Shown: positions 1 to 64,000 of the stretch, one piece after another
Layout of the letters: every line of letters starts with the position of its first letter
Numbering within the stretch: the stretch's first letter is position 1
Assembly: GCA_964036665.1 (NCBI GenBank)
Contig: OZ038530.1
Location: 11,062,501-11,126,500, forward strand
Direction: 5' to 3'
Length of the DNA: 64,000 nucleotides
Source of the DNA: Gordius sp. MW1
Lineage: Eukaryota; Nematomorpha; Gordioida; Gordea; Gordiidae
Made by a program: the position numbers and the translations under genes
The notes under the pieces: generated by a model
Told to the model about the DNA's origin: nothing
Databases searched by the model: none
What the model saw: the letters and a program-made list of their open reading frames with translations, nothing else

Positions 1-861
1 GCTTTGAATAAGTAGTCTCTTGATTGATGATCGATTCCCATCGGGATATAAATATTATTTATTCAGTAACTAAGTCAAAGGCGCGAGTTATTTGCTTAAT
101 AAACTCACAAAGAATAAGTGAAGGGAAGTAAGTCAGGAAGGAGGGGTCAGTAGAAATGTCATAGAAAGAATGCACTAGTTTACTGAGCATTTAACATTTA
201 TTATTAAGCATTCGTTATCCAGGGTCGAGGTTTGGCTTGATGAGCTGGAAGAGATTCCAGCATGTATTATATATATATGCGTTTGTGTTATTCGCCTTGT
301 ATAAACTTTTACTTGGCTTTAAAGAAGTTGAAAGGTGACTTTTTCCCAGTGCCCACATTATCATTTCTTTTAGTGTGGGTAGTTGTGGCATACCTTAGGT
401 TTCCACGGCTCGATCAGAAACGTCGGGTTTTATTAAATAGAAATAACGATCTGTAAGCTAAATTCTCGTTATTTTACAATTCACCTCTATATTAGCTGCT
501 CGAAATTATAAAATTATTATAGTTTTTTACGAATCAGTCTTAACTTAATTGTTCTTTTTTCCATTTTTTAATATCAATTTTCGATTTAAAGGAGGTTACC
601 CCCTCCTCCCCTCTAGGCCCTCGTAAAAATAACGTCATTTTCGTAATTTGGTGTTTTTTAAAATCGTTCAAAGAAATCGTATGTCTGGCACATTAGGTGG
701 TTTGATGCTAAATTGATTTCAAATTATTTTAATTTTAAATAAGATCATTACTCTATCATCATTTGTACATTGAATTTTCTATCGCCTTTTCTTTGAATGT
801 TATATTTCTTTAATTTTAAAAGACTTTGCCCAATATTTTAAACTATTACAACATAACCAAC
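1..861. other. no gene recognised, left flank
   Basis: AT-rich sequence upstream of the first MITE. The short open frame near 262-456 has no recognisable domain. Any 5' exon of the transgelin-like gene, coding for the start of the calponin-homology domain, should lie here or to the left of the window, but I could not identify one. Confidence 0.5.
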
Positions 862-1022
862 CATGGGCGTACGCAGGGGGGGGGGCGGCTGCCCCCCTTC
901 CTAATTTATGAAGAAAAAAAATTTTCAATGCAAAAAATTAAAAAAGAATATGTTTTGCCCCCCTCTAAATGAACTTTTGAACGTTTTGCCCCCCCCTAAT
1001 TCAAAACCTGCGTACGCCCATG
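862..1022. mobile_element. hAT-type MITE, CATGGGCG family, copy 1
   Basis: A 161-bp non-coding element bounded by inverted ends CATGGGCGTACGCAGG and CCTGCGTACGCCCATG. It is flanked by a perfect 8-bp direct duplication TAACCAAC (854-861 and 1023-1030). Eight-bp duplications are typical of hAT transposase. The interior holds the long G and C runs seen in every copy of this family. Confidence 0.9.
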
Positions 1023-1192
1023 TAACCAACGCCACATACTCAATTTATATACAAGTTGATATGGGTACCACGGGATTTGCCAAGTGTATGCAGATGGCAG
1101 ATGTTACCTCTCATTAATGTTTTTCGCAGTTATATACGAAAATACCATTATGGTTTTTTGTATTATACCTAAATTTTTGTTCCAGACATACC

Positions 1193-1344
1193 CAGGGGAG
1201 GGGCCTAAATGACGAAAAAAAAATTTCCAATGCAAAATCCCTTAAAAATTAAAAAAAAAATAGGTTTTGTCCCCCCCCCCCGATTGAACTTTTAAACCTT
1301 TCACCCCCCCCCCCCCCATAATCCAAAACCTGGCTACGCCCATG
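1193..1344. mobile_element. hAT-type MITE, CATGGGCG family, copy 2 (left end lost)
   Basis: Same family as 862-1022. The right end CTGGCTACGCCCATG is kept, but the left end begins at CAGGGGAG. The 8-bp duplication GACATACC is intact on both sides (1185-1192 and 1345-1352), so the missing left terminus was probably lost at or soon after insertion. Confidence 0.85.
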
Positions 1345-1783
1345 GACATACCACTTAAAATATTTACTTTGGGCTGATGGCTTTTAATGTTAAAATTCTT
1401 TATCGCTTATGACGCTTTTTTAATTTTACAAAAATATTATTTTGAGAAAGGATACCTTATTTAAACGCGACTGAAAAGTCATTTAGTAATAATATCATGA
1501 TTAAAGTTAACATTTATGACACGATGATACTGAAAATGGCTCAAACATTTTAAAAGCACAAAACCTTAGGAAAAATGATACTGTGATATTGAAATAGACA
1601 CGTGGTTAAAACTACCCCAAATAAAGAAAAGGAGACCCTATATTAAAAACAACATTATTATATTATAAAAAGGAAAATTATCGTAATGGGATAGGCTATT
1701 TTTATAGTTTAAAATTACACTTTTACTTCTAAAATATTTAATTTGGGAAAAGAGCATTATTAGCAATTTTGTTGTACAAATAG

Positions 1784-2812
1784 GTTAGCCAACGTGCTTA
1801 AGCCGGGATCCATAGGGAAGATCGTTGAGGAAGGGACAACCTTTCATCACATGGCAAACATAGAATCCTTCTTGAAAGTTGCAAAAGCCTTGGGTGTACC
1901 CGATCAAGAAACTTTTCAAACGACGGAACTCGTAGAAGGCACAAATCTTTACGGAGTTTTATGTTGCCTACTCTCACTCGGTCGCAAGGTAATTAATTAG
2001 TAAACTTGAGACAGGGCCGCCATTTCTCATTGCGATTGTTCATTGCGACATAAATAAATGACATTCAATGGATATGGAAATAACGTAGAAAGGACAATTT
2101 TACTTTTTGCTTGGACAAACTTTTTAAATCAATATTTTTGGGGATATCGGTCTTGGTTGATATACTTTTGTTTTTAAAGAGGTCATTTTGTGTTTTAGGC
2201 AGGTGTGTCAAGGAAAATTAAATTATATTTGTTGACCATATTTTTATTATTTTTTTTAAATAAAGAATAGTACTGATGTTGATATAAAATATAAGAAATC
2301 TCTCTCGATATAACTAAGAAGGATACCGGCTTTACAGTATTGTCCTCAGAACTTGAGGGGCAAATTAATTTATTATTTGATTTTGTTACCAAATTTTACA
2401 TTACTCCTCAACAATAATTATAGGAATCGTGTTACGTTTGAAAATACTTTAAAAAATGTCTAAACTACGTGAAATATTACTAATTGAACTAATTTTAATA
2501 ATTGTTTTGAAGAAGATAAGATAATAACCCCATTTAGAAGTGCCGCAGTTATTTTATCTTCTTCAAAATATTAACAAAGCCGTAATTTATTAATGAATTC
2601 AAAATATAATGGTATTTTGTCGTTTAACTAACTACAAGGCATACGACATCCCAGGCCTTAAAGGGCATGGGATCAAGGAATCTAAAGGGGAAAAGAAGGA
2701 GTGGAGCAAGGAACAAATGAAAGCTGGGGAAACGGTACTCAGTCTTCAATATGGTTCTAACAAGGGCGCCACCCAAAAGGGCATGAGTTTTGGCAATACC
2801 AGGCACATTTAG
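1784..2812 (+). CDS. transgelin/calponin-family actin-binding protein, last two exons (partial)
   Basis: Two exons are visible: 1784-1988 and 2639-2812 (stop TAG). The first encodes the C-terminal half of a calponin-homology domain (LKPGSIGKI, then a FQTTELVEG segment). The second encodes a linker and one calponin repeat (VLSLQYGSNKGATQKGMSF) ending in RHI. Proteins of this family (transgelin, Mp20) bind F-actin in muscle or cortical cytoskeleton. The acceptor AG precedes 1784 and enters the codon after its first base; the 1988 donor is AAG|GTAATT; the 2639 acceptor is in phase 0. The start codon and first ~80 residues are not in the recognisable sequence. The order CH domain then a single repeat fits transgelin rather than multi-repeat calponin. 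Confidence 0.9.
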
Positions 2813-4154
2813 GAAATACTCCCCCCCCCTTCATCACTTCTTCCACTTGAATTTTAACTTTTTAATATTTATTTGTTATAAAAACTATTATTATTATTAT
2901 TAATGATTCATAGATTGACGTTACTTTAGAACAATCCATTTTCCACACACACGTACAAAAGTATTCCCCTGTCAAGGCAATCACATTTATACATTCCGTT
3001 TTTAATACTTAACAAACAACCTTTGTGTATTTACAGTATTTTCGCTCAATATTTGTAACTATTTAACATCTCCTATGATCAATTTTGTGCATTATCGTTG
3101 TTATTTTGATGACAATCCGGTGGTACCTTTCCGCCTTGTACAGAATCCAATTAATACCACTTGTGATAAGAATATCTATCCCTGATAGCCATTCCACATT
3201 ACGATATGCTCAACATAACTACAATCTTTATGATTTATGTACTATTTATAATGATATTTTTTGCTACCAAATTTTTCGTTTAATTTGTTGATAATTTTTT
3301 ATCCTAACCTAATGCTTTTTAATCCAACGCGCAATACGATTCGATGTGATGAACGGTGATATATATTAAATTAATCAATAAATTTGTGTTGTAATAATAT
3401 CTTTGTATAGCTTCCTTCATTACATATACGTTCCCTGGGCAATTAAAGCAAAATTTATAAAAATTTCATCGTGTTTACTTATGTGGCAGATCCGTATTAA
3501 CCGCTAGAATACTTGGATCGCTGCCAGCTTACAAAAGTAAGGCATAATCTATAAGGTGTTTAATTGAGCGATTAGATATGACCGAGATGCGATGGGTATT
3601 AAATCTTTATCTATTTGTAAAAATTTTAAGTGTTCTCTAACGCTCTTATATAAATTTGTTAAAATTCATAGACATGCGTAATTATAGTAAAAATAATGAT
3701 CGCATAGCAGAAAGGCATACTTGAAGTTAAATCTATGTATTTATTCACAATAAATATCAATGTGGTATTATAAGCATTTAAGTTAATATAAATGTCTGCT
3801 AGTTTAATGTCCGTTTTTTTGTCAAGGAAGTATTCAAAGTCTGTTTTAAAATTTAAGAGTGGTCACGAATAACGAGTGGGGCATAACTTGTAACTAAATT
3901 AATTCAAATGTAGATTAAAAATGTAACTTTTGCCTTGCACCCTTCCCCCCCCCCCCCTTAAATAGGTTCCAGATTATTTTAAGCAAAAATTATATAAAAA
4001 CATTACATTACAATAATCTTGGCATGACACATCTCCGAAACGCGTTTATTATCATAAATAAAATACAAGTTATCGACTATCACCGAATAAAACGCTTCTG
4101 TAAGATATAATAAGACATAGTGGAACAGTATAAGCATAATATAAAGGGAACGAA
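2813..4154. other. 3' UTR and intergenic spacer, convergent genes
   Basis: Lies between the 3' ends of the transgelin-like gene (+) and ESS2 (-). AT-rich, with short C homopolymer runs near 2821 and 3944. No coding, RNA or repeat feature could be supported. Confidence 0.5.
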
Positions 4155-7100
4155 TTAAATTTTAGGAATTTTCAACAAATTGTCCGTTAGATTGCTATAA
4201 CACTCTGCTTTGTCCCCTCCACCTCCACCCATTTGGGAGCCGGCCAAGGCTTTAGCCGCCGAGTCAGCTGCATTGCCTGGGGTCTGGGTCGTGGTTCGTC
4301 CTGGGGTCCCTTTGGTCCTGGGTCTTTTAAAAAACCCGCTTTTACCCGTCGCTAATATACTATTGGTGTTCGTGTTAATGCGGAGTCGACCCGTTGCTAA
4401 TCTATGGGCGGCAGGGGAGAGGCAACTCATGCGATCCGTAAGGTCGGGAGTCATAAATGGACTTTCGAACCCGCTGGGGGTTAGCATGCGTTTACGATGG
4501 GCTAAACCCTTCAGTTTTTCTTCCTTATTTCTCTTAACCATGCCCGCGGTAAGTTTGAGCGCCAGTTTTTCTTTGTTAGTTATACCTGAGCGAAAAAGAG
4601 ATTTAGAGTATGGTGTAAGGTAGTGTTGTAGGCTGGGTTTTTGGTCGACCTTTGATTTTTGGTCGACTAAACAGACCAAAAAGTTATTGGTCTGTTTTTC
4701 TTAGTCGCATAAACAGACTAAAGGCTTTTTGGTCAAATCTTTGGTCTTGTTATGTTTGGTCGACCAAACAAAACCCAGCCGTTCTTACAACACTAGTTTA
4801 AGGAATGCGAAATATCTTATGTACCCTATTTAATAATAATAGATATAGGATCCTAAAATATTAAAGGCATAAATCATTTTGAAAGAAATATAGGTGGCAT
4901 TTTGAAAATATCTTTTTTAAAGGGTACTAGCATTGTAAAAAAATATAATAATTCATTTTCACGTAGTGCGAAAAATCAAATTAGCCATAAAAATCAATTC
5001 TTACGAAATTTTTGCCCAATAAAATAACTACACCGTCAGTTTAAGTGATAAATTAGACTCTTTATCAGATAAATCGTATTAAAAAGTTTTAAGTAAGGTG
5101 GGGTTCGGGCCAAAAAACCACGTCGGTTTGGGGTAAAAAAAGATTAACTTCGCACATCTATAAGAAGTTTTTTACATGTTATGTATTGCTCCGGATCTAT
5201 ACATGGGCGTAGGAGAGGGGGGGGGGGCAGTAAAGGGCGGCTGCCCCCCTCTAAATCCAAAAATTGAAATTTATTAAAAGCATGTCAAAAAATGAATTTG
5301 CCCCTCCCTAAATCGTTAGTGCCCCCCTCTAATTCCAATGCTGGCTACGCCCATGGATCTATATAATAAATAATAAGACGAACCGGGCATGTGGAAGCCT
5401 TGGGTCTTGCAAAGTGGGGTAGACCCGTGCTCTTGGCGTAGGGGTGTGCTTTCAACCTCGCCCCAAGTCATCAATGGGGTATCTCCACCACCCGCAGAAT
5501 CGATGATAGGGGTCGAGGGTATGAGTTTGTAAGTGGGAAATCCGTTGCTGTTCGCTTGTTCAAGGGAACCCTGGCTCCTCCCTTCTAGCACTGGTTTTGC
5601 TGTTAGAGCTGAGCTTGCGGAGAGTTCTCTCCCGTCGGGACCTGTTGTGTGCCATAAAAATGTTTAAATAATATGGTTGAAACAAAAATACGATGCCTTT
5701 ATAGTTTTGGGTTTAAAATTTATTGAATTTTAAAATTAAGTTCCACGAATTATGAAACCTTGAATAGTTAATATATTCCTAAAGTTAGGACCTTTTAGTT
5801 TAAGAGCAGTAGGATTTGAGTCAACTAAAACTTTGGCCTGAACGAAATAAAGGCTAAAAAGGTGAGACAAATTTTATGGTGACAACAAAAGTCTTGAGTT
5901 AGACTCATGTGGAGAGCGATACAAATTAAATAACAATTAATAAAATTAAAATACGCGACATAAAATTTAATTGCCATAAACAAACCATTGTGCGCGTGTG
6001 AGAGAATAAAAATTTGAAGTCGTCAAGTTGGGGTTTATAATTTACTTTAAAAAATAAAAGGGATGAGATGGAGATTACAGAAAACTGAATTTCCGCTTTG
6101 AAAACCTCATAATTTTACTAATTGGTAGTGGGTAAAATTTTAGGTCATTATAAATCAGTCTTATGAAAAACAACAATTCATTTAGCGTGCGGCCCCTTTT
6201 CCGATCCTAAGATTTATTTTATTCGAAAAATTAACTTTTTTTATAATTTTATTATCGTTATTCAATTTAAAGCTTTTAATTTTAAATCTGTATAGTAAAA
6301 CGAGCCCCACAATTAGGATCTGGGATCTATATAGAGTATTAATTCAAAAAGTATTACCCATTCTGCCCACTTGACGAGCGTTGTATTTGAGTGTCAATAG
6401 TTGGGCCAGAGTTTTCCTACTCAACGTAATGCCCCCACTGCCAGCACTTCCATCCCCCATATTGTCCACATCATCATCTGGATTATTGTATCTGGTGTTT
6501 GCCAACTCGACAGAACCATAATTAATCTTGGGTGCTTCGATAACTTTTAAGTCTGTTTGGGATGGGTTATCTGGAACATTCATGAGTGAATTACGATTTT
6601 TGTAATCCCAAGTTTGTACGTATTTAGCGTCTTGCCCTATCATAAATTCTTCCCCTTTTTTATCTTCCAAGTGGAGCCAAGGATACTTTTTAATTCTCTC
6701 CAAACGATTTTTAACAACTATTTCAGCAAAAGAAGCATCATCTTCGCTAGTAAATTTGTCCAAAAAACGTGTGAGAGTCAATTTGCCTACAGACACTTTG
6801 TGACCATTGTTTTTGTCAACTGACTCCGAAGGATCAGCCTGAGATTGTATTAAAGTAGAACCTGTTGGGTAGTCATGCATTGGTGTCCTTTTACCTATTT
6901 GACAAAACATTTGATTAAACGCAATATATAATTGGTATCAACCAAACTTATATAAAGATTGTTAATATAAAATTAAACTTTCTAATTGATTGTAAAACAA
7001 ATAAAAATTTAAGCTTTGATTATTGATTAAGTGCTTACTGCACTTTATATAAGTTTATGAAGCTTACTCCTTACAACTGACAAGTTGTTGTTTTTATCCA

Positions 7101-7717
7101 ATCAATAGTGTTAATAGAAAAAAAGAAAATAAATATAACAAAATGTTTATACGATGATATTGCACTCACAGATGTAGAGTTGAACAGATTATCATCACAG
7201 ACCATATTAAATAATATGATCAAATGAAAATTATGCTATTATTTCATAGGAACTACCAAAAAAATATTTTTAACAACTAATATTAAACATAAAGCAGCAT
7301 ATCTGATTTGGTAAAACCACTAGAAAGGTGAATCATATAATATGCTTTTATAATAAATATGAAATAAAAATGAGAAGTCATTTAAGCAAAATTATATATA
7401 GTAAGGACATAAGATTTGAGGCTAGTATATAATGAATTGTAATTTATATGTGCTAAAGTATTACTATGAACGCTTTCCTGAATGTTTTGAGCAAGATTTC
7501 CATAAATTTTTCTTTCAGAGTCAAGGATTGTCTGGTTAGTCATTTCGCGTGTACCTCCGATATAAGGTGTTGTTTGATAATTTCTTTGCTCCGAAATTGC
7601 TTTGCGGTAATCAATTATTTCAGGGAAGTAATCTCTTTCAATAATTTCGCTCATTTTTTCAATGTACAAATCTTCATCCAAAATGGTCTTTCCATTTATA
7701 TCTTTATTATAACTCAT
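4155..7717 (-). CDS. ESS2: ESS2 / DGCR14 splicing-associated nuclear protein
   Basis: Four coding exons: 7717-7465, 6894-6358, 5641-5384 and 4585-4155. All three introns are GT-AG and every junction joins in frame, giving 492 residues (human ESS2 is about 476). Exon 1 holds the conserved N-terminus (ILDEDLYIEKMSEIIERDYF). Exon 2 holds the TSEDDASFAEI segment and the WDYKNRNSLM motif. Exons 2-3 join across GPDGRELS. Exon 3 carries PLMTWGEVESTPL, a hallmark of the family. Exon 4 has the SPAAHRL and LTDNLLKIP segments near the C-terminus. ESS2 is a nuclear protein found with the spliceosome and is needed for accurate splice-site use. Intron 3 contains two MITEs; the one at 4621-4795 stops only 36 bp from the exon 4 acceptor. 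Confidence 0.95.
4621..4795. mobile_element. hAT-type MITE, TAGTGTTG family, copy 1 (ESS2 intron 3)
   Basis: Inverted ends TAGTGTTGTAGGCTGGGTTT and AAACCCAGCC...ACAACACTA, with inner inverted GGTCGACC motifs. Flanked by GTGTAAGG (4613-4620) and GTTTAAGG (4796-4803), an 8-bp duplication with one mismatch. No coding capacity. A second copy lies at 59338-59542. Confidence 0.85.
5202..5355. mobile_element. hAT-type MITE, CATGGGCG family, copy 3 (ESS2 intron 3)
   Basis: Ends CATGGGCGTAGG and GGCTACGCCCATG with a perfect 8-bp duplication GATCTATA (5194-5201 and 5356-5363). It sits about 28 bp downstream of the ESS2 exon 3 donor in the sense of transcription. Confidence 0.9.
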
Positions 7718-7889
7718 CTCAATTTTTGATGGAATTTAAATTATGGCCATTATATCAAAATAATCCTAATTACGAAATGGATAAGTCATATGTTGTAATC
7801 ATCGTTCAATTTTAAAATAACAAATAAATTAAGGTTATCAACCGATTCAAAATAAATTGATAAAGATAATAATGTGGTCAAAAAGAGTA

Positions 7890-8372
7890 TAAATACATAA
7901 GAGCCAAATATAAAAAATAAAAAAACTTTGATTCATACTTTGGCTAATGATCATTTTTTCTATTATTCAGGAGACGGTCAAAAAGAATATAAATGTATAA
8001 AAGCAAAATATAGAAAAAATTTTGATTCACATTTTGCCAGTGGTCATTTTCTCTTTTGATCAGTAGCCAGCGGACGGTCAAAAAGCCTCTATGATTAATG
8101 TTGTTAACAAGAACAATATAATCAATGTTAGGTTAATATTAAAAAAATAACAAAAGCAAAAATCCCCTCACCGGGATTCGAACTCATATAAGTAGAGGCA
8201 TAAGCCTTTGTAAGAGGGGGGGGTGTTGCCACCGGGTATCGTACTCAGGATGGTTTAATCAGATCCCAAGCGTTTGCAATGATAAACACGGAAAAAAACA
8301 ACACGATGAAAAAAAACAAGACGTGACTTGACAGTAAACAAATGCAAAGTGAGCCCATAAATCGCATCAACT
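7890..8372 (-). repeat. old composite repeat (HINE-like), degraded copy
   Basis: Reads on the minus strand. The right edge (about 8350-8370) resembles the family 5' terminus. A B-box-like GGGATTCGAAC occurs near 8171. Two diverged core units with the inverted pair of 'GACCA..GGAA' and 'TGGTCATT' type lie at about 7915-8085. It is more diverged than the copies at 24, 26, 42 and 51 kb, so it is probably older. The 3' hairpin module is missing. Confidence 0.6.
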
Positions 8373-9524
8373 TGGATCATTACCATTATTAATCAGGCGG
8401 GTTCTTATACCCTATATATTCATAGTTTTGTTTTGTTTCTATATAATGATAAAAAAATCCCTTTTATTTCTTTTATGCCATAACTGCAGATGATTGAACA
8501 AGTATTTAGAAATTTATACTAATTGTTTTTTGTTTGTTTTTATTTATAGATAAAGGTTGCTTTGATCGGTCATTTTTCTGTTGCCTCTAGTGGCTGGTCT
8601 GTGCGATTGTTTGCATTTACTTTATTATATTTAATTATTTCAAGAAAGTAACCCATTTCTATTTTCACTCATTTTTCAAAAAACCAAATTTCAATTTACC
8701 ATTTTAACCTTTATAGTTTTAAAATTAAAAAATCCAATTACCTACTGTTTATTTTAAAATGGAAATTGAAATGAGGTTATAGAATAAATTTATTAAATTG
8801 TAAATAATATTTATATGTTATTTTAAATCACATAAATTAAAATTATATTTAGCATCATAATGATAATTTTTAACGCTCCATCGGTAAACTTAATTTTGAG
8901 TAGTTCATAGGGCTATATGGCCTGAAGTCTTATTATCCATATCTTTTAAACCATGAGGGTCTAAAAGCTACTTAAAGTTTTACACGTAAATTTAATGATA
9001 TTTTAGATATTTTAGGATCATTAAAATATCTTTGACCCATACTTATGGAATTAAAATAGATTTTATGATATTCTGGAAACTTCTAATAGATTTTCCATTT
9101 AGAATACTAAATGTCCCCACAAAAATTAAAAACAAATATAGGGCTAAAACAATATATTTCGAGATAGGGGCTACAAACATTATTATTATTTTCATCAAAT
9201 TTTTAAGCAAAATAGTTATTATTTTAAAATGTAATAATTTGCTATTTTATTTAATAGTTTTCTATGAGAACAATCTTTTGAGGTATTTTAATTTAAATTT
9301 TAATCCTAAAAAAAGTAAAAGAATAAGGTTATTAACATATATATTTCTGTTATCTACCTATACAAATATATTTATTTATATTTTAAGTATAAAATTAAAA
9401 GGCACTTTTCAAATGCGTGAGTTATATACGTTAAATAAATTAAATTGTGCGTTTATAGGTTTATTCATAATAAAATTTTTGTTTTATTAAAGTTCTATTC
9501 CTACAAATAATTTTAAATTATTAA
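8373..9524. other. intergenic, nothing recognised
   Basis: Very AT-rich. The open frame at about 9032-9490 is a low-complexity run of I, K, L, N and Y without domain features and is not supported as a gene. Confidence 0.4.
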
Positions 9525-9711
9525 CATTGGCGTAGCCGGGGGGGGGGGGCAGGGGGGAGCCGCTCCCCCTCCCCAAATGGCGGAAAAAATATTTTTTCAA
9601 TGCAAAAAGCCTTAAAAATAAAAAAAAAATATGTTCTGCCCACCCCCTAATTGAACTTTTGAACGTTTCGACCCCCCCCCCCCTTTAATCCAAAACCTGG
9701 CTAGGCCCATG
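9525..9711. mobile_element. hAT-type MITE, CATGGGCG family, copy 4
   Basis: Ends CATTGGCGTAGCCGG and CCTGGCTAGGCCCATG with a perfect 8-bp duplication ATTATTAA (9517-9524 and 9712-9719). Internal G and C homopolymers as in the other copies. Confidence 0.9.
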
Positions 9712-9719
9712 ATTATTAA

Positions 9720-10899
9720 TGAATTTATTCATAAAGCTTGCAATATTTTAAATTTAAAACGTCTGTTAAAATCACTTCCGCCACTTAATTATTGTTATTT
9801 AGTTTATTACTACAGCACTACAAGAATAAACTTGATTTTTTATTTACGGTACACCTTCATAATCAATAAATCTTTTAAAGCTATTCCTTCTTTGAAATAC
9901 ACCCTTGGGGGATAATAGCTACGATTTAGTTTAACATTATTGTGTGGGCTAAAGATGGGTCAAGCTCTTAGCAGCCAGAGCAGGGCTGTAGGGGTTATTC
10001 TTACTGCAATTCAGAATCTTACTTTCACTGATACATAGTATTATGGACCTAGAAAAAGGGGGAGGGAAAATAAAATTTTTCACCTAAAATACTGTTTTTT
10101 TGTACCATTCATTGTACTTCTGGCATTGTATAATTAATATTGTGCCCTATCAGAAGTCACAAATCATTAATTGTATGAATAACAAATAAGTTTCTTTGGG
10201 TCAATTTTTTAAACTGGAAGCTACAAGGTTTTAAGAATTATCGTCTAATTTTCACGTACAATTATTAGTTATTTCTAAAGCCTGGCCTTAAAGTAGGTTC
10301 GCATCGGTGGTTTTATATAGTATTTTATACAATTAGAATTTAAGACACCAACCCGACTAACATATATGTAATTTTAAAATATACCCTAATTCAGAAATCT
10401 TAGGAAAAACAATTTTATTTATAATTGTCGCACATTTTCATTAATTTTTTCTTGTATATCTATGATTAATTAAATTATTTATATATTTAAGGATTAGTAT
10501 ATTTTAAGAAATAACACCAGATTATATTTTTTTTGTATACATTAATGTATATTTTTATATTAAAACTCTTCTTAACAAATCTTAATCGAAACAAAAGTTT
10601 TCTACAGCGTTGTAAAATAATAGTACTTATGGTTAGTCTAGTTTATACTGGCCAGAGTTCGTTTCTTATAACAAAAGGACATCATATGTCCCCGCGTGAA
10701 ATGACCATTTAAAAATGTCCCTATTGTCTTTTTATGGGTATTGTAAATTAGTAAAGCGTATTATCGTATATCATAAACATTTTATCTTATAAATAAAGGG
10801 AAATTAACGAGAAACTAGTATTTGCTATTTAAATTTTTAACTAAAAACTTTAAATTTCTCAACTATAAATATAGTGAAAAAACAATAAATCATGAAAAA
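9720..10899. other. intergenic and 5' flank of the glycosyltransferase gene
   Basis: AT-rich with no recognised feature. An in-frame extension of the downstream ORF reaches back to 10822 but has no ATG before 10900. Promoter elements could not be assigned with confidence. Confidence 0.4.
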
Positions 10900-12399
10900 A
10901 TGTTTGCATTCTTCAAAAAATTATCCCTATTAACTGTGTTGTACGGCTTTGGATTATATCTCTGCGCAACTTCTCTATTCAAAGTTGCTATCCAGACTAC
11001 ACTCCTCTTAAAAAATTACGACACACGCATTTCGATTCACTTAAAATCTTTTTTTTACCAAACCTCGGATCCCAAATTTCCTTACGGATACCATAGCCAC
11101 CATAACATTACAGAATGCATGGGTCGAGGGTGGGCAAGCAATTACACATTATACAACGGAGTTTATTTACCTATAAACACCAATTTTACGTCGCTTCCCA
11201 TCGATTTCGACTTTTTAATCAACCCGAAAGCCACTTGTATCGAATACAATGGCCAAAATATCACGAAATCGAAGGAAATATTTTTAATTAATATAGTGCA
11301 TTCCGCTCCGTTAAATGCGGATTTGCGGGAATCAATTCGTTCCACATGGGCCTCCATTCATCGTTACATGGGCTTGAACATTAGAACTCTCTTCGTGTTG
11401 GGTTACCCGACCTCGGACCCTGGCTTGCAATCCTTGTTAATGGCTGAAAGTTCGATATACGGTGATATAATACAGGGTGATTTTCAAGATGCCTACTCCA
11501 ATTTAACTTTCAAAATGGTTACGGCTTACAAATGGGTAGCGTACAATTGTCCGCAAGCCAAGTTTGTCCTCAAGCTGGATGACGATATCTTCGTCAATAT
11601 ATTTAGCCTCTTGTCTTGGCTGAGCGCTTTGCTGGAAACACGTGATGAAGATACGTTGCAAAAGGTTATCAACAAATATAACCCGGGAGATCGATTATTC
11701 CCTTACGCTTACTCGCAAAAAGATATATTGGGAGCCGAGCATTTCAGCTATATCGTAAAGGAGAGCGAATTCAAAAGGGATTTAGCCAACGCGAGCTATT
11801 ATGCGAAAGGTGAAAACATGGCCCCCAAATTGAGTTGCAAACAGCGTTGGAATATGCTCGATGACCCTCGCATAGGATCGGAGTATAATAAATTATTCGG
11901 TAAGCTGCGACATTTGGAAAATTTTATGGCCTGTCGAGTTTTCGTTAATTCGCCCATCCTGAGGAATAACGATTCTAAATGGTACGTACCCGATACAATA
12001 TATGCCAACACGACTTATTACGAACCCTACTGTTCTGGTTGGGCCATAATAATGAGTCCGGCCGTGGCTTTTAAAATTTACAAAGCATATTTTACGCAAC
12101 CCTACATGTTCATAGACGATGCACATGTTACCGGTAAAATAGCTAGGATTGCGGGCACAGTCCTCATTGATATAGGTGAAAGTGTCCAAACTGAAAAATC
12201 CACTTTCGACGTATGGATCAATAGTTTAAATGAGCACAGTGTTTTGCCGAAAAACATAACACATCAAACGCCTCTTCCTTACACCTACACTTCTAAGTTT
12301 AAGTATTTATTTGCCTATAACGGAGCCGACATCGTGGGCATGACTAAATACTGGAATTATACCGCGAAGAATTATAATATTGCGTCGACAAATTCGTGA
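10900..12399 (+). CDS. family 31 (beta-1,3-galactosyltransferase-like) glycosyltransferase
   Basis: An uninterrupted 499-residue reading frame. I place the start at the ATG at 10900, which puts a hydrophobic segment (about residues 8-35) next to the N-terminus as a type II signal anchor, as expected for a Golgi enzyme. Family-31 motifs follow in order: RESIRSTWAS (about 143-152); FVLKLDDDIFVN with the metal-binding DDD at 227-229; EPYCSGWAIIMSP; and IDDAHVTG (about 405-412) in the position of the usual EDV motif. Several N-x-S/T sequons fit a lumenal domain. An insertion between the DDD region and the YCSG motif makes it longer than typical 320-420-residue members. These enzymes add galactose or GlcNAc in beta-1,3 linkage to glycoproteins or glycolipids; the exact acceptor cannot be read from sequence. 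The lack of introns is common in this family. Confidence 0.92.
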   Translation: MFAFFKKLSLLTVLYGFGLYLCATSLFKVAIQTTLLLKNYDTRISIHLKSFFYQTSDPKFPYGYHSHHNITECMGRGWASNYTLYNGVYLPINTNFTSLPIDFDFLINPKATCIEYNGQNITKSKEIFLINIVHSAPLNADLRESIRSTWASIHRYMGLNIRTLFVLGYPTSDPGLQSLLMAESSIYGDIIQGDFQDAYSNLTFKMVTAYKWVAYNCPQAKFVLKLDDDIFVNIFSLLSWLSALLETRDEDTLQKVINKYNPGDRLFPYAYSQKDILGAEHFSYIVKESEFKRDLANASYYAKGENMAPKLSCKQRWNMLDDPRIGSEYNKLFGKLRHLENFMACRVFVNSPILRNNDSKWYVPDTIYANTTYYEPYCSGWAIIMSPAVAFKIYKAYFTQPYMFIDDAHVTGKIARIAGTVLIDIGESVQTEKSTFDVWINSLNEHSVLPKNITHQTPLPYTYTSKFKYLFAYNGADIVGMTKYWNYTAKNYNIASTNS

Positions 12400-13146
12400 A
12401 TTGCTTGGTAAAAACATTCAGAAATAAGAAAAATATTTATTAACTACTTATGGCTAGTGTAAAATGGATATAAATTGCCAACAATTTTTGGATCAAATAT
12501 ATAATAAAAGTTTGACATGTGGCTTTAATATTATTGTTGTGTTAGAGCAAATTAAGGAATATCGTCGAATTTATCAAACGCAAAATACAACATATTTAGT
12601 CTAGAAATTTGAAACAGAAGATTTGATGTTATCAAATATAGTTTTTCTTAAAGTTTAAGATGTGATTAACATTGTGAATTATTATTAGATTGCTTATTAA
12701 ATGGCTCCCATTTCTCGGAAAAGAAGGATACTTTTAAAAACTAGAGTCCAGTTTTGTGAAATCGGCTAAATTTTAAATATTGTTGTTTTTTTAAATTTGA
12801 TATGTCATTTTACGGCCTATAAACTTTTTTAACTAGTTCTATAAATTATCATTATTAAATTAATAAGTTGCTGCAATTTTAAGATCTCTAGAGAATTCAA
12901 ATGATAGAATTTTATTAAAAATAAAATACAAAAGGTGGTAAACACCAGTTTTGAATAACTGCCTGTAGTATTTGTGCCCTATAAAACAATGATGAAAAAA
13001 ACAAAATTTACTTTTGGGCTACATGAGTGTCCTAAATTGAAAAATTATTATTACAAAGCGCAATCACATATAAAACATAAATGCAATAAAACTAAAATAT
13101 ATAAATTTAATTGTGTATGTTATGGACAATATTAAAATTATTTATA
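12400..13146. other. 3' UTR/intergenic of the glycosyltransferase gene
   Basis: AT-rich, no coding or repeat feature recognised. Possible AATAAA-type signals occur soon after the stop (for example near 12503), consistent with the 3' end of the gene. Confidence 0.4.
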
Positions 13147-13154
13147 CTTAGTAG

Positions 13155-13974
13155 TAGAGCTGTTAAAAGTTCCTTTTAAAAAGGAACTTGTTAAGTTCCA
13201 GTTCCTTTGCCTAAAATGGAACTAGTTCCAGTTCCTAGTTCCTCATTTTAAAAAGGAATTAGTTCCAGTTCAGTTCCTTTTTTAATTTTTATTTAAATGT
13301 ACAAACATCTTTTATTAATTCGTAAAACCAATATATTATATATTACAATTTATAAAAATCATCAGGTAATAAATGTTTATTTGATTTTAACAAAATATTA
13401 TTTTCAAAGTTGTCATCTAAAAGACATGTTCGCTTGTCTCCAAATAAAATTTTGCCCAAGCTAAATAATCTTTCCACAGGGGCACTTGATGGTAATGGCA
13501 TATTATATTTAATAAATAGTTTTTTAAATGGGGAAAACTTCTAAAAGACTTAAATTCCGGTTATTAGAAAGCAAAAAACGTTCAATTGATTCATTCTTTT
13601 CATCATTTTTTAATTCAAAAAATCCATTTCTGATAAACTAGGTCTAGCCTGTTGAGATTTAGGACTAGAAATATGATAAAAATTAAAAACCATTAAAGGA
13701 AATGAACTTTATATAAATTACCATAAGTCGAAAAATTTATTTAACAAACACTACCGTGAATAAAATACTTAATAATATTTAAATTATAAATTAATTGAAA
13801 AAATTTTAATGTAAATTGAAATTGGCAAAAGGAACTTGTAAAAAGTTCCTTTTGCGATAAATTGAGAAAAAAAGGAACTAGTTCCAGTTCCTCATTTTAA
13901 AAAGGAACTTATTAGTTCCTTTTTTTTTTTTAAAAGGAATTAGTTCCTTGGAACTAGTTCCTTTAACAGCTCTA
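13155..13974. mobile_element. hAT element with decayed transposase
   Basis: An 820-bp element with inverted ends TAGAGCTGTTAAA and TTTAACAGCTCTA and a perfect 8-bp duplication CTTAGTAG (13147-13154 and 13975-13982). Subterminal regions hold many copies of the palindrome-like AGTTCC/GGAACT motif, which may be transposase-binding sites. The interior keeps the end of a hAT transposase on the minus strand. Confidence 0.93.
13343..13525 (-). pseudogene. hAT transposase C-terminal (dimerization) domain remnant
   Basis: The minus-strand frame ending at TAA 13343-13345 reads MPLPSSAPVERLFSLGKILF then CLLDDNFE, the conserved hATC dimerization motif. The rest of the transposase is missing, so the element is non-autonomous. 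Confidence 0.85.
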
Positions 13975-13982
13975 CTTAGTAG

Positions 13983-15713
13983 AATAACAATCAGACTGGC
14001 ACGGTAGTGCTTGTTCCCTTTAAGATAAACTTGGCTATTTTGTTTGTAACAATCATGAAAAAATTATTTGATTTTAAGCGTTTGAGCTAGTGTTGAAAAA
14101 AAACCAAGTTTCTGATTGTCGCCTGCAAGCATTGACGTGTATTTTCGCAAAACCTCTTATTAGGTTAAATTTCTTAAGCGTTGCGTTTTTGTAAATACAC
14201 TGGAAGCGTTTCAAGTGAAATTTTTTAGGAATCCTCTGGCGTTAGAAACAGCTCAGAGTGTTTTGGGTGAACAATTTTATTAACCTTTTGAAATTTTTCA
14301 TTATGCTCAAATATTTAGATAATGAACGCTTGATTGAAGGAAACAAAAATACTATAACGGAAAAAATCATAATCTTTAGTTATGGTGAGATTGTAATTAA
14401 TTTCCAATTATTATGCATCATCTACGCATGGAGAAGTAGGTTGTAATCTGAAAAATATTTTAAGAAAACTTTGCGGTCACACAGGTAACAATTGTAATAA
14501 TAATAACCTATAAAATAAAATATTGTTTGGAAAATTGGCCTAGTCTATGGACTAAAACAAGTTGTATTATCATAAAATATTTTTATGAAGTTTTTAGGAT
14601 TGTCTAAAACAAGTTGACTATTACAAAAATTGTTTTATGAAGTTTAACGGTTACATAGGTGACGCTAATTCAGTATATTTTTTTTAATGTATAAACTAAT
14701 TTATTGGTAAAGAGAATTACATATTTTGTGAAGGTGAGATAAATAAATTAAAAAGTTAAGAATCGTAAATATTAGGATTGATTAAAATAAACATTGTAAA
14801 ATAAATTTAGTTTCATTTATAGCTAACAGTAGCAATCTTAATTTCGTAACCAATCATGACTGAATAATTATAGTTAAAATTCTGAACTTTTAAAATTAAA
14901 TTATTCCCAAGTGACATATTTCCAATGGCTTAGGCAAGGGGTGGGGGCGGTTCCGGTTTAAATCATCCCCCCCATTGGAACTTAATCAAAAAAATAAATT
15001 CCCTAATTTTATATTTTAAATAGCAATAGTAAAATTCACAATTCATTTAACAAAATTTTACTTACCCATTTTTTATTAGACTATCAGCTACATATATTAT
15101 ACAACTTTTCCCTCTGGAAATCAATTACACAGGTGTACAAGAAAAAACACCTCGCAATCGGATTAATACTATGTTAATAAATTTTTGCTTTTAAGGAAAC
15201 AAGGTTTGCCTAATAAATATTAAAACTTTTGATCTAGTTTACTTAAATGGCATTATATCCAATAAACAGGATTCAATAAAATTTAATTCAAAGATTGGTA
15301 TTTATCTAATCAAAATCTTTTCGCGTCAATCATAAAATTATCTAGCAATGAAAATACAATACACAAATATTCATTTTTGCAATACAAATTAAACGAATTG
15401 TGGTGTCTACTATTATAATAATAAGCGATGAAAACTACATTGAGCTATAGTGGGTGAAAAAGATCATTTATTGTTACAAATTGTCGTATATCACGCGTAT
15501 TTTCGAGCATGTACTTTAAATTTCCAGTAAAGATTGTTGTTATTCAAAATAATATCACGAACTATCATCGATTAGTAGTACGTACAATCAGTAATTATTG
15601 ATTCACAACAAATCTTAAGGGAAACAACAATCACTAGCATAAAACTTTACAGACATTCATTATAAATTTCGGTAAATTGTCACATTGAGTTTAAAATTGA
15701 AAATAAGCATCAT
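13983..15713. other. intergenic and CPSF6 3' region
   Basis: AT-rich. A short G/C-run fragment at about 14938-14972 resembles a piece of the CATGGGCG MITE family but has no clear ends. The 3' UTR of CPSF6 should occupy the right part. No gene supported. Confidence 0.4.
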
Positions 15714-18700
15714 CTAATGTCTCCTGTAGTCCGAAGTTCCACGATCTCGTCCAGAGGCGGAAGAAGAATTGGTTCCCTCGTAAAAGTAGTTATCATAACC
15801 TGGGGTAACTTGAGCTACCCCGGGTTGTAGAGGGTGTTGGGACGGGGACATGGTTTGACCACCACCATTACCCAAGCCGGGCGAGAGTGCTCTCTTCTTA
15901 GGGTCGCGCCCACCATCCCTTTCAAGCCTTCGACTCGACCTCTCCCTATCACGTTCTCGATCCCTGTGGAGTGTAAAACAAAATTATATAAGGGTGTTGG
16001 ACAAAAAAACGATCTTCACGTGTGAGCTAGAATGTTTATTTTCTAAGTTTAAAATGATTAAAAGGGTACCAGCAACATTTTCCGAAAGAACAAATAAATC
16101 AGAGAAAACGTATGCAAGGATTAGCCTCAAAAAACAAAACAAAAGTATAGCAGAAGTAGGGTCAATATCGATTATAGATATGACGCAATAAAATTTTACA
16201 TAAGCTAATACAATGGAAAAAAATGTTGTTTAATGGGAGAAACGAAACAATTAAAAAAGCACTTTTTAATTCACGTATAAACTATAATTAAAAAAGTATG
16301 GTCACAAATTGCATAGCAATTAACAACAAATGCCTTGTTTGATGTACAACAAACGTTATCACTTGAATAAGAGATTACTGAAAAGGCTGCACACTCATTC
16401 ATATATGCAAGCAAAATTGATTTTTCACATAAAACAAAGTTTGCCTGCTAAATATATAAAATATTATTTAAACTTAAAATTATGGGATTTTCTAGTAAAT
16501 GGCATAACAAAAAACAACTTTTTTAAAGCTTAGACAATATTAGTAAATCAATAATCTCGCCTCGCCACAAATAAGCGATATACGTAGGTATGTTTGGGGT
16601 AGAATTTAACAAAATGAAGTGCTTCACTAATATGCAGTCCTTTTAACTAAAAGGGTTCGTTTTTTGCAAGCTTTTTTATTTGTATCTTATTAAACCAGTG
16701 ACATAACTTGTATAAAAATCAATTTTTATGAAAAGACAGATCCAATAAACGCAACGCGACATTAATAAATCTATTTAAGGACTGATTTTATCCAAGCTAA
16801 GTAAAAAACACGCCAAAAATTCCCCTTTAATAATGCGTCTTTCATGAAAGACTAACCTATGGTGGTCCCTGTCTCGTTCCCTGTGATGATCCCGACTACG
16901 GCTCCTTCTATCCCTATGCGAATCTCGTTCCCTTTCTCGATGATCTCTTTCACGATCTCTATCACGTTCTCGTCTAAAATGCAAAAATATTTTGCGCATA
17001 AAATTATTTTACAGAATAACACATTTTTTAACAAAAAGGAATCAGATTCGAAAGCGTTATAAATACTTTGCTTATCCACCCTAATTTGACAATAAAATGC
17101 TACCAAACAAATCTCGAGATAAAACAAACCTTGCAGCTATAATTCAAAATAGGCTAAAGTGTGGATAAAAGACAAAATTTCCCCTTTTTATATAGTTAAA
17201 CATAAATTAAAAGTAAGGGGTAGGGAAAAAGCATGGGCCAAGGGGAGGGGTATCATGGGAAATACATACCTGTAGGTGTATGACTTGGATTCGATGCCGT
17301 GCAAAGTGTCTTGCAGCGAGGCAACCAAGATTTTACACCGTTCATCGTGCGCTATGCGAGTTTGCTTAATCAGCGATATAGCCGTGACCAAGGTTTCAAC
17401 AGCACTACCATAGTCCCCTAATAAAAGCATCATTGATAAAGTATAAAACAAAAATGGGACATTCCATGTCAAATCGCCACGTTTTCGGCCGACCCCCTCA
17501 GAATTTTATAAAATTTGGTGGAAATGTTAAAACTAGTAAAATTATTAATTTCCGAAAATTTTAGCTCATTTGGGCCACTACTTTTCGAGTTGTGTGCTCT
17601 CAAAGGTCGAAAATCGGCCATTCAAAAAATCGGGTTGTGACGCTATATTCAATAAAATTCATAAATTATTGGCCCCCAAATCATAGAATCTTGTTGTAGT
17701 AATAGGTAAGACCTATCTCCATAGGGAAAAAATCCAAAAAAATTTTTTTGTCGATTGGTCATCTCATAATGGCCGAAATGGCCAATATGGCATAACTACT
17801 GTTGAACCCTCTCAAACCGTTTCAAATTTGAGACAAATGTTTTATACTACCTATTAATCAAATTAAATAAAAGAGAAAGTTGGGCGGCCATCTTGAAGTG
17901 GTCATAAATTGCTAGAAACGGTATTTTATTTATTTGGCGCCAAAATGACCCTCCAAAATTGGTTTTTTTTACTCATTTAGCCATCTTATAATATTATTAT
18001 ATCTATTATACAAATATTTTTGCTATAAATTAACACCCCAACCCCCCCCCCCCATATTTCCTATAAATTACAATCAAAATAGGGAGTGGTTTTTCTTCGA
18101 ATTTTGAAATAGCAACAGCTTTGAAAAATCACCTTAAATAATAATTTATTTCAAAGTATATATTCATTGTTTGTTATTCGATATGTAAAAGTATTAAAAA
18201 AAAGTATGACGGAGGGCATGTCTTCAAGCGCATATAAAAAATTAATTTAACATATCTGAAGTATATTTTAGGTAAGGCAATATGTTTTAGTGTCGCATCA
18301 AGCATTTCGTTTTAAATAAGGTATAAGTTCTCCGGTTGAGGTTAAAGGTGATACAATTTTTAATATATCCCATTTCTTTAGAGATATTTTGTGAAATTTA
18401 TCTAAGCGAAAGGGTTCGCATGGGTTAAGCAAACTAACTATTATTTTTTCATCGTCATAATTTTTATTATAAATTAGATTCAAAATTTCGAACGTCTAGG
18501 GGATAATTAGTTGATAGTAAAATTAAACGATAAAGTAATTTTATTAAAAGAATTCGACATCATTTAAAATTCGCGCTAGAGGCCATACAAATTAATTCAT
18601 ACGCGCCAAAAAAGAAATCAATCTGTGTTGATAAGGCAATTTTAAAGCCTATATTCAATAATCCTGACGATTTTATTATCTATTTCACGAGCCTGTTTCC

Positions 18701-21700
18701 AAATTACAATAAAATAATTTGTGGGAAAAAATTACTCGCTATTTTGATTTAAGATTAAAGGGGGGGGGGGGTTGGGGTGTTAATTTATAGCAAAAATATT
18801 TGTATAATAGATATAATAATATTATAAGATGGCTAAATGAGTAAAAAAACCAATTTTGGAGGGTCATTTTGGCGCCAAATAAATAAAATACCGTTTCTAG
18901 CAATTTATGACCACTTCAAGATGGCCGCCCAACTTTCTCTTTTATTTAATTTGATTAATAGGTAGTATAAAACATTTGTCTCAAATTTGAAACGGTTTGA
19001 GAGGGTTCAACAGTAGTTATGCCATATTGGCCATTTCGGCCATTATGAGATGACCAATCGACAAAAATTTTTTTTTGGATTTTTTCCCTATGGAGATAGG
19101 TCTTACCTATTACTACAACAAGATTCTATGATTTGGGGGCCAATAACTTATGAATTTTATTGAATATAGCGTCACAACCCGATTTTTTAAATGACCGATT
19201 TTCGACCTTTGAGCGCCCATAACTCGAAAAGTAGTGGCCCAAATGAGCTAAAATTTTCGAAAATTAATAATTTTACTAGTTTTAACATTTCCACCAAATT
19301 TTATAAAATTCTGAGGGGGTCGGCCGAAAAACGCCTTTTTATGATCGATTTGACATGGAATGTCCCAAATTTGATATAATAAAATTTATTTACACCTTTC
19401 CACACACGATATTCACAACTATTATATAAATACATGCTAACATTTATTGTATGACAAATTAAGGTGGCAAAACACCGTGGTGAAAATAACTAAATCTATA
19501 TATAATTTTATTTTTACAATATTATGTGCTTGACCTTTGCAGGCCAAGTTAGTGTTAACAAGACTTAAAATTGATGAGCATTACCAATACTGGCATCAGC
19601 TACGGCTCTCGATATAGCGGTGCTAGAGATAGTTTTGTTCCGATTCATGATTTCTTCAAACTCATCTTCTGGCACGCTGAACAGGTAGGTAGGTATATGA
19701 TTAAGATTCATATATTAATCAATTTAAGGGAAAAGTATGTGTAAATTAAAGTAATAAAAATGCATCTATTACCCAGGGTAAGAAGATCCGCCGCTCTGTA
19801 TAATAAAATAATGCAAAATTATCATCATTGCAACTAGATTGTAATGTTAAGAAATAATTATACAAAATTGAAGAAAGCAAGCCTTAATCTGCGTCTTTAA
19901 GGCTCTATGACAAAAGAATGTACATTGGTAAGTCAGTTTGCATCACACCCACATTAAAAGTCCTCAGAAGAAAAGGAGACTAGCACTTATAATATGGCTA
20001 TTTTAGCACACACCATAATACCACTCTAGCAGACCCCTCGAAAGGTCCGTTACAACCATAAGCTAATAAAGCAATGGACTGCCAAACAGCTGATTTTCAC
20101 TATTAAAATCATTCAGACACCATTATAGTTGCCATCTTGAAGGAAAAACTCAACCACGGGTATATTTATACTTCTCTACCATATAATATTTAAGAAAATA
20201 AATAAGACTATTAGCTTAAATTATTAATTAAAAAAAGTAAAACAAAACTATAAATTAAGTTGATTTCTATTGTTTGGTTACAATTTCCAACAAAATGGTG
20301 GCTTCTATACTTGCTGAAATAATATCAGCTGTTTGGCAGTCTATAGTTACAACACTAGAGTGTAGTATGATAAAAAAAATTAAAATATTTATTTACCAGT
20401 CTGGAAGAGGAGTGATGATGTGCCGCTGCAGCGGCGGCGGCAGCAGCAGCAGCGGCTACAGCCGCGGAGCCAGATGGGGCGGTGACGCCGCCCTGGAGGG
20501 GTGGGGGAAAGAAGGCTGGGTTTATGTGGGGTGCCGGTGGGTAGGCATGCGGCCGACTAGATGATTGAGGTGGGCCGTCGTGATGCGAGGGCTGCTGGTG
20601 GTGGTGGGGCGGTGGGGGTAGGGACCCACCCCCTGGTGGGGGGAAAAGGTAGTTGGGAGGGGGGCCCCCAGGTGCTATACCACTAGACGATGAGGTCCTG
20701 TGTTCCCTTGGATAGGCTTGATCTGCATATTGATTAGTTAAAAACTATACATTACAAATAGGTTTGAAGACATATAAGAGACTCACATATATATAGGATG
20801 TTTTAAAAATTCTAAAAAGGAAAAATACTTATTAATCAAAATCGTCTTTTAGCCACAATTTACATTAAGCCATGAGGTACATGTATTATATAAAAATACA
20901 TAGTTTTGATCCACATTTAATTCAAAATTACAATTAATTATTATTAAAACAAAAAGGAGTAAGCTTTAATAAATACGAAATTAAAAAGACTGAAGTGGGT
21001 CAATTAATAGTAAGCCTAGCAATTAATACATCTTAAATATTAAACCTGTTGGTGGCAAATGGTAGTAATCGTATGGCTGGCTCCCTTTTGATGGATAAGC
21101 TGTTAGTAAATTGAGATAAATATAAATATATAGGTTCAAAAGATTTAACTAATGTAATGTAATACAGAAACAATGTTATAAAATTGAGGATAAATGCAAA
21201 GCTTTACAATTTACACCGAAAGTTGTGTTACATCAAATGTTACGGATGTATAAAATGCGAAATAAAATAACAAATAAATACATATATAACACTACTTTAA
21301 ATTTGGCAATTAAAAATATAAAACACAAGTATTTAACATATTACAAATTTTATAATACAAAGTATACATTCATGATAATCTGTATACAACTAACAATAGT
21401 TTATAGTATCAATTAATAGAATAGAGGATTAATCTACCAGCTGATGATGCAGATGGGGGTCTTCCATAACTTCTTGAACTCTGATCCATAATTTGAATAT
21501 TAATCGCAACATTGAGATTATGAATTACGATACAAAGTCTATCAACTATTTTCATACAATTTAAGATGGTTTTAATCAATATAATACAAATTACGTAGAT
21601 CATTCATTGTAAAGCATTATATATTAACATGTAGAGTACTTCACCTGGTAACTAGAAGAATACATATCTTTGGCTCTAAGATCGTTTGCATATGGACTAA

Positions 21701-22669
21701 TTGAGTCAGGGAGTAAAGGAGGTGGCATGCCAGGGGGTGGAAAAGTTGATGAAACTCTTAAAGGTGGAGGTGGCAAACCTAAAGTAAGTAAAAATTTACA
21801 AGCAAAATAATGTAAAGTTACTTGTTAAATAGGGCAACAATGTAGCCCCAGGTGGTGGAGGGATGTATTGCCCACCTATTGTTGGCAATTGGGTTGGAAG
21901 TGGGGCTGTTTGTTGGCTTTTCTTTTGTCTTGATTCTAAAAAAATTTAGCTAAGAAAATTTTAACTGTAAATATACCTCCTGTCATAGCTTTTGCTTGGT
22001 TTTCAAAGTGATTCAATGCATGCTTTGTAAACACAGAGACTACAGGTTTCTGTCCATTTATATCACTAAAATTGTATATAATTTATTCTTAAGTAAATTA
22101 CATTTTGCCTAATCTATCCATTATTGTTTTCATGGAGTTTTCAGTAGAAAAATGTACTGCAGCAAATCTTAAGACATATAATATTTGCTTAAAAACTTTA
22201 CCCTTTTGACTGCCCATTTGTTCTGTTTTCATAAAATTTTATTTCTACACAATCTGTTACGCCCAGAGAGTAAAAGGCACTTATTAAATCATCATCTGTT
22301 GTCCACTTTATGAGAATGTTTGATAAATATATTAATCTAAATTACCCAACAAAGGTTTCCAATGTAAACGGAATACCGCTTACCAGTATAACGAAATGCT
22401 GTAGAAACAATTGAATGAGTTGCTAGTTTTATAAGATCACCAGATATTTCCTTTAAATAAAATTTATAGTAATTAAAATAATTATGTACATCATGGGTTG
22501 AGGGAGCCGCGTCTGTTAGAACGTCATTGTATAAATCAATTTCTGAGTTCTCCTGATCATATTCATTTTCCTATTTAAAAATATAGAATTAGAAAAAAAC
22601 AATTACCATTTGAGTTGTAAAGTCATGTTCAATATCATCAGCGTATAGATCAATTGCTTCATCGGCCAT
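15714..22669 (-). CDS. CPSF6: cleavage and polyadenylation specificity factor subunit 6 (CFIm68)
   Basis: Sixteen coding exons, high to low: 22669-22607, 22570-22490, 22450-22346, 22305-22202, 22167-22102, 22065-21977, 21935-21822, 21778-21645, 21480-21438, 21099-21046, 20722-20397, 19795-19773, 19676-19585, 17417-17270, 16973-16857, 15963-15714. All have GT-AG borders and sum to 1809 nt, 602 residues. The RRM (about 74-150) has RNP2 VYIGNL and RNP1 NGQSKGFAAVHF. A proline/histidine/alanine-rich middle (about 180-395) contains [11 protein letters not shown]. The conserved [11 protein letters not shown] and [19 protein letters not shown] blocks follow (about 402-480). The tail is RE/RD/RS-rich. 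With NUDT21 it forms CFIm, which binds UGUA sites and guides poly(A)-site choice in the nucleus. Introns in the 5' half are only 34-43 nt; the 39-nt intron at 22451-22489 has no stop and could also be retained. Exon 12 is a 23-nt microexon. Confidence 0.96.
17456..19366. mobile_element. TIR element with ~600-bp inverted arms in a CPSF6 intron
   Basis: Starts GGGACATTCCATGTCAAATC and ends with its complement. The left arm (about 17456-18055) and right arm (about 18765-19366) are nearly identical in inverse orientation. The ~700-bp centre (18060-18760) has only a short minus-strand open frame (18298-18483) of unknown nature. A candidate 4-bp duplication AAAT flanks it (17452-17455 and 19367-19370). 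The class is unassigned; a 4-bp duplication would be compatible with Sola-like transposons. It lies wholly within the intron between the exons at 17417 and 19585. Confidence 0.85.
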
Positions 22670-23113
22670 TTTAAAATTTTTAAGTGCAAATGCAACACAT
22701 GGCCAAATTAATATTTAAAATTTATAAACGGTTAATAAGATGTTATACGAGATAGCCATATAAATTATTTGTTAGAACTTTAAAACCTGATATGAAAAAC
22801 AAATTTTTCTCAATTATAAATACCTTACATATTTTTAGTGCTAAAAACAATTATTATTTATAGAGTTAGAAACATCTTATTAACAACTCTCGTAATGATG
22901 TTAATCTCACATCAGCTAATATGCCAATCATAAAACTTATAATAAAAAGCCTGTATTTTTGATATACATATATAGTGAGAAATCTATTGTAAAATAAAAA
23001 GCCCTTAGCTTGAACATCAACTTAAAATGAAAAATTGATTACATATACGGTGTATGGTTCTGTTAAAAAGTCAATCAAGCATTCGCCCCTAGAATATACT
23101 CGACACCGTAATA
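22670..23113. other. 5' flank of CPSF6
   Basis: Contains the CPSF6 promoter by position. AT-rich; no clear TATA box, CpG cluster or other element that I can support. Confidence 0.4.
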
Positions 23114-23387
23114 CAGGCGCAAAGCCAAGGGGGCAGAAAGCGGGAATTTTACACCCCCCTGACCAATATTTAAAAAATTTTTGAAGGTCCATGTTCTTTT
23201 TTAAGGTATAAAAGCAATAGTAAATGTTCTGATTAATGAAGAGAAGAGATTTTTCCAAAGCTTGTTATATAGCGCCTTGAAGTTTCGCATATATTGTAAG
23301 CGAAATTTATTTTTGTTACATTATAAATAAAAGTGAGAGTTTTTTGAATTTTTTCTCCCCCTTGAGGAAATCCTGGCTACGCGCCTG
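23114..23387. mobile_element. MITE of the CAGGCGCG subfamily
   Basis: Inverted ends CAGGCGCAAAGCCA and TGGCTACGCGCCTG. Flanks CCGTAATA (23106-23113) and CCCTAACA (23388-23395) agree at six of eight positions, consistent with an aged 8-bp duplication. A cleaner copy is at 47699-47949. A fragment of the same right end occurs near 24130-24150. Confidence 0.7.
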
Positions 23388-24334
23388 CCCTAACAGCTTT
23401 GAAATTATATCCATTGCCAAATATAACCACACATTTTATTTGCCCCTTAACCACAGCACCTATGAGCTAAGTTCTATTTTCAAGAGATAAACTTTTCAAA
23501 GGTATTTTGTCAAAACAGCGATTGAAATGCCCCCATTTCAGGTAAAAATCTAGATGGGCATCTGCTGGGCAAACATTCTTTATTGACTATTTTTTTATAC
23601 AATTTATATTCTATACACAGAATTTACATCTTTATTGGAGGTCAGATGTGTTTAAATTTTTCTGCCCGAATTGGGCCAGGTCAGATTTTATACCCATATT
23701 GTCCCGTGCCGCCCGAAGGGTTATAAAAGTCCGCGAAGCTTTTTCCGAATCATCCAAGCTGCCCGGCTCGACAAGATAATATTTTAAATTTTTAACAGTA
23801 ATTTTGTTTTAATTTTAAAAATTTTAATATAATTCTCAATTTTTTTCCTAATTAGAACCACAATTAATTATTACCAATATGCAATTAAATAAACAAGTGA
23901 TATAATAATATGAAAACAAAATTATACACAATATAAATAAATCTCAAGCCCCAATCGTCCGAATTTTGTTATGATGCCCGCTGGGCTTGCCCGAAAATTT
24001 TATTTCGTACAGTAGATGCCCGGACCGTTGGCTCAGATGGCCGTGTAAGTGGGCCGGGCACTTCTGGGCTCTGACTTTATTATATCATAAATAATGAAAA
24101 AATAGGAAATTTTCCCCTTCCCCCCTGAAAAAATCCTGGCTTCGCGCCTAGGTAATAGACAATAAAAATTGCATAAATTTGTTAAGGCCGGTCCCGAAGT
24201 GCTTAAGCAAAAAAAGCTCTGATAAGCCTTAGATGAGCAGGGCGTCGTCCTTCAATTGACCTAATATTTTCTTCGTATGTTTCCATTGGGAATATTTTTT
24301 TAAGCGTTATTTTAGTAGATATATATTCGTTTTT
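23388..24334. other. repeat-derived spacer with GCCCG-rich motifs
   Basis: Contains repeated GCCCGG/GGGCC motifs at about 23660-23780 and 23960-24070. Similar blocks occur near 53740-53840, 55030-55140 and 55680-55710. This points to a further dispersed repeat family whose borders I could not define. No gene seen. Confidence 0.4.
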
Positions 24335-26309
24335 AATTGCTACGCAATTTATGGGCTCGTTTTTTGGTTGTCCGTCCGTCCGTCCGTCCATTGTCCGTCC
24401 GTCCCTATTTATTTGCATTGGGTATATTAGGTTATCGATTTTTTAAATTAATGCATGAGAAAGAGGTGCCCCACCCCTCATCTCTATCTCCCTCGCTTTC
24501 GGGCGGGGTCAAGTTTTAATTGCTACGTGTAATCTATTCGTTTTGAATTGGGTAACATTGATATTAATTGCTATAATTACCCTATGCCCTCCACTACAAG
24601 GGTTTGGGTTAGAATCTCGGAGTTTTTTTAGACTCTTATGATTGTTCTTGTTACTATTGATAATAAGACTTTTTGGCCGTCTGCTGGCTGCTGACCAATG
24701 AAAAAAATGACCATTGGGCAAAATGTGAATCCAAGTTTTTTTTTTTTGACTATTATGATTGTTCCTGTTACTACCATTGCTAATACGACTTTTCGGCCGT
24801 CCACTGGCTGCTGACCAAAGAAAAAATGACCATTGGCCAAAATGTGAATCCAAGTTTATTTTTTCGTTTTTTTTTTGACTATTATGATTGTTCCTTTCCT
24901 GTTACTACCATTGCTATTATGACTTTTTGGCCGTCTGCTGGCTGCTGACCAATGAAAAAAATGACCATTGGCCAAAATGTGAATCCAAGTTTATTTTTCG
25001 TTTTTTTGATTATTATGATTGTTCCTGTTACTACCATTGCTATTATGACTTTTTGGCCGTCCGCTGGCTGCTGACCGATGGAAAAAATGACCATTGGCCA
25101 AAATTTGATTCCAAGTTTTTCTTTTCGTTTTTTGACTATTACGATTGTTCTTGTTACTATCATTGATAATAAGACTTTTTGGCCGTCCGCTGGCTGCTGA
25201 CCAATGAAAAAATGACCATTGGCCAAAATGTGAATCCGAGTTTATTTTTTCGTTTATTTTTGACTATTATGATTATTCCTGTTACTACTATTGCTATTAT
25301 AACTTTTTGGCCGTTCGCTGGCTCCTGACCGATGGAAAAAATGACCATTGGCCAAAATGTGAATCGAAATGATTTTTTTCGTTTTCTTTGACTATTATGA
25401 TTGTTCCTTATCCTGTTCCTACCATTGCTATTATGACTTTTTGGCCGTCCGCTGGCTGCTGACCAATGGAATAAAATGACCATTGGCCAAAATGTGATTC
25501 AAAAAATTTTTTTTCAATTTTTTTTGACTATTATGAATTTATATCCACTTTTACCGTGTCCTGGCTGCTGACCAATGGAATAAAATGACCATTGGCCAAA
25601 ATGTGATTCGAAAATTTTTTTTTCGTTTTTTTTACTCTTATGAATTTATATCCATTTTTACCGTGTGCTGGCTGCTGACCGATGGAAAAAAATGACCATT
25701 GGCCAAAGTGAGCATCAAATTTTTTTTTCCGTTTTTTTGGCTATCATTGACTTATAGAGTATATGTTGGTACTGACCAATGGAGAAAAAATGACCATTCG
25801 CCAAATTTTTGATTTTTTTAATTAAAAATTGTTCAAATTCAACAAAAAATTCTCCCAACAATTCTGCAAATTCTTAACATGTGATGTTATATAATATAAT
25901 GTTTGTTAGACCCATAATCACTAAAGGCCGTAAAAACTAATGTAATACGCAACTAGATGCAAACACTAAACTAACCCTAACCCTTGCCTATATTACATTT
26001 TGCCTATATTACATTTTGCCTATAAATGGAAAATTTGTATAAATAATTAATTAATCATTAGGCATTTAATACCCCCCTATAGGCATTCTCGCCCCTTCCC
26101 ACCTTTCTCGCCCATAAATTGCATAGCAAATATGATACATTTATACGAAGTAAAGATGAGTCATCCCCCCTTCCCTTCCCCCCTTCCCTTCTCCTCTCCC
26201 CTTCTCCCCTCCCCTTCTCTTCTCCCCTTCTCCCCTCCCCTTCTCCCCTCCCCTTCTCTTCTCCCCTTCTCCCCTCCCCCTTCCCACGAGGGCCGAAGGC
26301 CCGAGTTTT
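24335..26309 (+). repeat. composite HINE-like repeat, copy A
   Basis: Begins AATTGCTACGCAATTTATGG, followed by a (GTCC)n microsatellite (about 24370-24408), then ten or so tandem core units (24640-25810). The 3' module (about 26060-26309) contains the inverse of the 5' end in subterminal position (CCCATAAATTGCATAGCAAA), a long C/T-rich tract and a hairpin GGGCCGAAGGCCC followed by GAGTTTT. Asymmetric terminal inverted repeats plus a 3' hairpin, microsatellite and tandem core are features of non-autonomous Helentrons (HINE/DINE-1, pearl-type). A second 5'-like AATTGCTACG at 24518, just after a 3'-like GTCAAGTTTT, suggests two copies are joined here. Confidence 0.7.
24640..25810 (+). repeat. 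tandem core array of the composite repeat
   Basis: About ten imperfect units of 110-135 bp. Each unit holds TTTTTGGCCGTCCGCTGGCT, then CTGACCAATG, an A-run and TGACCATTGGCCAAAATGTG. The pair GACCAATG / CATTGGTC-like halves forms a short imperfect palindrome in each unit. Unit ends differ mostly in the length of T-runs. Minus-strand frames through the array look protein-like (repeated GQQPADGQK) only because the units repeat. Confidence 0.9.
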
Positions 26310-26349
26310 AATTAGTAATTTTGTGAATATAGTTTTGATCTCGCCTATT

Positions 26350-28736
26350 AATTGCTATGCAATTTATTGGCTCGCTTTTCGTTGTCCGTCCGTCCATTGT
26401 CCTTCCGTCCAATTTGTATCAACTGATGTGGATTCGAATCCCGGAGGGGGGCAAAAAAATTTTTTTGAATTAATATATTGTTTTTGTTAATACCATTGAT
26501 AATATGGCTTTTTTGGCCGTCCGCTGGCTGCTGACCAATGAAAAAAATGAACCATTGGCCAAAGTTTGAAAATTTCTTTTCCATTTTTTTTCGTCTCTTA
26601 TGTATTTACATCCTTTTTGACCGTCTCCTAGCTGCTGACCAATGGAAAAGAATGACCATTGGGCAAAGTGTATCAGTTTTTTATTATATATTTGAAATAT
26701 AGGTAATGGTAGTAGTAGAGTAGATAAACAACAACACAAACAACAACAACACGCACTTAATTCCTATTGTTAAAGAGAAGGGAGGGCGACGTCAAGTCTG
26801 GTGTAATTTGTCAATGTAAAAGATAGGGATAATTTTGTATATGATTTAAAAAGTAAAAGTGTTAGGATAAAAAAAAATTTAAATACATCCTCTCCCCTAT
26901 ATCTACGAATTAAATCTATTAAATAAAATTTTTACCGACTAATTTGCAAGTTATTGATGTTTGAAAAACGCTAAAATCGCGTTCTTGGCAACTTTGACAG
27001 CGAATATTTAAAAAACTTGACGTATAGGAAAAAAAACTAAAAACATATTTGTATTCACAGTGAAAAACTCTACCAGAATCTGCATACAGTTTGCAGGTTG
27101 ATTTCACAAGTCCATTATTTGTTGACCAGTGCAATTGTATAGAATTCAGGAATTGGTTATTGATATTAATTTATCAAACTTATGATGGAATATCACTAAT
27201 AAAGGGGGGAAAATGGTGCACAAACTATTTGTGGGAAAACTATTGGCTTTATATGTGCATGTGGTAGTACCACATGTACCACAGTGGTACATAAAAATAT
27301 GCAAGATATGTTAAACAATAAGCATGTGAGATGGACAATTAAATTGAATCCAGGATGGAATTTTCGTAAATTTAATAATATTTTAATATATTTTGAAAGT
27401 GTTAAAAAGTTTAGAACAAGTTTAAAAGCCCAGATAATTTTTCATTTAAATATTAAAATTAGTCTTTTAATAGTAGTTCATTACGCCTTTTACTCGATGT
27501 TACAAACGAATTTATAATATCATCCGGGGGAATAACATTTATAAAGTCATGTTCTAGGCTCAATAAAGCTAAGGAAGATAACCTATCTTGTCCAATTGTG
27601 GAACAAATATAAGTTTTAATCCGTTTTAGCAATGAGAACGATCTTTAGCATGAACATGAAATTATTGGGATAGTTAAAATTATTTTAATCAAAATAATAT
27701 AATTCAGCATCTTTATTTTTATTTGTAATATTATAATTAAAACTTTTATTCAGAAACAATAATAATAATAATAATCTTTATATTGTTTCCTAAGTAAGAT
27801 AAAAAAAATGGCTTAAGGGACCCAGGCAAGATTTTTCGCTTGGGGGGGGGGCCTATGGGGCCCGGTTTTTGCTCTTGGCAGGGCCCAGGCCCCCTGGACC
27901 ACCCGAGCTACGCCACTGGTTATTTGGCTGTGTGCTGACCATTAAAAAAATGATCACTGGCCAAAGTGTATATCGATTTTTTTTTCTATATTATAATTAT
28001 AGGCTATTTGGCCGTCTGACCAATGGAAAAAAGAACCAATGGCCAAGTCTGATTGGAAATTTTTTTTGTTATTTAATATCTTGTTTATACTATACATATG
28101 CGCATGATTTGAATAGAGTATATAGTCATAATTCAAAATATGGGTCGCCTACACCAAATTGTTTAAATATAGTATCAAAAAAACTCTAAATTGAAAGTTG
28201 TACGTTTTGAAAGGATGACTTTTGGCTTTTCCAAGGTCATACCCTCTATATGCGTTCCTTTCGTCATTTGATTAATTTAGAAGTTGATAAATAAGAATGA
28301 ATGAAAGAAAACCTATTCCTCAAAATCAAGTATAAAAGAAAATGATTAGTTTTTTTATACAAATATTTAAAAAGATTTTTGTAAAACCTGCTATAAAACA
28401 TTTATTAATACTTTATTTATTGCGTTATTAATTTTTTCATAAAAATATTTAAAAAGCTAAATTTTTGTAAAACCTGCTATAAAACATTTATTAATACTTT
28501 ATTTATTGAGGAATACAAATAAAAATAGTATATTTAAAAAACAACTATAACGTTGTACGAGTATTATCTGACTCCCTGCTTGATCATTGCCCCCCCATAG
28601 GCTTCTCGCCCCTTCCCACCTTTGTCGCCCACAAAGTGCATAGCAAATATGCTACGTTTATACGGAGTATAGATGAGTTTCGTTTCCCCTTCCCTACCCC
28701 CTCCCTCTTCCCACCAGGGCGAAGCCCCTGGTCTTA
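26350..28736 (+). repeat. composite HINE-like repeat, copy B (interrupted)
   Basis: 5' end AATTGCTATGCAATTTATTG at 26350, GTCC microsatellite (about 26382-26415), a B-box-like GATTCGAATCCCGG near 26431, core units at about 26510-26670 and 27920-28050, and a 3' module at about 28585-28736 with subterminal inverse repeat and hairpin CAGGGCGAAGCCCCTG. The stretch about 26690-27900 does not match other copies and carries a hAT transposase remnant, so it is probably an insertion. The 3' end lies eight bp from the Helitron start. Confidence 0.6.
27459..27644 (-). pseudogene. hAT transposase C-terminal remnant (ZMYM-like type)
   Basis: The minus-strand frame ending at TAA 27459-27461 reads SFSLLKRIKTYICSTIGQDR then LSSLALLSLEHDF. 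This is the C-terminal block of hAT transposases related to ZMYM/52-kDa-repressor proteins. A stop codon lies just upstream and the remainder is not recognisable. Its terminal repeats could not be found. Confidence 0.75.
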
Positions 28737-29348
28737 TTTGTTTATCTATATATATAAAAATGTAACTCCATTTTTTCTACTTTTAAAGTTTTCGACCTGC
28801 TGTTAAATTTAGCCAAATAAGTACCTTAGCATCTTAGATGCTTTATATATACTTTTTATCGACCTGCGATATCTGTAGCCCTGTTTTTTGGTAGTGCTTA
28901 CCGCCATCTAGAGGACGAGAGATACAACGTTTTTATACTTATTTATCGTTATGATGCTACTTATTGCCTTAAAAAGCTTTTCCACGATTGCTTTGTCGTT
29001 TGTGTCTCAATTCTTTACTCAACTACGCCCGTTTTTTTGACAATATATAAGCCTGTGACAAATAAATATTCTCGATACCCTAAAACATCACCATTTTCTT
29101 AAATAAAAATAGCGCGCCTTTTGCAAAGATTCTCACGTTTCGTTCTTTTTTCGTATTTTTACGAATTTGGTTATTAATATTACAAGTACAAAAACATTAC
29201 CTTAACGTTAAGATGATTAATGCAGATAATGGTTAACCGACAAACTTAACAGTGCTATGAGCCATTGTTCGTAAGGATTAATGCTTCGAGAGCACGAAAA
29301 AAATCATATTTAAATTGCCGCTAATTATTTTATCAATACATCGTAAAT

Positions 29349-31075
29349 ATGTATGCCAAAATTAAATCGGAACGTCTGTTTTACATCGGTCTAAATCAGA
29401 CCAAACTTCGCTCAGAAGAATATGTTCAATTGCGAGATGCAGCTCTTAACGACGATAACACAATTAACGTTAGGAAACCAACCATTTTGTCCACATTATA
29501 TGCATTAATTGCCCCAGATTAGATTGCGTATGTTCCTAACTACGGTCGTCCAGACCTATTTATTACATTTACATGCAATCCTGCTTGGCGCAATGCACAT
29601 GAACATTTATTTCTGGGCCAATCACCAGTCGATAGTCATAACATCGCAGCACGTGTTTTCCATCAGAAACTTAAATAAATGATTAATCTCATTGTTAAGC
29701 ATAAGGTTTTGGTTATATGCGTTGATGGAACTCTGTGAAATGGCAAAGAGAGGTTTACTGCATGCCCATACACACATATGGTAATATTACTAGAACCAAA
29801 CGAAATCGACGATGTAATATGTGCTGAAATACCTGATCTTAAACTAAATAAGAATTTTTACAAAATTGTTACGAAAAATATGGAACACTGCCTTTGCGAA
29901 AACTTAATCCAAAATCTCTATGCGTGATATATGGTAAAGGCTCAAAGCGATATCCTCGAGGCTTGGTATTTAAGGACAGTAATGGAGATCATTCATACAA
30001 AAGAAGATTAACAAAAGATTGTGGTAATGGTACCCATTCAACTTTGCGTCGTAACCGCTGGGCTGTTCCATATTGTCCTCTGCTATCAAAATTATGCATA
30101 GCACACATCTATGTTAACTATTGTAATTCGGTTAACAAAGGTAGTGGTATGACAGTTTTACCCTTCAACCATATATTACTGCGTATATAGCGAGTTTTCA
30201 CATCGATGAAATCGCTTAGGATCAGGTTGGAAGATATATAAGCAGCAATAAAGCTATATGGCGTATCTATCCTTTCCTATACACGTCAGTCCTGGTATGG
30301 TTCCCTTAGCTGAACATCTAGAAAATGGGCGCGTCTATTTTACAAATGCAAATGTCAACAAAATAGCCTTAAATTCCCCAGATACAATGATAACAGCGTT
30401 CTTCAAGATATTTCAACACGATGATTTTGCGCAAAAGCAGCAATATTGCGAAGTGCCTACGTCTGCATGGAATTCGTGCAGCATGCGATAGGCCGACTAT
30501 GCACTATTCATCCAAATCAAGATGAATATTTCTTTCTTCGTATGACGTACTTGGCCCAACGTGTTTCCAGCAATTAAAAGTGGTCAACGGCGTTGCACAT
30601 TCCACTTTCCGCAGTGCATTACAAGCCATGCATTTATTAGAGCATAATAATCATTGGTATGAAGGAATTAGTGACGTGTGCAATAATTCACACCAAAACA
30701 AATTCGTGTTTTATTGATCTTTTGCTCTCCATGTCCCACCAATTTATGTAAAAAATATAAAGCAGACATGACAGAAGATATCATTTATTGGAATAGTCAT
30801 GCACATTCTAATATTAACATGGATCATTTGCTAAAACACTACAACGAAACATTAATTATTCTTGAAGATATATGCTTAGAAAATAAAACAAAGTTTTGAT
30901 ACAAATGGCTAGGCCTGCACCAAATCGATCTGCTGCTGCACCCGATGTAAACTTACATCGCGATCAAAATTACAACTAAATTGATCTTTTGTCTTATCTT
31001 TGATCTAATGTTCTAAAGCTAACGCTGCAACAAAAAGCTATTTACGATCAGATTTTGCTTGTTGTTAATTTTTTT
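29349..31075 (+). pseudogene. Helitron Rep (HUH endonuclease) pseudogene
   Basis: Fragments in several frames follow the Helitron Rep order: MYAKIKSERLFYIGLNQTKL from 29349; then, after a stop, PNYGRPDLFITFTCNPAW (about 29527-29590); then the HUH motif region RGLLHAHTHM (about 29740-29780) after a one-base shift; then LNPKSLCVIYGKGSKRYPRG from 29903; VNKGSGM near 30136; and EYFFLRM near 30525. At about 31020-31060 a QKAIYDQIL piece marks the start of the helicase. Multiple stops and frameshifts make it non-functional. Confidence 0.9.
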
Positions 31076-31219
31076 CTCGTAGATAATTTTTTGCTTTTAC
31101 TATAGGCGAAAATGGGGAACCCCGCATATTCCCGAAACCGCACAATCCCGAAACTACGATAAGGCTATGGCTACGATTTGAAATTACCATATGATATTTT
31201 TCAATTGGTTTCATTTTAA

Positions 31220-31550
31220 CATTTATATATGAAATCATGATAGAATGAAATCTCACAAGTAACCTTACTAAGAAAAATAAATTATTTCTAGGTTGAAAAT
31301 ATGAAATCATTAGTTGAAGTTGTTGGAATCATTATTTTAAAAATGATAGAATGACATCTCACAAGTAACCTTACTAAGAAAAATAAATTATTTCTAGGTT
31401 AGAAAATATGAAATCATTAGTTGAAGTTGTTGGAATCATTATTTTAAAAATGATAGAATGGCATCTCACAAGTAACCTTACTAAGAAAAATAAATTATTC
31501 TAGGTTAGAAAATATGAAATCATTAGTTGAAGTTGTAGGAATCATTAAAC
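31220..31550. repeat. tandem repeat, ~110-bp unit, about three copies
   Basis: Units contain [40 protein letters not shown] and GAAATCATTAGTTGAAGTTG. The last two full units are almost identical, indicating recent amplification inside the nested TIR element. Confidence 0.9.
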
Positions 31551-31572
31551 TTAGAAAACTATTATATTAAAT

Positions 31573-32460
31573 ATATATTTAGCTTATGTTTATTTAGTTA
31601 GAACTATAATACAATTGATATAATAAACATATCTTTATTGGATGTAATAAATAAATGTTAACAAGCTTTAAGTGCAAATTTTCTCATAGGATAATTTTCT
31701 TCTTTTCTGATCTGTTTCTTAGATTTGATACTTAATTCATGTTTGGTCATGCATCTATGCATCATTATTGTTAGAATCTATTTATAATAAATTTAATAGT
31801 AACTAACAGTTAATGTCTATGATAATCAATCATGTGACATTACTAACATCTCACAAGTAATCTTATATAGGGTTAGGGTTATATTATATGAAAAAAGAGT
31901 TAATGTAAATTCTGTTATATCATTGACAAACTTTATAAAGCTAATAAGCTTAGAAAACTATTTAAACATATATTTAGCTTATGTATATAGACTTAATTAG
32001 AACTATAATACAATTGATAATAAACATATCTTTATTGGATGTAATAAATAAATGTAATCAAGCTTTAAGTGCAAATTTTCTCATAGGATAATTTTCTTCT
32101 TTTCTGATCTGTTTCTTAGATTTGATACTTAATTCATGTTTGGTCATGCATCTACGCATCATTATTGTTAGAATCTATTTATAATAAATTTAATAGTTAA
32201 TAGTAACTAACAGTTAATGTCTATGATAATCAATCATGTGACATTACTAACATCTCACAAGTAATCTTATATAGGGTTAGGGTTATATTATATGAAAAAA
32301 GAGTTAATGTAAATTCTGTTATATCATTGACAAACTTTATAAAGCTAATAAGCTTAGAAAACTATATATCTTTATTGGATGTAATAAATAACAGTAATCA
32401 AGCTTTAAGTGCAAATTATCACATAGGATAGTTTCTTTCTTTTCTGATCTGTTTCTTAGC
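31573..32460. repeat. tandem repeat, ~400-bp unit, two full and one partial copy
   Basis: Unit starts TATATTTAGCTTATGT. Copy 1 begins near 31573, copy 2 near 31971, and a shortened copy near 32357. Each full unit carries ATAGGGTTAGGGTTATATTA (near 31878 and 32273), a short telomere-like motif. Confidence 0.88.
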
Positions 32461-32634
32461 ATCTTGACTTGAATCTAAAATAAATAAAGATTTTAAAAAA
32501 TATACTCAAATCTCTTACTTTCATTAACATCTGATGTAAGATCTGTTTCTTAGCATCTTGACTTGAATCTAAAATAAATAAAGATTTTAAAAAATATACT
32601 CAAATCTCTTACTTTCATTAACATCTGATGTAAG
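32441..32634. repeat. perfect ~98-bp tandem duplication
   Basis: The block beginning GATCTGTTTCTTAGCATCTT is present twice in a row (from about 32441 and 32539) with virtually no differences, so it is recent. Confidence 0.9.
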
Positions 32635-33480
32635 GGCTTGAATGAGTTCAATTATTTTCTACAACTAAATCCTTAATTTAAATTATAAATTTCTTACTTT
32701 CCTGACTATGCTTTTGTATACAATTAAGGGAATGTTCTGATGCTATTTGACAATTATTAGATTTAAGCACAACCCTTCCTGGGCATTGATATTTACTGTA
32801 CTTGCTGCACTTATAATAAATTTGTTCGATTTTTCCCTTTTTAAAATGTTATGTTTTCTCTTTGGTTTTTTAAACCCTACAACAATATATTTACACATGA
32901 ATACTAATGCTTACATATATTTTCTTTGTTTTGAAGATTTTGCGTCAAAGAGATTCCCACGTTTTCCATAATATTAAGCACAATTTAACATATGTTAAAT
33001 TTGGCGCGTAGTAATATTTTCGGGATTCTGCGTTTTCGGGATTATGCAGGGGAACCCGAAAATGTATTGTTTCCAGTTCATTTAACCAAATTTGAAGGTG
33101 CTCTTTTAATATCTCTTCATTTTATAACTATAGATTTTAGGCTGACAATACACTATTATATACGCTTTACTGAAATTTTTCTCTGCATTGTCGAAAATTA
33201 TCATTTTTATAACTTACACTTTTTGTCACCCAATTATGCATATTATCGCTAAACATCGCTGCCTAATTAATATTTAAAACTGTTATAATCTATTTAATTA
33301 TTAAAAAGCATGCCTTTTCCTATTAAGTTAAATAAAATGTATTTGCATAATATAAAAATATTTTTTTTCACATCATGAACTCTCTCGCAGATGACCCAAA
33401 TTCGTTCATATATTTTTATTAATACGTACTAATTTTAGATAAGAACTAAGCCAAAGCAACGCTTGGCCGGGCACAGCTAG

Positions 33481-33874
33481 TATTCATATGAAACGTTGAT
33501 CTTTTTAACATAAACTGCATTTTTGAGATTATAATCTTTTCTATGTTTCATCATACTGTACTAATTAATCCTTTAAATGTGAAATTTGAATTATTCCCAC
33601 ATTTTTTATCATATCATACCAATTTTTAACTGCCATATAATATTGCAACATCAAATGTATAAATTTGTGGACGAATTCTGAATTTAGGAATAGAGTTATA
33701 AATAGCTAATCAAAATTGGACTAAATGTTTTAATTTATTTTCACGTTTTTGTCATTCTATAAAAATTGTTGTATTTTGGATAAGTATTGTTATTTTTACG
33801 TTTGTAAAAAAACGTAGTATAAATATAAACAAATACTGGGCAGCTTCCATTATAACTGTATATAAGTTCCTATA
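33481..33874. other. 3' UTR of the membrane-protein gene
   Basis: Between the Helitron end and the stop codon of the minus-strand gene. AT-rich; nothing else recognised. Confidence 0.4.
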
Positions 33875-34990
33875 CTAATACTTTGACCCCCCTCTTAACT
33901 GGTTAATATTCAAATTTTTATCGCCGAAGCCAGTATTGCTATTGGTTCCCATAAATCCAGTAGATTTTGAAGGATCCAAATTATTGCCACCTACATTGGG
34001 GTACTGATATGCTTCGTCCATCGAACGTGGAAAAGCAGATTGTGGAACCGTAGACCCTATAGGGAACGTTGAAGCAATAGGAATCGTGGTAGATACAGAA
34101 GATTTAATTTCGTTGCCACAGTAACGGCATACACTCCCAGAGGCACCCACTCCTCCTTGATAAAAGGATGAGGCCATGTTTCTATTCATTCCTTGACCTT
34201 CTGCATCACTCCCGCTATCGTAGCCCCCAGCTAACAGGGTAGCTTTCTCTCGCTTACATGTATCGCAGAGGCAATAAGGGTTGTGCCTTTTAAAACCTCC
34301 CTTTTTCCTCCATTTACAGCACCAAAAATATAGAAGTATGATCAGTACGACCAACAAGATCACTGAAACAACTATGGCTGAAATAAGTGGGGCCAAAGCT
34401 AAATGTTGACTAATCTTTGCATGAGGAATCCCTTTCAAAGAATGATCTAAGTTGTCATTTGATCGCGTCATAAAAATAGGATTTGTTTGGTTTGCCCTTT
34501 TAAGACTATCATCAACACCCTGATAATCTTCGTTACTAGTCTCATCGTGCATTAGTTCGCTACCTGAGAGCTCCGGGTCGCTAATCATGTCTAAAATACC
34601 CTGGCGATATTTCGACTTTCTTTTGCCGTCTAACTTATTGCTTTCATTCGGCATAAACCTTTCATTTTTTTCTTTGTCCGTTAAACTTTCTATCACTTCT
34701 AATGGCGGTTCTAACAAACTAAGCAAAATATCCAAATTTTTCAACTGATCCGCGTTTAGATCTAATTTTACATCTTTGTTGTTGGATATTATCATCGACT
34801 GAATGGGTGAACTATCGACTTTTCCTTCCGGGATATCGGATCCCTTTAAATCCTTATATAAAACCGATAGGCTACCTTGTTTATGATCAACGGGGACATT
34901 ATTACTTGACAAACCTGGATCCGTTTGTATTGCCAAATTTTTGCGTTTGTGAAGTTTGTGCGAATGAGCCATATTTTTATCGGATCTCAT
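33875..34990 (-). CDS. single-pass membrane protein of unknown function
   Basis: Uninterrupted 371-residue frame. I use the ATG at 34990; the open frame extends four codons further without another ATG. Residues about 1-195 are polar and acidic with a leucine-containing segment (LDILLSLLEPPLEVIESL). One strong transmembrane helix follows (about 199-222, APLISAIVVSVILLVVLIIL), then a basic CCKWRKKGGFKRH stop-transfer sequence. The C-terminal part has CLCDTC and CRYCGNE cysteine clusters (possible zinc or palmitoylation sites) and a Ser/Thr/Pro/Gly-rich tail ending SKY. There is no N-terminal signal peptide, so it is either a signal-anchor protein or its true first exon, with a signal peptide, lies upstream. 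I do not recognise the family. The long open frame, clear topology and position between repeats favour a real gene. Confidence 0.75.
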   Translation of the reverse strand: MRSDKNMAHSHKLHKRKNLAIQTDPGLSSNNVPVDHKQGSLSVLYKDLKGSDIPEGKVDSSPIQSMIISNNKDVKLDLNADQLKNLDILLSLLEPPLEVIESLTDKEKNERFMPNESNKLDGKRKSKYRQGILDMISDPELSGSELMHDETSNEDYQGVDDSLKRANQTNPIFMTRSNDNLDHSLKGIPHAKISQHLALAPLISAIVVSVILLVVLIILLYFWCCKWRKKGGFKRHNPYCLCDTCKREKATLLAGGYDSGSDAEGQGMNRNMASSFYQGGVGASGSVCRYCGNEIKSSVSTTIPIASTFPIGSTVPQSAFPRSMDEAYQYPNVGGNNLDPSKSTGFMGTNSNTGFGDKNLNINQLRGGSKY

Positions 34991-36290
34991 AACAGTTAAC
35001 AATAAACATTAACGTCTTTCATTTGTCGCAATTACTCATAAAGTTTACAATAATTAATGTAGGCATTGTTGCCTTGATCTACAACCAACAATTTGTTGAG
35101 CATTGTTTAGATAATTGATATATGATTGCTAATATAAATTTCAAAATATTAACTATAGTTTAAAATAATACATAGGGGCGTGTAGCTAAGCATTTTAAAA
35201 ATTTAGATTAATATTAGAAAGTTTTGGAAATAAAATTGACCACGATTAGCCATTGTAGTTAAAAATAAGTGTACAAAGTACAACACGCTTAGTTTTTGTT
35301 TGTGTGGGAGTTATTCACAATTTATAAACGATTGACAACAATTAATCAATAAGATTTCTCTTAATAAAACATCAGGGATTTGTAATTTTATATCTCTTCC
35401 TCTCCATAAACGACTTTTAAAGTGCTCCTGATAATTTATTAGTGGCACAATCATTTCCATGATAATTTTTTATATTTTCATGAATTACATTTTTTGAATT
35501 GGAGCCGATTGAGGTGAGGGACTGCAAGATAACAGTCGAAATATATGAAACTATATAATAATTGCGCAAACCAAGATTTGTACGTCATATTTTACAATTT
35601 CGAATCGGGGTCAAACGTTATAAAGACACTAATTGTAAAACACCTAAAAACCCCAACCCTAACCCTATTATAGAGTACCCTAATTATGAATTGATACCTT
35701 CAGATCTACCTAAATTAAAAGCTTATACCATAATTTAAAAGCTTATATCATAATTTTTATAGAAATTTTAGGTATTTTTAGGTGTTTTATAATTAGTGTC
35801 TTTATAACGTTTGACTTGGTACGAGGGACTGTAAGATAACCAACAGTCGAAATATATGAAACTATATATATAATAATTGCGCAAACCAAGATTTATACGT
35901 CATATTTTACAATTTTACAATACTATATTACTCTATTATTTCTATTTGAACCTTTGAATTAATTAATAGGAAATTCAAAAATTTAAGTGAACCACAAACA
36001 CAATTTTTTAGATTACTTATTCTATGCAACAATAAAGTGTTAACCCTTAGAACACAAAATTCATTATTTTCCCCTTACTAATTCCTAATCATGTGACAAT
36101 ATTCGGTCAAAGTTTGTTAAAATTATCAATAAATCTATCCGTAAATTGTTTAACTTTAAATCTATTAATATGGTTGCAAAATTTTTAAATGATATAAGAA
36201 TAAATTTATCCATTAATAAAACATTTGCTCGGTCCCTGAGTAAAGCGAATGTTTGACAAGATAACACTTATAAAAACGGAAAATATTGTC
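34991..36290. other. spacer with an inverted/direct repeat pair
   Basis: AT-rich. A block at about 35515-35640 (CTGCAAGATAACAGTCGAAA, then TTGCGCAAACCAAGATTTGT) reappears in direct orientation at about 35828-35920. Between them AAACACCTAAAAA and its inverse AGGTGTTTTATAAT flank a short segment, which looks like a small duplicated or foldback insertion. One short CCCTAACCCT stretch at 35651 is not a telomere array. No gene supported. Confidence 0.5.
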
Positions 36291-36581
36291 CCCATAGATA
36301 GTGATGCGGAAAAACCGAGAAAAATCTCGGTCTCGTCTCGTCTTGAAAAACCGAGACGAGACGAGACTTTGAAAAATGGAGTCGAGATCGAGACGAGAAT
36401 TTTGAGGTCGAGACGAGACGATACGAGATTTTCTCGGCGCGATCTTGACTTTTTATTGATCGTTAGATTTTAGTAAATTATTGTGTTTTGTAATTTACAT
36501 TTAAGGTACTAAGTGTAAATCAATATGTATGGAATATTTTTGATATTAAAAAAATCCCAAGTGTAGTTAATATTATATATT

Positions 36582-36916
36582 TGTAGAGGCTCTTTCGCAC
36601 TCTACTTTCCCTTGAAACCGTCTAGGCGAATTCTATCACGTGATTTTTATTTTAATAGCCCCTCGCTTGTACTTAACCATCACGTGATTTTTATTTTAAT
36701 AGCCCCTCGCTTGTACTTAACCATCAGGTGATTTTTATTTTAATAGCCCCTCGCTTGTACTTAACCATCACGTTATTTTTTATTTTAACCTCGCTTGTAT
36801 TCAATCATCGCCGGATTATTCAAATTATAATGGGCTCGCGCAGCTAGATAAGCACAACTTTTAAAACTAACATTTATTATTCGTTTTTTCGCTTAATAAT
36901 GAAATAAACCACTTCA
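36582..36916 (+). repeat. 5' LTR
   Basis: 335 bp, TGTAGAGG...CCACTTCA. Contains three tandem ~50-bp units with CACGTGATTTTTATTTTAAT (one with CAGGTG) plus a degenerate fourth. CACGTG is an E-box palindrome, so these may act as enhancer repeats. Confidence 0.95.
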
Positions 36917-36918
36917 TT

Positions 36919-36928
36919 TGGTGACCCA
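36919..36928 (+). promoter_or_regulatory. primer-binding site (tRNA-Trp type)
   Basis: TGGTGACCCA starts two bases after the 5' LTR and is complementary to the 3' end of animal tRNA-Trp including CCA. It is the start point of minus-strand DNA synthesis. Confidence 0.8.
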
Positions 36929-36931
36929 AAA

Positions 36932-37726
36932 ATGTCCACGCAACCATCTGATATGGAGGTTAAAAGCGAAAATGCCACATATTTTAAACTGCCACAGTTT
37001 AACAATATAAACCCCCGCTCATGGTTCATCCAAATAGAGGCTCTTTTCTTGGTAAGAAAGATAAAAAGCGAAGCTACCAAAGTTGGGTACTTAATAGAAG
37101 CCTTGCCACTGGAAATAACCATCGAAATTCAAGATATCCTACAAAATATGCCCGACATTTTACCCTATACAACCATGAAAGCAGCCATCATAGACCGCAC
37201 TAGCCAATCCGATTCTGCTAGACTTCGTGCTCTTCTCACAACTGTCGAATTAGGAGATCGCACCCCATCCCAGCTTCTGCGTTTCATGAAAAATCTTCTG
37301 GGAACGAATTCCATGGATGAACGAGTTCTTAAAGAACTTTGGTTAGAAAAACTTCCAAAAAACATGACCGGCATTTTGGCAATTGTTTCTGACGAGCAGT
37401 CCCTCTCCAAATTGGCCGAAACTGCGGACAAAATTGTAGAGACCTACCACAACTCCACATGTCCAATTGTAAATGTAGTCAAGGAAGATGAATCGACTCG
37501 GCTTAGGGAGATGATTGCAAAACTCACACAGGAGGTACAAAATTTAAAAATCTCAATCAATAGGCCACGTGATCGTTCCAACTCGAGACGCCGCAATCCC
37601 TCTACCGTTCGCCACCCTAGCGCGCATATTCAACCAAATATACTTTGTTGGTACCATTACCGCTTTAAAGACAAGGCGCTCAAATGCGTGCAACCTTGCG
37701 CATTTAACCCCTCCTCGACAAACTAG
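36932..37726 (+). CDS. retrotransposon Gag
   Basis: 264 residues. The N-terminal matrix/capsid-like domain ([20 protein letters not shown]) is typical of CsRn1/Kabuki Gag. The C-terminal zinc knuckle is of CHCC form (CWYH, then KCVQPC), which distinguishes this clade from the usual CCHC. It starts 16 nt after the LTR and stops at TAG 37724-37726. The pol frame is -1 relative to gag and is open from 37708, leaving an 18-nt overlap in which a frameshift could join the two. Confidence 0.93.
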
Positions 37727-39615
37727 TAGACCACCCAGGGATGGCGACCCCTGGACTTGGTCTAAAACTTAGTCGCCTATTTTACATATTCGACAAATCC
37801 ACGGGTCAGCGATTTCTCATTGACACAGGCGCAGAAATTTCCGTTATTCCGCCTTCTCGAGACCATTATTTGACCCCTTCATATGTGCAACTTCAGGCCG
37901 CCAATTCTACCCCTATCAAAACATATGGCCAAAAGCTTTTCACTTTGGACCTCAGCCTACGCAAAGAATTTAGATGGATTTTTACAATAGCAGACGTTAA
38001 ACAGCCAATCATCGGAGCCGATTTTCTTAATCACTACCATCTAGTAGTTGATATAAAAAAGAAGCAGCTTTTCGACACTCAAACGACATTAACATATGCA
38101 GGCAAGGCTACATTCGCTACGTCAATCAACATACAAGTTGGGATAATTGGCACCTCCCCCATCAAATCACTACTTCAGAAGTATGCCTCCATAGTGTCCC
38201 CTTCTGATTATAAGGCTCAAGTAACTCATAGCACTCAACACCATATCCACACCAACGGCCCCCCGGTTCGCTCAAAACCAAGGAGACTCTTCCCGGACAA
38301 GCTTAAGATTGCCCGAGACGAATTTACTCACATGCTCGAACTTGGTATAATCCGTCCCTCTAACAGTGACTGGTCCTCACCCCTGCACATGGTACCCAAG
38401 AAGGCCGCGGGTGATTGGAGACCTTGTGGCGACTATCGCATGCTCAACAGTCGTACAATTCCCGACTGTTATCCCCTTCCCCACCTCCATGATTTTGCGC
38501 TGACCCTTTGCAATAAAACGGTATTCTCAAAGATCGACTTAGTCAGGGCATACCACCAAATTCCAATGGCCCCCGAGGATATTTCTAAAACCGCCATCAC
38601 AACCCCGTTCGGTCTTTTTGAATTTCTTCGCATGCCATTTGGCCTTCGCAACGCTGCCCAGACGTTTCAACGCTTTATGGACCAAGTTTTTAGAGAACTT
38701 GATTTTGTTTTTGTTTACCTTGACGACGTACTCATCGCGAGTTCTTCCATTGATGAACACCACAATCATATTAGACTGGTTTTTGAAAGACTCAAGTCTT
38801 TCGGTATTAAAATCAGTCAGGATAAATGCGTATGGTGTCAAAACGAAATTAATTTTTTGGGACACAAAATCACCCCTCAAGGTTTGTCACCCCTTCAGGA
38901 CAAGGTGGAAGCAATCCTCAATTTCCCACAGCCTACTTCGATGACTCAGTTGAGACGCTTCTTAGGGATGATTAATTTTTATAGACGGTTTATTCCGATG
39001 TGTGCCGATTTACTCAAACCTCTCACCGTTTTGCTAGACGGTTCAAAGAAGACAATTTCCTGCACCCCGGAAGCTTCGACTGCTTTTAACAACGCCAAAC
39101 TCGCTTTAAGCAATGTCGTGCCTCTCTCCCATCTTCAAAAAGACGCTCAACTCTCAATCACCACCGACGCCTCCAACTCAGCTGTAGGAGCCGTATTACA
39201 TCAAACATCTAACGGTAATACGCTGCCTTTGGCCTTTTTTTCCCAAAAGCTAACAAAAACTCAACAACGATACAGTGCATTCGGTCGCGAATTATTAGCA
39301 ATATATTTAACAATCCGCCATTACCGCCATTTTTTAGAAGGTCATGAATTCACTATTTATACAGACCACAAGCCACTAACTTATGCTTTCAGTACACCTA
39401 TCGACAAATACTCCCCGCGGGAGATTAGACAGTTAGACTATATTTCGCAATATACTACCGATCTCCAATATATAGCTGGCAAATCAAATGTAGTCGCTGA
39501 CACCCTCTCAAGGTCTGAAATTGATTCCGTTGATTTTAAAGACAGGCCCCTAGTAGAAAGGTTAGCTTTGGCTCAGATGGAAGAAAAGTCGGCATTTCAG
39601 GACCTAAAGCCCTAA
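37708..39615 (+). pseudogene. retrotransposon Pol, protease-RT-RNase H part
   Basis: Open from 37708. Protease with [15 protein letters not shown]. Reverse transcriptase with [41 protein letters not shown] and the catalytic YLDD (about 38716-38727). RNase H with [26 protein letters not shown] and YTDHKPL. The frame then hits TAA at 39613-39615, where a continuous polyprotein would lead into integrase. Integrase continues in another frame, so a small indel lies near 39598-39612. All catalytic residues that I can check in this part are present. Confidence 0.93.
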
Positions 39616-40415
39616 AATTAACGCAACTTCCTATACCTGGCTCTGATTTGACCGTGCAATGCGACATGTCCACAACCTCACCTCGACCACTTGTTCCAAC
39701 TTCACTCAGACGCGTAATTTTTGATAACTTCCACAACTTATCACACCCTGGCACGCGTGCAACACTTAAGCTGATTTCACGTCGATATGTTTGGCCCTCC
39801 ATCAATAAGGATGTAAGAAAATGGGCCAAATCATGCGTTGCTTGCCAAAAATCGAAGATTCATCGTCACATAAAAGCCCCTTTAGGCACATTTGCTGAAC
39901 CTGACGCTCGATTTAGCCACATCCACGTCGATCTCGTTGGTCCACTACCACCGTCGAATGGATATACCCACTTACTTACCATTATTGACCGTTTCACACG
40001 ATGGCCTGTGGCCATGCCGATCCGTGACACCTCAGCCCAAACGGTTGCAAAAGCTCTGATCAAGTATTGGATAGCTGACCTCGGAGTACCATCAAGCCTC
40101 ACAACAGATAGAGGTCCCCAGTTTGAGTCCCAATTATTTCGGAATCTCACGCAACTCCTTGGTGTAAATCACATCACAACCACTGCCTATCATCCACAAG
40201 CCAACGGCATGATTGAGAGATTTCATCGACAGTTGAAAAGTTCCTTGATGGCACAAGGTGACACAAACAAATGGGATGAGCTCTTACCATTAATTTTGCT
40301 TGGCATTCGAACCACAATCAAGGAAGACTTAGGTTGCACTCCAGCCGAATTAGTTTATGGCACTACACTTAGACTTCCCGGCGAATTTTTTTACGAACTC
40401 AAGAACACCTCATAA
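39616..40415 (+). pseudogene. retrotransposon integrase, core part (frame-shifted from pol)
   Basis: Continues pol in a different frame, with coding sense visible slightly before 39616. HHCC zinc domain (HNLSHPG, CVACQKSK). DDE core: HVDLVGPL, TTDRGPQFES and NGMIERFHRQLK. The frame stops at TAA after LPGEFFYELKNTS; the family's next segment continues in the previous pol frame. The shift falls at a run of seven Ts (about 40385-40391), so a single extra T would explain it. Confidence 0.9.
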
Positions 40416-41043
40416 CGCCTCCGAATTCATTAAATGCCTAAAACAACATTTTTACCATTTACCTTTTAAAAAAGTCAGGACACAATTGACAAATGCGAGT
40501 ACAACTTCACTTCTTAAGGACTGTAAATACGTTTTTATCCGTAATGATTTCGTTCGAAAAAGTTTGGTGCCACCATATGACGGCCCGTTCAGAGTAAAGT
40601 CCAAACATGCTAAATATTTTATTATTGAAAAAAACGGAAAAGCTGACTCAGTTTCGATCGAGCGATTGAAACCTGCATATTTAGATACTTCAACTGAGCC
40701 GCTTACGGCTACTGAAAATGTAAATCCACCCAAAGTTTGTCCCTCCGACGACATCGCCGGACCAGCTAATTCCGACCCAGACCTAACAAAATCAAAAGAA
40801 AACCAATACATCACATCGAGAGGAAGGCACGTGCATTGGCGCTATAAACTACTACACTACCCACAACTCTCCGAGTGGAGCCCCGAGGATAGTTGTAGAG
40901 GCTCTTTCGCACTCTACTTTCCCTTGACCCCGTCTAGGCGAATTCTATCACGTGATTTTTATTTTAATAGCCCCTCGCTTGTACTTAACCATCACGTGAT
41001 TTTTATTTTAATAGCCCCTCGCTTGTACTTAACCATCAGGTGA
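40385..41043 (+). pseudogene. integrase C-terminal part
   Basis: Carries VFIRNDFVRKSLVPPYDGPF, followed by VSIERLKPAYLD, the C-terminal domain common to CsRn1/Kabuki integrases. The frame runs into the 3' LTR before stopping at 41043. It is separated from the core by the one-base shift at the T-run. Confidence 0.88.
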
Positions 41044-41228
41044 TTTTTATTTTAATAGCCCCTCGCTTGTACTTAACCATCACGTTATTTTTTATTTTAA
41101 CCTCGCTTGTATTCAATCATCGCCGGATTATTCAAATTATAATGGGCTCGCGCAGCTAGATAAGCACAACTTTTTAAACTAACATTTATTATTCGTTTTT
41201 TCGCTTAATAATGAAATAAACCACTTCA
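40894..41228 (+). repeat. 3' LTR
   Basis: 335 bp, same length as the 5' LTR. Differences: two adjacent bases near 40929-40930 and one in the ACTTTTAAAA/ACTTTTTAAA stretch near 41172. The segment just before it is GGAGCCCCGAGGATAGT, only a weak polypurine tract. Confidence 0.95.
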
Positions 41229-42589
41229 TATTTTTGCAAAAAAAATTAAAATTTGGCAATCATTTACCTAAGTATGGTTGATTTTTGTCATACATTTAAA
41301 TACGTACTCATTAATTTAAAGTTTAAACCTTATGTTCTTAATTCTATAATAATGCTGCTTTTATTGTTGTTTTTACAACGTTTTAATTTGTGCAACTAGT
41401 TATCAATTCTGTAAATAATAATAACGTCATTAAATGTCACTCGCACTTTGTGGTTTATAGCGCTATAGTAAACATGCAATGAACACTATGGACTATAATT
41501 AATGATGGTTATATTAATGGACTTAAACATTTGCCTTAAATATGTTAAGGTCTACTTTGAAGCATTAGCAAAGGTTAATAAAGGGTCCCATTTTGCTCAA
41601 TTATGCAACTAAATCAACTATAAGTGAACTTATAATTTTCGAAGTCCATTTATAGTTGACAGACACAGTGAATTTAATACAAATATTATAATTTGCTAGA
41701 ACAATAAAATTTAATTTTTTATATTTCAAATTTATTTATAGTTTTTTTAGTCTGCACTTTTTATAGAAAATGTTATATTTATGAGTTAATTCATATCTTT
41801 ATATTGTCAATGAGATGTCGTGTCCCGCTAAATCTTTAAAAAGTTTGTGTATTAAAGTTTTTCGAAAAATATAAAATTTGCCATTTGGATTTTTGAACAC
41901 TTATTTATATTTTTAATAAAACAGGAGAAATTTTTATTCCGAATATATTTTTTTAAAAGTCGAGACGAGACGAGAATTCTCGTCGAAGCGAGACGAGACC
42001 GATATTTTTCTAGACCGAGACGAGACGAGATCGAGATTTTCTTAATCGCTCCCGAGACGAGACGAGATTTTGTTTTCGAGATCGAAACACTACACATAGA
42101 GGCGTCATTCTTTAAGTACGCAAATAACAGATTAATATAAAATATTGGACAATTTCGGCAAACCCGTTTAATTGCAAAGCCTCAAGGCCTGAGAAAAAAT
42201 TCGTAACCGATATTTCGCTATTAAACGATGGAAATAAAAATATATGTACATGTACATTATTTTAAATATTACGCTTCGCAATTAAACGATATTAATTGCT
42301 ATGCAATTTATGGGCTCGTTTTTGGTGCGTCGTCCGTCGTCCGTCCACCAAGTTATTGGCGCCAGCTTTGTGACCTGGAGGTGTCGGGTTCAAGCCAGGG
42401 AGGAGACGAATTTTTTTTTAATTTCTTTAAATTAAATTAATATTTTGTTCTTGTTAATACCATTGATAATATGGATTTTTGACCGTCCGCTGGCTACTGA
42501 CCAATGTAAAAAATGACCATTGGCCAAATAAATCGAAATTTTATTTTTTCGTCTTTGAATTGGGTATATTAGGTTAACATTGATAAATA

Positions 42590-42735
42590 CCCTTTGCCCT
42601 TTCCTACAAGGGCCTACGCCTCTACTGATATGGGTCCCTATGCCCCTACAAAAGCATATGCCTTTACTAATGTGGGTCCCTGTGCCCCTACAAAAGCCTA
42701 TGCCTTTACTAATGTGGGTTCGAATCCCGGAGATG
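42590..42735 (+). repeat. short tandem repeat inside composite copy C
   Basis: Three or so imperfect ~46-bp units built on CCTTTACTAATGTGGGTCCC and CTACAAAAGCCTATGCC. Related blocks (in inverse sense) occur in the 50-51 kb copy. It expands the segment between microsatellite and core. Confidence 0.75.
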
Positions 42736-43805
42736 GCAAAATTTCTATTTTTTTTTCAATTATATTAGTATATTGTTCTTGTGAATACCATTCATAATAT
42801 GACTTTTTGACAGTGTTCTGGCTGCTGACCAATGGAAAAAAATGACCATTGGCCAAAATGTGATTCGAAAATTTTTTTTTAGTTTTTTTTGACTATTATG
42901 AATTTATATCCACTTTTACCGTGTCCTGGCTGCTGACCAATGAAAAAAATGACCATTGGCCAAAATGTGATTCGAAATTTTTTTTTTCGTTTTTTTTGAC
43001 TCTTATGAATTTATATCCACTTTTACCGTGTCCTGGCTGCTGACCAATGGAAAAAAATGACCATTGGCCAAATTTTATATATAACCTAAAAATTTATTAT
43101 AGATGGTCTAACAGACAGCCAACTATGTAATATATATTTTTAACCTTATAAATGCATATATATTTTTTTATTGGGTTAATATATTTCATTTAATTAGATT
43201 GTGATTTCATAGAAAACCTAAAAAGTAATAGTTAAAAAAATATAGGTATTAGATTCTAATTTACGATACAATATATTGATAAAAACTAACACAAAATTTG
43301 AAACCTCCTTCAAAGGTATAATCATAGCCCGTTCTTTCTAAATAAATTCAATCTACTATTAAACTATTAAAACACGAATTGTACTTTATTAGATGGCGCG
43401 CGTAAGTTTATATAATTAGTAAAATTTTCTACGTGTTATAGATATTACACCGCACGTGTGGCCGGGAAATGTCCGATATTTTTAAAACGAAATGGTATTT
43501 TAGGAATCTGAAAAGGCTATTTTACCCCTGGCCGCCCTGGGCACCTACGGGTAAAGTTTCGAGCGAATCGGGCGGGTAGTTTCAGTATTTAGCTTTTTTT
43601 TAAAACTAAAAGGAATTTTTATTTTAGTTTTTTTTTCTTTAAAATTAAAATATTATGTTCTTGTTAATACCATTGATAATTTGACTTTTTGACCGTCCGC
43701 TGGCTACTGACCGATGAAATATATTGATTTTATAAACATAAAACAGAACTTTATTATTTCATTATCTATATAAATATCATAATAACTTCTACTATTTTAA
43801 TACCA

Positions 43806-43885
43806 GCATGGTGTGACGGGTTATAGCGCACGGCTTGTAAAGAGGGTGACCTGGATGTCCCGTGTTCAAGCTCGGGAGAGGGCAA
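43806..43885 (+). repeat. tRNA-like SINE head in composite copy C
   Basis: The segment starting GCATGGTGTGACGGGTTATAG has an A-box-like start and, about 45 nt later, a good B-box (GTGTTCAAGCTCGG), followed by GAGAGGGC and an A/T-rich tail. This is the layout of a tRNA-derived pol III promoter. It lacks a foldable mature tRNA and is not called as a tRNA gene. Confidence 0.55.
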
Positions 43886-44470
43886 AATTTTTATTTTTTT
43901 TTTAAATTAAATTAATATTTTGTTTTTGTTAATATCATTGATAATATGACTTTTTGATCTTCCGCAGGCTACTGACCAATTTAAAAAATAACCATTGGCC
44001 AAATAAATCGAAATTTTTTTTCGTTTTTGAATTGATTAACATTGATAATTACCCTATGTCCTCCCCTACAAGGGTCTATAACTAATTATTTTGCATTTAA
44101 TACCCCCCTATAGGCATTCTCGCCCCTTCCTACCTTTCTCGCCCATAAATTGCATAGCAAATATGCTACGTTTATACGGAGTATAGATGAGTCGCCCCCC
44201 TTCCCTTCCCCCCCCCCCTTCCCTTCCCCTACTCCCCTTCCCCTACTCCCCTTCCCACGAGGGCCGAAGGCCCGAGTTTTTTTATATATTATCTGGTTGA
44301 TTTAAGGACTCAAAAATGTTTGTGAATATCCGATATTGTACTATTAAGCGATTTGTCAATAAACGATGTTTTTGTTAATATTATCGTTTAAAAAAAAACA
44401 AAATGGCGGTTAACTTCGCGATTAAAAGATTTTCGCGATAATCCGATTTGCGATTAAGAAGTTTCGACTA

Positions 44471-44790
44471 TAGAGGGTAGATTTCAACAGAATCTAGCCT
44501 GTTTAAACAAACTTAGTTTTGATATAACAAAATAAGGTTTAGAATTTTAATTGGGTCAGGTGCTAAACATTTAAAATTCGAAGTGTTGAAAACAGAACAA
44601 TTTGTCAACACTTTTGGCCACATTCTTGTTAAAATATTTCCGGGTCATGAGGCTATTTGCCATGCCCATTTCCGGGTCATGAGGCTATTTGCCATGCCCA
44701 TGCGGGATTTAGTAACAAACATTTTATATAATCCTTAAAAAATTCTATTCACCATTCGACATTAACTTAAATGATATGTTGATTTATAAA
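44471..44790. other. short spacer with a 33-bp tandem duplication
   Basis: A 33-bp block (GGGTCATGAGGCTATTTGCC core) is repeated perfectly in tandem at about 44637-44702. Nothing else recognised. Confidence 0.7.
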
Positions 44791-46357
44791 TTTTTTTTTT
44801 TTTTTAAGATAAAATTTGTTTATTGATATATATTTAACCATAATATTAAATGGTACAAATATATAATAATGATATTAAAAAAAAACATTATATGAGTAAT
44901 ATGTTTTCATCTTCCTCTTTTAGAAGAGGCCAGGAATCCAAAAAAGATTTGAAATTAAATTTTGCAATTAAGATGGCTATTGATTGTTTTAATAAAAATG
45001 CGGGGGAATATTTGGAGGGAGGGGATCGCCTGCCTATTTCTTTGAATAAAGCCAACGCCATTTTTCCATTTGAACAGGAGGAACCTATTGGGACAAAAAT
45101 ACTAGAGTCCAGAAGGGCCTTGTATTTTTGAAGCTTGCGTTCTTCGGCGAGGGCCATGGGGTCATAATTAAGATTAGAGGGGGCAAATAGGTCTATGCAT
45201 GTAAAATCCCACTTTAAAAGAAGACCATTTTCCCATGGGACTAGCGATGAACCGTCAGGACGCATTCGACCTTCAAGGGCAGGATCTGAAGGTTCAAGTA
45301 TGGATGGAATTTGGGCCTTTCTAAGGGCTGACTGGATAATAGAATTAATTTTAAAGTGTCGCAAGTGTCTAAATTTATTAAGTCTGCAGTGTAACGGGTG
45401 GCGTGCTTCTTCATCCACAGGCAGGTTGCAATTTTTACAGGCATATGCCCTTGTGTATTTTATTCTAGGCGTAGTGCTACATTGTAGGATAGCTCGCAAT
45501 CCTCTAACATCATATTGGAAAACCTGCTAGGAAAAGCCTCTAGCCATTCATGTCCAGATTTATCAAACACCAAAGATCTAAGCTTGTAATGTTGTTTGGT
45601 ATCGCAGCTCGAAAGGAGATAAGCAACGGAGCGCGAAACCAAACATGCATCCCAATCCTTTTGATTTGGTGTTTGTGGTGGTGAGCTTTCTGGTAGAACA
45701 TTTAAATTCCAAAGAGATAGGGCCTGTATAAATGTTTCATCAAGGGGGTATGAGATTAGTTTGGCGACGATGGATTTTGAGGATAAGTGGGATGATATAA
45801 ATGAGGCCAAAAATAAGGAGCTTGGTGAACGAATTTCCAGACCCCCAGATTTTGTTGGTAATGTGGCTTGTAGCCAGGTGTTAGTATCGAATGATAAGTT
45901 CAGGATGGATTCGATGACAGATTTTATGTGGGTTTCGAAATTATGTAAAATATGTGTGTGCAAAAATGCGCTTGTTGATCGGAAGCAAAATAATATTTTG
46001 GCTATATTAAAGTAGTTTTTCAATATGTAAAATGAGTGATGGGCGGGCATAAGCTTAAAAATTTCATTTTTACATTTTAAATTTTTAAGGTTATTGTCGA
46101 GATAACTTCTTAAGCATTCAGGACCGCCTATTGGAGAACCTAGTAAAAATACCTCGTCCTTCTCGAGGCGTAGAAAAGATGCAAAGGATGGGTGGATGTC
46201 AGTTGTGCTGTCAGAATAAATTTCGCATTTTGTCGCGTTTAATGATAGGTTAAGTTTTATGTAGTATTCATTAATGATGTTAAGAGCTTTGATTAGCTCT
46301 TCCGTGGTGCCTGATAGGGTGGCATCGTCGAGATACCATACGTTTAACCTCAATAAG
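44791..46357 (-). pseudogene. 5'-truncated retroelement: reverse transcriptase C-part plus restriction-like endonuclease
   Basis: Minus strand. Reads from the RT active site WYLDD (about 46330-46345), through FLLGSPIGG and a thumb-like region (LPTKSGGLEIRS), to a CCHC knuckle (CKNCNLPVDEEARHPLHC) and a restriction-like endonuclease block (RPDGSSLVPW, KWDFTCID, KYKALL). The two frames, 46353-45460 and 45499-44888, overlap and differ by a frameshift near 45470-45490. A run of 15 T at 44791-44805 is the 3' poly(A) tail. The RT fingers and N-terminus are absent, as in typical 5'-truncated LINE insertions. RT followed by CCHC and RPD...D is the layout of early-branching, RLE-type non-LTR elements. 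Confidence 0.85.
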
Positions 46358-46549
46358 TTAGACTATTTACGTTTATATATATTCATGATGATTTCGATCG
46401 TTTTAAATATGGATAAATAAATCAGGTAAAACATAATAAGAATTTTTGTAAACTATTGCATTGTTATCCCCTAAAACTTACTTATTCAAGCATTAGCAAT
46501 ATTTATTAGTATATTAAAGATATAAAATATAATAAATTAGATGCAAAAT

Positions 46550-46722
46550 TTATAATTGATCATCAACATTCTCGTCATCTATCTCGATCTCTTGCTTTGT
46601 AGGTTGTTCGTTAAAGACCCAAATAGGGTTAACATTATCTGGATTGAAGTTGTTGTTGAGGCAGGATTTACGCATCATAGACAATTCGAACATACAATGT
46701 TCAATTTTTGACGAGGAGTTAC
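46550..46722 (-). CDS. candidate terminal exon of an unidentified gene
   Basis: After an acceptor-like AG|GT at 46723, a 56-codon frame runs to TAA at 46550-46552. It reads EHCMFELSMMRKSCLNNNF, then an acidic tail EIEIDDENVDDQL. A stop lies immediately upstream in this frame, so an exon border there is required. A further minus-strand coding-like segment (PYLKDDEIKLAEREFHFAKM, about 47150-47215) ends with a GTAATA donor in the matching phase but has no usable acceptor. Either a real, unrecognised gene or an old pseudogene. Confidence 0.35.
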
Positions 46723-46741
46723 CTCAACTGGGTATCGGGAT

Positions 46742-47698
46742 TCGTTTGTAACTAAGTATATATTTGTATTGATATAAATCAACTTATTTAAGAAGCTTTT
46801 ATATTGTTAATTTTATCAAATTCACCTAATTCCTATCGCAATGTCGAGTCTTTGATTGGTCTTATTGCAATTATCTTTAATTTGGATTATATTTAAGAAA
46901 CAGTGGCACCAGAATTTTGGATTATAAAAATCAAAAAAATTAGTATATCTGGCATTATGTTGAAACAATTATGTAGATCATAGGCTTACACAGATTTTAT
47001 ATAAAGAGGGGAGGGTAAAAGTTTATTAATGACAAATGAGTTAAAACTTTGAAACTTTTCCTTCCACAAGCAACGCCTATGAGGTCAAGCTATTAAGATT
47101 TAATATTTTAGTTTTATTAATATAAAAATTATTACCAGTCATTTTAGCGAAGTGGAATTCTCTTTCGGCAAGTTTTATTTCGTCATCTTTAAGGTATGGG
47201 GTGATTGTTTTGTTATAGTGTAGAGTACATCAAGTTGTGCCTTGAACGAAATTTATAGGAATTCTACACAAAAGTATAATTTTAAAGTAATAAGTAAAAA
47301 ATAAGATGTGAATTTAAACGGTTTTATTAATTAATATAAAGATAAAATATGTATCAGTTATATCATATTATCATGGTAAATAGAAAGTGTTTAAAGCTTT
47401 ATGCATGGTTTTATAAAAAATGATTGAGTTAATATAAAAAATGGCTGAATCCTTAAACCCCAAAAGATGTCGAAACTGATTCAGAAATGATTTTTATGAA
47501 AACCGAGAGCTAACATATGCTATTGATTATTATCACTAAATTAGAATCTTTAAAAACAATTTATTCGAGCCTGGTAACTTTGAATACCGATTCTTTACTT
47601 TTTTAAATACCAGATTTAAATGTAAAATAGTTAAGCATTTAACACTGGAACGTTATATAGGTGACAGTAGAGGAATCTCCCAGTCCCAACATATCTAT
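46742..47698. other. spacer, nothing firmly recognised
   Basis: AT-rich. Includes the weak coding-like segment at about 47150-47215 described with the 46550-46722 exon. Confidence 0.35.
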
Positions 47699-47949
47699 CA
47701 GGCGCGTAGCCAGGATTTTCTCCCGGGGGGGGGGGGAATTTTTAAAAATTTTCCTATAACATTTTTATTTCAACATCAAAATTATAAAATCTGGTATAAA
47801 ACATAAAGAAAGTTATTCATAGCTATTAATAAGTGTCTTACTTGTTCAATTACGTTGCACAACTATAAAATATAAACTTTAATCTAAAATAATTTTTTCC
47901 CCGGGGAGGAATTTCCCGTCTCCCCCCCCCCCCGTCATTTACGCCACTG
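47699..47949. mobile_element. hAT-type MITE, CAGGCGCG subfamily
   Basis: 251 bp, ends CAGGCGCGTAGCCAGG and TTTACGCCACTG with a perfect 8-bp duplication ATATCTAT (47691-47698 and 47950-47957). Inner GGGG/CCCC runs are like those of the CATGGGCG family. Confidence 0.88.
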
Positions 47950-48420
47950 ATATCTATAATTACTTTACTTTAAACTTTTTAGACGCTTGATTAAACATTT
48001 TCAAATGATAGATCGCTGTCAAGCCGATGCCAACAGTTTCCAATCGCACATATCTTATTCTAAATTCACTGGCTAGTAGTTAAATTGGAACAATATGTAA
48101 ACTTTCATATTGTTAATATTAACTTTAAAATTAGTGCCATCTCACTTATTGATAATAATCATAAAGTATTGTTAATTCGGTTATAAACATTTTATTAATA
48201 TTTGACAAGGGAATAAATCATACATTAATTTGGGATTTTGCTCAACATTTTAACGCATAAAATATTTTTTATAACAGCTTTTACCTAAGAAAGATAACAT
48301 TTTAATTTATTAGATACATGTTCTTATAATAGACTATTTGTCGAATAAGTTATTTAATCCTAAAGTGATTCATAATACAATAGTAAGGAATAATCAACAC
48401 AGAAAGTTATTCGAAATTAC

Positions 48421-48557
48421 ATGTTTGTAGATTAGTAATGTGATTTATATCAATGTTACACCAATCGCCATCACAACAATACATTCCTTTTAAGTGACGG
48501 AAATTGTTCATGGGAGCCCGAGATGGACAATAAGATACTTCATCTGGTTGTATACAC
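48421..48557 (-). CDS. TGF-beta type I receptor-like ectodomain exon, alternative version 2
   Basis: A 137-nt exon with acceptor CAAAG|G at the 48557 side and donor T|GTAATT at the 48421 side. After one base it reads CIQPDEVSYC..., ending GMYCCDGDWCNIDI. The pattern C-I...C...CC-x-x-x-x-CN-x-x-D is the second half of the three-finger ligand-binding domain of activin-type I receptors (ALK4/baboon). It has the same entry phase, exit phase and length class (2 mod 3) as the exon at 50283-50425, so the two cannot be used together in frame. Transmembrane, GS and kinase exons are not visible in the window. Confidence 0.65.
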
Positions 48558-49511
48558 CTTTGAATAATTAAAAATTTGATAAAAATTATAAATTTTCTGT
48601 CAAATTATCTTCTGATATTTATAAAAGTTATTTTATTTAAAAACATATTGAAAGATGTATTATATATATCAATAAATAGTGGGCAAGTTGACAAAATATG
48701 AGTGGATCGGTACTTTTAAGAAATTTACAAGATGATAATGGGCCATTAATTTGTTTCAGGAATATTTTACTCAAAGGCCCATCTTGATGCGGCTAATAAG
48801 AAATCTTCAATATGTATTGTTGTGTTGATTTTTTAAGCTAAATGCTAATACTACAATATTTCTTAATTGTTCATCTTTTTAAAGTCCTGCGATGTTGGGA
48901 TTATGCAACCCAAATACCCCCTGAGCCCTGACTTCAAGCATCATTTTTTGAAACCGACTTCATACGTCTCTTAGCTTGGCATGAACACGATTTGTCGCTT
49001 ATCCTGTTAATTTGAGCTTTTAATCAATTTTAAAACTAAAATGCTCGAATCCTAACTCATTCAAAGAATTTTAACTCTCAGTCAGGGTTTCGGGTAGCTC
49101 AGTAGGTCTCACAGCTCTACTAAATTTTTATTATTCCAAGGGATGACTCCAGCATCAAGATACTTAAAAAAGGGCGAAGAGAGGGCTATAGAGGACATCC
49201 ATCTCAACTTTGAATCCTCCCCCTCCGCCCCTATGCAAAGCGTGTATAATTTGGCTAATATATTGGGACACCATTTTACGAAAAATCTTTAGTAATTCTA
49301 ATGTCTTATTCCCATTCATCTGTCTACATTGTAAAACTGATTTATAAAACAGTAATTTTGAAAAATATCTTTACAAAAATTTATTTTCTGATTTATCGTT
49401 GTGAATTGATATGTACGTATAACATTTCACACCATTTGGGCACACTCGATCAATTGCATTCATTACAATAGCACGTCACATTCCCTCATCTCGATTCACT
49501 GATAAGATTTA

Positions 49512-49846
49512 CAGTCGAAACTTCTTAATCGCAAATAGGATTATCGCGAAAATCTTTTAATCGCGAAGTTAACCGCCATTTTGTATTTTTAAACGATAAT
49601 AATGACAAAAACATCGTTTATTGACAAATCGCTTATTAGTACAATATCGGATATTCACAAACATTTTCGATTCCTTAAATCAACCAGATAATTATATAAA
49701 ATATCGATTTATTGCAAAGCGTAAGAAATGAATATTTAATGTAAGTACATATACTTTTATTTCCATCGTTTATTAATCGCGAAATATCGGTTAATCGAGA
49801 AAAAAAATTTCAGGCCCAAGGCTTTGCAATTAAACGGTTTTGACTG
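49512..49846. mobile_element. TA-flanked MITE (pogo/mariner-like), intact copy
   Basis: 335 bp, ends CAGTCGAAACTTCTTAATCG and TTAAACGGTTTTGACTG, flanked by TA (49510-49511 and 49847-49848). The TA duplication and CAGT terminus are typical of Tc1/mariner-pogo elements. Lies in the intron between the two receptor-like exons. Confidence 0.88.
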
Positions 49847-50282
49847 TATAATAAATTTCTTTAAAACCATTCTTACATTTATGAAGTTATATTTATATAT
49901 ATAAACAATAAACATTCATCCTCATTACTTAGGTTAGATTTATAGTCAGCGTCAACCACTATAATAAATAAAGATTTATGGTAAAACATATTATATATAT
50001 AATTTGTGAAATATCTCAACTGAATTAATGTAGATTTGGAGTTGTCTAAAATTAAAGTTGGCACAAAATTGATATTTTAATAGCAAACTATAATTATAAA
50101 TTTTTATCTGACACAAGGCCCTGGCTCTTGAAAATCGGAAGAGTAATTTTTTGTTTGTAATATTTTATACTCGATTATTATATCATTTTATTTTTGCCTA
50201 ATTTAAGTATTTTAATATTTGAAAAACAAATTAGATATTATTTAAGACAATTATTTAAGCCGTTCCAATAAAAAGGGCTTAC

Positions 50283-50425
50283 GTTGTCCGTTAAGCTGTT
50301 GCAAGTCTTCCATTTTTGCATTGCACCAATGTCTGCTATTACAGCATCCTACCATGCTGTCACTGTTGGAATTCTGCGCATATCGTCGCACGCATTTTTG
50401 TTTTGCCTGCATCTCATTCAAACAT
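50283..50425 (-). CDS. TGF-beta type I receptor-like ectodomain exon, alternative version 1
   Basis: A 143-nt exon with acceptor CTAG|A at the 50425 side and donor C|GTAAGC at the 50283 side. It reads CLNEMQAKQKC..., then MVGCCNSRHWCNAKM. The cysteine spacing at the CC....WCN end matches the 48421-48557 exon, with a similar C(L/I)...C start but little other identity, as expected of an ancient exon duplication. It could alternatively belong to a Ly6-type three-finger protein. The exon for the first half of the domain was not found. Confidence 0.65.
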
Positions 50426-50619
50426 CTAGTTAAATATTATTAACGTTTCGCTGATATAGTATATAAATTCTTTGTCGTTCTTATTACCAATCCAATAGTT
50501 AAAGAATACAACTTCTTTATAGATTAAATCAGATTATTTGTAGATTTACCGTTCTATAATAAATTGGCCTACAATTTATAGACATTTTAAGCGTAGAAGC
50601 TTGATCTTGGCCTTAAATA

Positions 50620-51464
50620 ATGAATAAAATGGTCATTTTTTTCATTGGTCAGGAGCCAGGACACGGTTAAAAAGTCATATTATTAATGGTATTAACAAGA
50701 GCAATATATTAATTTAATTTAAAAAATAATAAAAAATTTACCCTCTCCGGTTAACCAGCAATTAAAAATTTGCCCTCGCCGGGATTCGAACCCACATCAG
50801 TAGAGGCATAGACTTTTGTAGGAGGGGGAAAGGCACAGGGACCCATATCAGTAGAAGCATAGGCCCCTCTACGGAAGGGCATAGGGTAATTATCAATTTT
50901 AACCTAATATAGCAATTCAAAAAACGAGAAAAAAAAATTCGAATCACAATTTGGCCAATGGTCATTTTTTTCATTGGTCAGTAGACAGCGGACAGCCAAA
51001 AAGTCATATTTTTTAATGGTATTAACAAGAACAATATATTAATTTAATTTAAAAAAAAAATAAAAATTTTGCCCTCTCCGGGATTCGAACCAGCAATTAA
51101 GAATTCCCTCGCCGGGATTCGAACTTACACACAGGGACTCATATCAGTAGAGGCATAGGCCCTTGTAGGGGAGGGCATAGGGTAATTATCAATGTTAACC
51201 TAATATACCAATTCAAAAACGAAAAAAAAAATTTCGAATCACAATTTGGCCAATGGTCATTTGTTTCATTGGTCAGTAGCCAGCGGACGGCCAAAAAGTC
51301 ATATTATTAATGGTATTAACAAGAACAATATATTAATTTAATTAAAAAAAGAATTGTCCTCTCTGGGGATTGAACCTGCAAGTTAGAAAGTGACGGTGTA
51401 AGAACGTTGGAGGACGGACAACGGACGGACAACAAAAAGCGAGCCCATAAAGTGCATAGCAATT
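50620..51464 (-). repeat. composite HINE-like repeat, copy D (minus strand, 3' end missing)
   Basis: The right edge holds the inverse of the family 5' end (GAGCCCATAAAGTGCATAGC) and a GGAC microsatellite (about 51407-51430). Leftward follow B-box-like GGGATTCGAAC copies (about 50781, 51080, 51117) and core units (about 50630-50690, 50945-51010, 51240-51310). The internal block is duplicated. The C/T tract and hairpin are absent, so the copy is truncated at its 3' side. Confidence 0.7.
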
Positions 51465-52078
51465 AAAACTATTATCTTTATGACTCAAAAAAAAAATATA
51501 TTTACCTTAAAATTTTTCACATATTTTTCTTTCAATTCCGGGTAATCATGAATGATAAATAGAAGTACTCCGCCCGTTTAAAACGGCTTCTTTAGTTCTG
51601 GAAGCTGATCAATACCCAACCTTTCACAATATATTGATTCAATATTACCAATTACTCAGTGATCTTTCACAATCAGACTACTTTGCCTGCCTAAAAATAT
51701 AGCTCTATGGTGTTTATACGATGAATAAAGAAATATATTATATGGCGCATTGACGAGTATTATATCGATGTTACCCTTGCGAATAATCCACTTTTGAAGA
51801 TACTAATTAAAATTGCCTATAGATGGCGCTAATTAGAGGAAACTTTTAACTTAATTGCAGCTCCTGAAAGGGATTATTATTATCTTCTGAATATTATCAA
51901 AAACCCGCAATTTATTATCTATATGTTTTAAAAATTTAAATTCTTAGCTTTAAATGATTAGCTGTAAATTGTAACGATTGAAAGATTTTTTATTTCAAAC
52001 TTATCCTAGTTGTAAATTACGAATAATAACAATCTAATGCATTCTGATGGTAAATTTATTTTCAAAAATTTAATTTTT
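51465..52078. other. spacer
   Basis: A minus-strand segment (about 51506-51575) reads LLFIIHDYPELKEKYVKNFK up to a GTAAAT donor and faintly resembles a globin helix, but a stop lies just upstream and nothing extends it. A block at about 51755-51805 (TATTATATCGATGTTACC) recurs near 57523-57570, so it is a dispersed repeat. Confidence 0.35.
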
Positions 52079-53719
52079 CACTCCGTTGGCCAGGCTAAAA
52101 TCCTAACACGGATGGTAAAGGGCGTCTTAAAAGCCCCAAACTTTTAAATAGCTATAACTTGGTTGTATTGTAATATAAACTTTTCAAATTTTTAAAGCAT
52201 AATACTACAACTCTTATCTGTAAATTGATATATTACTTTGGGTATTTGAACAAGGGATTATAATTTTATAATTACAATTAGTGCAACCCCCAAAATTTCC
52301 CCCTATGTGACTATATTTATTCATAACAAATTTTTTTTCTCCAATTCCATAATTTAATTTATAAGATCATATAAAATAAGGTTGGAGCTAAAACTATAAA
52401 AAATTTGGCATAAAAAAACCTAAAAACAAAAATAATAGAGATGTCCAAACTTAGGGGATTTTTGGCCCTACGTTTTTTTAGGGCAAAAAGTTACTACTGT
52501 TCTAAGCCATTATTTTTCTAATTTTTGGACTTCAATTAAATTTTTTTTAATAGAAATTCATTATAGAAGGTTAGAATTAATAGGAAAAAAATCTAATTGT
52601 AAAATCTTAAAACAAAAATTTTATGAGGCTTTAAAAATAGTGAATTTTGTGTAAAAAATGAGATTTCCTACATGTTTTGTTAGTTTAAAATTAAAAAATT
52701 TTTTAGTTTGAAAAGATAAAATTTAAAAAAGTTAGTTTATAAATGAACATTGGTAATAAAAGTTTATGATTTTTTACATTTGGCTTAAAAATAAACCTAA
52801 AAATAAAAAATAGAGTTGCCTAAACTAAAGCAAATTTTCCCTTTTTTTTGAGACAGAAAGTTTTCTATTCTTATTGATAAATTTTTTAAATAATTTTTCA
52901 ACTAGTTTTATATTTTTACAATAGAAATAAATCTTAGAAGGTTAAATTTGAGAATATGAAATTAATCTTCATGTCGTATCTTAAAACAAACATTATGTAG
53001 GGCTATAAACAACAGTCAATTTTTCATAAAATGACGCTTCATACACATGTGAAATATCAAATATGATTTGGAAAGTTTTAATTCAGTTACTTTATAAACA
53101 GACATTTATTATTTATGATCTTTTAGTCTATTTAATCCTAAGCTACAATAATAATTACTATAGGTATAAACTCCTTAAACTAATATATGATTATTTATTT
53201 ATGACAACATGATAAAATGTTATATTTTTATTTTTATATACCATTTTCAGACAAAAAATAATATATATATAGCACTTTTTAATGTTAGACATGTTGAAAT
53301 ATCTAAGTGCACAGGAAAATTTACACAAATTAGCACATTTGAAATACCACAAGGAAAAATAAACATGTTAAAATCTGAGTTTAAAATGTAAATATCTCAA
53401 AGAATATAAAATGTTTATATATTTTTTTTTCACAAATAGGTTTATAATAATGCTTTTAATATTATATTTAAAAAAAAAATTTGGAAAAAATTTTTTTTTT
53501 CCTATTGTGGAACGTGGGGTCCTGGACGACCCCGGGCATCTAAAACACGCCGTATCTTAAAAACTACTGGATAAAAACAAGCCAAATTTTGCAGAGATAT
53601 TCTAGGATAAATTTTATTAAGCTACTGAAAAAATGAAATTATAACAATCACTAACTTAATTTGTACAATATTTATAAACCGCTTGGGGTCTTGTGAGACC
53701 CCACCTAGCCAACGGAGTG
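52079..53719. mobile_element. non-coding TIR element (possibly piggyBac-like)
   Basis: Inverted ends CACTCCGTTGGCCAGG and CCTAGCCAACGGAGTG, about 1.64 kb. The right end is followed by TTAA; the left flank is TTTT, so a TTAA duplication is only half supported. The interior is AT-rich and made of degenerate ~360-bp repeats. No transposase seen. Confidence 0.65.
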
Positions 53720-53737
53720 TTAAATATTATATTTGAT

Positions 53738-53848
53738 AAATCGGGTCGGGCCAATATTAAAAAAATTTTCGGGCCGGGCTCGGGCAAAATAAAAATTGAG
53801 AAGTCGGGCCGAGCTCGGGCAGAAGAAATTTCATTTTGCAGGGCTCTA
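53738..53848. repeat. fragment of a GGGCCGGGCTCGGGC repeat, hAT-like end
   Basis: Rich in GGGC(C/T)GGGCTCGGGC motifs and ends GCAGGGCTCTA, resembling a hAT terminus. The opposite end was not found. A 28-bp direct duplication (AGGTATTAGAGGCACAGGAT core) follows immediately (about 53847-53902). Confidence 0.5.
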
Positions 53849-54290
53849 GGTATTAGAGGCACAGGATTTCAATCTAGGTATTAGAGGCACAGGATTTCAA
53901 TCCATTGCCTCTAATACCTTATTTTTTAACAAAAAAAATTAACTAATTAATTTAAAATAATCACGATAACAAGTTGCTTAATTGATGCAGAAATAACTTT
54001 ATAAATGTGAAAATGGAATTAAATATTAATTTTATTTAGTATTAGACCTGTGCATTAAGTAGGCCATTATTGTTGATTAAGACAAAACATTTTCTAAGCA
54101 TTTTGATGAGGGTAAAAATGATAGTTTTCATAAAAACACATTGAATCAAATAATTTGGGTTATTATCTCTAAATTTTTAAAATTGATCTGTTATAAATAA
54201 ATTGAGTTTTAATAATAACCTAGGCATACAGATGCCAGTTGGATCTAAAGGTTTTGTACTAGGAACAACATTATTTATTATACCATAATT

Positions 54291-54413
54291 CATGGGCGGA
54301 CGCAGGTTTTGAATTAGGGGGGGGGGGCAGATTAAAATTTTCCTGAGAGCAAAAAAAAGAAAAAAAAGGTCTCGATATCCAAACTGCCCCCCCCCCCCCT
54401 GCGTACGCCCATG
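54291..54413. mobile_element. hAT-type MITE, CATGGGCG family, copy 5
   Basis: 123 bp, ends CATGGGCGGACGCAGG and CCTGCGTACGCCCATG, with a perfect 8-bp duplication CCATAATT (54283-54290 and 54414-54421). Confidence 0.9.
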
Positions 54414-54421
54414 CCATAATT

Positions 54422-56807
54422 AATAAAACGAGGAACTAAAATGTATATCCCATGAGAAAATAATGGGAATTAAGACAAATAAGAAAAACTAATATGCTTT
54501 TTATTATAAACCAACAGGCACTAACTAAATAGTATTTCATATTGGAAATTAAACTTTATTTTTAAACATATAAGTCTGTTATAAATTTACAAAACATATA
54601 AGCTTACATTAATTTTATTTCAAAGCATTATAATAAGGCCAAATGTAAGCTGATGTCAGCTGAGCTCTAACTCCATACATTCTATACTTCAATAACTGTC
54701 TTTAATGATTTAAAAAGTTGTTTTTTAAAGTTTAATTATGATATAATTAATATAAATGCGAATAATTAAGGGGGGGGGGGGCAAATTATTTTTTATGAGC
54801 TTCTAGTAATATTTATATTTAGGGAGTGAGAAATCAGCCTCTACATGCCTCAGCTCAACCATCGTTATTACAATCATTTAACGCAGCTCTTTTAAATGGC
54901 CATTCGTGTAAGGTCCAATTTTAAGGTTGGAATCAGCCACACTCAGGAATAAGTTCGAGTTCGGGGCCAGGGCATCTTATGTGTTTTGTATTAGAGATCT
55001 GCAACGGTCTGTTCAGGTCAGTCGGCCCTTCCCGTTATAAAAATTCACACGCCCGGGCCCGTCAAAATATTAAATTATGGACCCAGACCGGGCCCCTTAA
55101 TTTTATAAAAAGCCCGAGTCCGACCCGGGCCCGTTTTCAAAATATGTTATTTATTTTGTTTATTTTAGGTTGCAATCCTTTTGCCGAAATGTTTGAACAA
55201 TATAAATATGTGTTATAGATGTTAATAATAAGTATGTAAGAATAAAAAATTACCAAGAATTTCCCGTCAGACGAGTTATTCTTTCTTTTAAGAAGCGACC
55301 CAGGTAAAAAATTTCTTTCACTAATGGCACATGTATTGTGGATACATATAATCATATGTCAAATATTACTTTTATAAACCTTATTTACGGTTACAATGTT
55401 TTTTTTATAAAGTTACTTGGCTACTACTTCGCTTTTTTATTATTTTAATTCTTTTCGTTTATTGATATGGATTCAAAAAGCAGTTACATTTTATAAAGGA
55501 ACCTTAAAAAAAGAAAGCTTTATTATTAAACCTTATATAAACTTTAAAGCTTATCGAAATATTGAATTAAATTACTCGAATGTTGCTAGACGGTATAAAT
55601 GGGGAGGCAATAACAAGTAGCTCCCCCCCCCCAATCCAAAAAATTGCCTTTCCCTAAATCATTACTGTCTCCCTCGACCCGAGTAAATTTTAGGCCCGAG
55701 CTCGGGCCGCCTTAAGAGGCGAGGGCCAAAAGAACAAGGGAAGGGGGCGAATTTCCCTCCCCTCGTCTGGATGAGGGTGGAGGAAGAAGGGCAAAAAAGG
55801 AAGCGCCCCCTTTAGGTAAGACTGAGGTAAAAAGGGGGGGGGGGGGGGCAAGTTCTAAATTTGTTTATAATATAATATGAGGAGATTTTTAAGGTAACAA
55901 ACTCGCAGCAAGTGCATCTATTAAATCTGCTATCAGCTCATTGCTTGAACAGATTTTGCTGCTTCGACTCGGCCTCTCGAGCATTTTTATATGCTACTGT
56001 CAGCCTCGTGCACGGAGTAGCAAACAGATTATGCTATACGCGCTTATTAAACAACTGAGTATGCCCGCTCGCGTCTGGAGTTTAAGAAAGTGGGCATTTT
56101 AACAACTCTAGGGCCCGCCCATTGGCTTTACCAACTATATGCCTAAATCCCGTTTGCAATATTGTAGAAGATCGCCTAATAATTTAATGGATTTATTAAA
56201 ATTCAGTTAATTAAAATAAGGTGTTGGTATTTATATTTAAAAAATATATTTTAAGATATTCTGCATCTTAGACTGATTTATATAACTTAAACTTTATTAT
56301 CCTATAGCTTTAGAAGTGAGAATACACCAGTCAAAAAATATACGCCACACTATTTTCACGTCGAGATTAGAACTTTAAACAAAAGCGGTTTAAGCATTAT
56401 AATAGGCTTTAACAACTATAAATCTAATCACCAAGACATAACAAAACCACCACCTTTTAACATATTTGGTATTTAACTTAATTAAATAAACCGACAAAAA
56501 GTGGCTAAAATAGAAATTGTTGCGAACGTAGCTGCTAACTCACTACAAAATTACTTTAGCACACCAGCCACGAAGCTATTACGCAAAAAGTGTAAATAAG
56601 TTAAGACCATAGACTAAAGTTAAGACTAACTCATTTATTCTGTAATGTTAATCTTCTCACAATATTATAATAAATCGCAAAGTAAATACACAAATTTATT
56701 GACAACATAATGATGAAAGCTAAACAAGATTGTTATTAACAGTGAAATTAACAAAGTTAAGGTGTACAAAGCGTATCAGAAAATACAACATTTTAGTGGC
56801 AAGGAAG
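54422..56807. other. repeat-rich spacer and CCT8 3' region
   Basis: Contains GCCCG-rich repeat fragments (about 54992-55140, beginning TAGAGATCTGCA, and 55680-55710), G-runs at 54770 and 55836, and a G/C-richer stretch at 55900-56120 unlike its surroundings. No gene supported. Confidence 0.4.
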
Positions 56808-59800
56808 CTAATCATCCTCGTCGCCGGGTTTGGCAGATCTAGGTGTAGGGCCCCCAGCTGGTTTAGCCATAATAATCTGAAATAATTAAACAATCAACGA
56901 TTAATAAAAAAAGTTGAAATATGGATAAATGATAAATTAATAAAATAAAGAAGCGCAGCAATAGCCAGTCAGGATGACACTGAATTCAGCACAGCGAGCC
57001 GCAAACAAATTTAGCGAAATGGGATAATTTTCAGAAAATAGATTATAGCAATTAAAACAATTAATTTGAAAAGCGTTTTACATTGATTCTTTAAAAAAAA
57101 ACCAACGGCAAAAATCATCATAAGCTTTCATTTTTTAAAAACACAATGGATTTTCAATAAGGGATGGTTAAAACCCAAAAGCTTAGGTACAAATGGTATA
57201 AGGGTAAAATTATTAAAGATTTGAGTCCAGTCTTGCAAGATCGTTCTTAAAAAATTCGCAATATTTATTTACCTTATCAATAGATAATATGATAGAGGCA
57301 GCGTGAGTCGCATATTTGATGGCCCACTCCTTGACAATCAGAGGATCATAAATGTGATCTTTAGCGGCATCTTTGATCGTTGGTACTCCAACCGACTAAA
57401 TAAAATTTGCCGAAAATATTATAATTACTGTAAAGAATTATTGAATTGTAATTGTTTTGTTATGTTCTAGAAATGTGTCGATTCGATGCTTAACTAATAA
57501 ACTATTATCTTTATATGATGAATATTATATCGATATTATCCCCTCGCGAATAATTCACTTGTGAAGATACTATAATTACTTTTCAAATTTTGGGGAAAAT
57601 GAATCAAAAAGACTTATTACCCCGATTTCAAAGCCCATTGTCTGATGGCCGGCTTGATGTTCTGCGTTCAATTTAGAAACCAATTCCATCGGCTAAAAAT
57701 AAATTTCATAATTGGCATAACAAATTATCCCAAAATAACTTTAAAAAATATTTATATTCACCAAATTTACCTTGACACCGGCATTTTCTCCCAAAGCCCT
57801 AGGGATGCACAATAACGATTCACCAAACTTCTTAACCGCATATTGTTCAAGCCCCGGCAATGACTAGAATTGCAAACAGTAAAACTCAATTTAGGGAAGA
57901 GATAATAATATTCAGAAGAAAAGATTTGTATTAAGCCATTTTCAAATTAATACCTCATTTTAACTTTCCAGATGTTTAACAATTTGTTTTATTATTGCCA
58001 AAACAAGGATATTTTTGCTAAAATAAACTAATGTACTAGCAGTCCAAATTCAACACAGTTTTTGCTCATTCAGTATAATTAACTAAATAAAAAAGAGGGC
58101 TAATACCGTTTAGCTATTTTAACACACCCATAACTCAACTCAATAAAGATAAAATTAAGAGGCATTATTGATATTTCGTATTACAAATAATCACTTACGT
58201 CTCCATAAGCCGAAATTTGTAGAGATAATTCAACTTCGGAAGCGGAAGCACCTGGCACAACCCTAGGATCCTGTGATAAAACAACATTTTGGATATTTTT
58301 TGCAATAAAAAAAATTACAATAATACCTAATAATTCGGGTTAATACATTAACTTGGAAGATTCCCTCTACACATATAAAAACCGTTTTATTAATGCATTG
58401 TGCAATCTTAAATAGGGGCCACAAACATAACCGATAAAAAAATTATTTTACTAAAATCAATGAAACTTTTTAGTTTTGCTTTTCCACATTTTCTTAAAAA
58501 TTACTCTGGTCAGGGCTTTATAGTTATTGACTCCGTCATCAATAGCCCTCTCGATATCGTCCATGATGTTATCGCTAGAGCCTCGTACCACGATAGTAAC
58601 TAAGGCGCTATCTTCCTTCTCTATAAATAATTTACAATATTTTCCGTGAGATGATGTAATGTTTTGAAAACTAAAAATTATTTACATGGGAAAAAATGTA
58701 ATTATTTTTAAATACATTATCAAGAAGGTCATTCGTCGTAGGCATAGAATGATAAAAAATCGTTGAGACGGCAAAACAAAGTGATTTAAAAATAATCGTA
58801 AAGATGTGACATTGCCTACACTTTTGCAATAAGCGTGGATAAAAAACTCTGTAAAAACGAATAAGCAACGCGTTCTTAAAAATCTAAAACCTCCTTTCGA
58901 GTGCGATGGAACTAGGCACATTAAGCATTAAGAAATTTGGCTTTAAAATTTAAAAATCTGTACACTCACTCTATAATTCCATATTTTAAATAAAATTGTT
59001 ATAAAGATTAATTAAACTCACCCTGGTTGAATATGACAACGTGAGTTTCCCCAATTTCGTCAATGTAAACTTTTTGACAATGACCCAAATCTTCCTTGCG
59101 GGGCGCTTCCTATCATATCACAAATTGAAAATTTATTTTTCCGTAGACCAATGATACATTTAATCACTCCTAAATTGAAATTTTATTATAAATTTGTTAT
59201 ATAAAAGCTTATTCGAACTCAAATTTAAAATGTTGTGTAGAGAGAGCAGGCATATAAATTAAGGGTCTTGGCAGATTATAACGCACAATAAAAGCATTTA
59301 ATCACGATAAGTTGTGCTAAAAATTATGTGAGTATGTTAGTGTTGTGAAAACGGCTGAGTTTCGTCTGGCCGACCTTTAATTTTAGTCGACTTAATATCT
59401 ACATAGACTAAAGCTTTTTTTTTGTCTGTTTTTCTTAGTGGCATTAAATGAAGGTTTTTTGGTTAAACCTATGGTCCGTTTGTGTTAAGTCGACTAAAAC
59501 CAAAGGGCGACCAAACAAAACCCAGCCGTTTCTGCAACAATAGAGTATATCTTTTTGCAAACACCATACGACAACATAAAAATCGAAAATAAATTTCTCT
59601 CGCACGTGCCGAATTTTTAACAGAATTTACATATGATCACATTATATATATGTATTTTAAGTACCCATTAAAATGCATAAAAATATCACGATAGAAAGGT
59701 ATGGAGGAGACTCACTAGGGAGGGAAACACGCGGGCTTGAACGGCTTTAGCTATGCGTCTAACGTCAAATTTGGAAGTCAATCGGACGAGCATGATTTTG

Positions 59801-62243
59801 TGCTTGTTGGCGAAGTGAAGAGCCATGTCCCCTATCTTGCCCCCGGTAACCAACACGTTACAACCAGAATCGGCTATAGCCTTGATTTGCTACGAGGAGG
59901 GGGAGACGATAGAGGAAGAATAAAAATTATGTAAATTTAGCTGATTTTTTTATTTTAAACTTAGCTATGTTTTATTAAAAGATATTTATGTATTTACATA
60001 GTCAAGTACGCCTCACATTAAAAGACAAGTTAAACAAGCGTATTTATAAAAATTGAATCATAATATTAAATTTTTTCTGTAATTTAAGTCGTTAAAAAAA
60101 TTATCAGACAAAAGTAACGTAGATGGAAAGCAGTTTAATTAAAATATTTTCAATCGTGAATCTATTTTAAATGTTTCCAGCCTGATGAGACAAAAAACTT
60201 GAATTGCCAAGCTTTTTGCCAAAGTTCTAAATCCTTAATCGGTTAGTTTTACAAAGTGATTCGCTTCTCGTTAAATGAGATTTTAATTAAATAAGTTTAT
60301 GAAATAAGTGAATACAACTAGCATAGATTATTATCAAAATGAGGATATATAACTCACAATTGATATAAAAGTTAAGAGATTAGGATTTTACTCACCGTCG
60401 TTCTTAAAAGTATGTATTTATGAATTAATTTTTATTAACCACATAAAATAATTTGATATAAAGTATACCCATTGTATATTTATTTCGTATTAGAAGTTTT
60501 ATACACGTTAATTTGTCTAGGATGAAAAAATAAATGTTTTGTAAAGCTAAATGAGCGGGGGGAAAAACACAAAAAGCCTGTTAAAACACCGTATTTTCCC
60601 AAACTAGACGTCCAGGAAGTAATATATGTAACAACGCGAACAAACAACCAAAATTACAAAATTACAGATTCCAAGAGATTTTCTTCGCCCTGGCTGTAGT
60701 TCTTGAGCTCGGCGGCACTCTTGATGAGGACGGTGCCCTTAGTTTCGGTTTGCAGAGAGTCGAAGGGGCAGGAATAGACCGCTATTTTGGCGTTGACCAC
60801 GCTGGTTATATCACTTTCAACCTCGTGTTTAAACACCATACCCGAAACTATGGTAGATTGCTGGATGCCAGAACCCTATCATAGAAAAAAATTGAACAAC
60901 AAACTCGAATTAGTTCGTCATAACTTTAGCCTTTGAGGGAAGAGAGGCTAAGCTTAGTGAATGGGGAAACGCTTGGCACAAGCGCGCTTAGCGTCTCCCC
61001 GCTACGTAACGGAGCGTTTTGTATGCGCTAGTGCTATCGGCGCTAACTACGCTATGGGGCTATAAGCGTAGCAATTTTGTTATTATGTGGTCGGGCATTT
61101 GATAATTACCTAAACTAAATTGTTACTATAAAGAGGCAAGTATTAAACGAATTTTGAATTAGAGCTGAAAGAGACAATTTGGAACTAAATAAAAAACCAG
61201 TCAATTTAGGTTTAAATATATCAGTAATTGGATAACACCCCAGCGATGTGCGCCACAAAATAAGTAGCTTTTAAGTGAAGATATTTTGGGTCAAGGTGGG
61301 GCTAAAATGATCTTTTGATATCCGAAACTGCTTAACTTTACAGATAACATAGGATATCATGATTGGTAAATAGAATGGGCATATTATTCACGCACATTAC
61401 AGGGTATCGACAAAACCCGAATTTCCACAAGATTACCTATTACAATATAAGCATGAGCAGAAAACTGAATAGCGGTGTAATGCATTGATGTTCTGTGACA
61501 AAAAACACAACAACTTATTACTTTGGGTAAAAACTATTTTATTTTTCCCCTTTTAAGCATGTTATGAGTTTGAATTTTGCCAGTAACCGCAAATTTATGC
61601 TCATGGAATGCAGTTCACAAGTGAAACAATTTTTATGAAAATTCCATTGCCAAATAGATTATTCTTGATCATGATTATAAAATTAGTTACACCAAAAATG
61701 TTATAGAATAAACACCAATGTTATTTACCAGTATCTTGCAAACTCTAATGTTGTCCACATTGAATGTATCCTTGCCTTGTGCTTTTGCCATGACTATAAC
61801 ATATAATATGCATGTATTATTGATAGACTAAAATAAAAATGTGACACCTAATTTACTCTGATATAAAAGAAAACTAATTACCAAGACTGAGAAATTGTAT
61901 ACAGCCAATTCTTATAATTTGACAAAGTTTAAAGATAACTTAACTCAATATCTCCTTTCTCATATTAACTATAGATATTTAACTAAACAAATCATTGAAA
62001 AACTATAATAAAACAATTAACTTCTAAAGCAGAAAAACCTTTAAAAAAATTCCTTCATAATAATGCATAGAAGTTGTATTTAATTATATGTCAATTCAAG
62101 TTTTCAAAACTTACTGCATGCTCTAGCTATGAGTGGAGCCAAGAAATCTTCATTACCATATTGTTTGCTCATTATACTGGATTTTAGAAACTTTACCATT
62201 TCCTCTTGGCTGTCAAAATTCTTAACTTGATCACAAGTCATGC
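56808..62243 (-). CDS. CCT8: T-complex protein 1 subunit theta (CCT8), 3' eleven exons (partial)
   Basis: Exons high to low: 62243-62115, 61793-61729, 60875-60666, 59889-59716, 59109-59022, 58620-58505, 58270-58199, 57863-57771, 57692-57621, 57395-57273, 56876-56808 (stop TAG). All junctions are GT-AG and in frame, giving the last ~402 residues of a ~548-residue family. Landmarks: SSIMSKQYGNEDFLAPLIA, FNVDNIRVCKILGSG, KIAVYSCPFDSLQTETKGT, AIADSGCNVLVTGGKIGDMA, ERAIDDGVNNYKALTR and VVPGASASEVEL (intermediate/ATP-binding regions), PGLEQYAVKKFGESL, then IIMAKPAGGPTPRS at the end. The IIMAKPAGG tail marks the theta subunit. TRiC/CCT folds actin, tubulin and other cytosolic proteins. The usual GGG of the VPGGGATE motif reads GAS here. 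The N-terminal ~145 residues lie beyond 62243, outside the recognised sequence. Confidence 0.95.
59338..59542. mobile_element. hAT-type MITE, TAGTGTTG family, copy 2 (CCT8 intron)
   Basis: Ends TAGTGTTGTGAAAACGGCTG and CAGCCGTTTCTGCAACAATA, flanks GAGTATGT (59330-59337) and GAGTATAT (59543-59550), seven of eight identical. Same inner GTCGACT/AGTCGAC motifs as copy 1 in ESS2. Confidence 0.83.
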
Positions 62244-62760
62244 CTAACATCAAATAATTATTAATTTGAAATCAGCGTAATTATAAAAATAAAAAATTTT
62301 ATCATTTACTTTTTGTCAAAATTCGAAACATTTTAAAAAGGTGTCATATATCAAACATTAATGTAAAAAATTATAAGCTTTAGTATTATCTTTTTGTGAT
62401 TCTAAACAATGAGTAAAAAATAATAGAAAATAAAGATAAATGTTTTAGGCCAGGATCCATAAATGATGAAAATAACAATCAATGATTTAAACTAATATCG
62501 CAAAAACATATATACATAATTAGGACTTGTATCTAAATAAGGTCTTTGCATTTTTGTACAATAAAAGTAAGATCTTAGTTATAAACAGAAAAAAAACAAA
62601 TATAACCTTTCAAACTTATTTTATATTGGACTTTAATGGGCTGTATCATCAGAATAATAAATCTTGGATTCTCTTCAACTAAATCCTTCATATGATATTA
62701 TTATTTTTTAATATTAAAGTTTGTTTTACTCTTTTGCACTATTTTGTAACATTAATATTT
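62244..62760. other. CCT8 intron or upstream sequence
   Basis: By position it should contain a CCT8 intron. No further exon was recognised. Confidence 0.4.
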
Positions 62761-62761
62761 A

Positions 62762-63537
62762 CAGCGTTTTTCTTTAACTTTGAACATCTTGACTCCCCCC
62801 CCCCCTACACACTACTAGGAAAGAAAAGGGTGCTCAATTGAAAGATAATGCTCTTTCCCTCTCTTTACTTTGCATGCAACCTACTCCTTTACCATGTATA
62901 TGTTTCTGCCACTCTTGCAATTGACTTTGCACCTTTTTATAATTTGGTGTTTTTTGTCAGAAATTTGTAGATTTTTATGCTAAATTATTTAATAAAAAAG
63001 CAAATAACTTTGTCAAAAGTTTAAAAAATAGACAGACGATTTATTAAGTTTTTTAAAGTTTAAATTAAAATATTTACTTGAGTATTTAGTAAATGTACTT
63101 TTAAAATTGTTCATTCTAATTTTGCCAGGTTTATAAAGTCTATGTTTTATGTAAGGAAAATGTAATAACTAAATTGTTTTTAACAGCCTAAAAAAAATTT
63201 TTATTCAAATTTCTTATCAATTTTGTAATGTAAACGTGATTGTCAAATTTAAAACAAAAAACAGTTTTTTAATTTAAAATTCTACACAATAATTTAATTT
63301 TGGCCACATAATTTGAGATTGACAAATTTCTTACAAAAACCACCAAATTATTAAAGGGTGCAAAGTGAATTGTAAGAGTGGCTAAAACATATAAATGGTA
63401 AGAGATAGAGTAAGTTGCATGCGAAGTAAGGAGAGGGAAAGATTGTTCTCTTTCAAAGGCTATGATTAATCACCCTTTTCTCTCCTACAAGTGTGCAAAA
63501 GGGGAGTCAAGATGTTAAAAGTTAAATAGAAATGCTG
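62762..63537. mobile_element. foldback-type MITE with ~190-bp inverted ends
   Basis: The left arm (about 62762-62955) and right arm (about 63345-63537) are inverse copies: CAGCGTTTTTCTTTAACTTT versus complement of ...AAATGCTG, then ACATCTTGACTCCC on both sides, out to CACCAAATTAT-like inner borders. Flanked by TA on the left and TG on the right, so a TA duplication is possible but not proven. The centre is AT-rich and non-coding. Confidence 0.8.
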
Positions 63538-64000
63538 TGATTAAAAAATATCTATTAGGTTCATAATTAAAATCCTTTTAACCAAGGTGAACATAAAGTA
63601 AATGAGTTACTAATTACCTCTAATTTTTATAGCTATAATATGGGGTTTCAAAGAATAACTGTTATAACTTGGTATGAATTATATTTGAATGTTTATGATT
63701 GGATTAAAATTAGTTTATTAATTTATTAGGCATGTTAGTAATTTATACCAATAATTTCATAGAAAGGGGATATTTTCAAATTGGGTGATCTATAAAACCT
63801 TAAGGGTTTAAAACCTTATGTACATTACAAGTTACTTGCGGATCTAACGAAATGTACTTGATTAAAGTACAGAATAATTTGAATCTATAGTGAGCTTAAT
63901 CTTAATTGAAATTTTGAATTGATATTATCATTGGTGTTAACAACAGAGCCTATCTATTAAGGTGTTATACTTGTCACATAATTTTTCAATTTTAAATGTT
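63538..64000. other. right edge, nothing recognised
   Basis: AT-rich; no exon, repeat border or RNA gene could be supported. Upstream CCT8 exons probably lie further right. Confidence 0.4.

Follow-up and report, generated by a model that had tools for sequence, protein, structure and literature searches.

The locus studied here raises the question of whether two short, cysteine-rich exons on the minus strand, e1 and e2, are interchangeable versions of one half of a receptor ectodomain, to be used one at a time as in Drosophila baboon. The window referred to throughout is the whole stretch of DNA that was analysed, 64,000 nt in length. We consider it fairly probable that a single type I receptor gene of the TGF-beta superfamily uses e1 and e2 on the minus strand as baboon-like alternatives, one excluding the other. 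The observation of the two exons is confirmed by the present analysis, and their interpretation as parts of an activin receptor is partly supported. The exons, their cysteine boxes and the interval between them are positioned as follows.

50283..50425, minus strand: e1, candidate alternative exon of 143 nt, phase in 2 and out 1, type I receptor-like ectodomain C-half
48421..48557, minus strand: e2, candidate alternative exon of 137 nt, phase in 2 and out 1, type I receptor-like ectodomain C-half
50320-50346, minus strand: cysteine box of e1, CC-x5-CN
48455-48478, minus strand: cysteine box of e2, CC-x4-CN
48558..50282, minus strand: interval between e1 and e2, 1725 nt

The coordinates, strand, lengths and phases that the first-pass annotation had given for both exons are exact to the base. 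Each exon is open in one frame (47 codons in e1, 45 in e2), sits between an AG and a GT, and is predicted to encode the peptide CLNEMQAKQKCVRRYAQNSNSDSMVGCCNSRHWCNAKMEDLQQLNGQ in the case of e1 and CIQPDEVSYCPSRAPMNNFRHLKGMYCCDGDWCNIDINHITNLQT in the case of e2. In both, the first base completes a codon and the next codon specifies Cys, and both end shortly past the CN of the box, 12 residues beyond it in e1 and 11 in e2, with one codon base left open; this last exon base is c in e1 and t in e2. Given the open frame, a single AG is possible before the first Cys of e1 and a single GT after its CN; e2 has a single GT after its CN as well, together with two AGs that place the exon start at 48596 or 48557 in the same phase. 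All four splice dinucleotides are intact, the window is without any N, and both exons lie outside any repeat common to other parts of the window. The exon ending previously described as CC....WCN stands insofar as a CC..CN box is present in both exons, but the wording was loose, since the spacing is CC-x5-CN in e1 and CC-x4-CN in e2. On the opposite strand, the antisense of e1 (50246-50440, plus strand) is likewise open and cysteine-rich, with 7 Cys in 45 residues, and is probably a by-product of the e1 codons.

Because both exon lengths equal 2 modulo 3, the frame constrains how the exons can be combined. Splicing e1 and e2 together leads to a stop after 16 further codons (the junction codon counted), and skipping both breaks the frame because the exon phases no longer match; a coding transcript can therefore contain one of the exons at a time only, barring a further, unseen exon in the interval. 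The one-at-a-time logic put forward before the present analysis thus holds for joining and for skipping alike.

The cysteine pattern was then compared with chance. The full pattern (C, C and CC-x4-5-CN in one open frame), which was written after the exons had been seen, occurs twice in the window and never in 300 versions of the window shuffled by dinucleotides; the same shuffles contain 61 instances of the bare CC-x4-5-CN box. For a less circular comparison, a profile was built from seven vertebrate type I receptors, using their C-halves only, and was run against the ORFs of at least 12 residues in the six frames of the window, 3487 in number. In this ranking, e2 comes first with E=9.4e-6 and e1 second with E=0.21 (the third ORF has 0.58), so that about 0.2 chance matches of the strength of e1 are expected; to judge from this profile, e2 stands out and e1 alone does not. 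The type I C-half pattern with its CC-x4/5-C-N box is present firmly in e2 and weakly in e1. Against the PDB, e2 yielded nine weak matches, seven of them to chains of the activin-receptor family (E 0.058-0.76, over 14-17 residues), with ALK1 and ALK2 leading and an ACVR2B/ACVR1B entry among them, and the other two to subtilisins; e1 had no relevant match in the PDB, its hit being a designed disulfide peptide. In Pfam, no match to e2 was returned, and Activin_recp was matched by e1 with 12.4 bits and E=0.34, under the cut-off of 20.9. The mutual likeness of the two exons is marginal, with 6 of 400 and 8 of 400 shuffles scoring as well. A third alternative exon was sought as CC-x(2-8)-CN in six frames of the window, and this motif is found at e1 and e2 only.

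Splice signals were scored with a matrix built from 10 donors and 11 acceptors of the CCT8 gene, read by eye in the window, and the sites of both exons were ranked among the 1030 AGs and 1096 GTs of the minus strand between 35 and 57 kb.

50426..50427, minus strand: acceptor AG of e1, weak, with 546 of 1030 AGs scoring higher
50281..50282, minus strand: donor GT of e1, with 86 of 1096 GTs scoring higher
48558..48559, minus strand: acceptor AG of e2, with 60 of 1030 AGs scoring higher
48419..48420, minus strand: donor GT of e2, with 54 of 1096 GTs scoring higher

When the CCT8 acceptors were scored by leave-one-out, 1 of the 11 fell below the e1 acceptor, which makes the latter weak and not impossible. 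Synonymous codon usage, trained on 1734 codons that include stop-to-stop ORFs that may enter introns, supports neither exon as coding and counts mildly against them: 21% of null draws score at least as high as e1 and 83% at least as high as e2, at the low power of 47 and 45 codons, and the CCT8 control exon belongs to the training set. With respect to RNA structure, 20 pairs of inverted repeats lie near e2 by raw count, one arm of which covers the e2 acceptor. A splicing switch based on RNA structure near e2 was considered and rejected, because the 725-nt fold is unremarkable (z -0.94, with 2 of 20 shuffles as good).

The kind of receptor was addressed by pairwise scoring of e1 and e2 against eleven proteins, with 400 shuffles as the null. 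For e2, the highest score is that of ALK2 (58, z 6.8, 0 of 400 shuffles as good), followed by ACVR2B (48), ALK5 (46), ALK1 (45), ALK4 (44), CD59 (42), ACVR2A (41), ALK7 (35), BAMBI (35), BMPR1A (28) and BMPR1B (27). For e1, the pseudoreceptor BAMBI gives the best single match through its ectodomain, although a marginal one (41, 7 of 400 shuffles as good), and BMPR1B (37), ACVR2B (37), ACVR2A (35), ALK5 (34), ALK2 (34), ALK1 (33), ALK7 (30), BMPR1A (24), ALK4 (23) and CD59 (21) follow. The C-half of the ectodomain in vertebrate ALK1-ALK7 has the cysteine pattern of both exons, with the x4 spacing of e2 or the x5 spacing of e1, the latter being common to e1 and BMPR1B; among these vertebrate type I receptors, e2 fits ALK7, BMPR1A and BMPR1B poorly. 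The activin type II receptors ACVR2A and ACVR2B score within the same ranges, and the sequences used for them carry an extra cysteine pair in the C-half that is absent from e1 and e2. On these sequence grounds, a type I receptor-like identity of the predicted peptide has good support in the case of e2 and is plausible for e1 by position, phase and pattern. The activin-type I identity claimed for the encoded ectodomain half is therefore retained in part, as a type I-like C-half in e2 and less firmly in e1, but not as regards the activin branch, since e2 scores best with ALK2 and next with a type II receptor, ACVR2B; at 45-47 residues, the peptides leave branch and clade undecided.

The comparison with Drosophila begins from a known case. 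In PMC7371420 and PMC11195991, baboon is described as giving three receptors through the mutually exclusive exons 4a, 4b and 4c, which differ solely in the ligand-binding domain, and this agrees with the use of alternative ectodomain exons that had been attributed to baboon at the outset; Myoglianin, Activin-beta and Dawdle are thought to favour baboon A, B and C, respectively (PMC11195991). According to a figure legend of PMC12124520, the last base of baboon exon 4 is a single g that completes a common Asp codon, and isoform primers across the exon 4 junction translate as SVQ|DYV and VLP|DYVP (PMC7371420); taken together, these data indicate that the fly exon exits after codon base 1, just past the Cys box, as e1 and e2 do. 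Similarly, the fly box CCKSDFCN has x4 spacing (PMC12124520), and a babo-b primer, which encodes KDRDF flanked by incomplete Cys codons, agrees with x5, so that the fly boxes seemingly show the same pair of spacings as e2 (x4) and e1 (x5). The alternative exons of baboon encode the ligand-binding part of a type I ectodomain, as the two candidates here are predicted to do, and the arrangement characteristic of the baboon type, namely a neighbouring pair of non-symmetric exons that agree in phase and encode the same portion of the ectodomain, is found in e1 and e2. The two systems differ in that three versions exist in the fly and two were found here, that the common exons and the kinase of baboon are known whereas none were found in the window, and that the exon closes with g in the fly but with c in e1 and t in e2; the likeness in phase to the fly concerns the exit. 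A literature search returned no report of such exons in a type I receptor other than Drosophila baboon, which falls short of proving their absence, since papers on beetle isoforms did not surface in it; in one beetle paper (PMC10703416), the words isoform, exon and splic are absent. In mammals, Tgfbr1 has 9 exons, and the bivalve gene has 10, according to PMC3510168. Vertebrates are not known to have an alternative version of the ectodomain C-half.

A complete receptor gene would require an N-half upstream and a kinase downstream of the two exons. Candidate N-half exons were enumerated over 48.56-64 kb as AG..GT stretches of at least 22 residues with at least 4 Cys and the required exit phase (2), which gave 12 candidates with four end points, one inside e1 and three upstream of it; the three upstream were rejected, as they do not resemble an N-half. 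By the same definition, no candidate lies within the 1725-nt interval, and neither pattern, profile nor exon enumeration recovered an N-half anywhere in the window, where the best profile match has E=2. A common N-half could sit past 64000, be split or be too diverged. On the kinase side, six frames of the window contain neither the GS box [ST]GSGSG nor an HRD-type kinase motif (one split by an intron would escape), and all three frames of the minus strand were negative for kinase and GS families at 9.0-18.9 kb and 20-64 kb; at 1-9.0 kb and 18.9-20 kb of the minus strand, the search consisted of the motif plus a few ORFs. The kinase part may lie beyond the window. The kinase exons, said by the first-pass annotation to be absent from the window, were indeed found nowhere in the parts searched. 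The gene model is harder than was first assumed, as e1 and e2 are flanked on their own strand by CCT8 on the upstream side and by a single-exon membrane-protein ORF on the downstream side.

56808-62243, minus strand: CCT8 (T-complex protein 1 theta), PDB match to the theta subunit, 11 exons read by eye
33878-35008, minus strand: membrane-protein ORF, 377 residues, single open frame, one membrane segment

The last exon of CCT8 ends IIMAKPAGGPTPRSAKPGDEDD-stop, with the stop codon at 56810-56808, so that the gene ends 6.4 kb upstream of e1; the window did not reveal its N-terminal part. The membrane-protein ORF lies 13.4 kb downstream of e2 and carries a WCC motif at the inner edge of its membrane segment and further CxC/CxxC pairs in its tail, and no Pfam family matches it at cut-off. 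As a downstream exon of the receptor it was rejected: its frame is uninterrupted, a stop lies ahead of its own Met, some 200 residues precede the membrane segment and an AATAAA follows the frame, so that a separate gene is the simpler reading. Consequently, a receptor gene must either begin in the 6.4 kb gap, with an N-half that escaped recognition and may be split, and reach its kinase past 33.9 kb, or host its neighbours in introns, or be a fragment.

If e1 and e2 are alternative exons of one receptor gene, each would encode the C-terminal half of a three-finger ligand-binding ectodomain, a segment that starts at a conserved cysteine, includes the CC-x4/5-CN box and ends in the membrane-proximal linker. 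Either exon would be joined to a common N-half exon upstream (to the right) and to a common transmembrane, GS and kinase part downstream (to the left), neither of which was found in the window, and the transcripts that encode a receptor would be those with exactly one of the two. By analogy with Drosophila baboon 4a/4b/4c, the choice between e1 and e2 may shift the preferred ligand with the kinase unchanged.

Several other explanations account for parts of these observations. One is that e2 alone is a live receptor exon and that e1 is a duplicate that is old, unused or in decay, or else an ORF rich in cysteine by chance, which we judge unlikely: the profile E of 0.21, the weak acceptor, the lack of a relevant PDB match and best pairwise matches scattered among BAMBI, BMPR1B and ACVR2B, the last a type II receptor, all agree with a dead e1, but the exon keeps an open frame of 47 codons, shows a good donor and phases identical to those of e2, and carries a complete C..C..CC-x5-CN pattern that the 300 shuffles lack. 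Another concerns Ly6 proteins, which have the three-finger fold and the CC..CN ending in common with receptor ectodomains; e1 and e2 might accordingly belong to two Ly6/uPAR-type genes, or to one protein that carries the three-finger domain twice in tandem, with a separate N-half exon in each case. The first-pass annotation had suggested alignment with ALK4 and Ly6 proteins, and the resulting scores are 44 for ALK4 versus 42 for CD59 with e2, and 23 versus 21 with e1; the CD59 score of e2 (z 3.1, 4 of 400 shuffles as good) speaks for a Ly6 origin, and that of e1 is at noise (z -1.1). Two separate Ly6-type genes, which the same annotation had named as an outcome contrary to its own, were looked for, but the interval between the exons holds no candidate that leaves in phase 2 and has 4 or more Cys, and no N-half match in the window is better than E=2. 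Moreover, unlike CD59, whose three-finger cysteine pattern ends in CC..CN, both exons end at a usable donor 11-12 residues past CN with an open codon; unspliced read-through would add 10 codons in e1 and 4 in e2 before a stop, too few for a GPI-type hydrophobic tail, so that neither an N-half of its own nor a last exon running to a stop or GPI signal, as in a single-domain Ly6 gene, was found for either. No Ly6 family was matched by e1 or e2 in Pfam at E up to 10, in a search whose filters remove most weak matches, and the Ly6 explanation appears very improbable.

The remaining two explanations concern the receptor itself. It may be one other than baboon, either a BMP-branch type I receptor (ALK1/2/3/6; saxophone/thickveins in flies) or a kinase-less, BAMBI-like pseudoreceptor, an explanation that overlaps the preferred one and differs from it solely in clade. 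The leading scores of ALK2 with e2 and of BAMBI, BMPR1B and ACVR2B with e1, the BMPR1B-like x5 spacing of e1 and the failure to find a kinase where it was searched for are in its favour; nevertheless, 45-47 residues are too short to place a clade, e2 scores low with BMPR1A and BMPR1B, and the alternative exons of this kind found in the literature are those of baboon, so that we hold it possible but doubtful. It is also conceivable, although decidedly unlikely, that e1 and e2 are an orphaned receptor fragment, cut off by transposon-driven rearrangement or an assembly misjoin and no longer making a receptor. Such a fragment would agree with the missing partner exons on either side within the window, with the 16% of the window that matches other window parts and with a young gypsy-type element downstream, but it is opposed by the intact state of both frames and of the four splice dinucleotides in a sequence free of N.

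Should the preferred reading of two mutually exclusive exons in one type I receptor gene be true, the locus would represent another, diverged case of a receptor that switches its ligand by the swap of one ectodomain exon, a mechanism itself already known from Drosophila baboon, and both the age of this switch and its restriction to the activin branch would become testable. If both exons are used, the two receptor versions could be assayed directly for ligand preference. A wider version of this reading, which we regard as speculative and rather unlikely, is that the receptor gene is far longer than 64 kb and holds CCT8 and at least one further same-strand gene in its introns, and that the animal lies outside the insects or the receptor belongs to the BMP branch, in which case C-half swapping would be older or wider than fly baboon.

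The rest of the window contains transposon-derived sequence and several further genes.

36577-41229, plus strand: gypsy-type LTR retrotransposon, RVT_1 and RNase H matches, open frames in pieces
44888-46362, minus strand: two open frames, sub-threshold RVT_1 match, E=0.011
10819-12399, plus strand: Galactosyl_T ORF, 526 residues, intronless-looking, E=4.8e-40
4155-7735, minus strand: Es2 nuclear protein gene (Pfam), four open pieces in order
17275-17418, minus strand: CPSF6-like domain, RSLD_CPSF6, E=1.3e-19

The LTRs of the gypsy-type element (from 36577 and 40889) are 99% identical over 300 nt, which points to recent transposon activity downstream of e2, and the two open frames at 44888-46362 are probably a fragment of a non-LTR retrotransposon. 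A match to the hAT dimerisation region (E=8.6e-6) lies at about 27.5-27.7 kb and a FLYWCH match just under cut-off (E=1.5e-4) at about 32.7-32.9 kb, both on the minus strand. A diverged family of short repeats, with up to 22 overlapping window matches, occupies 50628-51468, 42159-44472 and 24300-26700, thereby reaching 200 nt upstream of e1. Part of its copies carry a tRNA-like GGTTCGAATCC box. Searches for tRNA genes and Rfam families gave no match. Among the four pieces of the Es2 gene, 6347-6937 and 7385-7735 are over the Pfam cut-off, and 4158-4700 and 5319-5663 are weak. Upstream of the CPSF6-like domain, a proline/histidine/alanine-rich ORF (20355-20744) may belong to the same gene.
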